Assembly: GCA_009760855.2 (NCBI GenBank)
Contig: WPIO01000001.1
Coordinates: 20,674,501-20,738,500 of the forward strand
DNA from: Cristatella mucedo
Lineage: Eukaryota > Bryozoa > Phylactolaemata > Cristatellidae
Direction of reading: 5' to 3'
DNA length: 64,000 bases
The position numbers and the translations under genes are program-made. A model generated the notes under the pieces. That model saw only the letters and a program-made list of their open reading frames with translations. It did not search any database and was not told the origin of the DNA. This document shows positions 1 through 64,000 of this stretch, in pieces; the first letter of the stretch is position 1; the number at the start of each line of letters is the position of its first letter.

Positions 1-189
1 GACTCAACTACATTCTTACAGAAGCTAGACAGAATTGGCCAAGATGGACTGATATGACATATGATACAAGGTTGGGACGAAAGTCGATGGACAACTAGCC
101 TTGGTCTTTTATGGTTTTTTCAAGCTCGTGTTTAGTTTTCTAACTAGATCCTGGTCTACTGTAAGCCATAAGGCATTTAGGCAATAGCC

Positions 190-1000
190 ATATTTTGCTT
201 AGTAAGAGGAGCAACTTCATCCAGAGCATTGGCTAGTGTCGAGTTGTAACGTTGCAGTAATGATAGAAGGTTGAATGGAGAACTGAGCAGAATGGGAGAT
301 GACACTATTGTATTTCGGACAGCTTAATGCAATGTTTCTTTGGATTCACAAACAATTTTTGAAATCAAACAGAATACGTATTACTGAGAGGCCGAGATCT
401 GCATGTGATCATGGGAGCCATATTTTGGCAAGAATTGTATTAGACAGGGTACAGCCATGCGAGATTGTCTGAGTGAGACAGCAACGTTCTGTGTGAGTGC
501 TGGCATTCGCATAAACCACAAGAGAAATTGACTTGGCCAATAGAAAATCCGGCATATAGGTGGTCAGCAGGGTAATCAAAACGAATGCTATCACAATCAA
601 ATACAAGAGAGTAGATTTCTGGAAAATGGAATCGGAATAAAACTGAAAAATCCAAAACTAACCATGTGTTGGTACCTGAAGATCTGTAGGTGACTGCCCC
701 CATAAGCAGCCAGCTGTTGGACAGACTCACTGCAAGAATTTCAGCAGAATGCTTCGGAGAGAAAAACAAATGATTTCCAATGAAAAAAAAGCCAAGTCGA
801 AATTAAACTCCAACACCAGCTATCATTGACTTCAGGGATTGGGAAGCCTTTTGCAGTACTGTGCAAACACTAGGGCAGTTAGACTATAGGAGCCAAGTTT
901 CAGTCAAAGCAAACAGATTAAGGGCTTCATCGAGAATAAGGTAAGTCAAACATGCATTATGTCGGAAAACGTTTAGCAGGCATTCATGACATGATGGCTG
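190..1000 (-). mobile_element. Degenerate LINE fragment, endonuclease domain
   Basis: Decayed minus-strand piece of an L2/CR1-type LINE. Translation near 890-970 gives LNLFALTETWLL, matching the conserved LTETW block at the start of the apurinic endonuclease domain of this clade. The stretch around 395-410 shares gatctgcatgtg with the better-preserved endonuclease copy at 35.4 kb, and the segment near 225-290 resembles the linker there. Frameshifts and stops are frequent, so it is inactive. Boundaries are approximate. Confidence 0.5.
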
Positions 1001-1479
1001 GATTTCACTGACAGATGATAACTTACCGCCAGTGAAAAACAGCATGGATTGGAACTCACTTCTTGCTTCGACAGTGGTTCCAGTTAACCTAACGATGCTA
1101 TGCAATGTCATGTTACACGTGATAGTCAGGGCAGCTGCTGAGGCAAGGCTTGCTTCATCCAACCAGCTGAAGCTAAGGCGTGCCTACAACAAAGAAAGCC
1201 TCAGACTTGTGAACAGAGGGCAGGGCAGTTGCTTGTCAGCTATCAGCATTTTGAACGACAGAACGGCTGAAGAAAATTTCTGTGTGCGTGGAATATTCGG
1301 CGTGACTCACAGAGTTACATATGTTCATTTAGAGCACTGCTAAACGATCGGAGTCAGAGGACAAGCTGGTACAATGGGTAACCTGAAGTTAAATAATTTC
1401 AGAAAGATAAGTCGAGCAAGAGAATGGGAAGACCTAAACGTGATCGACAGGATCTTAAAATAGATGCACTACTTGATTA

Positions 1480-1735
1480 GATTCGAGTGCAGATCGGACA
1501 GGGATGGTGTAAATTAAAGTTGCAACAGTCAAGATCAATAAGCCAGCTGCGAATGTTTGCATCATCTATAAGCGTCAAATTGCACAGGCAGTAGTATGAC
1601 CAAGGAGAAAGCCACATGAGATTATGGGTTAACTTGGTTGTGGTGCTGCTATCTAAGCATACCTTTAGTTTAGTCATCCACAAGCTTAAAGTAAAACGAC
1701 AGCAGATGCCATGGTTGGTGCACAAACTGTGGTTC
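1480..1735 (-). mobile_element. Degenerate LINE fragment, RT C-terminal region
   Basis: A minus-strand open stretch contains CLDSSTTTKL, the counterpart of CLDKDTTSKLVHAF in the intact LINE copies (for example near 49.0 kb). The rest is too decayed to align by eye. Probably a separate insertion from the endonuclease piece to its left. Confidence 0.35.
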
Positions 1736-1744
1736 ACTGAACTA

Positions 1745-2085
1745 CACTGAGTTCATTCACTCACTTGGCCCAATATTTTTACAGCTCATTTCTGGTGGAA
1801 TGATTTCTTGTATAAAGTCACCATCGTTTCTATTAACCAGGCTACTAAACAGAAGCTAGTGACCTATAACTGCTTAACCAGGTGTTGAACCAAGGTGTTT
1901 ATCAGCTGCTCTCCCGATTCAGCTATGGTTCTAACTTTCGCTTTGTTGCGTGAAATTAAGTCTGCTGGCTACAGAATGTGTACCGAAAGCCTCGTAGGCT
2001 GTGAGTGCACTATAAAAAACTCTCCTGCATAATACACACATAGTCTTTGTTACTTTGTGGAGTTACAGGCAGAGATACATTCTTA
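1745..2085 (+). repeat. Interspersed repeat family C (second LINE-like family)
   Basis: This segment matches others at 51.6-51.9, 51.99-52.59 and, inverted, 58.88-59.26 kb. Shared blocks are the ctgactcagctatgcttctc region, tttgttacgtgag, the 'ggctttgaatgtg..agaaaactctcc' block and the end gagttagagagatacatt. The frame around the third block reads like FKKTLL, which is how LINE polyproteins of this type end, so I read it as the 3' part of a second LINE family. Unclassified otherwise. Confidence 0.45.
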
Positions 2086-2089
2086 GCCG

Positions 2090-3110
2090 TAATGACTGAA
2101 AATAACCAAACATTTATCAAACGTTTGCAGTGATATGCAAAATGTCTTCCCGCAGGATTTCTGTTGCATGTTATTGCATTCCAACAACTAAAAACAGTGA
2201 TTTTTCTAATTGTTTAAGAAAAATTGCATGCTACATACAGGCAGCTCGGTCAACCAACATGGAGTTTTGTGGAAGCGATGTAGTTTCCATAAGAAATTCA
2301 GAACCGGTCTACATGAATCCCAAAGCTTGTTCTACTTCGGGCGTGCTCTTTATTCTAGCTATAATTGAATGCTTGTTCTTGGTCGTGAGGTTTCAGGGCG
2401 GTCTGCATCCTTTCAAAGGAGTCACCGTGGCCCAATTACGTAGGTTACATCCATGGCTCTGCCAGGCAGTGAACGGGCTGTAAGAAAGCTTGGTCTGGTT
2501 GTCGTTAGCTAGTGTGACTGAGAGGAAGCAGTCTCAAGTTATATATTCACTACCCGGTCGGTCACTGCAGCACACGTCAATACATAACAATCGGCTATAT
2601 GGATCAACGAGGGCGGTATGGATGATGCTGAGGAATGGCTCCACGTTGAAAAGATACAAGGGTATGGGCTTCGAACCACTGCATGCTTACCATCCAATCC
2701 CCCAAAATTATATTGAGCATTGAAAATGCAAGCCATAGCATCCCATTCAGCAAGCGAATGTAGTTAGCTTCATCACATAGCTTTGAACTCACAATCCGGC
2801 TAAACAAGAGCTTAAGAGCTAATAGCAAGCCAAATCAAAAACCTCCACCTTGAGGTATTTAGACTCCAAATTTTATAAAGAATCGCTCACACTGACAAGA
2901 AACACGGAAGAGTGCTCCTTGACGTTAACATTCCATTCTATCATGGCTCTCGCCAATAGGAACGTTAGAAATATAACTGTGGCAAGATACCATATAGGTC
3001 TGCTAGGGTGGATAAATCAGTAGTTTGGGAGCAGCCAATAATGCACAGGATAGCCAGACAGAGAGAGAATGAGAGAGGTGGAGAAGTGGAGATAAATAGA
3101 TACAGATATA
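2090..3110. other. No supported gene
   Basis: Open frames of 65-117 codons occur on both strands, but none shows splice signals, a known motif or coding-like composition that beats its antisense partner. I see no known repeat here. Confidence 0.5.
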
Positions 3111-3129
3111 GAAAGGAAGAACATGATAA

Positions 3130-3608
<479 letters not shown>

Positions 3609-3989
3609 TCAAAAAAGAGTACAGGTCTTGTCAACATACACATTATCAGCTAATTCTGACGTCCGGAGCTAGCTAGCTTCGTGGAAACTGGTAAGCACAT
3701 GACTCACTTATATCACGGTGCCAGTGTTATGTATAGTTTCAATAGCATTCTACTTCGAATCCACTTCAACCACCAATGGGGAAAAAGATGGGACCATAAG
3801 TTCTGCTTCTGGGGGAATCAGAAGCAGCCTGCTCGGCACTACAGCTGAAGACATCCACCGGGGACTTGCAGCAAAACTGAGAAGGAACCAGTGCTTCCCC
3901 CTGACCGGATTTGGAGACAAAGCCAGAATATACAAGCCAGTATGCAAGTTCTAGAATCGCTCTTGAAACGAAGGAGGACAGTATGGTGC

Positions 3990-4143
3990 AGAGCTGGTTC
4001 GGCACGGTGGTAAGATGCTTGCCTCGAACCAAGGTCAAGGTATTTGGTGACTGACCGAGATCGTGGGCTCAAGCCCGTGGTATGTGTGAAGCGCCTGAAG
4101 AGAGATTAAGTTCTCTTAGGTGCTATACATTCAAATTATATTG
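3990..4143 (+). mobile_element. tRNA-derived SINE (family 1)
   Basis: Head resembles a tRNA with an A-box-like segment (ggttcggcacggtggtaaga) and a B-box-like segment (gtgggctcaagcccgtgg). The tail 'gcgcctgaagagagattaag..ttctcttaggtgctatac' is the family-1 tail shared with the LINE. Moderately diverged from the copies at 17.9 and 60.2 kb. Confidence 0.75.
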
Positions 4144-4199
4144 TACTCATGTGATACGGCCTTTCACAGTTTTTTAACTGCCTGTCGTCTGGCAGGGGG

Positions 4200-5110
4200 A
4201 GAGTAGCCATAAGGACGTTCCAGTCGTGACTAGGAGGCCCCATCTACAATGCCCACCGCATGGCCCATTTCACCGACATCCAGCCCCTTTCACCAACATC
4301 CCGGACAGACGTCAGAACGGTTGCCTTGTTTTCAGAGAAAGAATAATATGGGGCCCAAGAAGCATAGCCATGCTCTCTCCCTTTTTCCTGAGCTTTAGGT
4401 CATTCGATAAAACTGTTAGCTCTGATGTAGGAGATCTCAGCAGGCATTTCAACACGACTCTGTAGTACGTCACCAATAATCAGATGATCAAGCCTGCACG
4501 TTTAACAGCTAGGTGTCAGCATATGGACATTACGCAACTGCAGCTTGAAGCTAGGCTGGTAATTCTACTAGCACACCACCTCATCTACCGGCATCCTTTT
4601 CTAGACACTGCAAGCAGTACCTTTGCTTTTACCAACCTGCTTAGTAAACTCAGTTCGCTCAGCGAGAATGCTAGTTAGCAAGGCTAGCTAGAGCAGCTAG
4701 CGGAGCTGATATTAAGAGAAAGATGTTACTGAGGCATCTTGTAGCTTTTCGGATGAATTGCATCCCTCTCCATGGAAAGCCATATCACTCACCGGACTCA
4801 GCTATAGCTCACGTGTAAACCAGTACTGCCACAGGCCAGCATCAGCCAAAATCAATGAGAGCAGCACAATAGCATCTCCAATCAGATCATCATACCACTG
4901 CTAATCGTCTAGAAACATATTTGCAGTGGCCATCATTAATATTACGTATGAGGCTCGACACTGGCTAAACCAAAATACGCATGTCGGAAATGCCTTTCAA
5001 AGCAAACAGCATCAACCAATACAATGCATGCAACTACTTTACTAAAAGTTGTCATGCAACACCAAAGCATCCCTATGCTATGGCACGTCAATCACAGAAA
5101 ACCAAGTGGC
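4200..5110. other. No supported gene; possible 3' part of the minus-strand gene
   Basis: The minus-strand gene's last assigned exon ends at 5121 with a GTGAGT donor, so its next exon should lie here or further left. Several short phase-0 candidates exist (for example after acceptors near 4470 and 4945), but each is under 25 codons and none is convincing. Confidence 0.3.
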
Positions 5111-5120
5111 AATTACTCAC

Positions 5121-8100
5121 GGGTTTTGCATGGTTGATGTGGTAGCTATCATTCGATAGGGACAGGGACAGCGTTCGACATTCTGGAACTGCATCAATGC
5201 AGTTCTTCTGAACTTGGAAGACTGCCACCACATGGCTAATATTGGGTCCTAGAACAAATGATAGAGTTTCTCTGTTACTACCAAGGAAAAAACAAAAAAA
5301 AATCGCTGATACCGGTCGATGCCAGTACTGCAAGTACTGCGAAGCAGTTAACTCGGCTGGGTAAGAAAGACTGACGGTGGCAGAGCATTGCAATGGATTG
5401 CTGTTTCATTACCTACCTAGGTCTTAGTCTAGCGATAAGGTGATCGCTCTTTAAGATCAGGATCCTACCTGTAGCAGGTCTTGTAGCAGGCAATATCTTA
5501 TTTCCACTGCTAGTGAGGTGATAGCCGTTAAGCCTCTTCTACAGCTATATAAATGAAGCTACGTGATGAGCTAACGTTTTGCCTCTAGATAGCTCCTGCT
5601 TCAAAAATAGATTTTAGATGTTACACAAACTAGAAGTAATGCTTAACTTGGCACAGCTACTAACGTAAGATACATTAAAAATATATGTAGAAGCAAATGC
5701 ACCGTCAAATCCTCAAGCAGAGAAATAGTAGAATAGAAGTAGAGAAATCTCTAAAAGAGCCACACAAAACTGGACACTATCACACAACTTGTACATAGGC
5801 TGGTCAATTAAGCTGCACCTTCAAATGTTTACCTCCACAAACAATAGTATATCTCTCTAGCTTTAACCATGTTGTCACAAAAAATGCTGCAAATCTAATG
5901 CAAATAAAAGCATCATGATTTCACAACAAGATCCGATATTGACACGCAAATTTAGAGTGTCGTGCTAAAAATCTACCTTCATCCACCGCATCTGTGTCTA
6001 AAACGACATTTAACGTCAAGCTAAAGCCGCGACCTTGTGGCAGAAGATTGAAAGTAACGTTGAACACTGTCGGAGCACGGTGAGGTATCTTTGATGGCAA
6101 TGCACAGTCTGTCAAAAAAAAGAAAAAATAATCTCTTAGCAAAAGTGACCAGGCCACTTGTATTTAAACAGCTAGGAAAATAAGCAGAGAATAAGCACAG
6201 TTTATATGCAAAGTCCATCTCTTTCCAAAGCATTCAGAGTCAACCAAAGATTGGCCTAGTCGAGCCTATGCTGTATCAGCTACATGACCCACCATCCAAC
6301 ATTAGTAAGCCAAGAAAGCCAGCAACAGTCAGCAAAAGTCACTTGTCTGCAAGCAAAGTTCTGCTTACCTTCAGCAATCTCACTGATTGTAAGTCGCTAT
6401 AAAAAAAAAACCGCATGACTTTGATTATTTTTTACTAAAGGCACGGATACAAAAAAGCTACAATTACAATTAACAAAACATCAGTGAGATTTCAATTTTT
6501 TGCTAAAGGAGAGCACAGTGAAAGATGCAAATGGCTCATTTGAAGTAGGCACAGCCTAAATTCTGACCTAGCCTTATTTACCATCAGCTTAACTTAAAGT
6601 GGCAACAAAAGCACGACTGTGCTAAAGGTGTTCATGAGCTCCATCCGAGCTACATGCAAGCAGTGGTCACTGACGCACTAGTTGTGCCACGCACCAAGAG
6701 GCAGCTACACTGAAGTGATGTCAAGACGAAAAGCTGGGGGCTGGGGACAAGAAATGACACAGATGCAAAAGAAAAGGAATTCATCTGTAGCTGGCATATG
6801 AAGCACTGAACACATGTGGATAATTGCTCAAGGCCATGCAGCTAATGGAAGTCCACTGTGCAAGGTTACAGAGGAAGTGTCATAATAAAAATAATTAATA
6901 ATACATTTGCATAGCACCATCAGAGAACTGAATCCCTTACAAGGCGTTTTACAAGTGCTGTAAAGAGAAAATGATCGAATGGCTAGTGGTAGCATGCTCA
7001 ACGTCAACAAGCATAACATGGTTAGAGGTGACATGCTTAGGGGTCAGCATGCAAACATGGTTAGCAGCAGCACACACGGAGTCAGCATGCATAAGCACAC
7101 ACAGGACAAATCACAAGGACCTGCTAAATGCTATCATAAACAGATATGTTTTAAGCTTCGTTTAAAATGTCGTCATGTCAGGGATACCGTGGTGTCAGTC
7201 GGGAGTGAGTTCTAGGCTTTGGGAGCATATGAACTAAAGGCAAGGTCTCCAAAAGATTTTGAGGTTCATATGAGGAATTGCTAAATGATTTGAGTCGGAA
7301 CAGTAGGTAGTACGTAGGCTGCTTGGCTTGGTGTTGGAGCAGTTCTGATAAGTAGGCTGGAGCCAGAGAATAAAAAGAACTAAAAGTAAGAGGCAAAACA
7401 TAGAAGTAGGTGAGCTGCTTGATTGGGAGCCAGTGCAGATCGGCGAGAAGTAGATTGATGTGACAACTGCAATGCTCACGAAAGACACGCCTAGTGGCAT
7501 GCTCATAAGATTGTAATACAGCGCCACATGCGTAAAAAGATTGCATGGACAGGGTAGAACCAGAGCCAAGAAAGACTTTGGGTTTCATCACACATGATTA
7601 CGCAAACGAAACTTTCTTTTAAGCATGCCTGGGAGCCTTTGATCAACCCCAACGGCTGCTATGCCCTAAGTGGGACCCCAGGAAATAAATGACACCAACG
7701 TCAGGATGGCTGGATGATGATAATGCAAACGGTCAGATTGCTGGTCGCACAGAGAACCACAGGTGATTTAACAGCAGACTTAACATTTACAGCATGTCTA
7801 TAGCAGCAGATTAACCCTGGCGACTTTCTAGCCTGCCGAACTGCACGAACCCACGACTTGAGTTTTAAAATTGCATGGTGAACTAGGCTGGAAATGTGCA
7901 TGTCACCCCTAACATGATTAGGGGTGACATGCACAGGATCAGCATGTAAATGTGGTTAGTGGCAGCCTGTACAGTGTCACCACGCATAAGCACATCAAGG
8001 ACGAATCACAGGGACCCACTAAATGCTGTCCTAAATAGGTGTGTTTTTAAGTTCTTTTTAAATGTGGTCAAGTCAGGGGATGTTCTGATGCAAGTCGGGA

Positions 8101-10935
8101 GGGAGTTCCAGGCTTTGGGAGCATACGAACCAAATGCACGTTCTCCAAAGGATTTAAGGTTTGTACGAGGTATTGGTAAACTGTTGGATTCCGACAAATG
8201 GGTGGTACGATGCTTGGCCTGGTGGCAGAGTAGATCTGAGAGATAGGCTGGAGCCAAACAATGAAGTGACCTAAATGTGAGCGACAAAACCTTGAAGTCG
8301 ATCCGTCGCTTGACTGGGAGCCAGTGCAGGTCGGCGAGAAGTGGTGTGATGTGCCAACTGCGACGCTCACGACAGACAAGCCTAGCTGCAGAGTTTTGCA
8401 CCAGCTGTAACCGTCTGATTGCACATGCCGGTAGGTCAGCAAGCAGTGAGTTGCAGAAGTCAAGAGGGATTTCACAAATGCATGGACCAACTTAGACGTG
8501 GTATCCTTATCTAAAAAAGCCCAAGATTTAGCAATGTCATGTAGCTGAAAGTAGGCAGACTTGACTGCGGAGCTGATGTGGTCGTCTCACGAGAGGTCAC
8601 TTTGGAACATGACACCTAGATTTTGAGCTGATTCAACAGGAGATATGCTGGCAGAGCCAATTTTGAGCATCGGCCTTTCCAATTTCTGAATCACACTGGG
8701 TTTGCCCATAACTAGTAAGTTAGTTTTGTCATTGTTTAGTTTTAGAAAATTTGCTGCCATCCATGTGAGGATGTCATCAATACATGCAGCAAGTAAGTTG
8801 AAAGAATTCGAGGTGCTCGAAGGCTGGGAGGGATCAAAGCAAAGGTACAACTGAGTGTCATTTGCATAGAAGTGAAAGCCTAGATTGTGCTTGGCAATCA
8901 CATCAGCAAGAGGCAGAGTATAAACTGTGAAAAGAACCGGACCTAGTACGGAACCCTGAGGTACCCCATATTTCTGAGATACCTCGGATGATATTTGTCC
9001 ATTCACGTCAATACTCTGGAGTCTCCCACTGAGATAGGACCTGAAACATTGCAGAGCAGTGCCAGGGATGCCCAGGCGAGATGAGAGGCTGTCTAGAAGA
9101 ACTTTGTGAATGATAGTATCAAAAGCTTCCGAAAGATCAAGCAAAACAAGCAGAGACACTCTACCCATGTCTGCATTCCTAAGTAGGTCGTTGTATACCG
9201 TAAAGCCGGCCCGACTGTTTTTCAGAACACTGATTAGGACACGGCAGGCAGTCGGCAGACTTAAATGGTTTCAGCTGAACGTGGGCATACAAGCATTCAC
9301 AGGCTTAGGCTATGGTGTGGGCATATCAGCAGTCACTGGCTTTGCTCCTCTACTTCATTTTTTATTAAAAAACATAACTAAGTTCATTTGAGCATTACTG
9401 GTCGTGACGAATGTGTGACAACCAATCTCTACATGACCTATCTAATAAGATCGAGCTGCAAGGAATGGCAGTACGGACAAGGAACACATTATGCCGGGGT
9501 TAGACTAGCATTAAGTTGTTCAAGCTATTTAACAGTGCAACCACCTTAGTCTGCTTTAGCTGAGTTGACGAGTGGCGTCCATTGGGGCAATAATAAAGCT
9601 GAGTGAGCACTGTTTCTGCATTCATTAGCAATTCGAGTTCACAATTAGGATCAACATGCAGACTTGGGAGCTGTGGCAGACCAGCAGCTAGAACGGCAAA
9701 GAAGCAGAGAGCCATGAGAGTTGGGGCACTTCACGAGCTCTTCAATGAGCCCCTAGGTGGCAGCTGGCTGAAGCCGGTATGCTGGAAGCTTGCAGGCTTT
9801 TCCTGAGCTCATTCTCTCTCGTCAAGACAATGTCTCAGCAAGCCACTCCTTTCTATATCTCAAATGCAATTCACACAGAACTGTTAGGCATTGTTATGAG
9901 TCAGTCACATTTTCAATGGCTGTTCTTTAAGATTGGTTATGAATGAGAAAACCACCCACACTGCAGGCAGCACTGCACAGGCAGCACTGCACAGGCAGCA
10001 CTGCACAGGCAGCACTGCACAGGCAGCACTGCACAGGCAGCACTGCACAGGCAGCACTGCACAGGCAGCACTGCACAGGCAGCCGCAGCACTGCACAGGC
10101 AGCACTGCACAGGCAGCACTGCACAGGCAGCACTGCACAGGCAGCACTGCACAGGCAGCACTGCACAGGCAGCACTGCACAGGCAGCACTGCACAGGCAG
10201 CACTGCACAGGCACTGCACAGGCAGCACTGCACAGGCAGCACTGCACAGGCAGCACTGCACAGGCAGCACTGCACAGGCAGCACTGCACAGGCAGCACTG
10301 CACAGGCAGCACTGCACAGGCACTGCACCGGCAGCACAGCACACGCAGCACTGCACAGCAGCACTGCACAGGCAGCACTGCAGGCAGCACTGCACAGGCA
10401 GCACTGCACAGGCAGCACTGCACAGGCAGCACTGCACAGGCAGCACTGCACAGGCAGCACTGCACAGGCAACACTGCACAGGCAGCACTGCACAGGCAAC
10501 ACTGCACAGGCAGCACTGCACAGGCAACACTGCACAGGCAGCACTGCACAGGCAGCACTGCACTACAGCCCCATGAACCAGCAGGTTGCATCGCAGGTAG
10601 CTACTAAGGGAGGCGTGCAGCGCACGGCTTTCCACATGCATCCTGTACAATTCGACGACAAAAGACGCCCACACGGCACACTGGACCTCTGCTACCTAAG
10701 GTTCTGTGTGCGAATGTATGTGCTTGCATAAGTGCATGCAAGAGGTCTCAACATAGAAAGACAACTTATACAACTGGCACAGGCTCACAAAAGTGAGCAG
10801 CACAAATCGACAGAAGAATTGATAATAAATGAGACATGCGGACGGAGAGGTAGAGAGATAGGATGGGAAAGAAAAGTGAGGGTAAACATGGGAGAGAGCA
10901 AAGAGGTGAGATGAGAGTGGGAAAAGAAGGGTGAC

Positions 10936-10995
<60 letters not shown>

Positions 10996-11171
10996 AAGAG
11001 AGAGAGAGAGAGAGAGAGCGTAATGGCAGTGTGTGAGTGAGAGAGGGCGACAAAGAAGAGGTCAACCAACATTGGGGCTCGCTTCTAGCAGAACGCGTTG
11101 CACTCACCTGCAGCATCACTAGCTCGCTTAATCGTCTCTTGACATATGCTTAATATGACAAAACGAGGCAT
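5121..11171 (-). CDS. Unrecognised multi-exon protein gene
   Basis: Five minus-strand segments fit together by splice signal and phase: 11171-11108 (optional start MPRFVIL, donor CAG|GTGAGT), 9687-9545 (acceptor after a long C/T tract), 6396-6369 (28-nt micro-exon, acceptor after ten T's, donor GTAAGC), 6108-5977 (acceptor tttctttttttgacag) and 5248-5121 (donor GTGAGT). Phases are 1, 0, 1, 1, 0, and every junction stays open, about 186 codons. The middle part reads as beta-rich (NVTFNLLPQGRGFSLTLNVV), and the last exon has two cysteines and several possible N-glycosylation sites, so it may be extracellular. The 3' end is not found. I do not recognise the family. The donor at 9543 (AAG|GTGGTT) is weak, and the first exon is the least certain. 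An alternative start is the ATG at 9715, whose MALCFFAVLAAG looks like a signal peptide but is probably just translated polypyrimidine tract. LINE copies and a minisatellite fill the introns. Confidence 0.5.
5415..5562 (+). mobile_element. tRNA-derived SINE (family 2), degenerate
   Basis: The tail 'gatagccgttaagcctcttctacagctatataaa' matches the family-2 tail found at 50.96 and, inverted, at 20.9, 38.0 and 55.0 kb. The head 'gtcttagtctagcgataaggtg' keeps an A-box-like stretch. Lies in the intron between the last two assigned exons of the minus-strand gene. Confidence 0.55.
6882..7600 (-). mobile_element. L2/CR1-type LINE, 3' fragment (family 1)
   Basis: Minus-strand copy beginning on the plus strand with the reversed tail (taataatacatttgcatagcac..) and extending through the 3' UTR into the RT C-terminal region, where frames give LLADLHWLPIKQL and LKSFSNSSYEPQ. 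Stops and frameshifts throughout. Sits in an intron of the minus-strand gene. Confidence 0.75.
7896..7934. repeat. Perfect 17-bp inverted repeat at LINE 3' end
   Basis: gtgcatgtcacccctaa (7896-7912) is followed after 5 bases by its exact reverse complement (7918-7934). The sequence is part of the LINE 3' UTR, so two LINE ends meet tail to tail here and the usual tail is missing. Confidence 0.9.
7918..9235 (-). mobile_element. L2/CR1-type LINE, RT domain and 3' UTR
   Basis: Minus-strand copy truncated at both ends. At 9168-8587 an uninterrupted frame of about 193 codons carries the reverse transcriptase core: LDLSEAFDTIIH, then GVPQGSVLGPVLF, then FYANDTQLYL, where the catalytic YADD is changed to YAND. 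The C-terminal part (8401-8006), with LLADLHWLPVKRR and NLKTHLFRTAFSGSL, is in a shifted frame. The lost Asp and the frame breaks mean it is dead. No terminal ATT tail; it ends in the palindrome at 7896-7934. Confidence 0.9.
9963..10564. repeat. 14-bp minisatellite, unit GCAGCACTGCACAG
   Basis: About 43 head-to-tail copies of a 14-bp unit with a few deletions (for example gcactgcacag at about 10210 and 10320) and A-for-G variants clustered at the right end. Because 14 is not a multiple of 3, the array rotates through all frames, and no frame on either strand contains a stop. This explains the 205-262-codon open frames (LHRQHCTGSTAQAA repeats). It lies in a predicted intron and is very unlikely to be coding. 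Confidence 0.95.
10938..11021. repeat. (GA)n microsatellite
   Basis: Nearly pure GA dinucleotide tract with two small interruptions (gagaagaga). Open frames across it are repeat artefacts. Confidence 0.95.
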
Positions 11172-11815
11172 CGGCAAGGTGGAAGATAAGGAGAGACGAC
11201 GGGCACGCATGATGAAAACATACGTTACGCTGCACCTTCATCGTTAAAAGTGCACGACCCAAGCAGCACATGCATGAAGAGCCGGAGCCTTGCACTAACC
11301 GCCGCTTTTGGGCGCGTATATTGGCACTGTATCGCCCAGGAGACTACTAAGCTGCATTCCAAGCGGTAGTAGGGAGATAAGCCGACGAGGAAACTAGCGC
11401 TAGTCTGCTCTACCTTCGACGCCGCACGGCCCTCGTCTCTGACTGCGCCCGTTTATAAGACCACAAAAACGGAGAGTTAAAAAGGAAGCACGTTCGCGGG
11501 CATGCGACATTGGTTAATCTGAGAGCGCGACGCCTGAGACGAAAGGCTTCAGACTGCCTGCGACCTGATTAATTGATGGACGAGTTATTTGAGCAGGAAC
11601 GCTTGCCTTTTGAAATGCGTTGATTTAGTACGGATGCGTTGCACCGCTTTGAGCTCATTAAATCAGCCTGTAAGGCACCTAAATTCAATTTCAAAAACTT
11701 CGACGACTTTTTCTCCGGTGGGGGCATTTTCCGCACTTCGTTCCACGCACCCTGGGTAGCGGCGGCCCTGGCCGCGCTGGAGCAAGCAGTCGACGAAGGC
11801 GATAAAGCAACTCAC

Positions 11816-11911
11816 GTCAGCGAGACTGCCGTACATCAGCGGCTCAATCTGAAGTGCTCCAACATAAGCAGACGCAAATATAAATAGAGAAAGACACCGA
11901 ACGGAGGTCAT
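11816..11911 (-). CDS. Candidate first exon with signal-peptide-like N-terminus
   Basis: An ATG at 11911 opens a frame of 32 codons with a hydrophobic start (MTSVRCLSLFIFASAYVGAL), ending at a good donor GAC|GTGAGT at 11815. The same frame stays open to 11663. The pyrimidine-rich stretch could instead be the tract of an acceptor (cacttcag at about 11847), making this an 11-codon exon IEPLMYGSLAD. The following exon is not identified, and the opposite strand is also open here. Family unknown. Confidence 0.2.
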
Positions 11912-12593
11912 AGACGCTAAGCCGGCCGAATCATAAGCCTTTCATATGCACCGTGACGTTACAGCGAGTCCACATGCGACAGGTCGCATGTCCGTAGAGA
12001 TTGAGGGCGTACCGAACAAGCTGACTGGCAAATGACCGTACCTACGGGAGTTGTGCCCTCATAACTGAGGCCAGCCGGTTCAGTTTGCGATTGAAGGGCA
12101 CGTCTGCTGGCAAGTATCTTCAAGAGTAATGACATAAATTACTAGGTATTGCGTCAGTAATCGCTGAATGTACCGAAACTAATGCATATAGCATCTCTGT
12201 AATCTCTGTAATAGTCATTCGCACGAAACACGACACAAGTAATGAATGCTTGACCTAACAGCCTCGCGACCGTTGTCAGTGGAATTAGCTTCTCAAAGCG
12301 CGGCTAAAGAGTCAGGAACCATTTGGAATGCACGCAAGTATTAGAATTATTTTAGAACTCAGTGACAATGAATTTTGCCCGTGCCTCAGAGATAATATCA
12401 TGCACTTTTGTAATAGCGCCTGCCTCTATTCACCGAAAGACCGCATGGCACAAATAACGGCCTTCAAGGTTCAGAATCAACTAATTGCCATCTCAGAAAT
12501 GATTTTAGAAAATCTAAATCCTAAATTATTACACCCGTTGCTTAAATACGGGTGAGCTACTTGTTTTACAGCCACGGCTTCCGAAATTGAATT

Positions 12594-12760
12594 ATGAGGA
12601 AATGCTCGGATCAAGGGTTTTTCAAGGCAGTACCGACGGCCGAACAGCACAAAGTAGTATTTAATAGTACTAGTCTTGAGAGTATGGATACCCCGAAGGC
12701 AGGTACGCCAAATGCTGAAGCAACAGTCGTAGGTATCTCCTGTAACTGTGACGACAATAT
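12594..12760. repeat. Unclassified dispersed repeat, copy 1
   Basis: Pairs with 14262-14440. Shared segments include gaacagcac, agtatttaatagtactagtc and ttgagagtatggatacc. On the plus strand both copies start MRKCS and keep a common frame through AEQH..VFNSTSLESMDT, which is more frame conservation than expected for random repeats. No known family recognised. Confidence 0.6.
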
Positions 12761-13189
12761 TTTTCATAAAATTGTATTCAATACTACATATTGTTGCAGG
12801 GTTTATTTCCTTAGCCAAGTTTAACTAAAGTGAAAAACTGCGTCAATAGGGCGTCTGGGATTCAGCGTTATGTTAACTAAATTGGGCAAGTTAATGCAAA
12901 ACGTGTCTTCTGTCGGTGGCTAAGCACTCACGAACATGTGACGTCGCACCTCCCTTGCCTTCAAATTACACTAAATCGACGTCCAAGTATAGCCACTCAG
13001 AGAAAATACTCCAGGCTACGGGCCTAACACGAAAGCTGTGCGTAAGTGCTTAACGATGTGTTTTTGCAGCTTCTCCAGAAGACGACGCCCACAGAGCTTA
13101 TCCGTAGGCAGGAGGAGGCACGAGAAAAGCACTAGTCCTCACTCTGGAGACCCCCTCGAAGCTGCAGCTCTCAATAGGTGCATCAAAGA

Positions 13190-13262
13190 GTGCATTTAAA
13201 GTGCCTTGAAAGAGATTTAGTTCTCTTAGAGCTTTATACAAATTGATAATTATTATTACTAG
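13190..13262 (+). mobile_element. LINE family-1 tail only
   Basis: Only the terminal stem-loop and tail are present ('gtgccttgaaagagatttag..ttctcttagagcttta', then ATT-rich). No 3' UTR is visible upstream, so this is a severely 5'-truncated insertion. Confidence 0.5.
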
Positions 13263-13566
13263 TAGTATTCAGATCATCTTGTGGCTCTCCTCCAAGCTTT
13301 ATAGCCTGTTGAACCTGTTGGGTGGCCTAATTCAGACAGATTATGACTGATAATCGTTGCGCACAGTTTTCGATTTGAGGAAACGATTGTGAGATAATGT
13401 ACCTCCGAAGCCTCATGAAAGCCAGTGCCATGAGGTAGGCAGACAGTTGTGATTTCGGACTCAGCATTGGCATTTGAGCTGTTTTGAGCTCTAGGCCACG
13501 GGTGCTGTAGCCACGGGCCGTGTATGCCACGGCTGCTGCTGATTGCTCGTTTTGCTAAAGTATGGG

Positions 13567-13771
<205 letters not shown>

Positions 13772-14261
13772 TCGCCGCTGATATGTTTCAGCTACTATCG
13801 GCGTACCTGTGTGCATTGGTGCAGCACCTACAACTTGCTAGATTCGATACAAAGTTCGGAGGTCGCCAGTATTCGTCAGGCGGCGCCTAAAACTAGCACA
13901 CTTACGAGCGCTGTGTTTGAGCCTATTTCTGTCCGGACGTGAAAACCACATGCCACGTTTGCAACATATGGTGTTGGCAGTGTTCGAAAGTTGGTGACGA
14001 TCCTTAGCAATTGTTTTTCGCTAGCCTCAATGCTTGTAAATAAAACGGCGAATGCTTAAGTAGAAAGGTAAGTTTTTTATTCGCGTGAATGAGTTACGCA
14101 CGGAATGCGAGATTGATCCTTTAAACGACGAAGTGGCTCCCTGCCAGGCCATAGTTTGGGATTCAGAAAAATCTACAGCTGAACTTTTACAAACGTTGAT
14201 GCATTGCATAACCAAAGTTAAGCAAATTGGCGAAAAGTATTGTTCTTTCCGTAATTGAAGT

Positions 14262-14440
14262 ATGAGGAAGTGCTCAGGTCACGGATTTTCCGAGGCAGTA
14301 CTGACGGCCGAACAGCACGCAGCAGTATTTAATAGTACTAGTCTTGAGAGTATGGATACCCAGAAGGCAGACGTACTGCACGCCAACGGCTGAAGCAACA
14401 TTCATAAATATCTACTGTAATTTTCATGGCTGAACAGCAG
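14262..14440. repeat. Unclassified dispersed repeat, copy 2
   Basis: Partner of 12594-12760 in the same orientation, 1.67 kb apart, separated by the (TA)n tract and unique DNA. Divergence is substantial and includes small indels, so the duplication or the two insertions are old. Confidence 0.6.
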
Positions 14441-15049
14441 TCAGCTGAAAGTTTTACTGAGAATTTTACAAGGCTGGAAATTGAGTGAGCGATCGACCCC
14501 AGCAGGTGTGAGCTTATTAGTGTTAATCTAGAAGGTGTCAGCAGCGATAAGGTGACTAATATAGCATAGGTGCAGGCTATTGTTGACGCTCCGTGTGTGG
14601 AAATCGTGAAGCTTGATATGCGGCTTGAGATAATGATTTTACACGTGGACATAGAAACGGCAGGTGTGACGTGGTCGTTCTTTCTATGCCGGTTATAGCC
14701 ACTGTGGAGCCACTGTGACTGTTGCAGTCGCTTCGATGCAGTCGCTGCTGGAAAAACTGTTGAGATTTCGGACTGTGGCTATGGCGCTTTTTCTCACACT
14801 GCGAGCTACTTATGATGGCTGAGCTACTTATACTTATACTACTTATTACTTATTATTAACTACTTACTACTTATGATGGCTTAACTACAAGTAGCGTGAC
14901 TGCAGCCAATCCTTGCTATGTGCTATACGAGGCACCGTGTTTTTGGCAATGTTCAATGCAGTAACATTGCTATATGCTGCATGCCGCAGGATGATGGAGA
15001 GGACTATCTGTAAATTTAAAAATATCCAATCAAACAGTTTCGTCTATAC

Positions 15050-15234
15050 CTGCGGTTCTCAACCTGTGGGTCGCGACCCTTTTGGGAGTTGAACGACCCT
15101 TTCACAGGGATCGCCTAGACCATCGGAAAACACGCATTTCCACATTTCGCACACGATAGTTTTATGGTTGTGATCACCACAACATGAGGAACTGTATTGA
15201 AAGGTCGCGGCATTAAGAAGGTTGAGAACCACTG
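15050..15234 (-). mobile_element. SPIN/OposCharlie/URR1-like hAT MITE
   Basis: A 185-bp element with terminal inverted repeats: ctgcggttctcaacct at the left and the reverse complement of cagtggttctcaacct at the right (14 of 16 match). It is flanked by an imperfect 8-bp duplication, gtctatac (15042-15049) and atctatat (15235-15242), 6 of 8 identical, as expected for hAT. Internal blocks gtgggtcgcgaccc, gttgaacgaccctttcacag, gatcgcctagaccatcgg and atcaccacaacatgaggaac correspond to the non-autonomous hAT elements known in vertebrates as URR1/OposCharlie/SPIN relatives. No transposase is encoded. Family assignment is from memory of those consensus sequences. Confidence 0.8.
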
Positions 15235-15369
15235 ATCTATATATATACAGTGGCGAAGAGCCACTGCTGCTCTCACCCAGCTCGCAGTGCTTACTAAAGG
15301 ATTGTCTACTGCAGTAGTTCAACCCACGACCTGGGTCATGAAGTGTGAGTACCTTACCCTTGGGCTAAT

Positions 15370-16440
15370 AACTAGGGTTTAAAAATCTCCCTCTTGCCGA
15401 TGTAACCACCAGGCACAATATAGGCTTCCGATGCAATGCCAGTGACTTACGGCTTTACCTAAGCTTTGATACCTTCCAACCACCTTCCAGCACGTTCGTT
15501 CTCAACTGCCTTGCTGCATATCTTGCTGACATCAGTAATTGAAGGGCAGTAGACGTTCTCAAATCAAATGACGATGCAATCATTTATAGCTATCGGCATA
15601 ACTAGCATGGCTCAGAAGTCGGAAAGCTTAGCACTCAAAATTGGCTCTGTCTGAATGTCTCTCTTTGCCTCTGTACGAAATTCAGTGGTCCTGTTACAGA
15701 GCGACCTTTCAAAAGACCAGATCACTAACAATGTCAGCTACAAAGTCGAGTATGGGTACTTTGAGCTGCATAAAATTGCATAAAAATATTCACGCTTACT
15801 TAGACAGCCCTACTACATCCAAATTGTTTCGTGCAATTGTGACATCCCGTCTAGACTTCTGTAGCGGACTGCTTGATGTTCTACCTACCGGTGTAATGAG
15901 GTGCTTGCCGCTGGTGCAAAACTCTGCAGATAGGATTGTCTGCCGTGAGCATCACAGTTGCCGCATTACACCGCTTCTCACCGACCTGCACTGGCTCCCA
16001 ATCAAGCAGCTTATAATATTTTAGAATATGTCACTAAATCCAATTCTCTTCATTCGCTGGCTCCAGCCAATCTAGCAGAAGTACTTCCGGGTAGGCATAG
16101 TACCAACCACTCATCCGACTAAACTAATTTAGCTATGCCTCTGACAAGTCAGAAGCCTTTTGGAGACCGTACCTTTGGTCCACATGCTCCCAAAGCGTGG
16201 AACTTGCTGTCGAATCACTTCACGGTATACCCTGACTTGACGACATTTAAGAAGAACCTAAAAACACACCTGGAAATATTTGCCGTGTTCTGGCGATCTG
16301 TGCTTTGTCTGCTAATGTGTGCTGTCATGATGCACGTAACTAATAACCACACTGTCATGCTTTCTGTACAGCATGTTCCAAGTGCTTAGAAAGAGACTAA
16401 GTTCTCTAAGGATGCTGTATAAGTGTATAATAACTATTAT
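15370..16440 (+). mobile_element. L2/CR1-type LINE, 3' half (family 1)
   Basis: Plus-strand, frameshifted copy starting in the RT palm (ctccctcttgccgatgtaac). It continues through SRLDFCSGLL, LLTDLHWLPIKQL and FGDRTFGPHAPKAWN to the family tail and attattatttt at 16440. Part of the 3' UTR is missing. Confidence 0.8.
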
Positions 16441-16518
16441 TTTGTAAGCAGAAGTTGGTAGCCAGATCTGAGAAAACTGAAAACAGATCATCAAAGGTTG
16501 ACCAAAACAGCTACACTG

Positions 16519-16866
<348 letters not shown>

Positions 16867-17076
16867 GAAACCTATTCCTACGATGTGTACGGCTACTTCA
16901 GAGGGCTACCGGACTTTGACAGGGGGAGTTAGGGCTAAAGGTGGCCTACTCTGTTGTACGAAAGTGATGTGCCTCATACTGATAGCCTCCAGGCAAGAAG
17001 GGAAAATAACCCACCTAACTCTCCATCAGGATTCATACAAATCAATGAGATAAATGAAATCAATTTAGACACTTAC

Positions 17077-17390
17077 CGGCTTGGCCTTTGAGCGAGAAGT
17101 TCTCGATGAGTCAAATCGACGCGATTTGTTGGAAGCTGACTTCTCTGCACCAGCCAGGCACGTACAATGGTCATCCAAACTGCTGGGGCGTTCGGCGTTG
17201 TGGGTCTAGGTCATTGGCATGGCCCTGGAACCAGAGAGGGCAACCTCAAAGGTGGGAGTGAGATCGTTGGGATAGTCGCTCTGCTGCCAGAAACAGTGGC
17301 AGAGCAATACAGCGAAGCAACTGTTTCAGGCTTGCTAACTTCTGAGAGTGATGGCGATGGTAGCTCTGACTCATAGAAGGCAAGAGAGAT
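17077..17390 (-). CDS. Candidate exon pair, unrecognised
   Basis: Reading leftward, a strong acceptor (ttttttatcttttcatag, ending at 17391) opens a Ser/Pro-rich frame (FYESELPSPSLSEVSKPETV). About 240 bp further, an exon-like stretch rich in Ser/Arg/Lys (KSASNKSRRFDSSRTSRSKA) ends at a strong donor CCG|GTAAGT at 17076. No single frame spans both, so an intron must lie between, and I could not place it. The plus strand also has a 69-codon frame here. Family unknown. Confidence 0.25.
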
Positions 17391-17876
17391 CTATGAAAAG
17401 ATAAAAAAGGCAGAGTAGAAAAAGAGTGGAACAACTAGCCAAAACCTGAGCGAGAGCTCGCAATCCAATCATCATTCCGCACGCAATAACAGAAAGTCAT
17501 ATTGCTCATTTACTTTGTTCTGGGAACCTGTAATCATCTCCAGCATATTCACGTAAAAAAATCGTAGGGGCAATGCCGTCTATTGCTACCTTTACAATCA
17601 TAAGCAATGCCGTCTATCGCTGCCTGTACCTCTATAAATCCATTAGGACTTGGCTAAAACGGAACTTAGGAATAGAGTTTAGAAACGAAGCCTAAGTAGG
17701 ATTCCAGTCCGTGCGATTAGTCTAAGCACCGAATTAGTGGAATAGAAGTGTCCGGATTGGCAGCAAATGAAAGGACTACACATTTGCTTAATTAAGACTG
17801 CTAGCGAGCTTCATAGTGAAAGGGCTGGTGGATAAGAATCAGTTCTTTAAGTAGCCGATATGATAAGAAATTGAAT

Positions 17877-18018
17877 GCCATGCTAGTTTGCTCTAGCGGT
17901 TAAGGTGCTCTCCCCGACCAAGGCCTGACTGAGGTCATGGGCTCGAGCCCCGAAGCATTTGTAAAGTGCCTGAATAGAGATTAAGTTCTCTTGGGGTGCT
18001 ATATAAATGGATTATATA
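17877..18018 (+). mobile_element. tRNA-derived SINE (family 1), well preserved
   Basis: Head ctagcggttaaggtgct (A box) and catgggctcgagcccc (B box), then the shared tail 'gtgcctgaatagagattaag..ttctcttggggtgctatata'. One of the best copies, close to those at 53.1 and 60.2 kb. Confidence 0.85.
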
Positions 18019-18109
18019 GCTAAGACATGAATAGTTGATCACAGAAATATATAGGATTCGCCAGGCGGTCTGATCTGATGGGCAGGATGGCAAGAGTAGT
18101 GTCTTATAT

Positions 18110-18313
18110 TTAAGAAAAGCGACAGCTAGCGCTGAAAAAGACTTCTTGGTGATTTAATTTTTTTAGATCTTGCAAAGCACATATGTCACCGTCTAGGTAT
18201 ATTCCAAAGCTTCTAGATAACTCATGCTCCATCATCAAAGCTCTACATTGTGCAACACATTGAAATCTCTCATTGATGCCATCCCAGTAATTTTCCAGCC
18301 TCGGCAAATGCAA
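18110..18313 (-). CDS. Unrecognised short open frame, possibly coding
   Basis: A 68-codon minus-strand frame with protein-like composition (ENYWDGINERFQCVAQCRAL, then SRSFGIYLDGDICALQDL). Other frames here are closed. No ATG begins it and no convincing acceptor precedes it, so it may be an exon, a retro-copy or a fragment of a mobile-element ORF. No family recognised. Confidence 0.2.
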   Translation of the reverse strand: MHLPRLENYWDGINERFQCVAQCRALMMEHELSRSFGIYLDGDICALQDLKKLNHQEVFFSASCRFS

Positions 18314-18418
18314 GAAGACTTGTTACTTTTGGCTTCTGTGACAGCAATGCAGATGCTCTAGAGTGATTAAAAAGTTGGGATAAGCAGCTGGTGTCTGCAG
18401 CAAGGCTTAAAATGATTG

Positions 18419-18995
18419 CATAATAATAACATTAATAATACATTTGTATAGTACCCTCAGAAAACTTAATCTCTGCCTAGGTGCTTAACCTATGCTGTAC
18501 AAGATGCATGGATTAATATTTAGAGGTCGCATGCTCAAAGTCAAGAAGCATAACACGGTTAGAGTTGAAATGCACAGGGTAAGCATGCTAATATGGTTAT
18601 TGGCAGCATGCACAGAGTCAGCACGAATAAGCTCGCAAGGAACGAATCACATATATCCACTAAATGTCAAGAAGCATAACACGGTTAGAGTTGAAATGCA
18701 CAGGGTAAGCATGCTAATATGGTTATTGGCAGCATGCACAGAGTCAGCACGAATAAGCTCGCAAGGAACGAATCACATATATCCACTAAATGTTGTGATA
18801 CCTATATGCGTGTTTAGCTTCTTTTAAAAACTCAAGTCGGCGGCGCCGTGCTGTCAGTCGATAGTGAGTTTCAGGCTTTGGGAGCATATGATCTAAAGGC
18901 ATGGTCCCCAAAGGCTTTGAGGCTCATGCGAGGCGCAGCTAAACGATTTAAATCGCGTTCAAGCCTGTAATGGCACTGATTTGAAACAGGTAATC
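18419..18995 (-). mobile_element. LINE family-1 3' end with internal tandem duplication
   Basis: Reversed tail at 18419-18480, then 3' UTR, in which a 126-bp unit is repeated exactly head to tail (18540-18665 and 18666-18791). It then runs into the last coding codons (tcaggctttgggagcatatg). The 42-residue repeat in the plus-strand open frame is only this duplication. Confidence 0.8.
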
Positions 18996-19189
18996 TCCTA
19001 AAAATTGATTTTAAGCGTTGATGGTGTGCCATCTAAATGAAAGAACACGGCTCTTTGAAATTGCGAAATTCTTTAAATGCTCGGAGGCTAGATCTCTCAA
19101 TGTGCGGTGAGTCATCTCGTTAATAGAATCTTTTAAAGACAATATCCCAGTTGAATAGCTTGCCTAGACGGTGAGCTGGAAGATCCCAG

Positions 19190-20465
19190 TAGCTTCACAA
19201 ATATAATCCAAGGTACCTCTGAAATATGGGGTACCTCAGGGCTACGTGCAAGGTCCGGTTCTTTTCACGGTTTATACTCCTTAAACTTATATCTTATATC
19301 TTATATTTATACTTTATATCTCCCTCTTGCTGATGTGATTACCAAGCACAATCTAGGCTTTCACTTCTATGCGGATGACACTCAGTTGTTCCTTGCTTTG
19401 ATCCCTCCTAGCCTTCGAACACCTCGAATTCTTTAAACTCACTTGCTGCATGTATTGATGACATCCGCACATGGATGGCAGCAGATTTTCTAAAACTAAA
19501 CGATGACAAAACTAACTTACTAGATATGGGCAAACCCAGAGTGATTCCGAAATTGGAAAGGCCGACGCTCAAAATTGGCTCTGCCAGCATATCTTCTGTG
19601 TAATCAGCTAGAAATCTAGGTGTCATTTTCCAAAGTGACCTCTCGTGAGACGACCACATCAGCTCCACAGTCAAGTCTGCCTACTTTCAGCTACTAAACA
19701 TTGCTAAAATTTGGTCTTTCTTAGATAAGGATACCACGTCTAAGTTGGTCCATGCATTTGTGATATCCCATCTTGACTTCTGCAACTCACTGCTTGCTGG
19801 CCTACCGGCACGTGCAATCAGACGGTTACAGCTGGTGCAAAACTTGGCAGCCAGGCTTGTCTGTCGTGAGCGTCGCAGTTGCCACGTCGCACCACTTCTC
19901 GCCGACCTGCACTGGTTACCAGTCAAGCAAGGGATTGGCTTCAAGGTTTTGTCGCTCACTTTTAGGTCCCTTTATTATATGGCTCCAGCCTATCTCTCCG
20001 ATATACTCCCCCATCAGGCCAAGCATCGTACCATCCGCTTTTCGGAATCCATCAGTCTACAAATACCTCGTACAAACCTTAAATCCTTTGGAGACCGTGC
20101 ATTTAGTTCGTATGCTCCCAAAGCCTGGAACTCCCTCCCGACCTGCGTCAGAACATCCCCTGACCTGACCACATTTAAAAGGAACTTAAAAACACACCTA
20201 TTTAGGACAGCATTTAGTGGGTCCCTGTGATTCGTCCTTCATGTGCTTATGCTTACTGACACTGTGCATGCTGCTACAAACCGCATTTCCATGCTGACCC
20301 TGTGCATGTAATCCCTAACCATGTTATTCTTGCTGTTTATCAAGCATGAAATTACTCACCATTCAATCGTGTTTCCCTTTGCAGCAAATGTAAAGCGCCT
20401 AGAAAGAAATTTAGTTCTCTGAGGGTGCTTTATCAAGCGCATTAGCAAGTACATTATTATTATTA
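19190..20465 (+). mobile_element. L2/CR1-type LINE, RT C-terminal half
   Basis: Plus-strand copy starting near the VPQG motif (19225) and passing 'ttctatgcggatgacactcag' (FYADDTQL), with the YADD codons intact. A 161-codon frame from 19745 carries SHLDFCNSLLAGLPARAIRR, LLADLHWLPVK and NLKTHLFRTAFSGSL. 3' UTR and tail are complete, ending in an ATT run. An upstream frameshift and a stop (tcttctgtgtaatcagct) disable it. Confidence 0.9.
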
Positions 20466-20841
20466 ACTGGGTAAGATGTAACGACGAATTCCACACAGCT
20501 TGCATCTTCAAACCATTTTGTCTGACATTGAAATGACTTTGCTGTAAGGAATTATACAGTTGCTCTAACAAGTTATGCTCTCAAACGTTCTGTAAGCCGT
20601 TAATGATTAAGCCGTCAACAAAAGGATAGAGTGCTTGAGAGCTTCAATTCTTTTCTTAACTAATTTTAAACCAGGATATTAAGGAACTAACCCTCTCAAG
20701 TTTATAGAATGGCTTAAGTTAGTAGCTTTAGTTTCTGAACGTAAAATAATTAACTGTTGACCTTTGACTGGCTTCATAATAGGCCAGCAGGGTAATCCTA
20801 AAAACAATCCTAGCTGATTAAACAGCCTCTCTTTTTTTTAG

Positions 20842-20978
20842 TGACATAAGAGCCTTTACGGCTATCACCACCACTTTCAGTGGCGATAAAGGATCGCCCA
20901 CCGCAGAAATCGAACCCACAACCTCTGGAGCGAGGTCGTGAAAGCAACCACCTTACCTAGTGTGCCATCACGGCTCAC
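20842..20978 (-). mobile_element. tRNA-derived SINE (family 2)
   Basis: Reversed copy: tail (agcctttacggctatcaccaccactttcagtggcgataaaggatc), then B-box-like gaaatcgaacccacaacctc, then ccttacctagtgtgccatcacggctc. Same layout as 38.0 and 55.0 kb. The tail differs from the LINE-like tail of family 1. Confidence 0.75.
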
Positions 20979-20999
20979 CGTAATGCACTTCATGTGTTT

Positions 21000-22590
21000 T
21001 TAACTCGTGAGTTTGTAGCAGAAATGGTGGCTGTGTGAGTATTTTTCATGTGTGTACTATTCAAATCACTCGTAGGAACGTTTGTTGACCACTAAACAAG
21101 CAGCCTATATAATTTAAAATCCTCGCTGATCACGACAGCTGCAGATAATACACTTTTTGCTTACTAGCCCTGCACACGATTACGTGCGTGCCATTTTTGG
21201 TATTTAGCGGAGAATTGTTGCAGGCCATAGCATGTGTTGTGCTTTAGGGCTCGGTCTTTTGTACAATAAATGATATGCAGAGGTTTCCTGCTATCACTAA
21301 AAAAGCGGCCTCCTTCTAATTCATTTGTGTTACAGTATTAGTGTAAGGATGAAATATCCGCCTTGCTTGTGGCTGCTGAAGCTTGGTCGAGTGCAAAAGC
21401 CACGAACTGTAGATGGACCATGAAGTGTGAAATTATAAAATAGCCAGAAGAGGCCAAAAACTATATAAGAACCTTACCAACTATGGATAGGAAAGCCGTC
21501 TCTGAGTCAGTCGGACAGTGTTAACTGTCGCCATATCTTGCACACCCAGTGGCTCCTGGAAACTTCACCTGTCTGCACTAGCTGGAATTAAAAAAATATT
21601 AACATAATTCATTTGTATGGGGCCCGAAGAAAACTTTTTCTCGATCTAAGCGAATTAAATACGCCGAACGGCTCGTGCTCACGACCACGATCGTTAAAGG
21701 TGAATTTTGACAATCACTTTACCGCTACTAACTTCGGAACCCTAGTGAAAGGCTGTCATTCAAGTTCTTTCCGGTGAACTAAGCTGCGGAAACAAAAAGA
21801 TCCCGTACTCCTATGTATTAGTGAGAGCAGGCCATGTTTACTAAATGCACCCAGAACCTTCGAGTCAGGAAAAGACAGGACAGATCTATTACGGAAGCCA
21901 TGACGAATCTTACACAATACGAATTATGTCTATTCTATCATACTGCAAGTAAAACCTTTTGATTGCTGCCCTTAATAATTTCCATGCAGAAATCCCCATC
22001 GGCTTGACGAGCACTAAAGCATTCATTAATGTATGTAAGGTACTAGCGAACAAAGAAAAGTTGGCCGCACCTACTTCCTACGTCATGCCAAAGGGACGTT
22101 GTACTCAGGATACGATTGGCACTGAAAATGGCAGGGTCACAACATTTGCTTATCCGCAGCCATACACAATTCCTTTCACTAGAGTTTAGCGCCTAGGTAC
22201 TCGCAATAAATGCAGCTCACGCGTCACAACTGAGATCGGTCCTCAGCTTGCATCATAATTTCACTGCAGAGTTGATCTGCTTCTTTCCATTAACACCTGT
22301 TGGATTCATGGTATATGGTTAAGACGCAACCGTATCGGTTATGGTACTGCTCAACATGACTAGTAACAGGTTGGATGCCGCTTAACGTGACTATTGCTGA
22401 ATGGCGGGTTACTTCTCCGCAGCTTTTCAGCATCTTGCACTGCTCCTGATGCGTAGAATTAAGCCCAAAACCACTGTCTCGGTGTTCTTGAGGCTCGCCA
22501 TAGCCGAGAAAGTTTATTAAGACTCGCTCTTTCTCACTAACTCTCTCTCTCTCTCTCCCTTTCTAGTAGTTCTTCAGATGAATGTAAAAA
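21000..22590. other. No supported gene; fragment of SINE tail near 21.61 kb
   Basis: Mostly AT-rich unique DNA. A reversed family-1 SINE tail remnant occurs at about 21607-21660. A plus-strand frame at 21959-22189 has reasonable composition but no splice or motif support. A short CTCTCT tract occurs near 22535. Confidence 0.4.
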
Positions 22591-22591
22591 A

Positions 22592-22746
22592 ATAGAATTC
22601 CTTTATATAGCGCCGTAAGAGAACTTAATCTCTATTTCGGCGCTTTACATATGCCGCGGGGCTCGAGCCCACGACCTCGGTCATCGAATACTTTCACTTT
22701 GACCATGGTTCGAGGCGAGCACCTTAACCACTGAGCCAAACCAGCG
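22592..22746 (-). mobile_element. tRNA-derived SINE (family 1)
   Basis: Reversed full-length copy: tail atagcgccgtaagagaactt..ggcgctttac, B box ggggctcgagcccacgacct, A box gcaccttaaccactgagcc. Confidence 0.85.
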
Positions 22747-22780
22747 ATATAGCAAATTCACGTGTCGGATCAATCTTGCT

Positions 22781-22956
22781 TCGCTGATTCAGATAGAGCT
22801 GTTGAGGGACCAACATGTGCTCGGCGAATTGACTGGTCAGCCATTCCCAGCCTGCCTTCCATTTGTCCAGGTCCTAGGAGAACGCAAGGCCAGCAAGCTG
22901 GTTCTAATGTAGTTCTCAGCTTGGACGAAAACAAGATGTCTCCGAGGTCTGAGTAG
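22781..22956 (+). CDS. Candidate terminal exon, unrecognised
   Basis: After an acceptor-like cttcgctgattcag, a frame runs 58 codons to a stop with protein-like content (CARRIDWSAIPSLPSICPG, ending LDENKMSPRSE). It starts just right of a SINE insertion. No upstream exon could be linked and there is no family match. Confidence 0.2.
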
Positions 22957-23089
22957 TTGGGTCACTTACTAAGACATCAGACTGCTGGTGTGGGTGGGCG
23001 TACAGCTCGTTGTTCGGAAAGACAGACTCTACTCAGCTGCAATCCAGGTGGCGTTTCAGGTCAATTTTACGTGGACCATTCTTACTTTG

Positions 23090-23376
23090 AAAAAGAACTT
23101 AAAAACATACCTATTTAGGACAGCATTTAGTGGGTCCCTGTGATTCGTCCATCACGTGGTCATTCGCGCTGACACTGTGCATGCTGCCACTAACCACATT
23201 TGCATGACGACCATGTGCATGTCACCACTAACCATGTTATTCATGTTTATCAAGCATAACATTACTCAGCATTCAATCGCGCTTCCCTTTGCAGCAAATG
23301 TAAAGCGCCTAGAAAGAGATTGAGTTCTCTGAGGGCGCTTTATCAAGTGCATTATTATTATTATTATTATTATTAT
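23090..23376 (+). mobile_element. LINE family-1 3' end
   Basis: Last codons (ttaaaaacatacctatttagg), complete 3' UTR, stem-loop 'gcgcctagaaagagattgag..ttctctgagggcgc' and (ATT)n. 5'-truncated insertion. Same 3' UTR as 20.3 and 49.6 kb. Confidence 0.9.
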
Positions 23377-23384
23377 TTGTGGCA

Positions 23385-24800
23385 AGTGAGCTACATGGAG
23401 ATCGCGTGTGTCTAGAAGTTCCACGCATAGAGCGTCCTCACAATTGTAAGAAACCGAAAACAAAGCTGAGCGAACTGCGATGCTCGAAGAGTGAGCAGGT
23501 ATCCGCCTAGTAAGCTACAAACGTGCTAATTCTGGTGTTACTATTGTCGAAGCAGGCAATAAATATTTCTATTTTAATTATTAGTCGTCATTTTCGCTCT
23601 ATATTATTCTGTAAATAAATTGAGCCACTTAGGAATATATCAGATGTAACATCAGGACTGCCTAAGAAGGTGTCTTGAAGGTTCTTCTGCTGGCATATAA
23701 TTGCCAAAAAAGTCAACATTGAACTGCGATATCAGCTTAAAATAGTGATTGCAAATTGTTTTCAGCTAACCAAATGTTTCAGCCCATAGTGTTCGGATAC
23801 ATCCGTGTAATATAACGCTCAATCCTGCGATTTTCTATCTGCTACCACTCATTTATTCTTGGGCTGTTTGCCTTAGTGAACAAAACCCCTAATAGATTGC
23901 CAATATTTACTTGAAACTGGTACCAAGCCACCCGACGCACCCCTTCAGTCTATAGCGGCTCGATAGCCTCGGCAAAGGTCACGGTCTTGTCATCTGCTAG
24001 TATACTTTTTACTAGGCTCAAGATGTCTAAGAAGGAAACCTCATGCAGAAAACCATTTTTGAGCAGATCAAGATTAGCTAGAGCAGCTACGCTGTAATTA
24101 TGCTGTCTCTTTAGGTGGCCCATTCGTCCATAGGCTATTTAAACCAATTAAAGGGTAAAGCCTTAAAGAGGCGCTGGTTTGAGACCTCATTTATTTAGCG
24201 GCAGGAGAACCTTTGTGGCATTTTTCCAGCTTGCAGCAAGCATTAAAAACTGCCCGCTGAAAGACTCGTGGCCCGTGACCCTGGCCGTGAGGCTCAAACG
24301 CCTAAACTGAAGACCTACTGAAGACCAATGACTGAGTTAAAATTAGTTTTCGTAGCAGCATCATTAAAAAATTTTCGGAGTTCATCCCGCTTGCAGCAAT
24401 CAATAAAGAAGTACCAGTGCATCACTCAAGTGTAAGACCTTCATAGTTGGACTGCATCGCGAGCTAGTCCCGCCACACTGCAAATACTACAAAGGGCACA
24501 ACCTAACTGTGATATCACTGACTTGAGTGTACGGGACAGGATCGCTCACGGACTGAAATTAAAAACTACATGGATTTACTGAATCGTGGAAAATGTTTCA
24601 CCGTAATACTCGTCTTTATGGCTTCGTCTTTATGGCTTTCTGGATTTAGACATGGTTAAGCATGTCAATCTCTATCATTTTTGAGATACATCCCTTACGC
24701 TCTGTAAAAGAAATTAGCATTAACCGAAGTCAAGTTTTGGATACTAAATGTTGGTGCGAGCTTGACTTCGTTTGCCTTTGAGTAGAGCGTGAGCGATAAT
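23385..24800. other. No supported gene; degenerate SINE-2 traces
   Basis: AT-rich unique DNA. Around 24160-24300 a decayed reversed family-2 SINE is suggested by tttagcggcaggagaacctt and cttgcagcaag. No coding frame of note. Confidence 0.4.
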
Positions 24801-24802
24801 AA

Positions 24803-24963
24803 AAAATATCTAAGATATCATTTCGTTTGCACAGCACCCTAAGAGATCTTTATCCCAGGCACGTTCCATAGCCGCAGGGCTCGCGCCCACGACCTCGGTC
24901 ATCAACTGCATTTACCTTGACCTGGTCAGTAAAGGCAAGCACTGTAACCCCTGGGCCTGACCA
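24803..24963 (-). mobile_element. tRNA-derived SINE (family 1)
   Basis: Reversed copy with a degraded tail (cagcaccctaagagatcttta), B box agggctcgcgcccacgacct and A box gcactgtaacccctgggcc. Older than the copies at 22.6 and 53.1 kb. Confidence 0.7.
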
Positions 24964-25214
24964 GTTCAATGTGTTTTGAGTTTCCTGTTCGAAGATCGTC
25001 GCTCATTTTGCAACTGGTATTCTTCAGCTGCTGGAGTGTACGTGATTAATTTTTCTACTTGTTAGAGAGAGAGCGAGAGAGCGAGGAAGAGATGGAGGGA
25101 GAGGGGGGAAGGAGGGAAGGAGGGAGTGGGGGAGAGAGAGGGAATAATCGACATTCATTATGCACCACACTACAGTGCCGTTGGGGCCTTTGCGACCGCA
25201 TCAGTCTTTTGAAG

Positions 25215-25585
25215 TCTACCGGAACTTAGCCCAGTGATCAGGTGATACCGCATTAAGTCCGGGGTCGCGAGATCGAACTCCCCCGCAGGTGGTTCTCCAT
25301 TGCCTGCTGTTCTAGCACACAAGGAAGGCTGTTGCTCGGTTACCTGTTTTCTCCTCCCACCCCAAGGATGAGAAGGAGCTAATGCTTAATGACCAACAAT
25401 TTGTTTCGAGCAGCTGCGGCTCTTCATTCGTGACTAGTTGCTGCATCGTGTGCATGTGCCTGTTTACACTGTACCTGCTGCTTGCGAATTTTACCTACAA
25501 TCTTTTGGTAATGCTTTCTATACAGCATCTACAAAGTGCATAGAAAGAGATTTAGTTCCCCTCTGGTGCCATACAAATGTATTAT
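25215..25585 (+). mobile_element. Long tRNA-headed SINE with LINE-like tail
   Basis: Head with A-box-like ttagcccagtgatcaggtg and B-box-like gcgagatcgaactccc. Then about 170 bp of body, then LINE-like 3' UTR and tail ('gtgcatagaaagagatttag..', attattata). The body differs from family 1, so it is either a distinct SINE family or a chimera of a tRNA head with a longer LINE 3' end. A similar arrangement occurs at 43.29-43.61 kb. Confidence 0.5.
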
Positions 25586-25770
25586 TATAAATGGAAGCCA
25601 CGAAGGAAGTTCAACGAAAACTCTACCTATATCTTATTTTTAGTACAGAATGGTTGCATATGTAGTCCTTTGAAGACTTCTGAGCTACAGGTTATAATAG
25701 CTTGAGATCTTCGAGGGACTATTAGCTTCAACGATCTTGAAGAGCTTCAAAGGACTACCAATCTACCCCT

Positions 25771-26372
25771 TTATAAAGCTATGTTTGAAATACACAAGTG
25801 CCACTTTTGTGCCGTCATTTCCCTCAGGCTGAGCGTGACCTTGCCGAATGACGAAACGGCCGCTGGCTCTGCGGTGAGCTGGGCCCACACCTCGGCGCTG
25901 CCGCACACCGAGTCGCTCACATGCGGTTGTATGAACGGTGTTCGGTAGGCTGACTTCACGCCTAGTGCGCCTGGCGCAGATCTTTGCACGGGTACCATAA
26001 TAAATAGATATATAATTCATTTGTATAGCGCCCCAAAAGAACCTAATCTCTATTCAGGCGCTTCACATATGCCTCGGGGCTTGAGCCTGCGACCTCAGAC
26101 AGACCTTGGTCGGGGCGAGCACCTTAACCGCTGGACCATACCATAACCCTAGCGCTCCCACGACTCACGAAAGGCAGCACCGGAACCAACGTTCGCCCCT
26201 AGGCCGGAAGTCAGACGATGATAATACGGTCTGCTGCTTTGTCAGGACGTCCTCGGCATAGTCGAATGGAGCGGCAAAGTCAATAATGACGCCCACTGCT
26301 CCATCGCTGACAATTTGGTCAGACCGCAGCCGGCTACCACTTACCGCCGCTCATCGGTCGATCGTCATCCAT
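25771..26372 (-). CDS. Candidate two-exon gene, unrecognised
   Basis: Exon 1, 26372-26345, is ATG plus nine codons (MDDDRPMSG) ending at a strong donor GCG|GTAAGT, phase 1. Exon 2, 25970-25771, follows an acceptor gcgccag and continues in phase for 65 codons (KSAYRTPFIQPHVSDSV, then GSAEVWAQLTAEPAA) to a TAA. The predicted product is 75 residues. Both exons are GC-rich against AT-rich surroundings. The 374-bp intron carries a SINE. Two more minus-strand frames are open in exon 2, and a second GTGAGT donor at about 26167 ends another open stretch (SDGAVGVIIDFAAPFDYAED), so the model may be incomplete or a pseudogene. Confidence 0.3.
26003..26152 (-). mobile_element. tRNA-derived SINE (family 1) in candidate intron
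   Basis: Reversed: tail tatagcgccccaaaagaacc, B box ggggcttgagcctgcgacct, A box caccttaaccgctggacc. Complete and fairly well preserved. Confidence 0.85.
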
Positions 26373-26399
26373 CGTGCGCAGGTTCACATTGAGGCCTTT

Positions 26400-27530
26400 A
26401 CGATATACTGAAAATACTACTGCTGTTCAGAAACGGCTGCGCCTGCCTTCGGTTAGCAATGGGCATGCATGCATAGCTACTCAGTGGCGATTGGCTACCC
26501 AGCGCTGATGAGTATATTTTCTGAAATTATCTATGCTCTTTTTTACAGGTCAGTCATTAAATATAATTCTGAAATACGCATTAATTTTTTATCCTGTACA
26601 AATTTTGTGAAATTAATTAAGAACTCCAGGTTTGCCAATCAGCTTGCGAGCTTACCCGCTGGATCAGCTGGCACTCAGGCCCGCATTCCCAAGCCTTGTT
26701 GAATTTTTCTATTTTTCACGGGTGCAAGCTATCTTCCATAGAAAATCTGTGGTTTCCGCCCACATTTTCGGAAGCACGATTTATTCACGTCAATGCTTCG
26801 GGAACGAAAGAGAGCAATGCGAGCAGAATATATGGTTATGTATAGCATACAACAACGAAAGAAACAAGCAACAGAGGAAGCCATTTAGCGCCTTTCGAAA
26901 CTCAATTGAAGAGTTTCATACAACAAACCGTGCTACTGGAATAGTCCGAAGAGGCCCGAAATCGTCGTGCCGTCAGACCTCAGCGAGTGCCTCACTTCTG
27001 ATGAAGAAACTGCAATTTGCGAGCCCATTACGGCCTAGGTTGTGCGTTCCAGTCATTTTTACCAGACAGTAGGACAAAGTTAGCAGCTGGGACTGCGAAC
27101 ACTCAGGTAACACATTACTGGAATTCCACGGTATTTTTACCGGCAAGCGGTAGTTAACCTGCATATGCATATAAATAAACAAATTTCGAATAGTATGTTA
27201 CAGATTACCATCACAGAAACCATTCAATACCAGGTTCGCATCGATTAACACATACAATAGACTTAAATTGGGATGAGTTGATTATTCATTGAATATATAG
27301 ATGTAAAGTGTAAATGTTCTCACACAGTCCGAAAACCAAGTTTGACCTTTGGGATATACCTAAATAACTCCGGTGGCGTTTTTCATAGATAAAGCGGCAA
27401 GATAAGCTGGGAAGTGAATTACCTTTTTCAATCTGAAGATGAGTAAATTAAATGTTTGGGTGCTAGAAATTAGCAGCTTTGCTAGAATGAAACTTGAGAT
27501 CGGCGGGAACGAAGAATTCGGATACTCAGG
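26400..27530. other. No supported gene
   Basis: A 146-codon plus-strand frame (26632-27072) has no motif, no convincing splice sites and mixed composition; I treat it as chance. No known repeat seen. Confidence 0.35.
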
Positions 27531-27536
27531 GGCGGA

Positions 27537-27676
27537 GCTAGGGCCAGGGAGAAGGGGGCAATTGCCTCCCCCTACGGACTGAGGGAAGTATCTGTAACCT
27601 GGGGCAAATTTCCTCATGCCAAAGGGGCAGGAGCGGTCTACCTTGCCCCCAACCTAAAAACCCTGGCTCTGCCCTG
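27537..27676. mobile_element. Possible MITE with imperfect inverted ends
   Basis: Left end caggggcggagctaggg resembles the reverse complement of the right end (cagggcagagccaggg). Interior is G/C-homopolymer-rich. No target-site duplication is visible, so the call is weak. Confidence 0.25.
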
Positions 27677-27974
27677 CCAGCACCAATCGTTGAGTTCAAT
27701 TTCCGAGCAGGGGTTTATACCATGCCTGCAAACAGTGAAATGTCACACGGAAAACTCGAAAGTGCCCACTTCGCTGCAGCCAACACAAAAGGCTAGACAC
27801 ACATGAATTCATTCATTCGTGCAAACATGCATACATGCATACAGCCAATCATAAATTTAGGTAATCGACTCATTCTCCTCGAAAAAATTATAGAAATATG
27901 CTACATAGTAATTATAAGATCATGATCGTGAAAATTAATGTAGAATCTTAAAATTGGAAAAGAAGACATCTGAG

Positions 27975-28235
27975 TCATGCTGAGGGCAGCAAGACGATTT
28001 GGTTGGTATACCGTGCCCAAGGTACTGCCAAGTATATTAGATTAGATGTAATGCATTTGGTGCAGATATTGTCAGAAACTTTGTATCTGTGCTCAGCTAG
28101 CTCAATCGTGACTCGTGGAAGGGAATCGCTGTGGAGGCACAGACTTGGGTAGCTATTAAGTGATTGTAGCATCTCCAAGGCTCTGTGCTGCCGAGCTATG
28201 GCTTCGATTAAGACTTCCCCTCTAGGGAAGATCAT
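27975..28235 (-). CDS. Unrecognised open frame
   Basis: An ATG at 28235 opens 86 codons with protein-like content (GEVLIEAIARQHRALEMLQS, then DSLPRVTIELAEHRYKVS). No splice or motif support and no recognised family. The last 20 or so codons look non-coding (hydrophobic, AT-rich), so an exon end may lie inside. Confidence 0.2.
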   Translation of the reverse strand: MIFPRGEVLIEAIARQHRALEMLQSLNSYPSLCLHSDSLPRVTIELAEHRYKVSDNICTKCITSNLIYLAVPWARYTNQIVLLPSA

Positions 28236-29141
28236 TCAATCGCATGACATCCACTCTGCAATTCCGGTCTCTAAGAGATTTGTTCTTGTAGGTCATACAA
28301 TCTATTGAAGCTAACTAATGAAAGACAAGAACTTCTGTACACAGATCGGCTAAGCATGGCAACCAAGGTCTGACTTTTGACCATATTCCAAAGGTGTATC
28401 TACTAGCACCTTTGGAATTCGCCTGAAACCCAGCACAATATTTTTTACTGATCTCAGTCTCAAGCATTTTTATTGAAAGCAAGCCCGATTCCAACCCTCT
28501 CTAAGGCTTTATAAAATCGTACCACTATCAGAAGAAACTTGGAGAAATCTCTAATGGAACGTCAGATCCACATGCCCGTTACATCAAACGTAACTCCAGT
28601 ACCCCCCCCCCACTATAGTGCTGCCTTGATAATGCTGTCCTCACAATAGTGCTGGGTTGAATGCTGGCCCACTCTGCTGACCTGTTATTTTGCCGGGTAA
28701 AGGTCTTACTGCCCAAGCAGTATTATTTTTGGAGCTGCCAGTGTCAGCTTATGGGGATGGAGGCAGTTGCTTGTTCTTGGCAGTTCTTGGGCAGTACTCA
28801 GCATTGTTTCGTTGTACTCCCAGAAATATCTCTAGATGTGACCTATCAAGACCTCGAAGGTTTCCGCGCGACTGAATAACATTGTTCTTGTACTTGAGCT
28901 AACCGGCGTTGCTAACTCCTGGAAAAAGCAAACAGTTCATCGTCTCCTCACTAGGTACTCCACTTTCGTTATCTGTCTTGCAATTGTACTGCCTTTCTCT
29001 CATTCTATCTAACCCACTCGGAGCTATCATAGCTGAAGTCAGTTTCACTATCTCCTCGGGGTCGTTTATTTGAGCATCCAGCCGACGTGAATACCATACA
29101 TCTCTCGGAAGCTGAAGCATCCAAAGGCCTGCAGGACAGCG

Positions 29142-29201
29142 ATGCCTAGCCAGGCCAAGGAGGCCGACAGCCTCACTGACGAGGACGAGGCAGGCTCTGA
29201 G
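29142..29201 (+). CDS. Candidate acidic first exon
   Basis: ATG at 29142 followed by 20 codons (MPSQAKEADSLTDEDEAGSE) ending at a good donor GAG|GTGAGT, phase 0. The minus strand is open for about 109 codons across the same bases (29226-28899, with RRLDAQINDPEEIVKL), so the strand is uncertain. The next plus exon could not be matched in phase. Confidence 0.25.
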
Positions 29202-29318
29202 GTGAGTATTAACCCACCCTTGTCAGGCTCACGTATTAGCCATTAAGCTACACATACTGAAGGATAGTGATTCTGGTCTGCCCTTTCCTCGGGTTCGCCA
29301 GCAGTAGGAACTGCAGCA

Positions 29319-29519
29319 ATGACAGATCGGAGGACCAGCTGTGTGCCTCTGTATGCAGAACTACATGACCAGATCCGCGGGCAGTACAAGCTACCTGCCA
29401 TCCAGAGTTTCATCAAGTGCGAGCATTCAAGTTACGTGACAAGCCGGTGGCTGCTCACGGAGTTACTTGCCGAGCTCACTGAGGAGCTGCTAGGAGGCTT
29501 TGTGCTATCGGAAAATTAG
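29319..29519 (+). CDS. Unrecognised open frame, possibly terminal exon
   Basis: A 66-codon frame (AELHDQIRGQYKLPAIQSF, then SRWLLTELLAELTEELLGG) ends at TAG. Several AG acceptors lie just upstream (gccagcag, actgcag). Phase does not fit the exon ending at 29201. No known family. Confidence 0.2.
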   Translation: MTDRRTSCVPLYAELHDQIRGQYKLPAIQSFIKCEHSSYVTSRWLLTELLAELTEELLGGFVLSEN

Positions 29520-29734
29520 GTCATCTAACCGTCCACAGTCATGGGCTACTTACTACCAATTAAGCAGCATGGGTAAACAGGTTTGATGGATCTGACAGCC
29601 ATTGCCAAAGCATTGAGGACCTAATAAATAAGCAAGAAAAACAGGAGTTCAGAGCAGCAGAGATCTGAAATGTCCACAAGACTTGCCCCTGCGACTGCTT
29701 GCTGCCTGTGGTAAATGCTGCATGGTGAGGACTG

Positions 29735-31065
29735 CAAGCACATAATAATTATAATACACTACATACCAGTATAGCGCCCCCAGATAACTCAATCTCTTTT
29801 TAGGCGCTTTACTATTGCTGCAAAGGAAGCACGATCGAATGGCTAGTGGTAGCATGCTCAATTAACGACAAGAATAACATGTTTGGGGTGACATGCACAG
29901 GGTCAGCATGCAAGTATGGTTAGTGGCAGCATGCAACGTGTCAGCACACATAAGCACATTAAGGGCAAATCCTAGGTACCCACTAAATGCTGACAATATT
30001 AGGTGCGTTTTTAGTTTCTTTTTAAATGCTGTCAAGTCGGGAAATGTCGTGACGAAAGTCGGGAGTGAGTTCTAGGGTTTGGCAGCATACGAACTAAAGG
30101 CACAATCTCCAAAGGGTTTGAGGTTTGTACGAGGTATTGGTAAACTGTTGGATTCCGAAAAGCAGATGGTACGATGCTTGGACTGGTGGGGGAGTAAATC
30201 TGATAGATGGGCTGGAGACAAAGGATGAAGGGACCCTAAAAGTGAGTGACAAAATCTTAAAGTCGGTGCATTTCTTGACTGGTAGCCAGTGCAGGTCAGC
30301 TGGAAGTGGTGTGAAGTGACAACTGCCACGCTCACGACAGACAAGCCTAGCTGCAGAGTTTTGCACCAGCTGTGTGACCCTGATTGCACAGGCCGGTAGA
30401 CGAGCAAGCAGTGTGTTACAGAAGCCAAGACGGGATGTTAAAAATGCAGGAACGAATTTATATGTGTATCTCTTTCTAAACAAGCCCGAATGTTAGCAAT
30501 GTTGTGTAGCTAGAAGTAGACAGACTTGACGGTGGTGTGAGCTGATGTGGTCGTCTAATGAAGGGTCCTTTTGGAACATGACACCTAGATTTCGTGCAGA
30601 TTCAGCAGGAGATATGCCAATTTCTGAATCACAACTGGTTCGCTCATAACTAGTAAGCTGGTTTTATCATTAAGCGCCTAGAGAGAGATTAAGTTCTCTG
30701 AGGGCGCTTTATCAAGTGAATTATTATTATTATCATAATTCAATTTAAGTAAGGTTGCTGCTGTCCGTGTGCTGATGTCATCAATACATGCAGCAAGAGA
30801 GTTGAGAGAAGTCGATGTGCTCGTGGGCTGGGCGGAATCAAAGCAAAATTATAGCTGTGTGATCTGCATAGAAGTGAAAACCTAGATTGTGCCTGGCAAT
30901 CACATCGGCTAGAGGGATGTTAAAAACCGTGAAAAAACCGGACCAACCACAAATCCCTGAGGTACCCCATATTTCAGAGGTTCCTCGACTGATCTCTGTC
31001 CATTCACATCAATACTCTACTCTGGAGTCTCTCACTGAGATAGGACCTGAACTATTGCGATGCAG
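29735..31065 (-). mobile_element. L2/CR1-type LINE, RT to tail
   Basis: Reversed copy: tail and stem-loop at 29750-29815, 3' UTR, then coding remnants (FPADLHWLPVKK and similar, LTSRLGFCNTLLARLPACAIR) and the region matching the VPQG motif at about 30960, ending near 31065. Many frame breaks. Interrupted at 30672-30735 by an opposite-strand LINE tail. Confidence 0.85.
30672..30735 (+). mobile_element. Tail-only LINE or SINE insertion nested in a LINE copy
   Basis: gcgcctagagagagattaag, then ttctctgagggcgctttatcaagtg and attattattattat lie in plus orientation inside the minus-strand LINE, between its 'actggttcgctcataactag' region and the continuing RT sequence. Only about 65 bp of the 3' end was inserted. 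Confidence 0.8.
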
Positions 31066-31099
31066 TGCCACATGTCGGGCATTAAGGACACAAAGGCGA

Positions 31100-32830
31100 A
31101 GGTCAGAATCGCAGCTTGTACACCAGTAACGTGGGCAAGTCTGCAGGCGTCGGACTGGCTTGTATTAGAAGAGCAGCCTAATTTCCACTGCAGAAGGATG
31201 CTTTCGAAGAGCATGAGATTAAAGGGTCAGAGGTCAGAGGAGATGTGGTCAACCAGCACCGGATATGCCATCATGATGCCGGCAGTTACAATGTCGTTTT
31301 GCTTCCTACATGTAGTGCACCTGGATGTGCTTGAGGACGCCATGCTTTATATCTTACAGTATATAAAGGGTGTATTCAGAAGTGTGAAGATGGGCGTTCA
31401 GCGGAAATTTGCCACTTGTGCACATGCTCAGATGCCTTCTTCTATAAAAGTGTTCAGCTGAAAGTCACTTTACTAAAGGCAATTACATGCTAACCTAGTA
31501 ATGGAGATTGTGCATACATAATCTCACTCACATACTCACCCAACCACGCACACCCACCCACCTTCATAAACCCACAGGTACAAACACTGTGACAGCTGCC
31601 TGAACGTATGGCTCAGTTCCTGCTGTTGTTTTTTATTCTTGAGCATCCACTGCAGCTGCAAATCCAATCTAACAGCAAGATGTGGGTGGGGTGGTCGTTG
31701 TAATGTAATTTGCTCCTTGATGGGCTGCCCAAGAATACCAAAGGCCTCTGCAGGGTCAGTTAGAACCGAAGATCACGTTTGCAGCTGGGCTCGGCATCGC
31801 ACCGGCTCCAGCCTGTCTAGGGAATATTGTCGGCCAGGAGGGCAATTAATCTAGCCCTCCTCAGTGGGCAGTTTGTGGTCAGGCTAGCGGAGCACGATGG
31901 ACGAGCAGGTGCTGTCTCCTGGTTCAGGCGTGAGGCTGGACCTGCAGGTAGTGGCCGGCGAAGAGGCTAGTAGAAGCCGGTGAAGAGGCAGGTTCGACTG
32001 GACTAGGACGCACAGCCAGAGCCTTACTGGTGCGAGCGATTGGAGCTTCTGTGAATGCATGACTCGCTGAAAAATCATTTTGCTGTTTGAATTGGAAATC
32101 TCACAACCTGGTTATCAAACTAAATACGTTCGAGCCGGCCCCCTCTCGAAAAGGGGGTGGATCGGTACCAACTTCGTTGAACCGAGAATTCAGCACAAAA
32201 TACTCAAAGCCTCCTGAAAATATAGCACGGGTCATCGTTCCCTTCCAATGCTAGTTTGGAACAGAGCTACAGGGCAACTTGGCACCTCAGATCTTAAGGC
32301 CAAACAGACTAGCACTTTTTCAGTTAGATCACTAGGGTGGGAGCTAGATTATTCACCTATAAGGAAGACTGGTGTCCTCTTGGTTTTTTTTGCCAGGCCA
32401 TTCTTAGGGCAGGGATAGCTTCCCACAAACCTTCAGCCCCAGATTTGCAAAATCCCTCCCGAATAACGTGCTGGTCTCGAGGACTTGGCTGTGTGCGATT
32501 AGTGGCTGGCACGAAAACCAAAAACATAAGTGGAGGTATATTCGCTATGCCATTCGACAAACACATTAGGAAACAAAACAAAACTTATGCAAACCTAATC
32601 ATACGAGAATTATATGTCACATGCAAAAACATGTTCGCATATCAATGACCTGATTACAAGATCTTTTGAATTGGCGAATTGGTTGTGACTATTTCGGTCC
32701 TATGACCGGTATTCGTTGTGCCAACTCTGGGCTGTGAATTTCGGCAGCTGCGGCCAGAATCTTAGTCAAAGACAGCTTAAATAATGTAGCTAGAATTGGA
32801 TTTGCCCTGCAAAACTTGCGGAGGACACCT
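31100..32830. other. No clear gene; cysteine-dense frame near 31.36-31.49 kb
   Basis: A plus-strand frame after the acceptor-like ctttatatcttacag (31361) reads GCIQKCEDGRSAEICHLCTC with six cysteines in about 20 residues, then stops. A different 133-codon frame overlaps it. Neither has enough support for a gene call. The rest to 32.83 kb shows nothing recognisable. Confidence 0.25.
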
Positions 32831-32842
32831 CAATGGCAATCG

Positions 32843-32845
<3 letters not shown>

Positions 32846-32879
<34 letters not shown>
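32846..32879. repeat. (TA)n microsatellite
   Basis: Short TA tract directly abutting the tail of the SINE to its right, so it may have grown from the SINE's own 3' end. Confidence 0.9.
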
Positions 32880-33027
32880 CTTATTTGTATGGCGCTCAAA
32901 GAGAACTTAATCTCTTTTCCGGCACTTCACATGTGCCACAGGGCTCGAGCCCACAACATCGGGCATCAAATACATACACCTTCATCTCGGTCGAAGCTGC
33001 GCCTGTCACTGGGCCAAACCAGATCGA
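32874..33027 (-). mobile_element. tRNA-derived SINE (family 1)
   Basis: Reversed: 'tggcgctcaaagagaactta..ccggcacttcacatg', B box agggctcgagcccacaacat, then a diverged A-box end (gcctgtcactgggccaaacc). Confidence 0.8.
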
Positions 33028-33220
33028 CAGAAGCTCTGCCAAAATGGCAGAGTACATCTCCATGGCAATCGGTAGCAGCTCTACAAAAAGCGGTCATATA
33101 TAAAACTTGGTCGTAGCTATCGAACAAGCACCGACTTAAGACTGTCTCTGACAAAGTTCTTAGCCATTCCAAGAAATCTCTCTTCGATGCTATGAGCAAG
33201 AAAACGTAGCTAACACTTAC

Positions 33221-33388
33221 AGCTTCTAAAAGACTAGCGTTGGTGCGAACTTGTCTCGCGACATTGCTTGGGTGCACGAATCTTCTGTTGGCTCTAGCAC
33301 ATTTTAGATGAGTTGGCTCCTCCTGTGGCTCATCTGACACTTCTTCCGCCTGCCAAAACTCCGAGTCCCCTTCACCTTCAATTACTTT
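33221..33388 (-). CDS. Candidate internal exon, unrecognised
   Basis: A minus-strand frame of about 55 codons with clearly protein-like content (GDSEFWQAEEVSDEPQEEP, then RRFVHPSNVARQVRTNASLL) ends at a strong donor GCT|GTAAGT at 33220, phase 0. The first half is acidic and the second basic. The acceptor is unclear; frames open right after a TGA near 33390, and possible AGs are not preceded by pyrimidines. The frame continues past the donor to 32966, into a SINE. No neighbouring exon identified. Confidence 0.35.
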
Positions 33389-33559
33389 TCAAGTGTTTCT
33401 CGACTTATAAACGACACTGCTAATTCTTAGATGGCGTTGACAGACTTTGCTCATTCATCCTCTGGGGAGAAGGAGGTCTCCGTAAACAGTTCGGAAAAGC
33501 TATCAAGTGGAAAAAGCACCCAGTCAAAATGGATGCACTGAGTTAGGTAATGAGCTGCA

Positions 33560-34480
33560 TTCATTCACTGACCAGTTGAAAGATCAGGCCCCAGTCATGC
33601 TAAAATTTTTGTTTTGATATCAGCTGTAGGCCAACTGGTAAGCTTTAGGAGGATCGAGTAATAACCTTATTTACAGCGAACTTTGATAGTCCAGGTGTTT
33701 GAATGGACTTGGATTTGCCTGGAGCTGGAGATCGTAAAATAGCAGCTAGGGTACTTAGTAGCAGGCTGCCGCTTGCTTCTTACCTTTCTATCACTTTATT
33801 CTGTTTATAGCTGCACACACTTTCTTAGGAAAGCTAATCAAGGAACAAGCGAATGTCGCATCAAGTTCAATACTAAATTTAATTGGTGTCCAACCGAATC
33901 ATTCAGTAGAGTAATTCCAGTATTTATAGATACATTGACCCAAACAATATATATTCAAACTGAATTTCCTTTTTTTAGCTACACTCGGAGCTGACATTGG
34001 CAGTGCACGACTAAGTTGCTTTGCAATGAAAATTCGCACTTAGCGAGAAGGAGTGATCTGTCTATTTACAGATCTTGCTAAGCATGCGGCAAGCTTAGGG
34101 TCATATGGTGAGACCAATGGCCACAGGGGGCCTAATTAAATTGAGAACCGCTCACAAGTCGGCTAACGACACGACCCTGAGTCTTTAAGCAGGAGTATTG
34201 TAAATGGTAGAACTCTGTCCTGTTCAATCTGGACCGAACCGCCATTACTTGTCTGCAGCATCCCTCGGCTGCATCCCTTAAGGAAGTCGCTTCCCAGGCA
34301 TATCCATAGCAGCAGCATATGGTAACCCACGCTCTGTCCTGGTTGCTACCAAAACTTGACTACAAGTAGCGCTGGCTTCCTCAGAGACAGTTCTGGCCAC
34401 GGCCATTTCTGCTGCCGTTGTAGCAAGATCAAGCCAGCCCTGCCGTAGCGACCACAGTGTTTTCTGCCCTATTTAATCTA
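33560..34480. other. No supported feature
   Basis: AT-rich DNA without recognisable repeats or motifs; a 73-codon plus frame at 33773 has no support. Confidence 0.4.
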
Positions 34481-34484
34481 GGTA

Positions 34485-34640
34485 AATCATGTCACCCCTA
34501 ACCATGTTATTCTTGTAGGTTGTCGAGCATGCTACCACTAACCATCCGATCATGTTTCCTTTGCAGCAAATGTAAAGCCCTAGAAAGATATTGAGTTCTG
34601 TGAGGGTGCTTTGTCAAATGTGTTATTATTTTTATTATTA
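34485..34640 (+). mobile_element. LINE family-1 3' end
   Basis: 3' UTR block gtcacccctaaccatgttat, cctttgcagcaaatgtaaag, degraded stem-loop (ccctagaaagatattgagtt) and a TTATT tail. 5'-truncated. Confidence 0.8.
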
Positions 34641-35169
34641 TACCTGGTGAAGGGAATCGTATTTTATGGTACCACTCTAGTAAAATGGCTGTGCGAAACA
34701 ACATATATTGGGCTCGCTTTGGTCTCTTTCTTAACAGTTGATCTTTCCGTACTAGCATACACAAAAAGATCTTAACTAGTGCAGGCTTTTGTTGCATATC
34801 TTCTACGGTAAATTTAAAGTGAATTTTGTGAGATCATAGTAAATTTGGCTTGCATTGAGCGAGATTTGGCGAATTCCGAGATAATTACGAGCCGCAATTA
34901 GCAACGGTAATTTACAATAAAGATGCTCGACAAGTAGTGTCATGAGCTGTGACAAACAAGCGGAGGGCCAGCGATTCTTCTCTGGACGACAACAATTTTT
35001 TTAAATTGCATATAATTGCCAGCTGTGACTCCCTCTTCTAGCTCTGGCCTACCTTTCTAAATTATCCAATCCCCAAATTTCCACTCACAGTGCTAGCTTA
35101 TCTTACTCTGATCGCTTAGCTGTGAATATAGCAACTTACAATTCTTTGGAGACCTTAGTTTAATGTCTG

Positions 35170-35880
35170 TGGTTAACCATAAGCCGTCTGGACGAGGGCG
35201 AGAAGTTCGCTTAGTCAGAGGTGCAAACTAGTCGAGCATGCCAGCTAGTGTCGTGTTGCATCTATCTACCAAGGATGACAGATCGGAAGGGGGGCTGAGC
35301 AGCAGAGGTGAGGCAGATATTCTTGCACGGACAGCATCGATGTCAAGGGTCTTGAGGTTTCGTGATTCGCGGGTGATTTTAGAGGAGAGGAGTAAGGCAC
35401 ACATCGTAGACTGGATGAGATCTGCATGTGGTCAGATAAGCAGGTTTTGGTAATAATTCATTATGACAAAGTGCAGTTGTATGAGAAAATTTGGTCGAGT
35501 GTGTGACCCTTGATGCGAGTAGGGCCATGCACATGAGCCACGAGAGACAATGAGTCAATGTACCAAATTCAGTGCTGAAGGCGTCAGATAAGTTATCCAA
35601 GTGAATGTTGAAATCATCCATAATGAGTAAGGATCGATTTCTTGCGCACAGAATCGAAATGAGATCAGAGGAATCTGAGTTAAAGGAGGATTCGGTACAT
35701 GGTAGGTGATAGACTACTGCCACCATCGGTAGCTTATTTTTGGGTAAAATCAAGACAGTACATTCGAAAAACTGCTTCAAGGTTATTGCAAATGGCTTGA
35801 AGTTGAATTTCGAGCACACGATATAGCAACTCCACCTCCAGTTTTGATTGATCTAGGGGTGCTTAAATCATTACAATTTA
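35170..35880 (-). mobile_element. LINE endonuclease-domain fragment
   Basis: Minus-strand frame 35819-35379 shows the apurinic-endonuclease block VAVVYHLPCTESSFNSDSSD followed by LLIMDDFNIHLDN, matching the GDFNIH motif of L2/CR1 LINEs with the Gly replaced by Asp. The downstream part (35380-35230) is the linker to the RT. Frame is largely open but lacks the N-terminal half and the RT. Confidence 0.75.
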
Positions 35881-36559
35881 AGTTGCTGTATGATTCTGTG
35901 TTAAGTTCAAAGACTTAGTTGAGTCTTAACCACTTTCAGATGCAGTTACGAGCTTTGAATTATAATTTCGTAATTACACTCACTGGCTAGCTAAAAAGCT
36001 CATCTCCCAGCACCACCCGTGCGTTGTTTCCCAAGAGCAGACTGCGAGTGGCTAGCAGCTAAGTTTGGGTCTGACATTTGCAGATCGTCTGAGTGCAAAT
36101 GCTACTCTTCAAACCCAGCCCGAAAAAAATAGTTCACGACGTCACGAGCTACCGATAGACAGCGAAGTGCGGCGGCACGACTCAAGCTACCAAATATAGG
36201 CAGGCAGAGCGCCCTGACCCAGCCCGTTGGCTCTCTAGGATCTAGACTAGTTCGGAGTAGGAAACCAGCTGTTGCCGAGCGCCTTCGGTTGCCCTTAATC
36301 CAGGCGCAGCTCGTGAGATGCTGCCGCGGCATTTTTGAGAGCTCATTGCCACGTAAGCGCTCTAGCCAGTCAGCACTCTGAAATGCCGCGCAGGTCGGCC
36401 GTACTACTCTCTGACTGCATGGGACGACCCACTCACCGGCCGGCCGCACGCAGACTGCATTCATTTCTGCTGCCAATTGATTCTCACCCTAGTGCGAATT
36501 AGATTTGCCAGCTTAAGATACATACAGTTTAATTTTACGAAGTGCCGACGCATCAAAAG

Positions 36560-37800
36560 TAGCAGGCGAGCGCGAGCATGCGAACCGAGTGCAGCGGTCT
36601 GAGAGGCCTTCCGGTAATAGTATACGCTTACAAACTGGCGCGAGCCGACGATGCGGGGCGCCCCGGCGTCTGCCGCTCTCGAAATGACCTCCGTCGCTGC
36701 CGATCGAGGCGCGCCTTTGCCGTTCCATAAGCGAGCGCTGGGCGACCGCAGGTACAGCCTACGAGCGGTCGACCGTTCATGCCGCCGCCGCGGTGGCGGC
36801 GGCGGCTGGTGCAGCTGCGACGGCGGCGCATCTGTGGCCTGCGCCGTGGAACAGCAGAGCACGGAAGCGTTTCGTTTCCTTAACATCTGATAATTCGGCT
36901 CTCGCTGGCAGGCGCGCCTCGGCGGCGACGTCGCCTGCGGCGCCCGATCTAGCGGGCGTTCTAGTTAGAAAAGGCCGGCCCACCGCTAAGCTGTTGCGTC
37001 GGCGTGCAGCGCTGTAGCAGCGCCGTGTCCGCTGTCTGGAGAGGCGGCGGCCGCTTCCGCGTGACGATCGACGCCGTCCGTTCTAGCCGCGTCGGCTGAC
37101 GGAGAGGTGACGGCGGCCGCAGGGGCAGCGACCTGACCCGCGCCGGTGGCGACCACCGAGGCGGCCTCCTTGTCTTTATCGTACGTAATAGCATACTTGC
37201 TCAGCCTGACCAGCTGACGTCGGCCTAATATCACGGCGAGAACGGAGGCCAGCAGCCACAAGCTCACCAATACTATGATGGCGGTCACGTTGCCCTCCAT
37301 TTCGACGAGCGCTACGCGGCAGTGGCGAGCCGGCCTTCGATTGCAGCTCAGTCGGCGCTCGTACGCTCGGCGCTTCCGCTCGCCCGGCCCCTGGCTTGAA
37401 CCTACGCGAGGGCAAAGCGGATGCGATCTGCCAGCTGGGGCCAAGGCCTGGGGTCACCGCCTCGTCTTTACTAGGAGCTGGGTTACCCGCATTTCCTGCA
37501 GCCGTGCCTGGTGGGCAGTATTCTGCTAATGCCCGTTCGGGGTCGGCGCGGGAGGGGCGAGATGCTGGGCCGGCCAGGCTGGCATGACTGCGCTCGCTAA
37601 GCGCGCCGAGCCTACAGCGGTTAAACGGCCCGATGGGGGAGCGGCGAGGCTTGGAGACGGGCTCCCGTCCGCTCTAGCTCCGCCGAGCGGACGAGAGCCC
37701 ACGGAGACGGCGGCGCCTGACGGCTTCGAGTAGGGTTGAGTCGCTCCGACGCCGTCCCCGTCCGTTGTTAGACTGGCCGCCGAAGTGGCTGGCTAGATGC
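36560..37800. promoter_or_regulatory. GC- and CpG-rich island, likely promoter region
   Basis: This stretch is strikingly rich in G+C and CpG (runs such as gccgccgccgcggtggcggc) compared with the AT-rich remainder, with sharp edges at about 36.56 and 37.80 kb. Open frames exist in almost every frame because stops are rare at this composition. I read it as an unmethylated CpG island around a transcription start. It may serve the small membrane-protein frame inside it. Confidence 0.5.
36986..37300 (-). CDS. Small predicted membrane protein
   Basis: ATG at 37300 opens 104 codons ending TAG at 36988-36986. Residues 6-26 (TAIIVLVSLWLLASVLAVIL) form a clear membrane span, followed by basic GRRQLVRLSKYA, and then a low-complexity Ala/Ser/Asp tail of about 60 residues. 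This suggests a single-pass protein with a short outer N-terminus and a cytosolic tail. The frame extends upstream without a stop, so the start is chosen from the ATG directly before the hydrophobic segment. A possible donor (AGCAA|GTATGC) after residue 38 could replace the low-complexity tail with a spliced one. The layout recalls small single-span proteins such as C1orf43, but the resemblance is too slight to name it. Confidence 0.4.
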   Translation of the reverse strand: MEGNVTAIIVLVSLWLLASVLAVILGRRQLVRLSKYAITYDKDKEAASVVATGAGQVAAPAAAVTSPSADAARTDGVDRHAEAAAASPDSGHGAATALHADATA

Positions 37801-38010
37801 TAAAGCATACGTGCTCCGGTCGAGTGAGACGCATTGGCATGTTGGCTGAGTGCACGTGGAAAGGAAATTAAGTTGCCAGCGGCTGTAGCTGTATCATTCA
37901 TGCAGCAGGCAAAAGAGCACTAGGAGCAATCGCTTTAGCGGGCTACAAGGAATGGCCTGCTGCAGGACTCAAAATGAACGCCAGCAACTTTAACAGCCCC
38001 TTTCGAATAA

Positions 38011-38147
38011 TGGCAGAAGAGCCCTCAAGGCTATCGCTGCCGCTTGCCGTGGCGATATTGGATCGCCGGTCGCAGGATTCGAACCCACGAACTCGAGATC
38101 GAGTTCGTGAAAAAAACCACCTTACCTAGTGGGCCATTACGGCTCAT
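38011..38147 (-). mobile_element. tRNA-derived SINE (family 2)
   Basis: Reversed: 'agagccctcaaggctatcgc..ttgccgtggcgatattggatc', B box gattcgaacccacgaactcg, end ccttacctagtgggccattacggctc. Best family-2 copy in reverse orientation. Confidence 0.8.
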
Positions 38148-38149
38148 CC

Positions 38150-40460
38150 CCGAAGGCGTATTAGCTGCCCGTGACCTGGGTCGTAAGTTCGGGCAGCTTA
38201 CCTCTAAGCTAAGACCTTAAATAGCCTGCTCGAGATCGTGCGTCGAACCTCTACTTTGGGGGGAAGCGAGCAGCCAATAACTCAGACCTGCCTAATTTCT
38301 TTTAATTGCGAAGCAACAATTCAGATGGTCCTTGCCGAAGCGAGCTCTTTTTCTCTCTACATCTCTCGCTGCGGTTTTAATAGATTACCATTTCTCCAGC
38401 TAGCTTTGGTATTAAATGGCTTATTAGTTAGCATATCAATATGAATGTCGCTTATTAAGCATGGCTTGGCATGAATAGTATTTTGAGTGCGACGGTGGCA
38501 TTATGCACCGGCGCAGCCAGGATTTATATGTGAGTGGCAAGGCCAGAAAAATTCTAACATAAGGGGTAAGACCCGCACGATTTTCAAGTAGGCGGGACAG
38601 GACCCGCAATTAATGAAGAATGATAGTGTACTATCACAATGTGAATTTGATGCGAACTCGGCGGCTGCTCTTTGAGTTGAATTAAAGCATAATTTCTTCA
38701 TTAGTGACGGTCGCGGGGCTTAGAATACGTAGCGGGACAGCTTGCTGCCCACCTGCATGGGGTAAATATCCCCGTACCTACTCCACCACTAATATTAAGG
38801 AATTGGAAGGACCAGGCAAGTTCGACGGATTACCGCAGTCCACTACAATCCATTTTAATTAAGCTAAATCAACCGGAAGCGGCGGTGAAAAGCTACGATT
38901 TCGAATGCATTTAGCAAAAAATCCTTTTTATATACTCACTTAATGTCATTGCCATCATCACGCCATTTCGCTCACGCGTTCACATGCAAGTGGGCTGCAA
39001 AGACTGCGAGGGACCTGCACCGCCATCCACTTTACACCACAAATCTGCTGCACAAAGTTCAAACTAGGATTGAATATAAGATTACACTACATTTTAAATT
39101 TACCCATTGCATTTCGTGTCGCTTTGCTTACCAGTTCTCAAGAAGTCCACTGCAATAAATTGTAGCGGTCCAGGCCAATATCACAACCCACTGTATTCTA
39201 CCACAAAACGAAAGAAATCCTATGCGAAAAGTTTCCGTTTTGATTGCATATGACATTAATCTGTTAAAACAAGGCTCACATGGCGTCATTTTACACCTAA
39301 TTGCCGGGAAAATCACGGCAATCGACAGCCATTGTCGAGCCAGCACCACAATTATTTATCATCCCCGAAAATCAACCTGAATGTGACTGGGTGAAGCTCC
39401 AACTTTCCTTGCATTTTGCTGTGTTTAAAGTGCAACTACATCATTTCAACCAATAGCAAATCTACAATCGCGAGCAATGCACGGCAATTGGCAGCAATTT
39501 CCCGGGAAAATACGGCATTACGTTGTGATCACTGGCAGTTTTAAAGAAAGCAACTGGGCGAAGTTCATCTATAGATTGCTAGTTGCTCTGTACTCTATTT
39601 ACGATGCATCTTAGAAATGACATTGCTAATGGTTGTTCGTGAACATGAATTTTGATATACTGCATGGTCTGGACCTTATAATAATATAACAATAATACAT
39701 TTGATATAGCACACTCAGAGAACTCGATCTCTTTCTATGAAATTTGCATTTGCTGCAAAGGAAATCCGATCGAATGATTAGTGATAGCATTCTCAATTAA
39801 CAGCATGAATGACTTGGCTATACCTTAATCGACCAAAATCTGTCGCAAATCAGTCACAGATAAGCTGTGAAAAGCTTCTATTGAACCCATTGGGTGCGTA
39901 CAATCTTGGGCAATGAACAGCATTCGTCTGCAGTGGTCCGGGCCAATGTGGCCACTTTCTACAATGCATTGCAAATCGTCCAGATGTCTGCTGTGCGAAG
40001 CTCAAATTTGGATAGCACATTGCACAACACTCGGTTAAATTGAACTAATACCATCTTAAGGCATTGAGTGTGTACTCTCTCGGCCAACGCTAACCATTTG
40101 AATGCAGTGGCCCGCACAAGCACCACTATCCACTCCTATGCACCATAAATACGCCAGAAGTTCGCTAGGTACAGCTATAAACTTGATTCACATTGATTAA
40201 AGTCTTCAAAAAGCTGTGATGATTTTTAGCAGTATCTTTGTGAATGAGCTACACAGGTTTAAGCCATTACTGAAATGCAAAGCTGGTTCAATCAGCCGCA
40301 CAGCACTGACAAATTAAAAGAAACCGGCCAGACGATAATCAATTTTTTAGTGCATGCCGCACTGGATTCTTCTTAAAGTGTACCGAAAAATTCTGTATTT
40401 CATGAAAGTTTGCTTGGAAATTTTCACACAAAGCACTGAAGTTGGCAAGAATTGCCCTGG
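38150..40460. other. AT-rich region with degenerate low-copy repeats
   Basis: Blocks resembling 'tgcagtggtccgggccaat..ccactttctac' recur loosely near 39.0, 39.16, 39.47, 39.93 and 40.10 kb, and gccgggaaaatcacggcaat recurs as cccgggaaaatacggcatta. They may be relics of an old tandem or dispersed repeat. No coding frame with support. Confidence 0.3.
39675..39815 (-). mobile_element. LINE family-1 3' end
   Basis: Reversed tail aataatacatttgatatagc, acactcagagaactcgatctc and cagcaaa-type UTR (tgctgcaaaggaaatccgat). Tail stem partly lost. Confidence 0.7.
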
Positions 40461-40469
40461 CTAATAGTC

Positions 40470-40575
40470 AGCTAACCGTTCGATCGTGCTTCGTTTGCAG
40501 CAAACGTAAAGTGCCTAGAAAGAGATTGAGTTATTCGAGGGCGCAATATCAAATGCATTATTATTATTATTATTA
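40470..40575 (+). mobile_element. LINE family-1 3' end
   Basis: gtttgcagcaaacgtaaagt, 'gcctagaaagagattgagtt..gagggcgc' and (ATT)n. Only the last 100 bp. Confidence 0.75.
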
Positions 40576-41258
40576 TTGCTTTAATTCAGTCCACTCCAAC
40601 AGTGAGCTGAATTTATATTCTCGACTTTTGATTGCCTATGACAGTTAAATGTTCTTACTGTATCCCGACAAAAGCTGACAGTCGTTAGCAAAAAGCTTTC
40701 CCGTGGAAATAGGTTGAAAGTCAAGGCGCAGCTTCAGGCATACTTATGCTGAAATTACATTCATCTAAATAAAAAGAATTTCTATTAGTTCAGCAAAAAT
40801 TGAGGGAGTACAGCCAATATAGATCGCTTGTTCATTCTAGGTAATGCCTCGTAAGACTGGCGAGCGCCAAACGACAAAACGAGCTGTCGCTTTTGTGATA
40901 ATTTTGAAGTTAAACACGCCGTATTGATTAATGGTATCTATTCACCCTTAAAAGTGATTCATAAGACGGCTACGCGGACATTATAGACCGAACATAAAAC
41001 GCACCGAGCGGTGTAGGTAGGAAGGAGGAGGCACTGCAGCTGCGATTCGATCGGGCACGAATCAATTTGAAGTGGCTTCTAGTGAAATCATTAGTAGTGC
41101 CATCGCTACCCATAAGGAAGACAGACGAATCTCAGGTTAATGTGTCACCATTTTCACACATATTCACTTAAACGAGACAATTTTTAAAAAGAGCATACGC
41201 TTGATCTTGAGGGATGAGACAACTAAGACACGGCTAACCTTTCTGTGGTTTCATTTAA

Positions 41259-41573
41259 TTAATGACAATGCCCCTGATCGTTGTACGAGTGGGCCGTGAC
41301 ACTCAATGTGGTAGGCAGTCGAGACGCGCTATTGGTGATCGCTATGGCAAAGGAGTCAGGGCACTCCGGTGGGCTGGAGGGGCGAAGAGAGTCGTGCTTC
41401 GCCTTGCTCCGTGTGTGGTGTTGCTCGTCGGCTAGCGTTCTGTGCTGTTCGCGACGATAACTCAAAGCTAAACTTTCAAAAAGAAAAAAGAATGTGCGAC
41501 TTGACAACGTTGGAGATGTGCGAATAAACTTACTCGATATCTCCTTGGCACATTCAGTTTCAGAAGAAGCCAT
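41259..41573 (-). CDS. Candidate two-exon gene, unrecognised
   Basis: Exon 1, 41573-41534, starts at an ATG (MASSETECAKEIS) and ends at a strong donor TCGA|GTAAGT, phase 1. Exon 2, 41467-41259, follows a strong acceptor (cttttttctttttgaaagtttag) and stays in phase for 68 codons (SYRREQHRTLADEQHHTRSK, then ITNSASRLPTTLS) to TAA. The product of 82 residues is basic and polar with no recognised domain. An alternative reads exon 1 from an acceptor at about 41580 in another frame (FEWLLLKLNVPRRYR), joined to an upstream exon at 42185-42276; that version ends two codons into exon 2. The opposite strand of exon 2 is also open for 57 codons. Confidence 0.35.
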   Translation of the reverse strand: MASSETECAKEISSKFIRTSPTLSSRTFFFLFESLALSYRREQHRTLADEQHHTRSKAKHDSLRPSSPPECPDSFAIAITNSASRLPTTLSVTAHSYNDQGHCH

Positions 41574-42184
41574 TCAAAATCTATTAAAATTACGAACAGG
41601 TCCTTCAGGTGTCGCTGGTAATTGTTTGTACAGTTTGTAAAATTTCATCTTTACATCCTCAAAAATGGCTCTTAAAAATGCAAGAATCATGGCTGCTGGT
41701 ACGAGATGGGCTCGTAAGTGCATGGTTTTCACCTGGATGAACTAGTGGATAGTTGTTTTCCAGTCTAAAATAAATCCAATGCTGTATTAATCTGGACTGG
41801 AGTTGCATTAAGTGGGAAGAACCTCCTTAGTTTCCGACGAGACATCTTCAGGAGGTGGCAAACGCACTGTCCGGTTAGCAAGTACAGGCCTGCGGTAAGG
41901 GGCGCAGAATGCGGTCAAGTTGGTTGCCAGATTGTATTTCACTGCCGGCCGGAAGCTCTCTCTGGTATGAAGTGTTGCTTGAATTAAGGAAGGCGTACCG
42001 GGTAGGGGGTTAGTCTTGGCACCACTAGTTCACGAGTAATCTACGCGATAATTCAATAGCTTGCTTAACTCAAGTGATAAATTAATTGATCGCAGGCGAT
42101 TCAAAGCAAATACTACATGTCCGTGACCAGTTCTCTGTAATTAGTATTTGCGGTCCACGAATTAGGATTGAGATAAACACTTAC

Positions 42185-42276
42185 CTCGAAGTGGCCCAAA
42201 AGCAACGCGGTAGTTGACACGATCAGCACTGTTATTTGGCTTCGTAACTACAGCCTCAATGTTTTCCACTGAGCTA
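42185..42276 (-). CDS. Candidate internal exon, unrecognised
   Basis: A 92-nt stretch reads SSVENIEAVVTKPNNSADRV then NYRVAFGPLR and ends at a strong donor CGAG|GTAAGT at 42184, phase 1. The only in-frame acceptor is gtgctgcag, which has a poor pyrimidine tract. An upstream frame (MSTTNSPSNGDMLAAVEGYA, around 42.33-42.42 kb) could belong to the same gene but lacks a usable donor. The two exons to the left (41.26-41.57 kb) may continue it. Confidence 0.3.
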
Positions 42277-42739
42277 CTGCAGCACTTGAGAACGCAACTT
42301 TTTCTTTTTCAAGTTAGCATCTGGAAATGGTGATTGCCAGCGAGTTCTCGCAGGCGTAGCCTTCGACCGCGGCCAGCATGTCTCCGTTCGACGGTGAATT
42401 CGTCGTGCTCATTCATTTGTGAGATTCGGGGAAGGGGAGCGCCTTATACAGAGCGGTTTGTGATCAAGCTGCTGCTGCAGCATGAGCAGCAGCAGCAGCT
42501 TAGAGCCAGTCGCGTTCATGCTGACGAACTCTTATACTCTGCTAAGCAAGCGGCTTTTCCAAAGGAAGACCGCCCCAGTTTTAGGTACGGTAGCAAGCTC
42601 TTTGCAACTATGACGAGTTGTCTTAGCCCTTCCGCCACACCACAAATTCACTGCACCGTTTTTGCGATCTGGTGGGATCCGGTTGTTTCAATTTGCTTCA
42701 GCTGTACTAGTTTTAAACCACAAACTGGATGCTTCCTGC

Positions 42740-42925
42740 TGGATGCTACTACCCCTAGCCATGTTATTCATGTTTTTTTTTTTATCAAGCATGATAATCC
42801 TCACGTTTCAATTGCATTTCCCTTTGCAGCAACTGAAAAGCTCCTAGAAAGAGATTGAGTTCTCTGAGGGTGCTTTATCAAGTGCATTATTATTATTATT
42901 GTTATTATTACTATTATTACGACTT
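42740..42925 (+). mobile_element. LINE family-1 3' end
   Basis: accctagccatgttattcatg, a T run, tccctttgcagcaactgaaa, stem-loop and (ATT)n. Overlaps the end of a 174-codon plus frame, whose C-terminal part is therefore not host protein. Confidence 0.85.
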
Positions 42926-43284
42926 CGTTGGCAAACCATTGCATCAATGCAGCAAGGGTAGATAATGCAAAGCACAATTATAAAACAGTAAATAATACCT
43001 AACTTAGGTATCAACTCTCTCAATAAAAAGGAATAGAGAGACGATTAATTTTCATTGTCTGGGGTGGACCTTCCTGTTGCTTGATTTAAAAAAAAATAAT
43101 AGTAGTTCAATTATTCACAGATGCTGAATAGCAGTTTATAATTTTCTTAGGCTAGAGCTCGTTACAAGTCCACCGAGGTTTAAAGGACAGAACTTTGTAC
43201 AAGTAACTGCGCTTTCAAAGACGCTCTAGAATCGGGGAAGACGATGAGCTTTCCGTTCTTATGAACCGAAAGTCTGGAACTCGC

Positions 43285-43606
43285 TTAACGCAGTGGTCGC
43301 CGCGTTCATTAGAGTTTGAGCTCAAGAGTCGTCTGTTCCAGTCAGCTTGCTCTCCGCCACAAAAAACTTGTCTTTACATGTAAGGGCGTGCTATGTGTGA
43401 GTACCAATGCATGCTTCAGTGCGGTGGCGTCGAGCATTTTCATGATTGCTTTAGCTTGCTGGCCTCAAATGCTATGTGTCTGCTTTTGAATACTTGGTAC
43501 CATGCATGAAACTAACCCCTGGGTACTGGTTCTCTTCGTGTAAGATGTAAAGCGCCTGAATTGGGATTTCATTCTTCTAGGGCGTTATACCGACGGCACA
43601 TTATTA
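43285..43606 (+). mobile_element. Long tRNA-headed SINE with LINE-like tail, diverged
   Basis: Possible tRNA-like head (cgcagtggtcgccgcgttca, gtctgttccagtc), about 200 bp of body, then gtaaagcgcctgaattgggatttcattc and attattatt tail. Same plan as 25.2-25.6 kb but more decayed. Confidence 0.4.
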
Positions 43607-43879
43607 TTGCTATCTTCGCTTGAAGCCTGCATGTGAACTGTACTAATATCCATTGGCCAAGAGTTTGAAGCACAAAGTTATTCCAAATAGTGAGAACATC
43701 GCGGTATACTTAAGACTAGATAATTCAGTATCAACTAATATCTGGGATCCAACAACACATGCTTAAGTAGACGACCGGAGAGCGCGGCATCGAAATTCCT
43801 CGAGTTGCTAGTGACTCATGGACGCAAGCCCCTAGCAACTGGCTCACGGGATTGATAGTCGAGCAGACGCCGGACCGTT

Positions 43880-45762
43880 ATGTTGCCTGCTGGTTCACTC
43901 CTGTTTTTCTCTGCATTATTAAGCACGTGCGGTTGGAATAATTGGGGTATGGTATGCTTATTTTTTTTTAGCTCGGGTGATACATTCTGTCGTAGAGCCT
44001 GCTCTATCTGCAGCTAAGACAGATGGAGTCTGTGTAGAGTCAGGCTCCTTAACTTATCAACCGATGATTGAACTGGCCAGACATGCAACGTTGTAGCACA
44101 CGGACTAGTTTGCTATCAGTGCAACAGCCTAACCCATAAGACCTGTGCATCACAAGAGATTAATCTGCAGCTGCTTCAAGAGTGTCAGTTAGACCAATAC
44201 GGAAGACCAGCATTTGTGTGCAGAGAGGATTACCAATCAGGTTAGAAAGCTGTTTCTAAGCCTTGTCTGAATTTAACGCTTCTGTGCTCGACCAAGCTTA
44301 CACATACAAGCTGTAGGGCGAGCTATTAGGCTGACTGAAATTGTGGAAATGTATTAATTATTGAGATTTATAACTTCCTGCAGCACCAAGCTGTATAACT
44401 TGCTTCTGCTGTTCTTGCCCAAAGATGATACGATCTGCTCAATCGATTCATATCCGGCACGGCTTCACTGCAATTAAAGCTAACCTTGTGTACCAACAAA
44501 CGACGGTACAATAGTCGCCGAAGACGCTAATTAAAATATACCTATGGTTGGTCTTACTAGCCGTACGCCTGTTTAATGTCCCATCCCTATTCTCTGTCAA
44601 ACGCTAGGAGTTCAGGGCCATGCCTCATGAAATTGTGTCACGATTTACATAAGTATAAAATAATGCTGCTTTCTTCCATGTAAAGCAAACTGCAATAAAA
44701 TGAGGCCATGGAAAGATATTCACCTGCAGTTGAGTGCCCAGGATGAGATTTATTTCTGAGGGCACTATACAAGTTTATTATTATGATTATTATCCATATA
44801 CCGGCAAGAGTAAATCAAGCGTGCCTGGACATTGCATTCCTTGTACCTGGGTAATGCTATCTGGTCAAGTAAGTTCCTGAGACTTCCTCGAGCTGGCCTT
44901 CATACTGTACGTGGTATATATATCCATCTATAACTCAGCAAGGACTTCTGTTGTGCTGGAGAGTTCCTAGAGCCCACTAAAATATAATCCCGTAGCCCAC
45001 TAAAATCTATGCAGCTTCCCGTGCCCAAGAGTTGCTAACTCACTCTTGTCTGACAGAACAATGAGCAAGTCAGAAGCAAGCTAAGTCAGGAGCATTGTCG
45101 AGGAAGCAAATAAAATGGAAGTGGGAGCTAAGGATAATTGAACATAACTGGCCTGAGTCGATAGCAGGAGATAGGTTGTTGCTTAGGAATTGCAGAATTT
45201 CACAGCCTACGGCCGCAGAGCAAGCACTTTTGCAGGCTTTTACTGTCAAAAAGCATATACGGTACGTCACAAGGTCTGAAAATAGTAATTTCGTGCAGGT
45301 GTACCGTCCAGGGGACATGGTTCAATTCTAAATTATAGTCCTAGTAGCTGCGAATGCATACTGACTGCAGACCTTACTGACAGTGTGCACATAGAGCAAT
45401 TGAATGATTCCAGCAAAGCTTCTGTCATTCATGCTTGCTTGCTCCAGAAGACTCATCAATGACTTAACGGCTATGTGAATGCATTCAGTTAAGCAGGCTA
45501 CACAGATTCGCGTGCGTGGGATCACGTTGCAGTCTTCTCGGAAAACCTGGTCGTTCGCTCTTGCGGCTTCACGAACGACTCGGGATGCAAATCATACACC
45601 GGTCAAGATGGCAAAGGTAATTTATTTAGAACTATATGCAGCTGCTCTAGAGATGGATGTAACTTGGCCGTAAGTGCTAGGATTGCCATCACTTTAAAAA
45701 TTGTGCCACTCATGATAGTGCTGATCATATGGTGGACACAACTTTGCCAGCTGCTGGTTTAA
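43880..45762 (+). CDS. Quiver/sleepless-like Ly6/uPAR GPI-anchored protein
   Basis: Three exons join in phase: 43880-43931 (MLPAGSLLFFSALLSTC, signal peptide; phase 1), 44097-44240 (VCYQCNSLTHKTC start; phase 1) and 45533-45762 (VVRSCGFTNDSGCKSYTG, then ICSCSRDGCN). The product is 141 residues. It has exactly ten cysteines in the quiver/sleepless arrangement: CYQC near the mature N-terminus, an RSCG block and a closing CxCxxxxCN. After CNLA comes a hydrophobic stretch (LKIVPLMIVLIIWW) to the stop, as in GPI signals. Family members are surface three-finger proteins that modulate ion channels and receptors in Drosophila; that role here is inferred. Intron 2 holds a LINE tail and a repeat-C relic. 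A perfect GTAAGT sits at 45670, right after CNLA, and an acceptor at 45865 opens 64 in-phase codons without the hydrophobic tail, so a soluble isoform is possible. ATTAAA lies near 45829. Confidence 0.75.
44690..44790 (+). mobile_element. LINE family-1 tail remnant in Ly6 gene intron 2
   Basis: gagtgcccaggatgagattt, atttctgagggcactataca and attattatgattatt. Strongly diverged. Confidence 0.5.
45050..45300 (-). repeat. Repeat family C relic
   Basis: Parallels the reversed repeat-C copy at 58.9-59.2 kb: ctaagtcaggagcattg against ctaagtcagaagggcag, and gtcgatagcaggagataggt against gtcggcaacaggagagtaca. Lies in intron 2 of the Ly6 gene. Confidence 0.4.
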
Positions 45763-46385
45763 GCCGAGGGCAACAGCAGCTACACGGCTATTGAATGGTG
45801 CGTCTGTAATTGCAATACTTGTTGCTATATATTAAAGATCTTCGGCTGCCTTGTTTATGCTACAGTTGCTGCCGCTGGATGCTAGCACCGCATGTATCGG
45901 CAAGGTGGAAAGCACAGAAAGAAAGAACATCTTGTACAGAATCAGACCTTTAGAATCAACCCACGAGAAAAAGTATGCAGCTCATTATTTGGACGAAGGA
46001 CTAAACGTGATAGGTTACACTGAACGATTACACACGAAGAACAAAAACTATAAATCATAATTAAATTATACACAAAATTAGCTTATCAACATATGCCCAT
46101 TCTGGTTTTCTTGAGCAAATACCTACAAAGGTAAATTTCGGACAAAAGGTGCAAGTCCAATAGGATTCACGAAAATATCACCACAATGCAGTGCCCATGC
46201 CAGCAACAGATGGAAACTGTGCTGGTCGAGGAAGTGTCCAGTAATGGAGTTCATTGATTAGTTCGGACAGGATTATCGACTGAGGTCTGGGCATGCCCAG
46301 CCTCACCTTCATCGCGGCAGCTTGGAGGCAAATTACTTTCACAAGTCAGCCAGCCGAGTGAACGAGTACCCGGCACAGGCAAAGG

Positions 46386-46386
<1 letters not shown>

Positions 46387-46478
<92 letters not shown>
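46387..46478. repeat. (TA)n microsatellite
   Basis: About 90 bp of pure TA, then gctatatatttta. Lies about 300 bp beyond the PSMD10 stop codon. Confidence 0.95.
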
Positions 46479-46479
<1 letters not shown>

Positions 46480-46794
46480 CTATATATTTTAAAGTGGGCA
46501 TTTACGTAAAGGCAGCGCTCTAGTTGGCAACAGCGCTTTAGTTGACAGCAGCAAACGCTTGCCAAAACGATCGATAGCACGAAGAGCGAAACTACGAGCA
46601 TTTAGGTAATTATATGTGCACGCACGAACCGACATGGTTGCTCAGACATGCAGCGTCACGGCTTGGCAGGCGGTGCACTACCAGTCACTGCTGCAGCTGC
46701 CACACATCGTTTAGGCTCAGACCAGGCGAGAGAGAGCATCCCTCTCTAGGCCAGCTTTCCCGCTCACTCGACTGCACAGGAGCTGCCGCTGCTG

Positions 46795-49700
46795 TCAACC
46801 GCTACCACGGCCGAGCTGCTCGATTATTTTCCTAGTTCTTGGCGAGGCGAGATCCGAAGGTGTTCGGCCGCTGCTGTCGCGTGCCGAGCAGTCGGCGCCG
46901 CCTCTCTGGATGAGCAAACGCGCCTCCTCGAGGCGGTCCTCTTCGCAGGCTATGTGCAGTGGCGTCATGCCGACCGTATCGGCTTGGTTGGCATTAGCAC
47001 CGTGCTCGAGCAGAAAGGCGATTATCTGCACATGGCCTACATCAACCGCAGGCAGAAACAACTGCAACGGCATCTGCCAAATCCAAAGTGGTTTGCATAG
47101 GAAAGGAAAGCAGTTATAGCCGGAATGACGAGGCATAATCAGGCAGGGGGGATCAATGCTTACCTTTAGAAACGGCTCTATGCAGAGGCGTGCCACCATG
47201 GCGGTCAGCAACACTAGGCAAAGCGCCTTCTTTCAAAAGCATCTGTGCCAGGTCGACGTGACCTTTGGAAGATGCATAATGTAGACATCGCTGCCCCATG
47301 TGGTTGCAGACATTAACGTCAGCTCCGAGTGACAAGAGGCGGTGAGCGATTGCTGAATGCCCGGCACTGACAGCAATCATGAGTGGCGTCCACCCTGAAT
47401 CATCAGCAATGTCCACCTAGTCGACAAAATAAGTGAAATAACAGGTACCATTTCAGCTCGGCAATGGCTAGGCACTGAAGGTGCAAGTCCATATTGGTAT
47501 GGAAAAACCACTTAAAGGTTACCACACAGCGTTTACAAAAGGCCTGAGACCACAACCTTAAATGGCTAAGCAAGCAGTTTTAAACATCTAACCAGGCCTA
47601 GTGTATCTAGGATTCTACATGTACAGGCAAACAGCAGCAGAGACAGGTGTGAAAATGACAGTAGTACCAATGCACAAAACAAGATCACACAGCAAGGCTT
47701 TTCTGCTGCGACTCACCTATCTGTCTTTTTTATTAACTTTAAAAAGGCCAATCACAAAGAATAAAAAAAGTATAAATTAAGTGCAAACAAGATGCAAGCC
47801 TTGAGATCCTGAATGCATTTTAAGTCACTAACTTGCCTCAAAATTTAAGCTAGAACCACAACATGTAAGCTCATGATGCCTAGGCAAGAGGCCTGTATAC
47901 AAAGGCAGCCATTAGCAGCTCCTAATGCTGCAGCACAATGGCAGCCATTAGTACATGCACACAACAAACGAACAGTACTATGGCTAAGCTCAAAGTCAGG
48001 GTAGCTCAGAGCCCCGGTGCCATCTGGGGTAACACTTTCACAAGTCACAGGGCCACAGGAATACACAGGAATAAGCCTCTTGTTTAGTCATGCAGTATTG
48101 CCATTTAGTCTTTATTGAGTCTTTAAGTTATTAAGTCTTAAGTCATTTTTATTTTTGTTATTAATATTTGGATGTTTCTAAAGAAATGAACTCGCCCAAC
48201 GGTCCAAATAATTCTCTGGACATACTACTGCCAGAAACAGCTATCCCTCATAGTTCAGGCCAAAGTCAATAATCTTTCCCACAGTAATTAAAATGAGCTA
48301 CAAGGATATGTTAAAATGCAATCCAAAATAAATTAAGAGGAGAAAGACATCACGATCCCATGGCAAACATTAGTCTGCTGTGTGCTGACTTGAGAAACTC
48401 CCCGTACACTAATTTTTGGAGAATTTTTCAATATCTCCATTGACGTAAAATTAAGTGAATAGTAAGCATTTAGGATACTGAAGGTAATTTAGAGTAAATG
48501 CTGCTGAATAGTACCACTATGTTTATCTGACTACAGAACCAAGCAAAAAAAGTACACATGAATGCAAGGCCTGTCCCCCACCCCCTAACGGTTTATACTC
48601 TTCCTCTTGCTGATGTGATTGCTAAGCACAATCTAGGCTTTCACTTCTATGCGGATGACACTCAGTTGTACCTTTGCTTTGATCCCTCCCAGCCTTCGAG
48701 CACCTCAAATTCTCTCAACTCACTTGCTGCATGCATTGATGACATCCGCACATGGATGGCAGCAAATTTTCTAAAACTTAACGATGATAAAACTAACTTA
48801 CTAGTTATGGGCCAACCCAGTGTGATTCAGAGATTGGAAAGGCTGACTCTCAAAATTGGCTCTGCCAGCATATCTCCTGTCGAATCAGCTCGAAATCTAG
48901 GTGTCATATTCCAAAGCGACCTCTCGTTAGACGACCATATCAGCTCCACAGTCAAATCTGCCCATTTTCAGCTTCATAACATTGCTAAAATTCGGGCTTG
49001 TTTAGATAAGGATACCACGTCTAAGTTGGTCCATGCATTCGTGACATCCCGTCTCGACTTCTGCAACTCACTGCTTACTGACCTACCAGCATGTTCGATC
49101 AGGCGATTGCAGCTGGTGCAAAACTCTGCAGCTAGGCTTGTCTACCGTGAGCCTCGCAGTTGCCACATTACTCCACTTCTCGCCGACCTGCACTGGCTAC
49201 CAGTCAAGCAACGGATTGACTTCAAGGTTTTGTCGCTCACTTTTAGGTCCCTTCATTCTATGGCTCCAGCCGATCTCTCCGATATACTCCCCCACCAGGC
49301 CAAGCATCGAACCACCTGCTTTTCGGAATCCAACAGTCTAGAAATACCTCGTACAAACCTTAAATCCTTTGGAGACCGTGCATTTAGTTCCTATGCTTCC
49401 AAAGCCTGGAATTCCCTCCCGACTTGCGTCAGAACATCCCCTGACCTGACCACATTTAAAAGGAACTTAAAAACACACCTATTTAGGACAGCATTTAGTG
49501 GGTACCTGTGATTCGTCCTTCATGTGCTTATGCGTGTTGACACTGTGCATGCTGCCACTAACCACATTTGCATGCTGACCCTGTGCATGTCACCCCTAAC
49601 CATATTATTCATTTTGTTTGTTTTTCCAGCATGATTTTACTTACCATTCAATTGCATTTCCCTTTGCAACAAATGTAAAGCGCCTAGAAAGAGATTGAGT

Positions 49701-50159
49701 TCTCTGAGGGCGCTTTATCAAGTGCATTATTATTATTATATTATTATTACCAGCACGTATTTTAAATATTAGCATGTTTTCGATGATTACACACACTAGT
49801 ACATATCGGCAAACGGATTGTGTGTAGCTAATATTCACCAAAGCAACACAACATCACCACTACTCACTATGGGGATGAAATATACTGCTGCTGCATAGCT
49901 AATCATAAGACTCAAAATCAGCAACGCAATAATACAGTACATTCCATAGCAAGTACAGCTGATGACACACCTTTGCTCCATTATCCAGCAGGAAGTTAGC
50001 AACATTACTATGACCAGCAGATGCTGCCCAGTGGAGAGCCGATCTACCTTCCACATCCATTACATGAATAACGTTACTGTCAACCTTAAAAAGCTCCTGC
50101 AGTCTTGGCAATTCACCTTGAAAAGCTAGCTGGCAAGCTTCAACATTGGAATTGGACAT
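46795..50159 (-). CDS. PSMD10: 26S proteasome non-ATPase regulatory subunit 10 (gankyrin)
   Basis: Three exons: 50159-49971 (ATG, phase 0, donor AAG|GTGTGT), 47416-47164 (acceptor gtcgactag; phase 1, donor AAAG|GTAAGC) and 47036-46795 (acceptor gatgtag; stop TGA). The joined product is 227 residues against 226 in human. Ankyrin repeats appear throughout: GRSALHWAASAGHSNVANFLL (exon 1), SGWTPLMIAVSAGHSAIAHRL and GQRCLHYASSKGHVDLAQ (exon 2), and GMTPLHIACEEDRLEEARLL (exon 3), matching gankyrin repeat by repeat. Gankyrin is an assembly chaperone that binds the Rpt3 (PSMC4) ATPase of the 19S base in cytosol and nucleus. The human retinoblastoma-binding LACDE is IACEE here (residues 176-180). Intron 1 (2.55 kb) contains a LINE in the opposite orientation; intron 2 is only 127 bp. 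Note that translations read through both introns' edges are misleading. Confidence 0.93.
48590..49745 (+). mobile_element. L2/CR1-type LINE, best-preserved 3' half, in PSMD10 intron 1
   Basis: A continuous frame to 49511 (about 305 LINE codons) begins in the RT palm: LPLADVIAKHNLGFHFYADD with catalytic YADD intact, then FLKLNDDKTNLLVMG, SRLDFCNSLL, LQLVQNSAARLV, LLADLHWLPVKQR and NLKTHLFRTAFSGYL at the end. The complete 3' UTR follows, with stem-loop 'gcgcctagaaagagattgag..ttctctgagggcgc' at 49680-49713 and an ATT run. 5'-truncated inside the RT, so it lacks the endonuclease and fingers. The absence of stops suggests recent insertion. It sits antisense to PSMD10. Confidence 0.93.
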
Positions 50160-50290
50160 AGCAGTCGAATTTCACCTGTAACTGAAGCGGGCTTTTGCAA
50201 CAGCTACACAAACCTTGCGACGACGGTTAGTGCACTGACTGCATGGCATTCCAACGGCATCAATTCACTGCAATACGAGCATATAAAATA

Positions 50291-50465
50291 CAGTCAACTC
50301 CACACATAAGAATATCGGATATAGGAATACTCGTCTTAAAAAAGTAGCAGTTCCTGGCCCCACATGGTATCCTCAATATTAGTTTCACTCCAAATATGGA
50401 AATACTCCACAGATAAGAATGGCTATTTGCCGGCCCGAGCATATTCTTATCAGCAGAGTCGACTG
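50291..50465. mobile_element. Tc1/pogo-like MITE
   Basis: Ends cagtcaactccacacataagaat and the reverse complement cagtcgactctgctgataagaat pair over about 25 bp with few mismatches. TA lies on each side (50289-50290 and 50466-50467), the target duplication of Tc1/mariner/pogo elements. 175 bp, no coding capacity. Located about 130 bp upstream of the PSMD10 start. Confidence 0.75.
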
Positions 50466-50584
50466 TAGCCCCATTAGCCTCAATATTAGTTTCACTCCAA
50501 ATATGGAAATACTCCACATATAAGAATGGCTATTTGCCGGCCCGAGCATATTCTTATAAGCAGAGTCGACTGTAGCCCCATTAG
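50371..50584. repeat. 107-bp tandem duplication including MITE right end
   Basis: Unit 50371-50477 (cctcaatattagtttcactc ... gtagccccattag) is repeated at 50478-50584 with two or three base changes. The unit comprises the right half of the MITE, its TA and 10 bp of flank, so the duplication is post-insertion. Confidence 0.95.
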
Positions 50585-50610
50585 GTGCTAGCAATGCCCA
50601 TACAGCTGAT

Positions 50611-50792
50611 AGCACATAAAGGTAAGGACAGCTGGTTGCACTACCTGGTAAGCTAACGTAACCAACCTGCATGCTACATTACCAATATACCCAATACTTC
50701 CAGCACATAAAGGTAAGGACAGCTGGTTGCACTACCTGGTAAGCTAACGTAACCAACCTGCATGCTACATTACCAATATACCCAATACTTCC
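50611..50792. repeat. 91-bp perfect tandem duplication
   Basis: Unit 50611-50701 (agcacataaaggtaaggaca ...) is repeated at 50702-50792 with no visible difference, so it is recent. Distinct from the neighbouring 107-bp duplication. Confidence 0.95.
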
Positions 50793-50960
50793 GGCTTTTT
50801 GCTAAGGTATCCTCATGGGAAGCGATATGGAGCTTAACACATCCCACGAGGCTAGGAGCTATACAAGCTATATCCCAATAGACCGAGCAAGCGAACAGTT
50901 TCTGACGGCCATAGGGCTTTGAAAACAATCTGAACTAGATTGCACACCGAAGCCACTGGG

Positions 50961-51112
50961 CCGTGATAGCCCAGGAGGTAAGGTGCTTGCTCTTCACGAC
51001 CAAGTTTGTGAGTTCGAGTCCTGCGGTGGGCGATTCTGTATTACCAACTACAAGCAGTGGTGATAACAGTTAAGGCTCTTCTGCTGCTATACACACGAGG
51101 CTGTTAAATCAG
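50961..51112 (+). mobile_element. tRNA-derived SINE (family 2)
   Basis: Head gggccgtgatagcccaggag, gtaaggtgcttgctc, B box gtgagttcgagtcctgcgg, then tail caagcagtggtgataacagt taaggctcttctgctgctat. The only long forward copy, and useful for defining the family. Confidence 0.8.
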
Positions 51113-51334
51113 CTAACATGCATTTATTTATTTTAAGTGTCTGCAATATTTACAAAACACAAAATGAAGGGCCGACACAGCATACTCATAGAAAGAGGAA
51201 CCCAAGACCCAAATGACAGTAGCGAAAATCTAGGAGGTAGCTTAGTGTAACTGAGTGAATGGGTGACGATCAGTACTTTGGTTGGAGTCAGTAGACAATG
51301 TTCATCTTTCACAGCAAGTGAAACCCCCAGCCTG

Positions 51335-51510
51335 CTGCAGCTGAGGCAACCGAGCCTTAGTCCAAAGAAAATCGGCTCACGCCTCACCGCCCAAGCTATG
51401 GGTTCGAGTACTGCAGCAAACAATCCTCTCTGGTCCACTGGTCACACAGACTCTACTGCAATATACTTTAGGTTTGTCCTATCAGCTGCACCTGACTTTT
51501 TCTTTACGAC
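51335..51510 (+). mobile_element. Possible tRNA-derived SINE, third type
   Basis: A B-box-like ctatgggttcgagtactgcag follows a cacgcctcaccgcccaag segment. The body (tactttaggtttgtcctatc) matches neither family 1 nor 2. The flanking 96-codon frame is not supported as a gene. Confidence 0.3.
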
Positions 51511-51599
51511 AATAAGACTTCAAAAGGAAGACTATGCCAGTCGAACATCCTAAACAATAGCTGCAGTAAAGAATTTGGTATATCAAACTATTTAGGATC

Positions 51600-51910
51600 G
51601 TGTGAAAGATAAACCCTGACAGATTGTTGGTGACAGAAGATTTTGCTCAGCAGGTCCTATACTGTAGAGCTCACTTCCACAATTCGTAGGCAACACTTAC
51701 TCTCCTGCTGCCGACCATAGCAAATTATTTTCAGCCATCCTGGGCTGCTACTTCTACGCTACTCACTATCTCAACTGCCCTTCTGACTCAGCTATGCTTC
51801 TCAATTTCTCTTTGTTACGTGAGAGGTATTGGCTACCGAATGAGGATCAAAAGCCGTTTAGGCTTTGAATGTGTTTAAGAAAACTCTCCTTCGTAACTAC
51901 CAGATAACAC
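51600..51910 (+). repeat. Repeat family C
   Basis: Contains tactctcctgctgccgacca, ttcagccatcctgggctgct, ctgactcagctatgcttctc and tttaggctttgaatgtg. Direct neighbour of another copy, suggesting clustering or a local duplication. Confidence 0.55.
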
Positions 51911-51984
51911 CTAGCAACACTTGGCTGAACTGCTGAACCCAATAGCTTCAGCCTCACCGTACCCTCGCGTCCTCTATGGACAAT

Positions 51985-52590
51985 AAATTTGCTGTTCGAT
52001 TTCTTTGCTTACAGATGGTTAGCGACCATTTCTTGCTAAGTAGGTCTCGGACTGTGAAACACACTTCCACATTTCTTATGCAACTACCTCTACTATCCTG
52101 CTGCCGACTGTGGAACATCGTTTCCAGTCTGTCCTGAATTGCAACTCTCATATGACACACTTCCAAGACTGCCCTTCTGAACCTTCTGACTATTCTTCTT
52201 ACTCTCTCTTTGTTTCGTGAGATAATAATAATAATAATAATAATAATTCACTTGATAAAGCGCCCTCAGAGAACTTAATCTCTCTCTAGGCGCTTTACAT
52301 TTGCTGTAAAGTGAAATGCAATTGAATGGTAAGTAAAATCATGCTTGAAAAACAAACGAAATGAATAATATGGTTAGGGGTGACATGCACAGGGTCAGCG
52401 TGCAAATGTGGTTAGTGGGCACAGGGTCAGCGTGCAAATGTGATTAGTGGAGATGAAGTATGTTGGTTACCGAACGCATATAGAAGGCCACTTAGGCTTT
52501 AAGTGCGCTACAGAAAACTCTTCTGAGTAACACCCACTCAGTCTTTGTGGCTTTGCGGAGTTAGAGAGATACATTACATTACATTACCCA
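51985..52590 (+). repeat. Repeat family C, interrupted by a LINE 3' end
   Basis: Left part 51985-52220 ('aagtaggtctcggactgtga..', tttgtttcgtgag) and right part 52450-52590 (atgttggttaccgaacgcat, ttgcggagttagagagatac, attacattacatt) are one element split by the reversed LINE end at 52222-52450. The terminal repeated acatt suggests a pentamer-tailed LINE. Confidence 0.6.
52222..52450 (-). mobile_element. LINE family-1 3' end with small UTR duplication
   Basis: Reversed (AAT)n, stem-loop agcgccctcagagaactta, 3' UTR, then a 32-bp unit gcacagggtcagcgtgcaaa... given twice in tandem before the truncation. Inserted in repeat C. Confidence 0.9.
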
Positions 52591-53032
52591 CGAAGCATAA
52601 TACGCTATCAGCAGCAATATAGGTAGCCTGAGAGTGAGAGGGAGAGCAGCCACAAGTTGTCAGCCACTTCTGCTACTGGACACTGCAAAGGACATTAATG
52701 AATAAGCACAGACTTGTACCAAAAGAACCCAAGAGACCATGGGTCACGAAACAAATATACGAAATGGCATGCTTATGGTAACGGAGGTACATTTGACTGC
52801 AAATGTGTCAGCACATTTCGAAATCACCTCAATTGAAGGAACGTGATGTGCTTCCCAAGGGCAAACAGCAATTGTGCTATGCTAACACTTGCCGTAAGGC
52901 TGCTCAAGGCCAAATCGTAAAAATGCTTTGGTTTATGCTGAGGCCATTAAGTTAATCCTACTGAGACCAGTAGTGCAACCATAAGCAAACTGTCTACTAC
53001 ATATAAATCTGCAGAGGACCAGCTTGTATAAA

Positions 53033-53172
53033 TATAATATAATTCATTTATATAGCACCCCAAGAGAACTTAATCTCTATTCAGGCGCTGCACATATGCC
53101 TCGGGGCTCGAGCCCAAGACCTCTGCCAGACCTTGGTCGGGGTGAACACCTTAACCGCTGGACCAAACCAGC
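53033..53172 (-). mobile_element. tRNA-derived SINE (family 1)
   Basis: Reversed: tatagcaccccaagagaact, 'ctattcaggcgc..', B box ggggctcgagcccaagacct, A box caccttaaccgctggacc. Full length. Confidence 0.85.
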
Positions 53173-53199
53173 TTAGACCCAAGCACTGCACTAACAAGC

Positions 53200-54500
53200 T
53201 CCATACACCAGTTTAGCGACTGCAAGTAATCGACGGCTGTTAATGTTAGTCCACAAAATAAAATCAACCCAAAGATATCTGCCGGTTTTCTTCTAAAGCA
53301 ATTTTCTTTTCTTCTTACAGGTAAATCGTTTCCCCACAGCCTTCCTTAGTAAATAATAGCCTGCTGCTGTTGGTTTTAATTGGCCACGAATTAGTGAAAA
53401 TGTACAGCTTTCAGAATAAAAAGTAGATAGTTCGAATACAGCCTGTCAGCATAAGCGCTAACCACTTTTGTCATCAAACAGTAGCTCGCTCGGTGCGATG
53501 ACAGGTGCAACACCACCGATATCCTCTTAGAGTGACATCAGCAAAATCCTCGTCAAAAATTGACCGTTATCATATCCATTACAGTACAGGCATTTCGAAA
53601 ATCAGGGAAAGTCCACTCAGATGACGTAACCCACGCACAAGACGCGTCACTTTTGAGAAGTTGGACGGTCAGTAGTCGCAAGGCACACTTCTGACGGTTG
53701 GACCACTAACATTAGGCAGCCGTTAAAGATTTAAGAAAAAGATTCTAAATAAAGAGAGACAGCAGATGCTGGTCCGCCGCCCAAACTACTTGTTAATCCC
53801 TGCATTATCTGCGCCACTGCTATTCAGATTCCTAGCTGGGCCTGCCACTCCACGAAAGACAAAATCGATATTACTAGAGCATGCTTATTTGCTAAACGCA
53901 TCTTTAACAGAAGCAGAGGTCCACACACTTACGCTTGTGTGGTCCACATGCACTAATAGATGCCGCTAGAGAGCGCACGCCAAAAATTCAGCTTTAACAT
54001 GCAAGCATATCTACACGATCACACAGCTCGCTCCTATTATGCAATCGTGGCGCTCGAGATATGCTGCACCGCTCTGGTCACACCACTATCACAAGCGCTC
54101 ATACACATTTCAGGCTTATTCATTGATCCACAGAACGTTTTGTTGTGGCCTACGAGATCCGGGCTATACGACAACGTCGTATACCCGCACAAATGGGCGC
54201 CGGGAGTGATTGGAGAATGGTTATACAAAAACACTGGCGGCTCTTGCAGATTTATACCAAACAAGTAAAAATTGAAGACTGTGACAGAAAAATTTAGAAA
54301 CACCAGAACAGCTTAAAGTTTGCCAGTACTTCAAACTGACCGTTAAAGCAACACTCACCATAACACCACGCGAATCGCAATCTATACAGCGACTCCAGTA
54401 CAGCTGTTACAGCCCCACGAATTATCTCCCTGATATAAGCCCCCACGATCTAGGCACTCATCGACCGCCAAATCCAATAGTACACCATTATTTGAAACGG
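53200..54500. other. No supported gene
   Basis: Frames of 67-102 codons on both strands around 53.77-54.30 kb overlap each other and lack splice or motif support. No known repeat. Confidence 0.35.
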
Positions 54501-54504
54501 TTTC

Positions 54505-54595
54505 ATGAATCCATACTGTCCAGGATTGCTTTTCCGTGTGATGCTGCTTGTATGTGTATATTTAGTTCTAAAATTTAAATATCTTACGGATACAG
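54505..54595 (+). CDS. Candidate first exon, type-II-membrane-like N-terminus
   Basis: ATG at 54505 opens 30 codons: MNPYCPGLLFR then the hydrophobic VMLLVCVYLVL and KFKYLTDT, ending at a strong donor ACAG|GTAAGT (54596), phase 1. A short N-terminal stretch plus signal anchor is typical of Golgi glycosyltransferases and other type II proteins, but no catalytic exon could be matched to the right, where a SINE, an LTR and LINE copies intervene. Could be chance. Confidence 0.35.
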
Positions 54596-55015
54596 GTAAG
54601 TTGCGACCGCTGAAACGCTAAACGTTGACTCGCGTAGCCGCCACACCCCAATCTTCTGACGTCCGTGGAATTAAACCTCATGGACGTACGTCAGTGCTTC
54701 CTTAACCCAGACTTCAGGACGACGGCATATATCTTAAAACTCGCCTGAATGAAGACACGGCAGCCAAACGTGGTCTACTTCGTGGCCTAGACGCAAGCTA
54801 GAATTAGAAGTCGACCAACCACAAGGGGCGTCAGGGACGAGCCTTCGTCGTAGGTTTGAAAAGCGCGGCTAACGGACCAGAGCCAAATCAAACCGAAGCT
54901 GCAGGACTCGGTAATACTAGCGACCGTTGCTTGTCTACTATACAGTCCTTCACTAAATGGTAGCCACATCACAACTAAACAGCGTCAAAACCCGAATTAA
55001 AAAAAGGCAAGCTGA

Positions 55016-55165
55016 TTTAAGAGCCTTGTTTATATAGCGGCAGAAAGGCCTTCATGGCTATCACTACCGCTTGCAGTGGTCAATCAAGAATGATCCACTA
55101 GAGGACTCAAACCAACGACCCGGATCGTGAACAGCAAGCACCTGCCTATTGAGCCAAGACCCCGC
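55016..55165 (-). mobile_element. tRNA-derived SINE (family 2)
   Basis: Reversed: tatatagcggcagaaaggcct, tcatggctatcactaccgct, tgcagtggtcaatc, degraded B box actcaaaccaacgacccg, end cctgcctattgagcc. Confidence 0.7.
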
Positions 55166-55576
55166 ATTTCATTCAAGAAAGAACGTTGTGAAGCAAACTT
55201 TACCCGAATCGTTGACTAAATACCGTATTGTAGCACTTTCTGGCCTTGGCTGAATTTTAGCGCAAATAAGAACTGTTCGGAGGCGGGCTAGAACTCCTTT
55301 GTCCTGGAGCAGTGAGCCAGAGAGAAGCGTCAGTGCGGTTAGAGAGCAAGAGCTTAAGAGCAAGCCAGGAAGCTGAGACCAGCGGTGGCGATTCGGCCTT
55401 TAGAATTGGTCCGATACCCGCGGAAGCTGCTGATTGATGTTGGCTGGCCTGTCAACCTCCGCCTTCACTCGGTCCAAGAAAGAATCGTCTGGAACACATT
55501 CGCCATTCAAGCTGGACAGAGGTGCCCTTCCAGTGGCCTACTGACGGTATTAATTCCTTGCCGTAATGGGCTGGGG

Positions 55577-56190
55577 TGTCGGGCCCAATACCACTAAGCT
55601 CTTGCCCATAGTCTCAGCTAAGTATTTAAGAGTCGAGCGACGCTCGCTCTTGGTGTCTTTTTGGTCTTTTGTCCGGCTCTGCGCTTCGACGCCGTCGGAC
55701 TGGTTTCTCTGAAAGCGAGGGAGGAGGGCGGGCCGTCCACCGACGATGGACGGAACAGGACAAGACAGCGCTAGGAGAATTTGGTGGACTCCACCGAATA
55801 CGGTCGTATCGCACCCGAGCTGGCATTTTGTGTTTCCTTTGTGTTTTGTGTGTGCGCGCTTGCACGCGGTCTCGGCATAAGGATTTGCCAGTGCGAGCTA
55901 GACGTAGTTGGTGTGTGTGGAGTCCTAGTTATCCGGTTAGGGTTTAGGCTCCAGTTCGAGATCTGTCTATTTGGGTCGTTCCCTAGTATAGATGTAAGTA
56001 GCTTAAGTGTGAAGACGTGTTTCCTCCGCAAGAGTGTTTGTGCTGTTGAGAGCGTGCGAGGAGTGTGGAGATTAAACTGAGCTAGACGCGCAGCGACTTT
56101 GTCCGCTTGCGAATAAAGCCCAGTAAAATCCCCAATTTGTGTGTCTCGCTTTCCAATTCCGGCCGCGGACTCACGACCCCCTTTAGTAAC
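55577..56190 (+). mobile_element. Probable LTR of a Ty3/gypsy-like retrotransposon
   Basis: Begins TGTCGGGCCCAATACC after a purine-rich gggctgggg. A TATA-like gtatttaagag lies 45 bp in (55620), and the region after it is GC-richer. AATAAA at 56112-56117 is followed by a GT/T-rich stretch (ttgtgtgtctcg). The 3' border is uncertain (around ctttagtaacggtaagca). No gag-pol follows in the same orientation, so it is a solo or truncated LTR. Recognised by architecture only; a second LTR was not found. Confidence 0.45.
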
Positions 56191-56439
56191 GGTAAGCAGG
56201 TTAGCACCAGAAACGCTCGTTTCGTGGCGGCCTGTTTATTGTGCGTAGGCGCGCACCGAACGGCATTAGGCGCTAGGCTACGCCGCTAGGTGAGCAGCAG
56301 GTCAAGCCTACTCCGCCGAGCCTTCGGCGTGAAAGTATGTTACAATACAATGCAGATCGTTCTACGCAATCAAGAACTCAAACTATGGCTTCTCTATGTT
56401 ACCCGGCAATAAAAACTGTAATAAGAAGACATTTTAAGC

Positions 56440-57290
56440 TCCCTCTTGCTGATGTAATCGCCAAGAGCAATGTAAGCTTTTATTTTAAGCAGAGGACATC
56501 TAGCTGTACTTCCGTATTAATTACTTCCTGTCTTACAAAGCTTCGACCTCTCACCACTCTCTCGCTGCATGCACTCCTGAAAGTCGTAGCTAGATTGAAG
56601 CAAAGTTTCTCAAATTGAATGTCGCTAAACCAAATTCGTAGATGTGGGCAAGCTTGTGTTACTCAGAAATGAAAAGAAATGTCCCTCCAAATTGGCTCAG
56701 CCAGAAAATCGCATGTAGCATCTACGCTTGATCTATGTGTCTAATTCAAAAATGACTGTCCATAAGATGACAAAATCAGCTCCGCAATCAAGAGTGCCGA
56801 CTTTCAGGTACGTATCGTTTCAAAATGTCGGGCCTGTTTAGACAAGGATACTACGTCCAAGTTATTCTATGCATTTGCGGCAGCCCGCATCGCTTTATAT
56901 AGCTCACTCCCCGCAGGTCTTCCTGTGCTATAAAGCTCTTACAGTTGATGGGAAACTCTAGTTGCTCGGATTTTCCTATGTTAACTTGGCAATTACACCA
57001 CTTCTCACGGGCTTGTACTAGCTTAAAATTTAGCAGCCAATCAACTTCAAGGTTTTACCACATATTTACAGGTCTCTATTCATTTGCACTGGCCTAATAA
57101 GTCAAAATACTTCTCAATCAGGCTAGACATCATATCGTTGGCTCTTCTGCCTCAAGTCGTATAGCAGTGCCCTAAGCCAACCTCAAACCCACTGGAGACC
57201 GTGCAGCAAGTTCATGCTCTTAAAGCTTGTAATTCACTCTCTGACTTGATTACATTTAAAAATAAGTTTGAATATCCACATTTCCCTTAC
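56440..57290 (+). mobile_element. L2/CR1-type LINE, heavily degraded
   Basis: Starts ctccctcttgctgatgtaat (the LPLADVI region), then the YADD region is lost (tttaagcagaggacatctag). Continues gggcctgtttagacaaggatactac and ends near ttacatttaaaaataagtt. No tail. Many indels. Confidence 0.75.
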
Positions 57291-57299
57291 ACTGTTATC

Positions 57300-58870
57300 T
57301 GGATCCGTGTGAAATATGGAAGATCAATCGTACCACCAAAGGGCACTCTTTCATTGCTGTGAAACGCATGGTTAAATCATAAAAACTTTTCACGAGATTC
57401 CCTATTTGTGGGGCACTACAAGCTTATCGTATAAGAATCACACAATGAGGCAGTGGGCGATAAAGGAAATCGCAGTGGGTTTAAATTCACCGGATGGTGC
57501 ATCGCAGAGAGCCATTTTCTGCCTCCCTTACCAAAAGAAATTTTTCTCATGATCACTCTGGGTGTGGAGCAAGTAGGAAGCAGTCTTTGAGGAAAACTAG
57601 ATTAACTTCCTACAAGATTTGAGACCGAAGTATGGCACAGAAGCAGGACAGAAGCAAGACTCGCGTAAGGTAAACGCGGCTGTAGGTCTCCTGAAGCGGT
57701 ATGGAAGAAGGCCAGGTAAGGCCACTTGCTTCAAGCAACCAAAGTGGCCCACTTCATCAAACATATCACGGGTTCGAGTTCTGCAATTTCTTATGGATCA
57801 GTGCAAGCGAGAGTATCAGCACTCGGTATGGCTAATAAATTAGCTAACCTTTAATTTTTTAATTCGTTGAGTAAAACTGTATCATTTAAGATATTACTAT
57901 AAATCATGCTCCAGGGGTCTCTGTTGAGTGCATTGGAAATGTAGCCTCAAACGATCAATTTGAAGAGCACTGTACTATTAAAAAGGGGTCGTTTTAAAAC
58001 AGAACCTTCCACGATCGAGACGGTATTGTTCGCTACTAGTTCCACGCCAGATGTGAGTTGATCGATCCATGTATTTTCCGAGATTGAAAATTAACGTCTG
58101 AAAATCGCAGTCTTCATTTTTTAAATGTTTTAGAAGCTAAGATTCCTAAGATTAGCCTGATGGTGGCATACTTTGGTTACAGTGGTTGGTCATGTGTGGA
58201 CTCGTACATGTTGGAGTGACTGATAGCGGAAAAATATCAATGGAGCCGATGTTTTTTCTCATAGGGGCCTCCAGACTAATTTTGAAGAGTGAACTGAATG
58301 CAGTTGTATTTTTCTATATTGTGTGTGCCTAAAGGAACTTGAACTATTGAGTAGCAATGCTTAGAGACGCTAGGTCCACCTATAATGGTCATTCGAAGGC
58401 GAGTTCGGGCATAATTTACAGGCTGAGCTTGTGCAAAACACAACCCCGGAGGTTATATATGGATTCGCAGCGTCAAGGAAGAAGATTGGCCCAGGAACGC
58501 TGTGCTCATCTTGAACGATCTTAGGCCCCGGGCTAAAGGCTCGTGGTGTAAGTAAAGCACCTTACCATACTTTTAAAGTTCTCTTAGGATATAATGCAAA
58601 GTAATTAAAATTATGTACGTTTATATAAAGGTGGAAGTGGTTAGTGGCTATGGCCATAACCTTACAGTTGTGACAAATGAAGCACGGTTGAGTAAATAGA
58701 GTGCATTAGCAGTAGACAGAACTGTATTTTTTGAAGTTAGAATATCAACATCCGAAACGCTCCATATCCGTCCAACATATTAAATGTGCATTTTTAAAAT
58801 TCCGCAGATGCACGGTTTCTGGATATTTACTGTCAAGCCAATAATGACGGCATAATTGCAATGCAATATA
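57300..58870. other. No supported gene
   Basis: A 74-codon plus frame at 57619-57843 includes a tRNA-like cacgggttcgagttctgc and is probably a repeat. The remainder is AT-rich without recognisable content. Confidence 0.4.
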
Positions 58871-58879
58871 TCCTAGACT

Positions 58880-59260
58880 GTAACTCCTTAAGGTCACTGA
58901 GACTAAGTAGATGCTACACAGCAGAGTTTTCTAAAGCAAACTCAAAGCCTAAGCCCCTTTAGGTACGCAAGCAGTAACAAACATGCTTCGTCTCACGCAA
59001 CAAGGAGAAATTGAGAAGCATACCTAAGTCAGAAGGGCAGCCGATGATGTAAGTAGCATGGAAGCAGCAGCTCAGGATGACTGGAAAAGATGTGCAATAG
59101 TCGGCAACAGGAGAGTACATATCATTGTCTAAGAGTTAGAGCAGTTAGTTCCACATTCTAAGACTTTCAGAGCGAAAGCTTCTGTCACCAGCAGTCTTTA
59201 AGCGTAGGGAATATAACAGCTAGATTATTATCTACAGAAGACCTGAGGAGGCTGAAATTG
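58880..59260 (-). repeat. Repeat family C
   Basis: Reverse complement reads tactctcctgttgccgacta, ttccagtcatcctgagctgc, ctgacttaggtatgcttctc, ctccttgttgcgtgagacg and cttaggctttgagtttg, parallel to 51.7-51.9 kb. Confidence 0.6.
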
Positions 59261-59639
59261 GTGCAGCAGCTCAGCTAGGTATGAAGGAGCCATGCTATGG
59301 CTGCTCTTAGGGTTCAGCCTAAGAATTTAACTCTATATATTTTGATAAACCGAGAGCTATCGCAACTCTTTAAGCAAAGGAGATACGTGGCTGAACCTCT
59401 GGGACATGTTAACTAGCCTTTCAGCCATATCCATCACCAGCTACAGTGCCCTACTGCCTTTTTATCGGTAGCCCAGCCAAAATGGAATTACAACAATTCA
59501 GCCTGGACATTAATATGGAGTAATATGGAGCTAGTTTAATTGTTGCAAGCCACCAAAGCAGAACATAATCTTGGATAGGTATTGGAGTTGATAACTAGCA
59601 GTAGAAGCAGTTGTCTCAATGAAATCCAAGAAATTTAGG

Positions 59640-60030
59640 CAGTTCTCAAATATATCACCTATATTTTGAGCACTATGTCATGGTCATAAAACAGCATCAC
59701 CAAATTTGAAAAACGTCTTCTAGTCCATGCGAACATTTGGAGTGTCCTAGGAGTAACACTTCCGTTTTATCGTCGTTTAGCCTAAAAAAATTGGTTGAAA
59801 TCTAGAATAGCATTTCTGCAAGACAACCATTCAGTTTATTAGTCAATGCAGCAGATTCTAATGGCTTAAATGACAAATACAGCTGAGTATCGTCAGCATA
59901 GTACTGGTAGCCGATCTCATGGGTAGGAATATGTTTTCCTAGAGGTTCAGCATAAATGGAGTAGATAAATGAACCGAGAGCAAACCTTTGTGCGACAATA
60001 CATGTGACTGGTCGATTGAGCAGGTCCAAG
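59640..60030 (-). mobile_element. RT fragment of a different L2/CR1 LINE
   Basis: Minus frame 60029-59802 reads LGSFIYSIYAEPLGKHIPTH then GYQYYADDTQLYLSFKPLE, i.e. the RT palm with YADD. The sequence differs clearly from family 1 (which has LPLADVIAKHNLGFHFYADD), so a second L2/CR1 lineage exists. Truncated on both sides. Confidence 0.75.
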
Positions 60031-60059
60031 ATAGAGCAGGTTTAAGAACATTTTTATTT

Positions 60060-60670
60060 AAGGCTGATCCCTCCGTGACGATGTCGCGTAATCTGGGCAT
60101 GCTAATTCAAACCGATTTATCATCAGCTGACTAAATTTCCACAAATGTCAAGTCAGCCCACTTTCAGATAAGGAATGTCACGCCGAGCTGGTTTGGTCGC
60201 CGAGCTGGTTTGGTCTAGCGGTTAAGGTGCACGCCCAGACCAAGGTCTGACTGAAGTCGTGGGCTCGAGCCCCAAGGTATATGTGAAGCGCCTGAATAGA
60301 GATTAAGTTCTCTTGGGGCGCTATATAAATGAATTATATACATATTTATATACAAAAGGGCCTGTTTAGACACGGGTACAGCAACCAAATAAGTTGATAC
60401 ATATGAGACATTGTGTATAGATTACTTTAATTAATTTTATTAAGGACACCCTGACTTGAATCGTCTGAAAAATTTCGAGAACTCAACACTCGTCTAGTCT
60501 TGCATCAACTGGGTAACGGCCGTAGCATCCTACATTTGTTTGCTCTTAACTGGCAACATACGAAGCATCAAGTCGACTTCAAGATTCAATGCCAGGCTGA
60601 AGTTTGTATCGCAGGCTTGCACCAGCCTAATTCAGCGAATTTTCTGCTTCCTCTAGAGCACACTCACCCA
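60060..60670 (+). mobile_element. Degraded LINE copy split by a SINE
   Basis: Left part contains tgtcaagtcagcccactttcag and aaggaatgtca (family-1 'aagtctgcccattttcagct'). After the SINE at 60199-60348 it resumes gggcctgtttagacacgggtac and continues to about 60670 with tggcaacatacgaagcatcaagtcgactt. Decayed. Confidence 0.7.
60199..60348 (+). mobile_element. tRNA-derived SINE (family 1) nested in a LINE
   Basis: Near-consensus copy: gccgagctggtttggtctagcggttaaggtg (A box), gtcgtgggctcgagcccc (B box), gcgcctgaatagagattaag / ttctcttggggcgctatata (tail stem-loop). The first 17 bp of the head also occur immediately upstream (60182-60198), a partial 5' duplication. Confidence 0.9.
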
Positions 60671-60999
60671 TAAACTCTTTGGCTACCAATTGTCTCACGG
60701 TTCTTCGCAAAAATAAAAATATTTTGGCTCATGATGTAGTTCATTATAACAGCTAGAGGCCTTACAAACCGGTGTCACTGCGTGCCTTCTGTGTGCTTTA
60801 TCGTGCTGGCCTAATCATGAGACTTGTTTGCTTTCGCATGCCTTTCTAAGCTTGATACAGGGCATGTCATCAACTTGTGGCAAGTTATTCTCTGGAGGAA
60901 CTTCTAAAACGTCTGGACAGAGTTCGCTCTCTCAGGCTGTAACATAAACGACCGGTTTCTTATTATTTATTCAAAAGGTGAGTTTATTGGTTTAGAAAG

Positions 61000-62200
61000 T
61001 GGTCAATTGCAAGATGAAATGAATAGCAATTATAATTATAGTGTTTGGATAGGAAAAATGGTTTGATGACATAAAGAACTTGTTTGCAAAGATAGCCATG
61101 GTTTCACGTGGTTAACCACACGCCCCGAACAGCTTCAGAATTAAAAGAGATTCGAAGTGCTAACGACACAATCGGAATCAAGCGACTCACTGCATTCAAG
61201 GATGATCGCTCATTTGTCTCAAAATCTAAGCTGTTCTTTCAAAGTTGCTGACAGTCAAGACTATTTGATATGACTAGTTGTTCAATCAATTAAGGCCACT
61301 TTCATGTGATCATCGTCAATATTTTGAAATAGCCATATTGCACCGATGCTTCAAAGCTATCAACTAATTCATTAATTAAAGGCTATCGTAAATTTCCATC
61401 CGAAGCGGAAGAGTTTGTCTCTATGGGTCGTTCGTGATTCTCCCTCACAAGATTGGCTCTTTATGGCACATCAGATTATTGGGTGCCATGTAATGGCATT
61501 AGTATTACGAGATTTCTATTAAGAAAAGTATTAAGCGAGACGTTGTAGGGCTTCAAGCTTTGTCATTTGTGCAATTAAACTATTTCGCACAGCAACGTTA
61601 ACCTAGCCCTTCTCGTGTAAGCGAGCCGCAAGTGTTTTTTTAGTTAGTGATACTGTTGACTAGCTAGAAGGTGCGAAAGGGAAGGGTAATGGGTAAATCG
61701 CCAAGAAGATGAAAGTCTACAGGTACACTGCATTGCCTGATCTATAATGGATTGATTGCGGACCGTCATTCTATGTAGGAGCTGCACCAGGTAGGCCGAC
61801 TTTTAATAGCCTTGTTACGTTCAACGGCCTGAGCGTTATCAGTGTTTGCCAGAGAATGCTGATTACTGAGTCATGAATGGCTCTGATGTTAATCTCAAGA
61901 AGCTTTGCCTGATTCGTAAACACACTGTAATCAGCTGCCTGGGTTCTGGTAATTTGATGAACCCTGTGACTTGTGAGTCACCGCCTATGATAACGAGTTT
62001 TTGAAGTGCCATATCGTCTTCCGGGTAGTGACGTTTAGAGCATAAAAAGATGTCCAATCAAGTCAGATCCCCAGCGATTCCAGTATTTCTGCCTAAATGA
62101 ATTGCTTCTAAGAGATCATACTTAGAAAAATCAGTGTCTTGCAGGTGATGGACTGTCAAATATTTGGTAGTAAAAGGTTGACATTGAGCTAGTCCTACTA
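61000..62200. other. No supported gene
   Basis: A minus frame at 62057-61863 (VIIGGDSQVTGFIKLPEPRQ) may be part of a LINE ORF1-type or esterase-like region, but it is too short to call. Otherwise AT-rich unique DNA. Confidence 0.3.
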
Positions 62201-62221
62201 CTCTCTAACAAGAGCCAGCGC

Positions 62222-62285
62222 ATAATAATAATAATGCATACGATAAAGCGCCCTCAGAGAACTCAATCTCTCTCTAGGCACTGCA
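62222..62285 (-). mobile_element. LINE family-1 tail only
   Basis: Reversed: ataataataataatgcatac, ataaagcgccctcagagaac, 'tcaatctctctctaggcact'. About 65 bp, with no 3' UTR. Confidence 0.75.
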
Positions 62286-62439
62286 GCACATCATTTTTAT
62301 ATATAATTCCTCGCCTCTAGCCGGACGAAGGGTCATGTCTGTTAGCATCGTACATAAGTAGAAGATGGCGTTTCTTACCGACGAAAGCAAATCTGCAGAA
62401 ATCTTTAGACATCAGTCCAATGGCGAATGCAATTCTAAT

Positions 62440-63190
62440 CATTAGCAATAAGTATCCAGTAATAGTGTAGCGCGGCCCTCTAACCGTTGCAGTGCAGTGC
62501 CAGTAATGCCCTGGGGAGATGGCATGCACTCTTCAAGGACTTGATGATCAATAGTATCAAATGCTGCCACAAGATCGAACAGAGAGACTCTCCTCAAGTC
62601 AGCATTCCTGAATAGGTTGACGTGAGCTTGCAAAGTGCTGACTGTTTGAAGTCATTAGGTCTCAAATCTGCCTGCAACTTACTTGCTTGGTTTTAAGCTT
62701 TGTTATATGAGTTTCACCGGTCTGCCAATAATTGTTCCAGTGTTTTTGTATAGGAGATATGTTTGGAAGAGCGTGTGGATGTTGCTTAAGTTCTCCCCAT
62801 CTAGTTTTGACTTCTTAATAAGTGTCATGAAAATAACGTCTTCGAAAGATTCTGGGACAGAATTTGAATCTATGGACATATTTACTGCGCCGTTTATGCA
62901 GGGGCAAAGTGTATCTACGCATCTCAGGAGAGCGTAAGGTAAGGTGTCTATATAACGACTAGACTTCTTTGATTAGGAGATGAACTTTGAGATAATATAA
63001 TTAGCGGTATGGTTGAAGGTGTTCATTGAGGGAAGCAAAGAACTGAGGGTGAGAAGTCCTGGGGAGGTTTTGTCCTGTGTAGGATCGTATTTATCTCGCT
63101 GACAGAAGCTAGAGAACTGATCGTCGACATCACCAAAATGATCACGAGATAAGGTGTTGAACTTATAGCGGTTAACAAGATAGCTGATGA
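62440..63190 (-). mobile_element. L2/CR1-type LINE, RT N-terminal part
   Basis: Minus-strand frames, in order leftward: NTLSRDHFGDVDDQFSSFCQ, then SVPESFEDVIFMTLIKKSKL (the RT fingers motif of L2/CR1, 'P..FK.A.VTPLLKK'), then LFRNADLRRVSLFDLVAAFD (palm start, catalytic Asp region). Frameshifts separate them. Complements the 3' halves elsewhere in the window. Confidence 0.75.
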
Positions 63191-63429
63191 TTAGCGTTAG
63201 AATTTTTCTCCGGCCTACGAAGCCGCGTCTCCGGCCTGCGAAGACTTTCCGTCCTTGGAAGACTCTCCGGCCTTCAAAGACTCTCCGACCTGTCCAGCCT
63301 CTCCGGCCTTCACTGTCTCTCCGTGGGACGCCTCCGCCTCGCTGCTGTATGCCTCAGCCCCACCGCTAACCGTAGCCTCGAAGAACGCCGTTGCCTCGTG
63401 GTACACCGTCAACCGTCACCGCCTGGCAA

Positions 63430-63960
63430 ACCTCTTGCCACCCGTTGTTCCGCTACCCGCTGGATGACCCAACACGACACGCAATCGTACCTGGCCAACC
63501 GTCACCGCCTGGTGCGCCGTCGTTTTCTGCTGTACGGTGGCAGTCTGGAAAACATTTGTCGCCTGGTCGGTGATCGCTGCTGCCGCTTCTGGTCGCTCTT
63601 GTCGGCCCTCTCAGTCCAACCAGCATTTACCCGATCAGCGTGCAGCAGCCGCTCTCTACCAGAGGACCAGGTGAATACCCTCACTAGAGCCTCACAAAGT
63701 TTGGCGTAGTCGTCTTGCACTGCCTGTGGGAGACTCAAGGCAAATATGAACGCCCAGCCTTGCATAGCAAGGAGCAAACACAAGTGCCGCTTACTCGGTT
63801 CGTAGGGACTTCGCACGATCTCCCTCTCGAAAGTCGGCAGCTAGCCAACGAAGTCACTGAAGCTATTGAAGCTTTGGAACGCTTTGCAAGACATCTCAAT
63901 GGCCGTCTTCGGCTCCATCCCGAGAAATAGTTTGTAGGTTTGTTCACACACAGCACAGAG
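63430..63960 (-). mobile_element. Gypsy-type gag remnant
   Basis: Minus frame 63816-63502 contains RSPYEPSKRHLCLLLAMQGW and LPQAVQDDYAKLCEALVRVF, the layout of Ty3/gypsy gag around the major homology-like region (L..A...LP....DY..L..AL...F). Upstream and downstream frames are shifted. To the left (63210-63410) lies a degenerate 12-bp-like repeat (ggccggagag variants). Its relation to the LTR at 55.6 kb is unknown; they are in opposite orientation. Confidence 0.45.
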
Positions 63961-63979
63961 GTCTGACCATGTGTCTTCT

Positions 63980-64000
63980 TTGTTACAATAATAATAATAA
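63980..64000 (-). mobile_element. Start of a LINE/SINE tail at window edge
   Basis: The window ends in acaataataataataa, the reversed ATT tail typical of family-1 LINEs here. Only the tip is visible. Confidence 0.35.

What the first reader, a model, noticed from the sequence alone, without database searches (positions are those of the whole stretch)
15042..15242. SPIN/OposCharlie/URR1-like hAT element in an apparently invertebrate genome
A 185-bp element has hAT ends, a 6/8 matching 8-bp target duplication and long internal blocks (gtcgaccc/cgaacgaccctttcacag-type, accacaacatgaggaac) that resemble non-autonomous hAT elements described in mammals, reptiles and amphibians. Related elements are known for horizontal transfer, including into a triatomine bug and a pond snail. 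If the host is an invertebrate, this is another transfer case. The TSD differences suggest some age.
Basis: partly seen in the sequence, partly recalled or inferred. Interest (0 to 1): 0.78.

Follow-up and report, generated by a model that had tools for sequence, protein, structure and literature searches.

The report
SPIN mini-transposon in an invertebrate genome
A short, non-coding jumping-gene remnant of the SPIN type, best known from mammals and reptiles, sits here in the genome of an unnamed invertebrate that carries many copies of it, most likely another case of a transposon that crossed between distant animals.

Summary
Window 15050-15234 is a 185-bp insertion with 14/16 matching terminal inverted repeats and an imperfect 8-bp target duplication (GTCTATAC/ATCTATAT), centred on TA as in Buster-group hAT elements, where SPIN belongs. 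It is a non-autonomous element (MITE) of the SPIN/URR1 type; OC1 does not fit. In the window's own assembly (572 Mb) all 40 scored matches, of 2,202 first-look candidates, are full-length or nearly so; one 18-base internal word occurs 336 times against 0 in the control. The consensus of 40 copies is 161/163 identical at its ends to a rodent URR1 consensus that I recalled (no Dfam/Repbase here). A recalled 71-base URR1 interior, about 50 bases of which the window copy lacks, gave 40 of 40 scored hits (86-96%), mostly inside longer SPIN-ended elements. The host is an invertebrate: mitochondrial COX1 reads AGR as serine, and the gene block looks lophotrochozoan. Copies differ from consensus by about 10% (median of 20), so the burst is not recent. 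Horizontal transfer is the best explanation; direction and date are unknown. SPIN-like elements are published in a snail and a triatomine bug, so this is a new member of a known kind. No autonomous SPIN was found.

The parts
15042..15049 (+). left target-site copy GTCTATAC
   Evidence: direct reading; 6/8 match to right copy, central TA
15050..15234 (+). SPIN/URR1-type non-autonomous hAT element, 185 bp, non-coding
15050..15065 (+). left terminal inverted repeat CTGCGGTTCTCAACCT
   Evidence: 14/16 with the right end; host consensus CAGCGGTTCTCAACCT
15050..15133 (+). conserved 5' block: 79 matches, 5 mismatches, 1 gap to recalled URR1; host consensus 85/85
15134..15157 (+). short variable centre, where longer SPIN subfamilies of this genome carry extra sequence
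15158..15234 (+). conserved 3' block: 70 matches, 7 mismatches, 1 gap to recalled URR1; host consensus 76/78
15219..15234 (+). right terminal inverted repeat AGGTTGAGAACCACTG
15235..15242 (+). right target-site copy ATCTATAT
   Evidence: direct reading

Best explanation
The feature is a decayed copy of a SPIN-family MITE (Buster group of hAT; rodent name URR1). A SPIN element entered the ancestry of this invertebrate by horizontal transfer at some past time. Its transposase cut internally deleted copies out and pasted them into TA-centred 8-bp targets, which gave many copies of about 185 bp plus longer relatives of about 316-642 bp. The copies then drifted without visible function. Shown here: element structure, target duplications, copy number, host consensus, invertebrate host. 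Inferred: mobilisation in trans by a SPIN transposase, horizontal entry, and lack of function.
For: Structure and TA-centred TSD. Of 39 other fetched copies 27 have TSD >=6/8, and 25 of those 27 show the central TA in at least one flank, as in the published Buster consensus nnnTAnnn; SPIN is placed in the Buster family (PMC3499496 and PMC3517528, passages). 40 of 40 scored relatives of 2,202 candidates; 336 exact 18-mers vs 0 in the control. Host consensus ends 85/85 and 76/78 to recalled URR1; 11 of the 12 substitutions by which the window copy departs from that recalled sequence in the end blocks are absent from the host consensus, so the recall was not simply copied from the window. A recalled 71-base interior, about 50 bases of which the window copy lacks: 40 of 40 scored hits at 86-96%; of 20 such loci fetched, 18 also have a hit to the 5' block and 20 to the 3' block, in three of them (L083, L084, L088) only its first 29-37 bases, which partly overlap the query. 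Mitochondrial COX1: 11 AGR codons that would be stops in the vertebrate code.
Against: The SPIN/URR1 reference was recalled from memory; no deposited consensus could be searched. No autonomous SPIN copy was found: two hAT transposase families examined have other ends. No second species was compared, so transfer rests on near-identity of non-coding DNA to a recalled mammalian sequence. The centre of the short consensus differs from recalled URR1. 12 of 39 short copies and 3 of 13 longer copies have no TSD at 6/8 or better, some because ends were extrapolated.
Confidence: 0.88

Rival explanations
1. The element is an OC1 (OposCharlie1) MITE rather than SPIN.
For: OC1 MITEs are also short (192 bp in the Tasmanian devil) and OC1 is reported in a triatomine bug and a planarian (PMC3621081).
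Against: Score 24 against a recalled OC1 sequence, reached by 44 of 1,000 shuffles, versus 230.5 for recalled URR1.
Confidence: 0.02
2. SPIN-like elements are an old, vertically inherited lineage of this invertebrate and merely resemble the vertebrate ones.
For: The host has several size classes and copies about 10% diverged, so residence is not short.
Against: The non-coding ends of the host consensus are 161/163 identical to a recalled rodent consensus; neutral non-coding DNA would not stay so similar since the protostome-vertebrate split (established knowledge). Host copies themselves have drifted about 10%.
Confidence: 0.08
3. The contig is vertebrate or a contaminant.
For: None found.
Against: The window is in a 24.8-Mb contig (length) of a 572-Mb assembly; the family is spread over dozens of its contigs; mitochondrial COX1 carries AGR codons inside its frame; gankyrin-like exons are only 69/161 identical to recalled human PSMD10.
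Confidence: 0.02

Closest known systems
SPIN (SPACE INVADERS) non-autonomous elements, rodent URR1
   Same: ends nearly identical to the recalled consensus, same interior in longer host copies, 8-bp TA-centred target duplication
   Different: the window subfamily has a shorter, partly different centre, with about 41 bases missing against recalled URR1; the host is an invertebrate
SPIN-like hAT of the snail Biomphalaria glabrata (about 1,000 copies; PMC5440852, passages)
   Same: SPIN-like hAT in an invertebrate genome, many copies; that paper reports no intact transposases in its assembly
   Different: sequence not available here, so not compared; the mitochondrial gene order here differs from the pulmonate order as I recall it
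SPIN and OC1 in Rhodnius prolixus (PMC11614815, passages; PMC3621081, parts 1-2 of 3 of the text)
   Same: vertebrate-type hAT elements in an invertebrate, attributed to horizontal transfer
TcBuster and Mar (Buster-group hAT; PMC3499496 and PMC3517528, passages)
   Same: 8-bp nnnTAnnn target duplication; Mar MITEs are held to arise by internal deletion
   Different: other sequence families

Membership tests
hAT superfamily | 8-bp target-site duplication | tested here: met
   window copy 6/8; 27 of 39 other short copies >=6/8; 10 of 13 longer copies >=6/8
hAT superfamily | short terminal inverted repeats | tested here: met
   14/16 in the window copy; host consensus CAGCGGTTCTCAACCT ... AGGTTGAGAACCACTG
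hAT superfamily | mobilised by a hAT transposase | not testable with these tools
   element is non-coding; no transposase gene with SPIN ends in the families examined
Buster group of hAT | target duplication nnnTAnnn | tested here: met
   central TA in both flanks of the window copy; in at least one flank of 25 of 27 good TSDs; consensus from PMC3499496 and PMC3517528 passages
SPIN/URR1 | significant match to a deposited SPIN or URR1 consensus | not testable with these tools
   no Dfam/Repbase; the reference used was recalled
SPIN/URR1 | prediction from the recalled sequence: its interior, largely absent from the window copy, occurs in this genome inside SPIN-ended elements | tested here: met
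   40 of 40 scored hits 86-96%; of 20 fetched loci 18 have hits to the 5' block and 20 to the 3' block, 3 of these partial
OC1 (OposCharlie1) | match to OC1 sequence above chance | tested here: not met
   score 24, reached by 44 of 1,000 shuffles; OC1 recalled
MITE | short, non-coding, homogeneous, high copy number | tested here: met
   185 bp; 40 of 40 scored matches full-length or nearly so, 2,202 candidates; 336 exact 18-mers
Horizontal transfer case | patchy species distribution and identity above that of host genes | not tested
   no second animal species could be searched; only identity to a recalled rodent consensus

The most novel reading that the evidence does not exclude
This invertebrate, probably a lophotrochozoan outside the pulmonate snails, took up SPIN in a transfer separate from the snail and triatomine ones and kept a diverse set of SPIN subfamilies (about 185, 320 and 480-640 bp). 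It could represent a long-standing invertebrate reservoir, or even a lineage near the source of the vertebrate invasions, rather than a late recipient.
Probability: 0.25. Interest if true: 0.6.

Novelty: new member of a known kind. Interest (0 to 1): 0.36.

Why it matters
SPIN is a standard example of transposons jumping between distant animals, and few invertebrate hosts are named in the papers that I could see. A host with many copies and several subfamilies gives material to date the transfer, root the SPIN tree and ask whether invertebrates were donors or recipients.

Tried and rejected
Looking for the element in other collections, none of which holds animal genomes: blastn in phages 0 and plasmids 0; exact words of 18-26 bases in viral contigs 0 in three scans and in prokaryote genome contigs 0 in two scans. 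Full-text paper searches for printed pieces of the sequence: 0 papers. OC1 membership rejected. Three primary SPIN papers that I tried to open are not held; what I say of them is recalled or comes from citing papers.

Autonomous SPIN: the youngest hAT family (PF05699) ends in CAAATCCGGTACAGCCCTA at its right end in the 12 loci aligned, not in the SPIN end. A second, Buster-like family has no SPIN ends in the four loci examined. A recalled hAT transposase found 97 matches (97 of 919 candidates scored), but only at 31-41% identity. So no autonomous SPIN copy was identified; it may still exist among loci that I did not examine. Two loci with the SPIN interior but no 5' hit (L082, L096) showed no evident transposase frame by eye; I ran no domain search on them.

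Host name: molluscan haemocyanin domain PF14830 gave 0 matches, but nothing rang in the 14 control genomes either, so this is inconclusive. I considered lamprey, tick, flatworm and snail from base composition alone and dropped that once the mitochondrial contig was found.

Age: the first 40 copies are those nearest to the window copy, so their mean of 5.8% is biased low. The 20 copies that I picked by hand from the first 100 listed of 336 exact 18-mers give median 10.5% and mean 10.1% outside the seed, each against the better-fitting of two consensus sequences, 17 short and 3 long; the intact seed may bias this a little low too. For the longer copies I placed both ends in 13 of the 18 loci with a 5' hit and left out L083, L084, L087, L088 and L091.

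Full report
Observation. The window carries, at 15050-15234, a 185-bp stretch whose ends are inverted repeats (CTGCGGTTCTCAACCT and AGGTTGAGAACCACTG, 14 of 16 matching) flanked by GTCTATAC and ATCTATAT, 6 of 8 matching, both with TA in the centre. A scan of the window for such ends with flanks matching at 5 or more of 8 gave 29 hits: 28 in an AT microsatellite and this one. No second copy lies within the window.

What family. No repeat library is available here, so I compared it with consensus sequences that I recalled. Against rodent URR1 (the same element type as SPIN, as I recall) the copy aligns over 184 columns with 166 identities, and 41 bases of URR1 are missing from it; the local score is 230.5 against at most 28 in 1,000 shuffles. 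Against a recalled OC1 it scores 24, which 44 of 1,000 shuffles reach. The target motif agrees with the published Buster consensus nnnTAnnn; SPIN is placed in the Buster family (PMC3499496, passages; PMC3517528, passages).

The whole genome. The search tool was busy for long spells but answered: the window belongs to an assembly of 572,011,866 bases in 688 contigs. All 40 scored matches of 2,202 first-look candidates are full-length or nearly so, at 88-91% besides the copy itself. I fetched the 39 others. Their consensus with the window copy is 187 bp. Its ends are 85/85 and 76/78 identical to the recalled URR1, with the blocks as cut; the centre differs. The window copy departs from the recalled URR1 by 12 substitutions in the two end blocks, and at 11 of these the host consensus agrees with the recalled sequence. 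27 of 39 copies have target duplications matching at 6 or more of 8, and 25 of the 27 show the central TA in at least one flank; 12 of 39 do not reach 6, some of them with ends that are missing or were extrapolated.

A stronger check. The recalled URR1 has an interior that the window copy largely lacks. A 71-base piece, about 50 bases of which are absent from the window copy, gave 40 of 40 scored hits (100 first-look candidates) at 86-96% in the same genome. Of 20 loci fetched, 18 also have a hit to the SPIN 5' block and 20 to the 3' block; in three (L083, L084, L088) the 3' hit covers only its first 29-37 bases, partly the query itself. In 13 of these loci I placed both ends: eight elements are 316-331 bp and five are 478-642 bp; 10 of 13 have flanks matching at 6 or more of 8. 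The genome thus holds several SPIN subfamilies.

Copy number and age. One internal 18-base word occurs 336 times (167 and 169 by strand); the same word read backwards occurs 0 times. In 20 copies that I picked from the first 100 listed, divergence from the better-fitting consensus outside the seed has median 10.5% and mean 10.1%; 17 fit the short type and 16 are complete at both ends. The window copy is 7.6% from the short consensus. In the 40 nearest copies differences are about twice as frequent at CpG positions (10.9% against 5.1%). The burst is therefore past, within or near the range of 2.2-10.5% reported for OC1 copies in other hosts (PMC3621081, table), but without a host neutral rate I give no date.

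Host. The assembly includes a 21,008-base contig, C688, that is mitochondrial. Its COX1 frame is open for 517 residues by the invertebrate code. It holds 11 AGA/AGG codons, which the vertebrate code would read as stops; they stand where I recall serines (such as MSFWLL), and two AAA codons where I recall lysines, which speaks against the echinoderm/flatworm code. The protein genes that I recognised by eye lie on one strand in the order cox3-atp6-cox1-nd3-(repeats)-nd1-nd6-cob-nd4L-nd4-nd5; I did not locate cox2, atp8, nd2 or the rRNA genes. The nd1-to-nd5 block is, from memory, common in molluscs and other lophotrochozoans. Nuclear exons fit an invertebrate: a gankyrin-like gene only 69/161 identical to recalled human PSMD10 (PSMD10 entries among the PDB matches), and exons with weak matches to the Quiver family, 18.7 and 19.5 bits apart, below the 27.3 cut-off, 34.8 bits when joined with a partly mistyped junction. 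I cannot name the species.

Mechanism and origin. The anatomy is that of an internally deleted hAT copy moved in trans by a SPIN transposase through cut-and-paste at TA-centred 8-bp targets. That part is inferred from family knowledge. No autonomous SPIN was found: a very young hAT family (62 matches at 73 bits or more) has another right end in the 12 loci aligned, and a Buster-like family shows no SPIN ends in four loci. Near-identity of non-coding ends to a mammalian element, against about 10% drift of the copies inside this host, is best explained by horizontal transfer; vertical descent from the common ancestor is hard to credit for neutral DNA. Direction is open.

What is known. SPIN-like hAT elements in invertebrates are published: about 1,000 copies in the snail Biomphalaria glabrata (PMC5440852, passages) and SPIN in Rhodnius (PMC11614815, passages); OC1 in a triatomine bug and a planarian (PMC3621081). 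I file it as a new member of a known kind.

Noticed in passing
G000 loci L048-L077, e.g. L053, L054, L059, L062: A very young separate hAT family: 62 matches to Dimer_Tnp_hAT at 73 bits or more, many with open frames of about 640 aa. The 12 loci aligned are nearly identical over the roughly 2.1 kb held, up to a right end CAAATCCGGTACAGCCCTA; it looks recently active.
   Followed up: partly
L104, L105, L128, L129: A Buster-like hAT family of about 2.7 kb, 94-95% identical between copies, with an open frame of 563 aa in L104 and no SPIN ends.
   Followed up: partly
window 7910-9064, 15376-16361, 19190-20465, 29740-31070, 48588-49750: Broken copies of an L2/CR1-like LINE (label from memory), 68-91% alike; reverse transcriptase Pfam match above cut-off at 8587-9168, below it at 48558-49511.
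   Followed up: no
window 3993-4127, 17882-18018, 22591-22745, 26000-26143, 32861-33022, 53027-53173, 60203-60350: A SINE-like family of about 135-160 bp, seven copies; one end looks tRNA-like to the eye, though ARAGORN and Rfam gave nothing in the window.
   Followed up: partly
window 46795-47416 (-): Two exons of a gankyrin/PSMD10-like ankyrin-repeat gene with a short GT-AG intron.
   Followed up: partly
window 44072-44242 and 45493-45759 (+): Possible exons of a Quiver/Ly-6-like protein, each below the Pfam cut-off.
   Followed up: partly
window 36000-38000: A 62% G+C, CpG-rich stretch with an open frame that looks like a small one-helix membrane protein, without a Pfam match.
   Followed up: no
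window 9964-10563; 18540-18793; 50371-50792: A 14-bp tandem array (43 copies) and tandem duplications of 126, 107 and 91 bp at 98-100% identity.
   Followed up: no
G000:C688: Mitochondrial contig of 21 kb with identical frames repeated 2,115 bases apart, a third copy on the other strand, and a partial second copy of nd3. COX1-like matches with stops also lie on four other contigs.
   Followed up: partly
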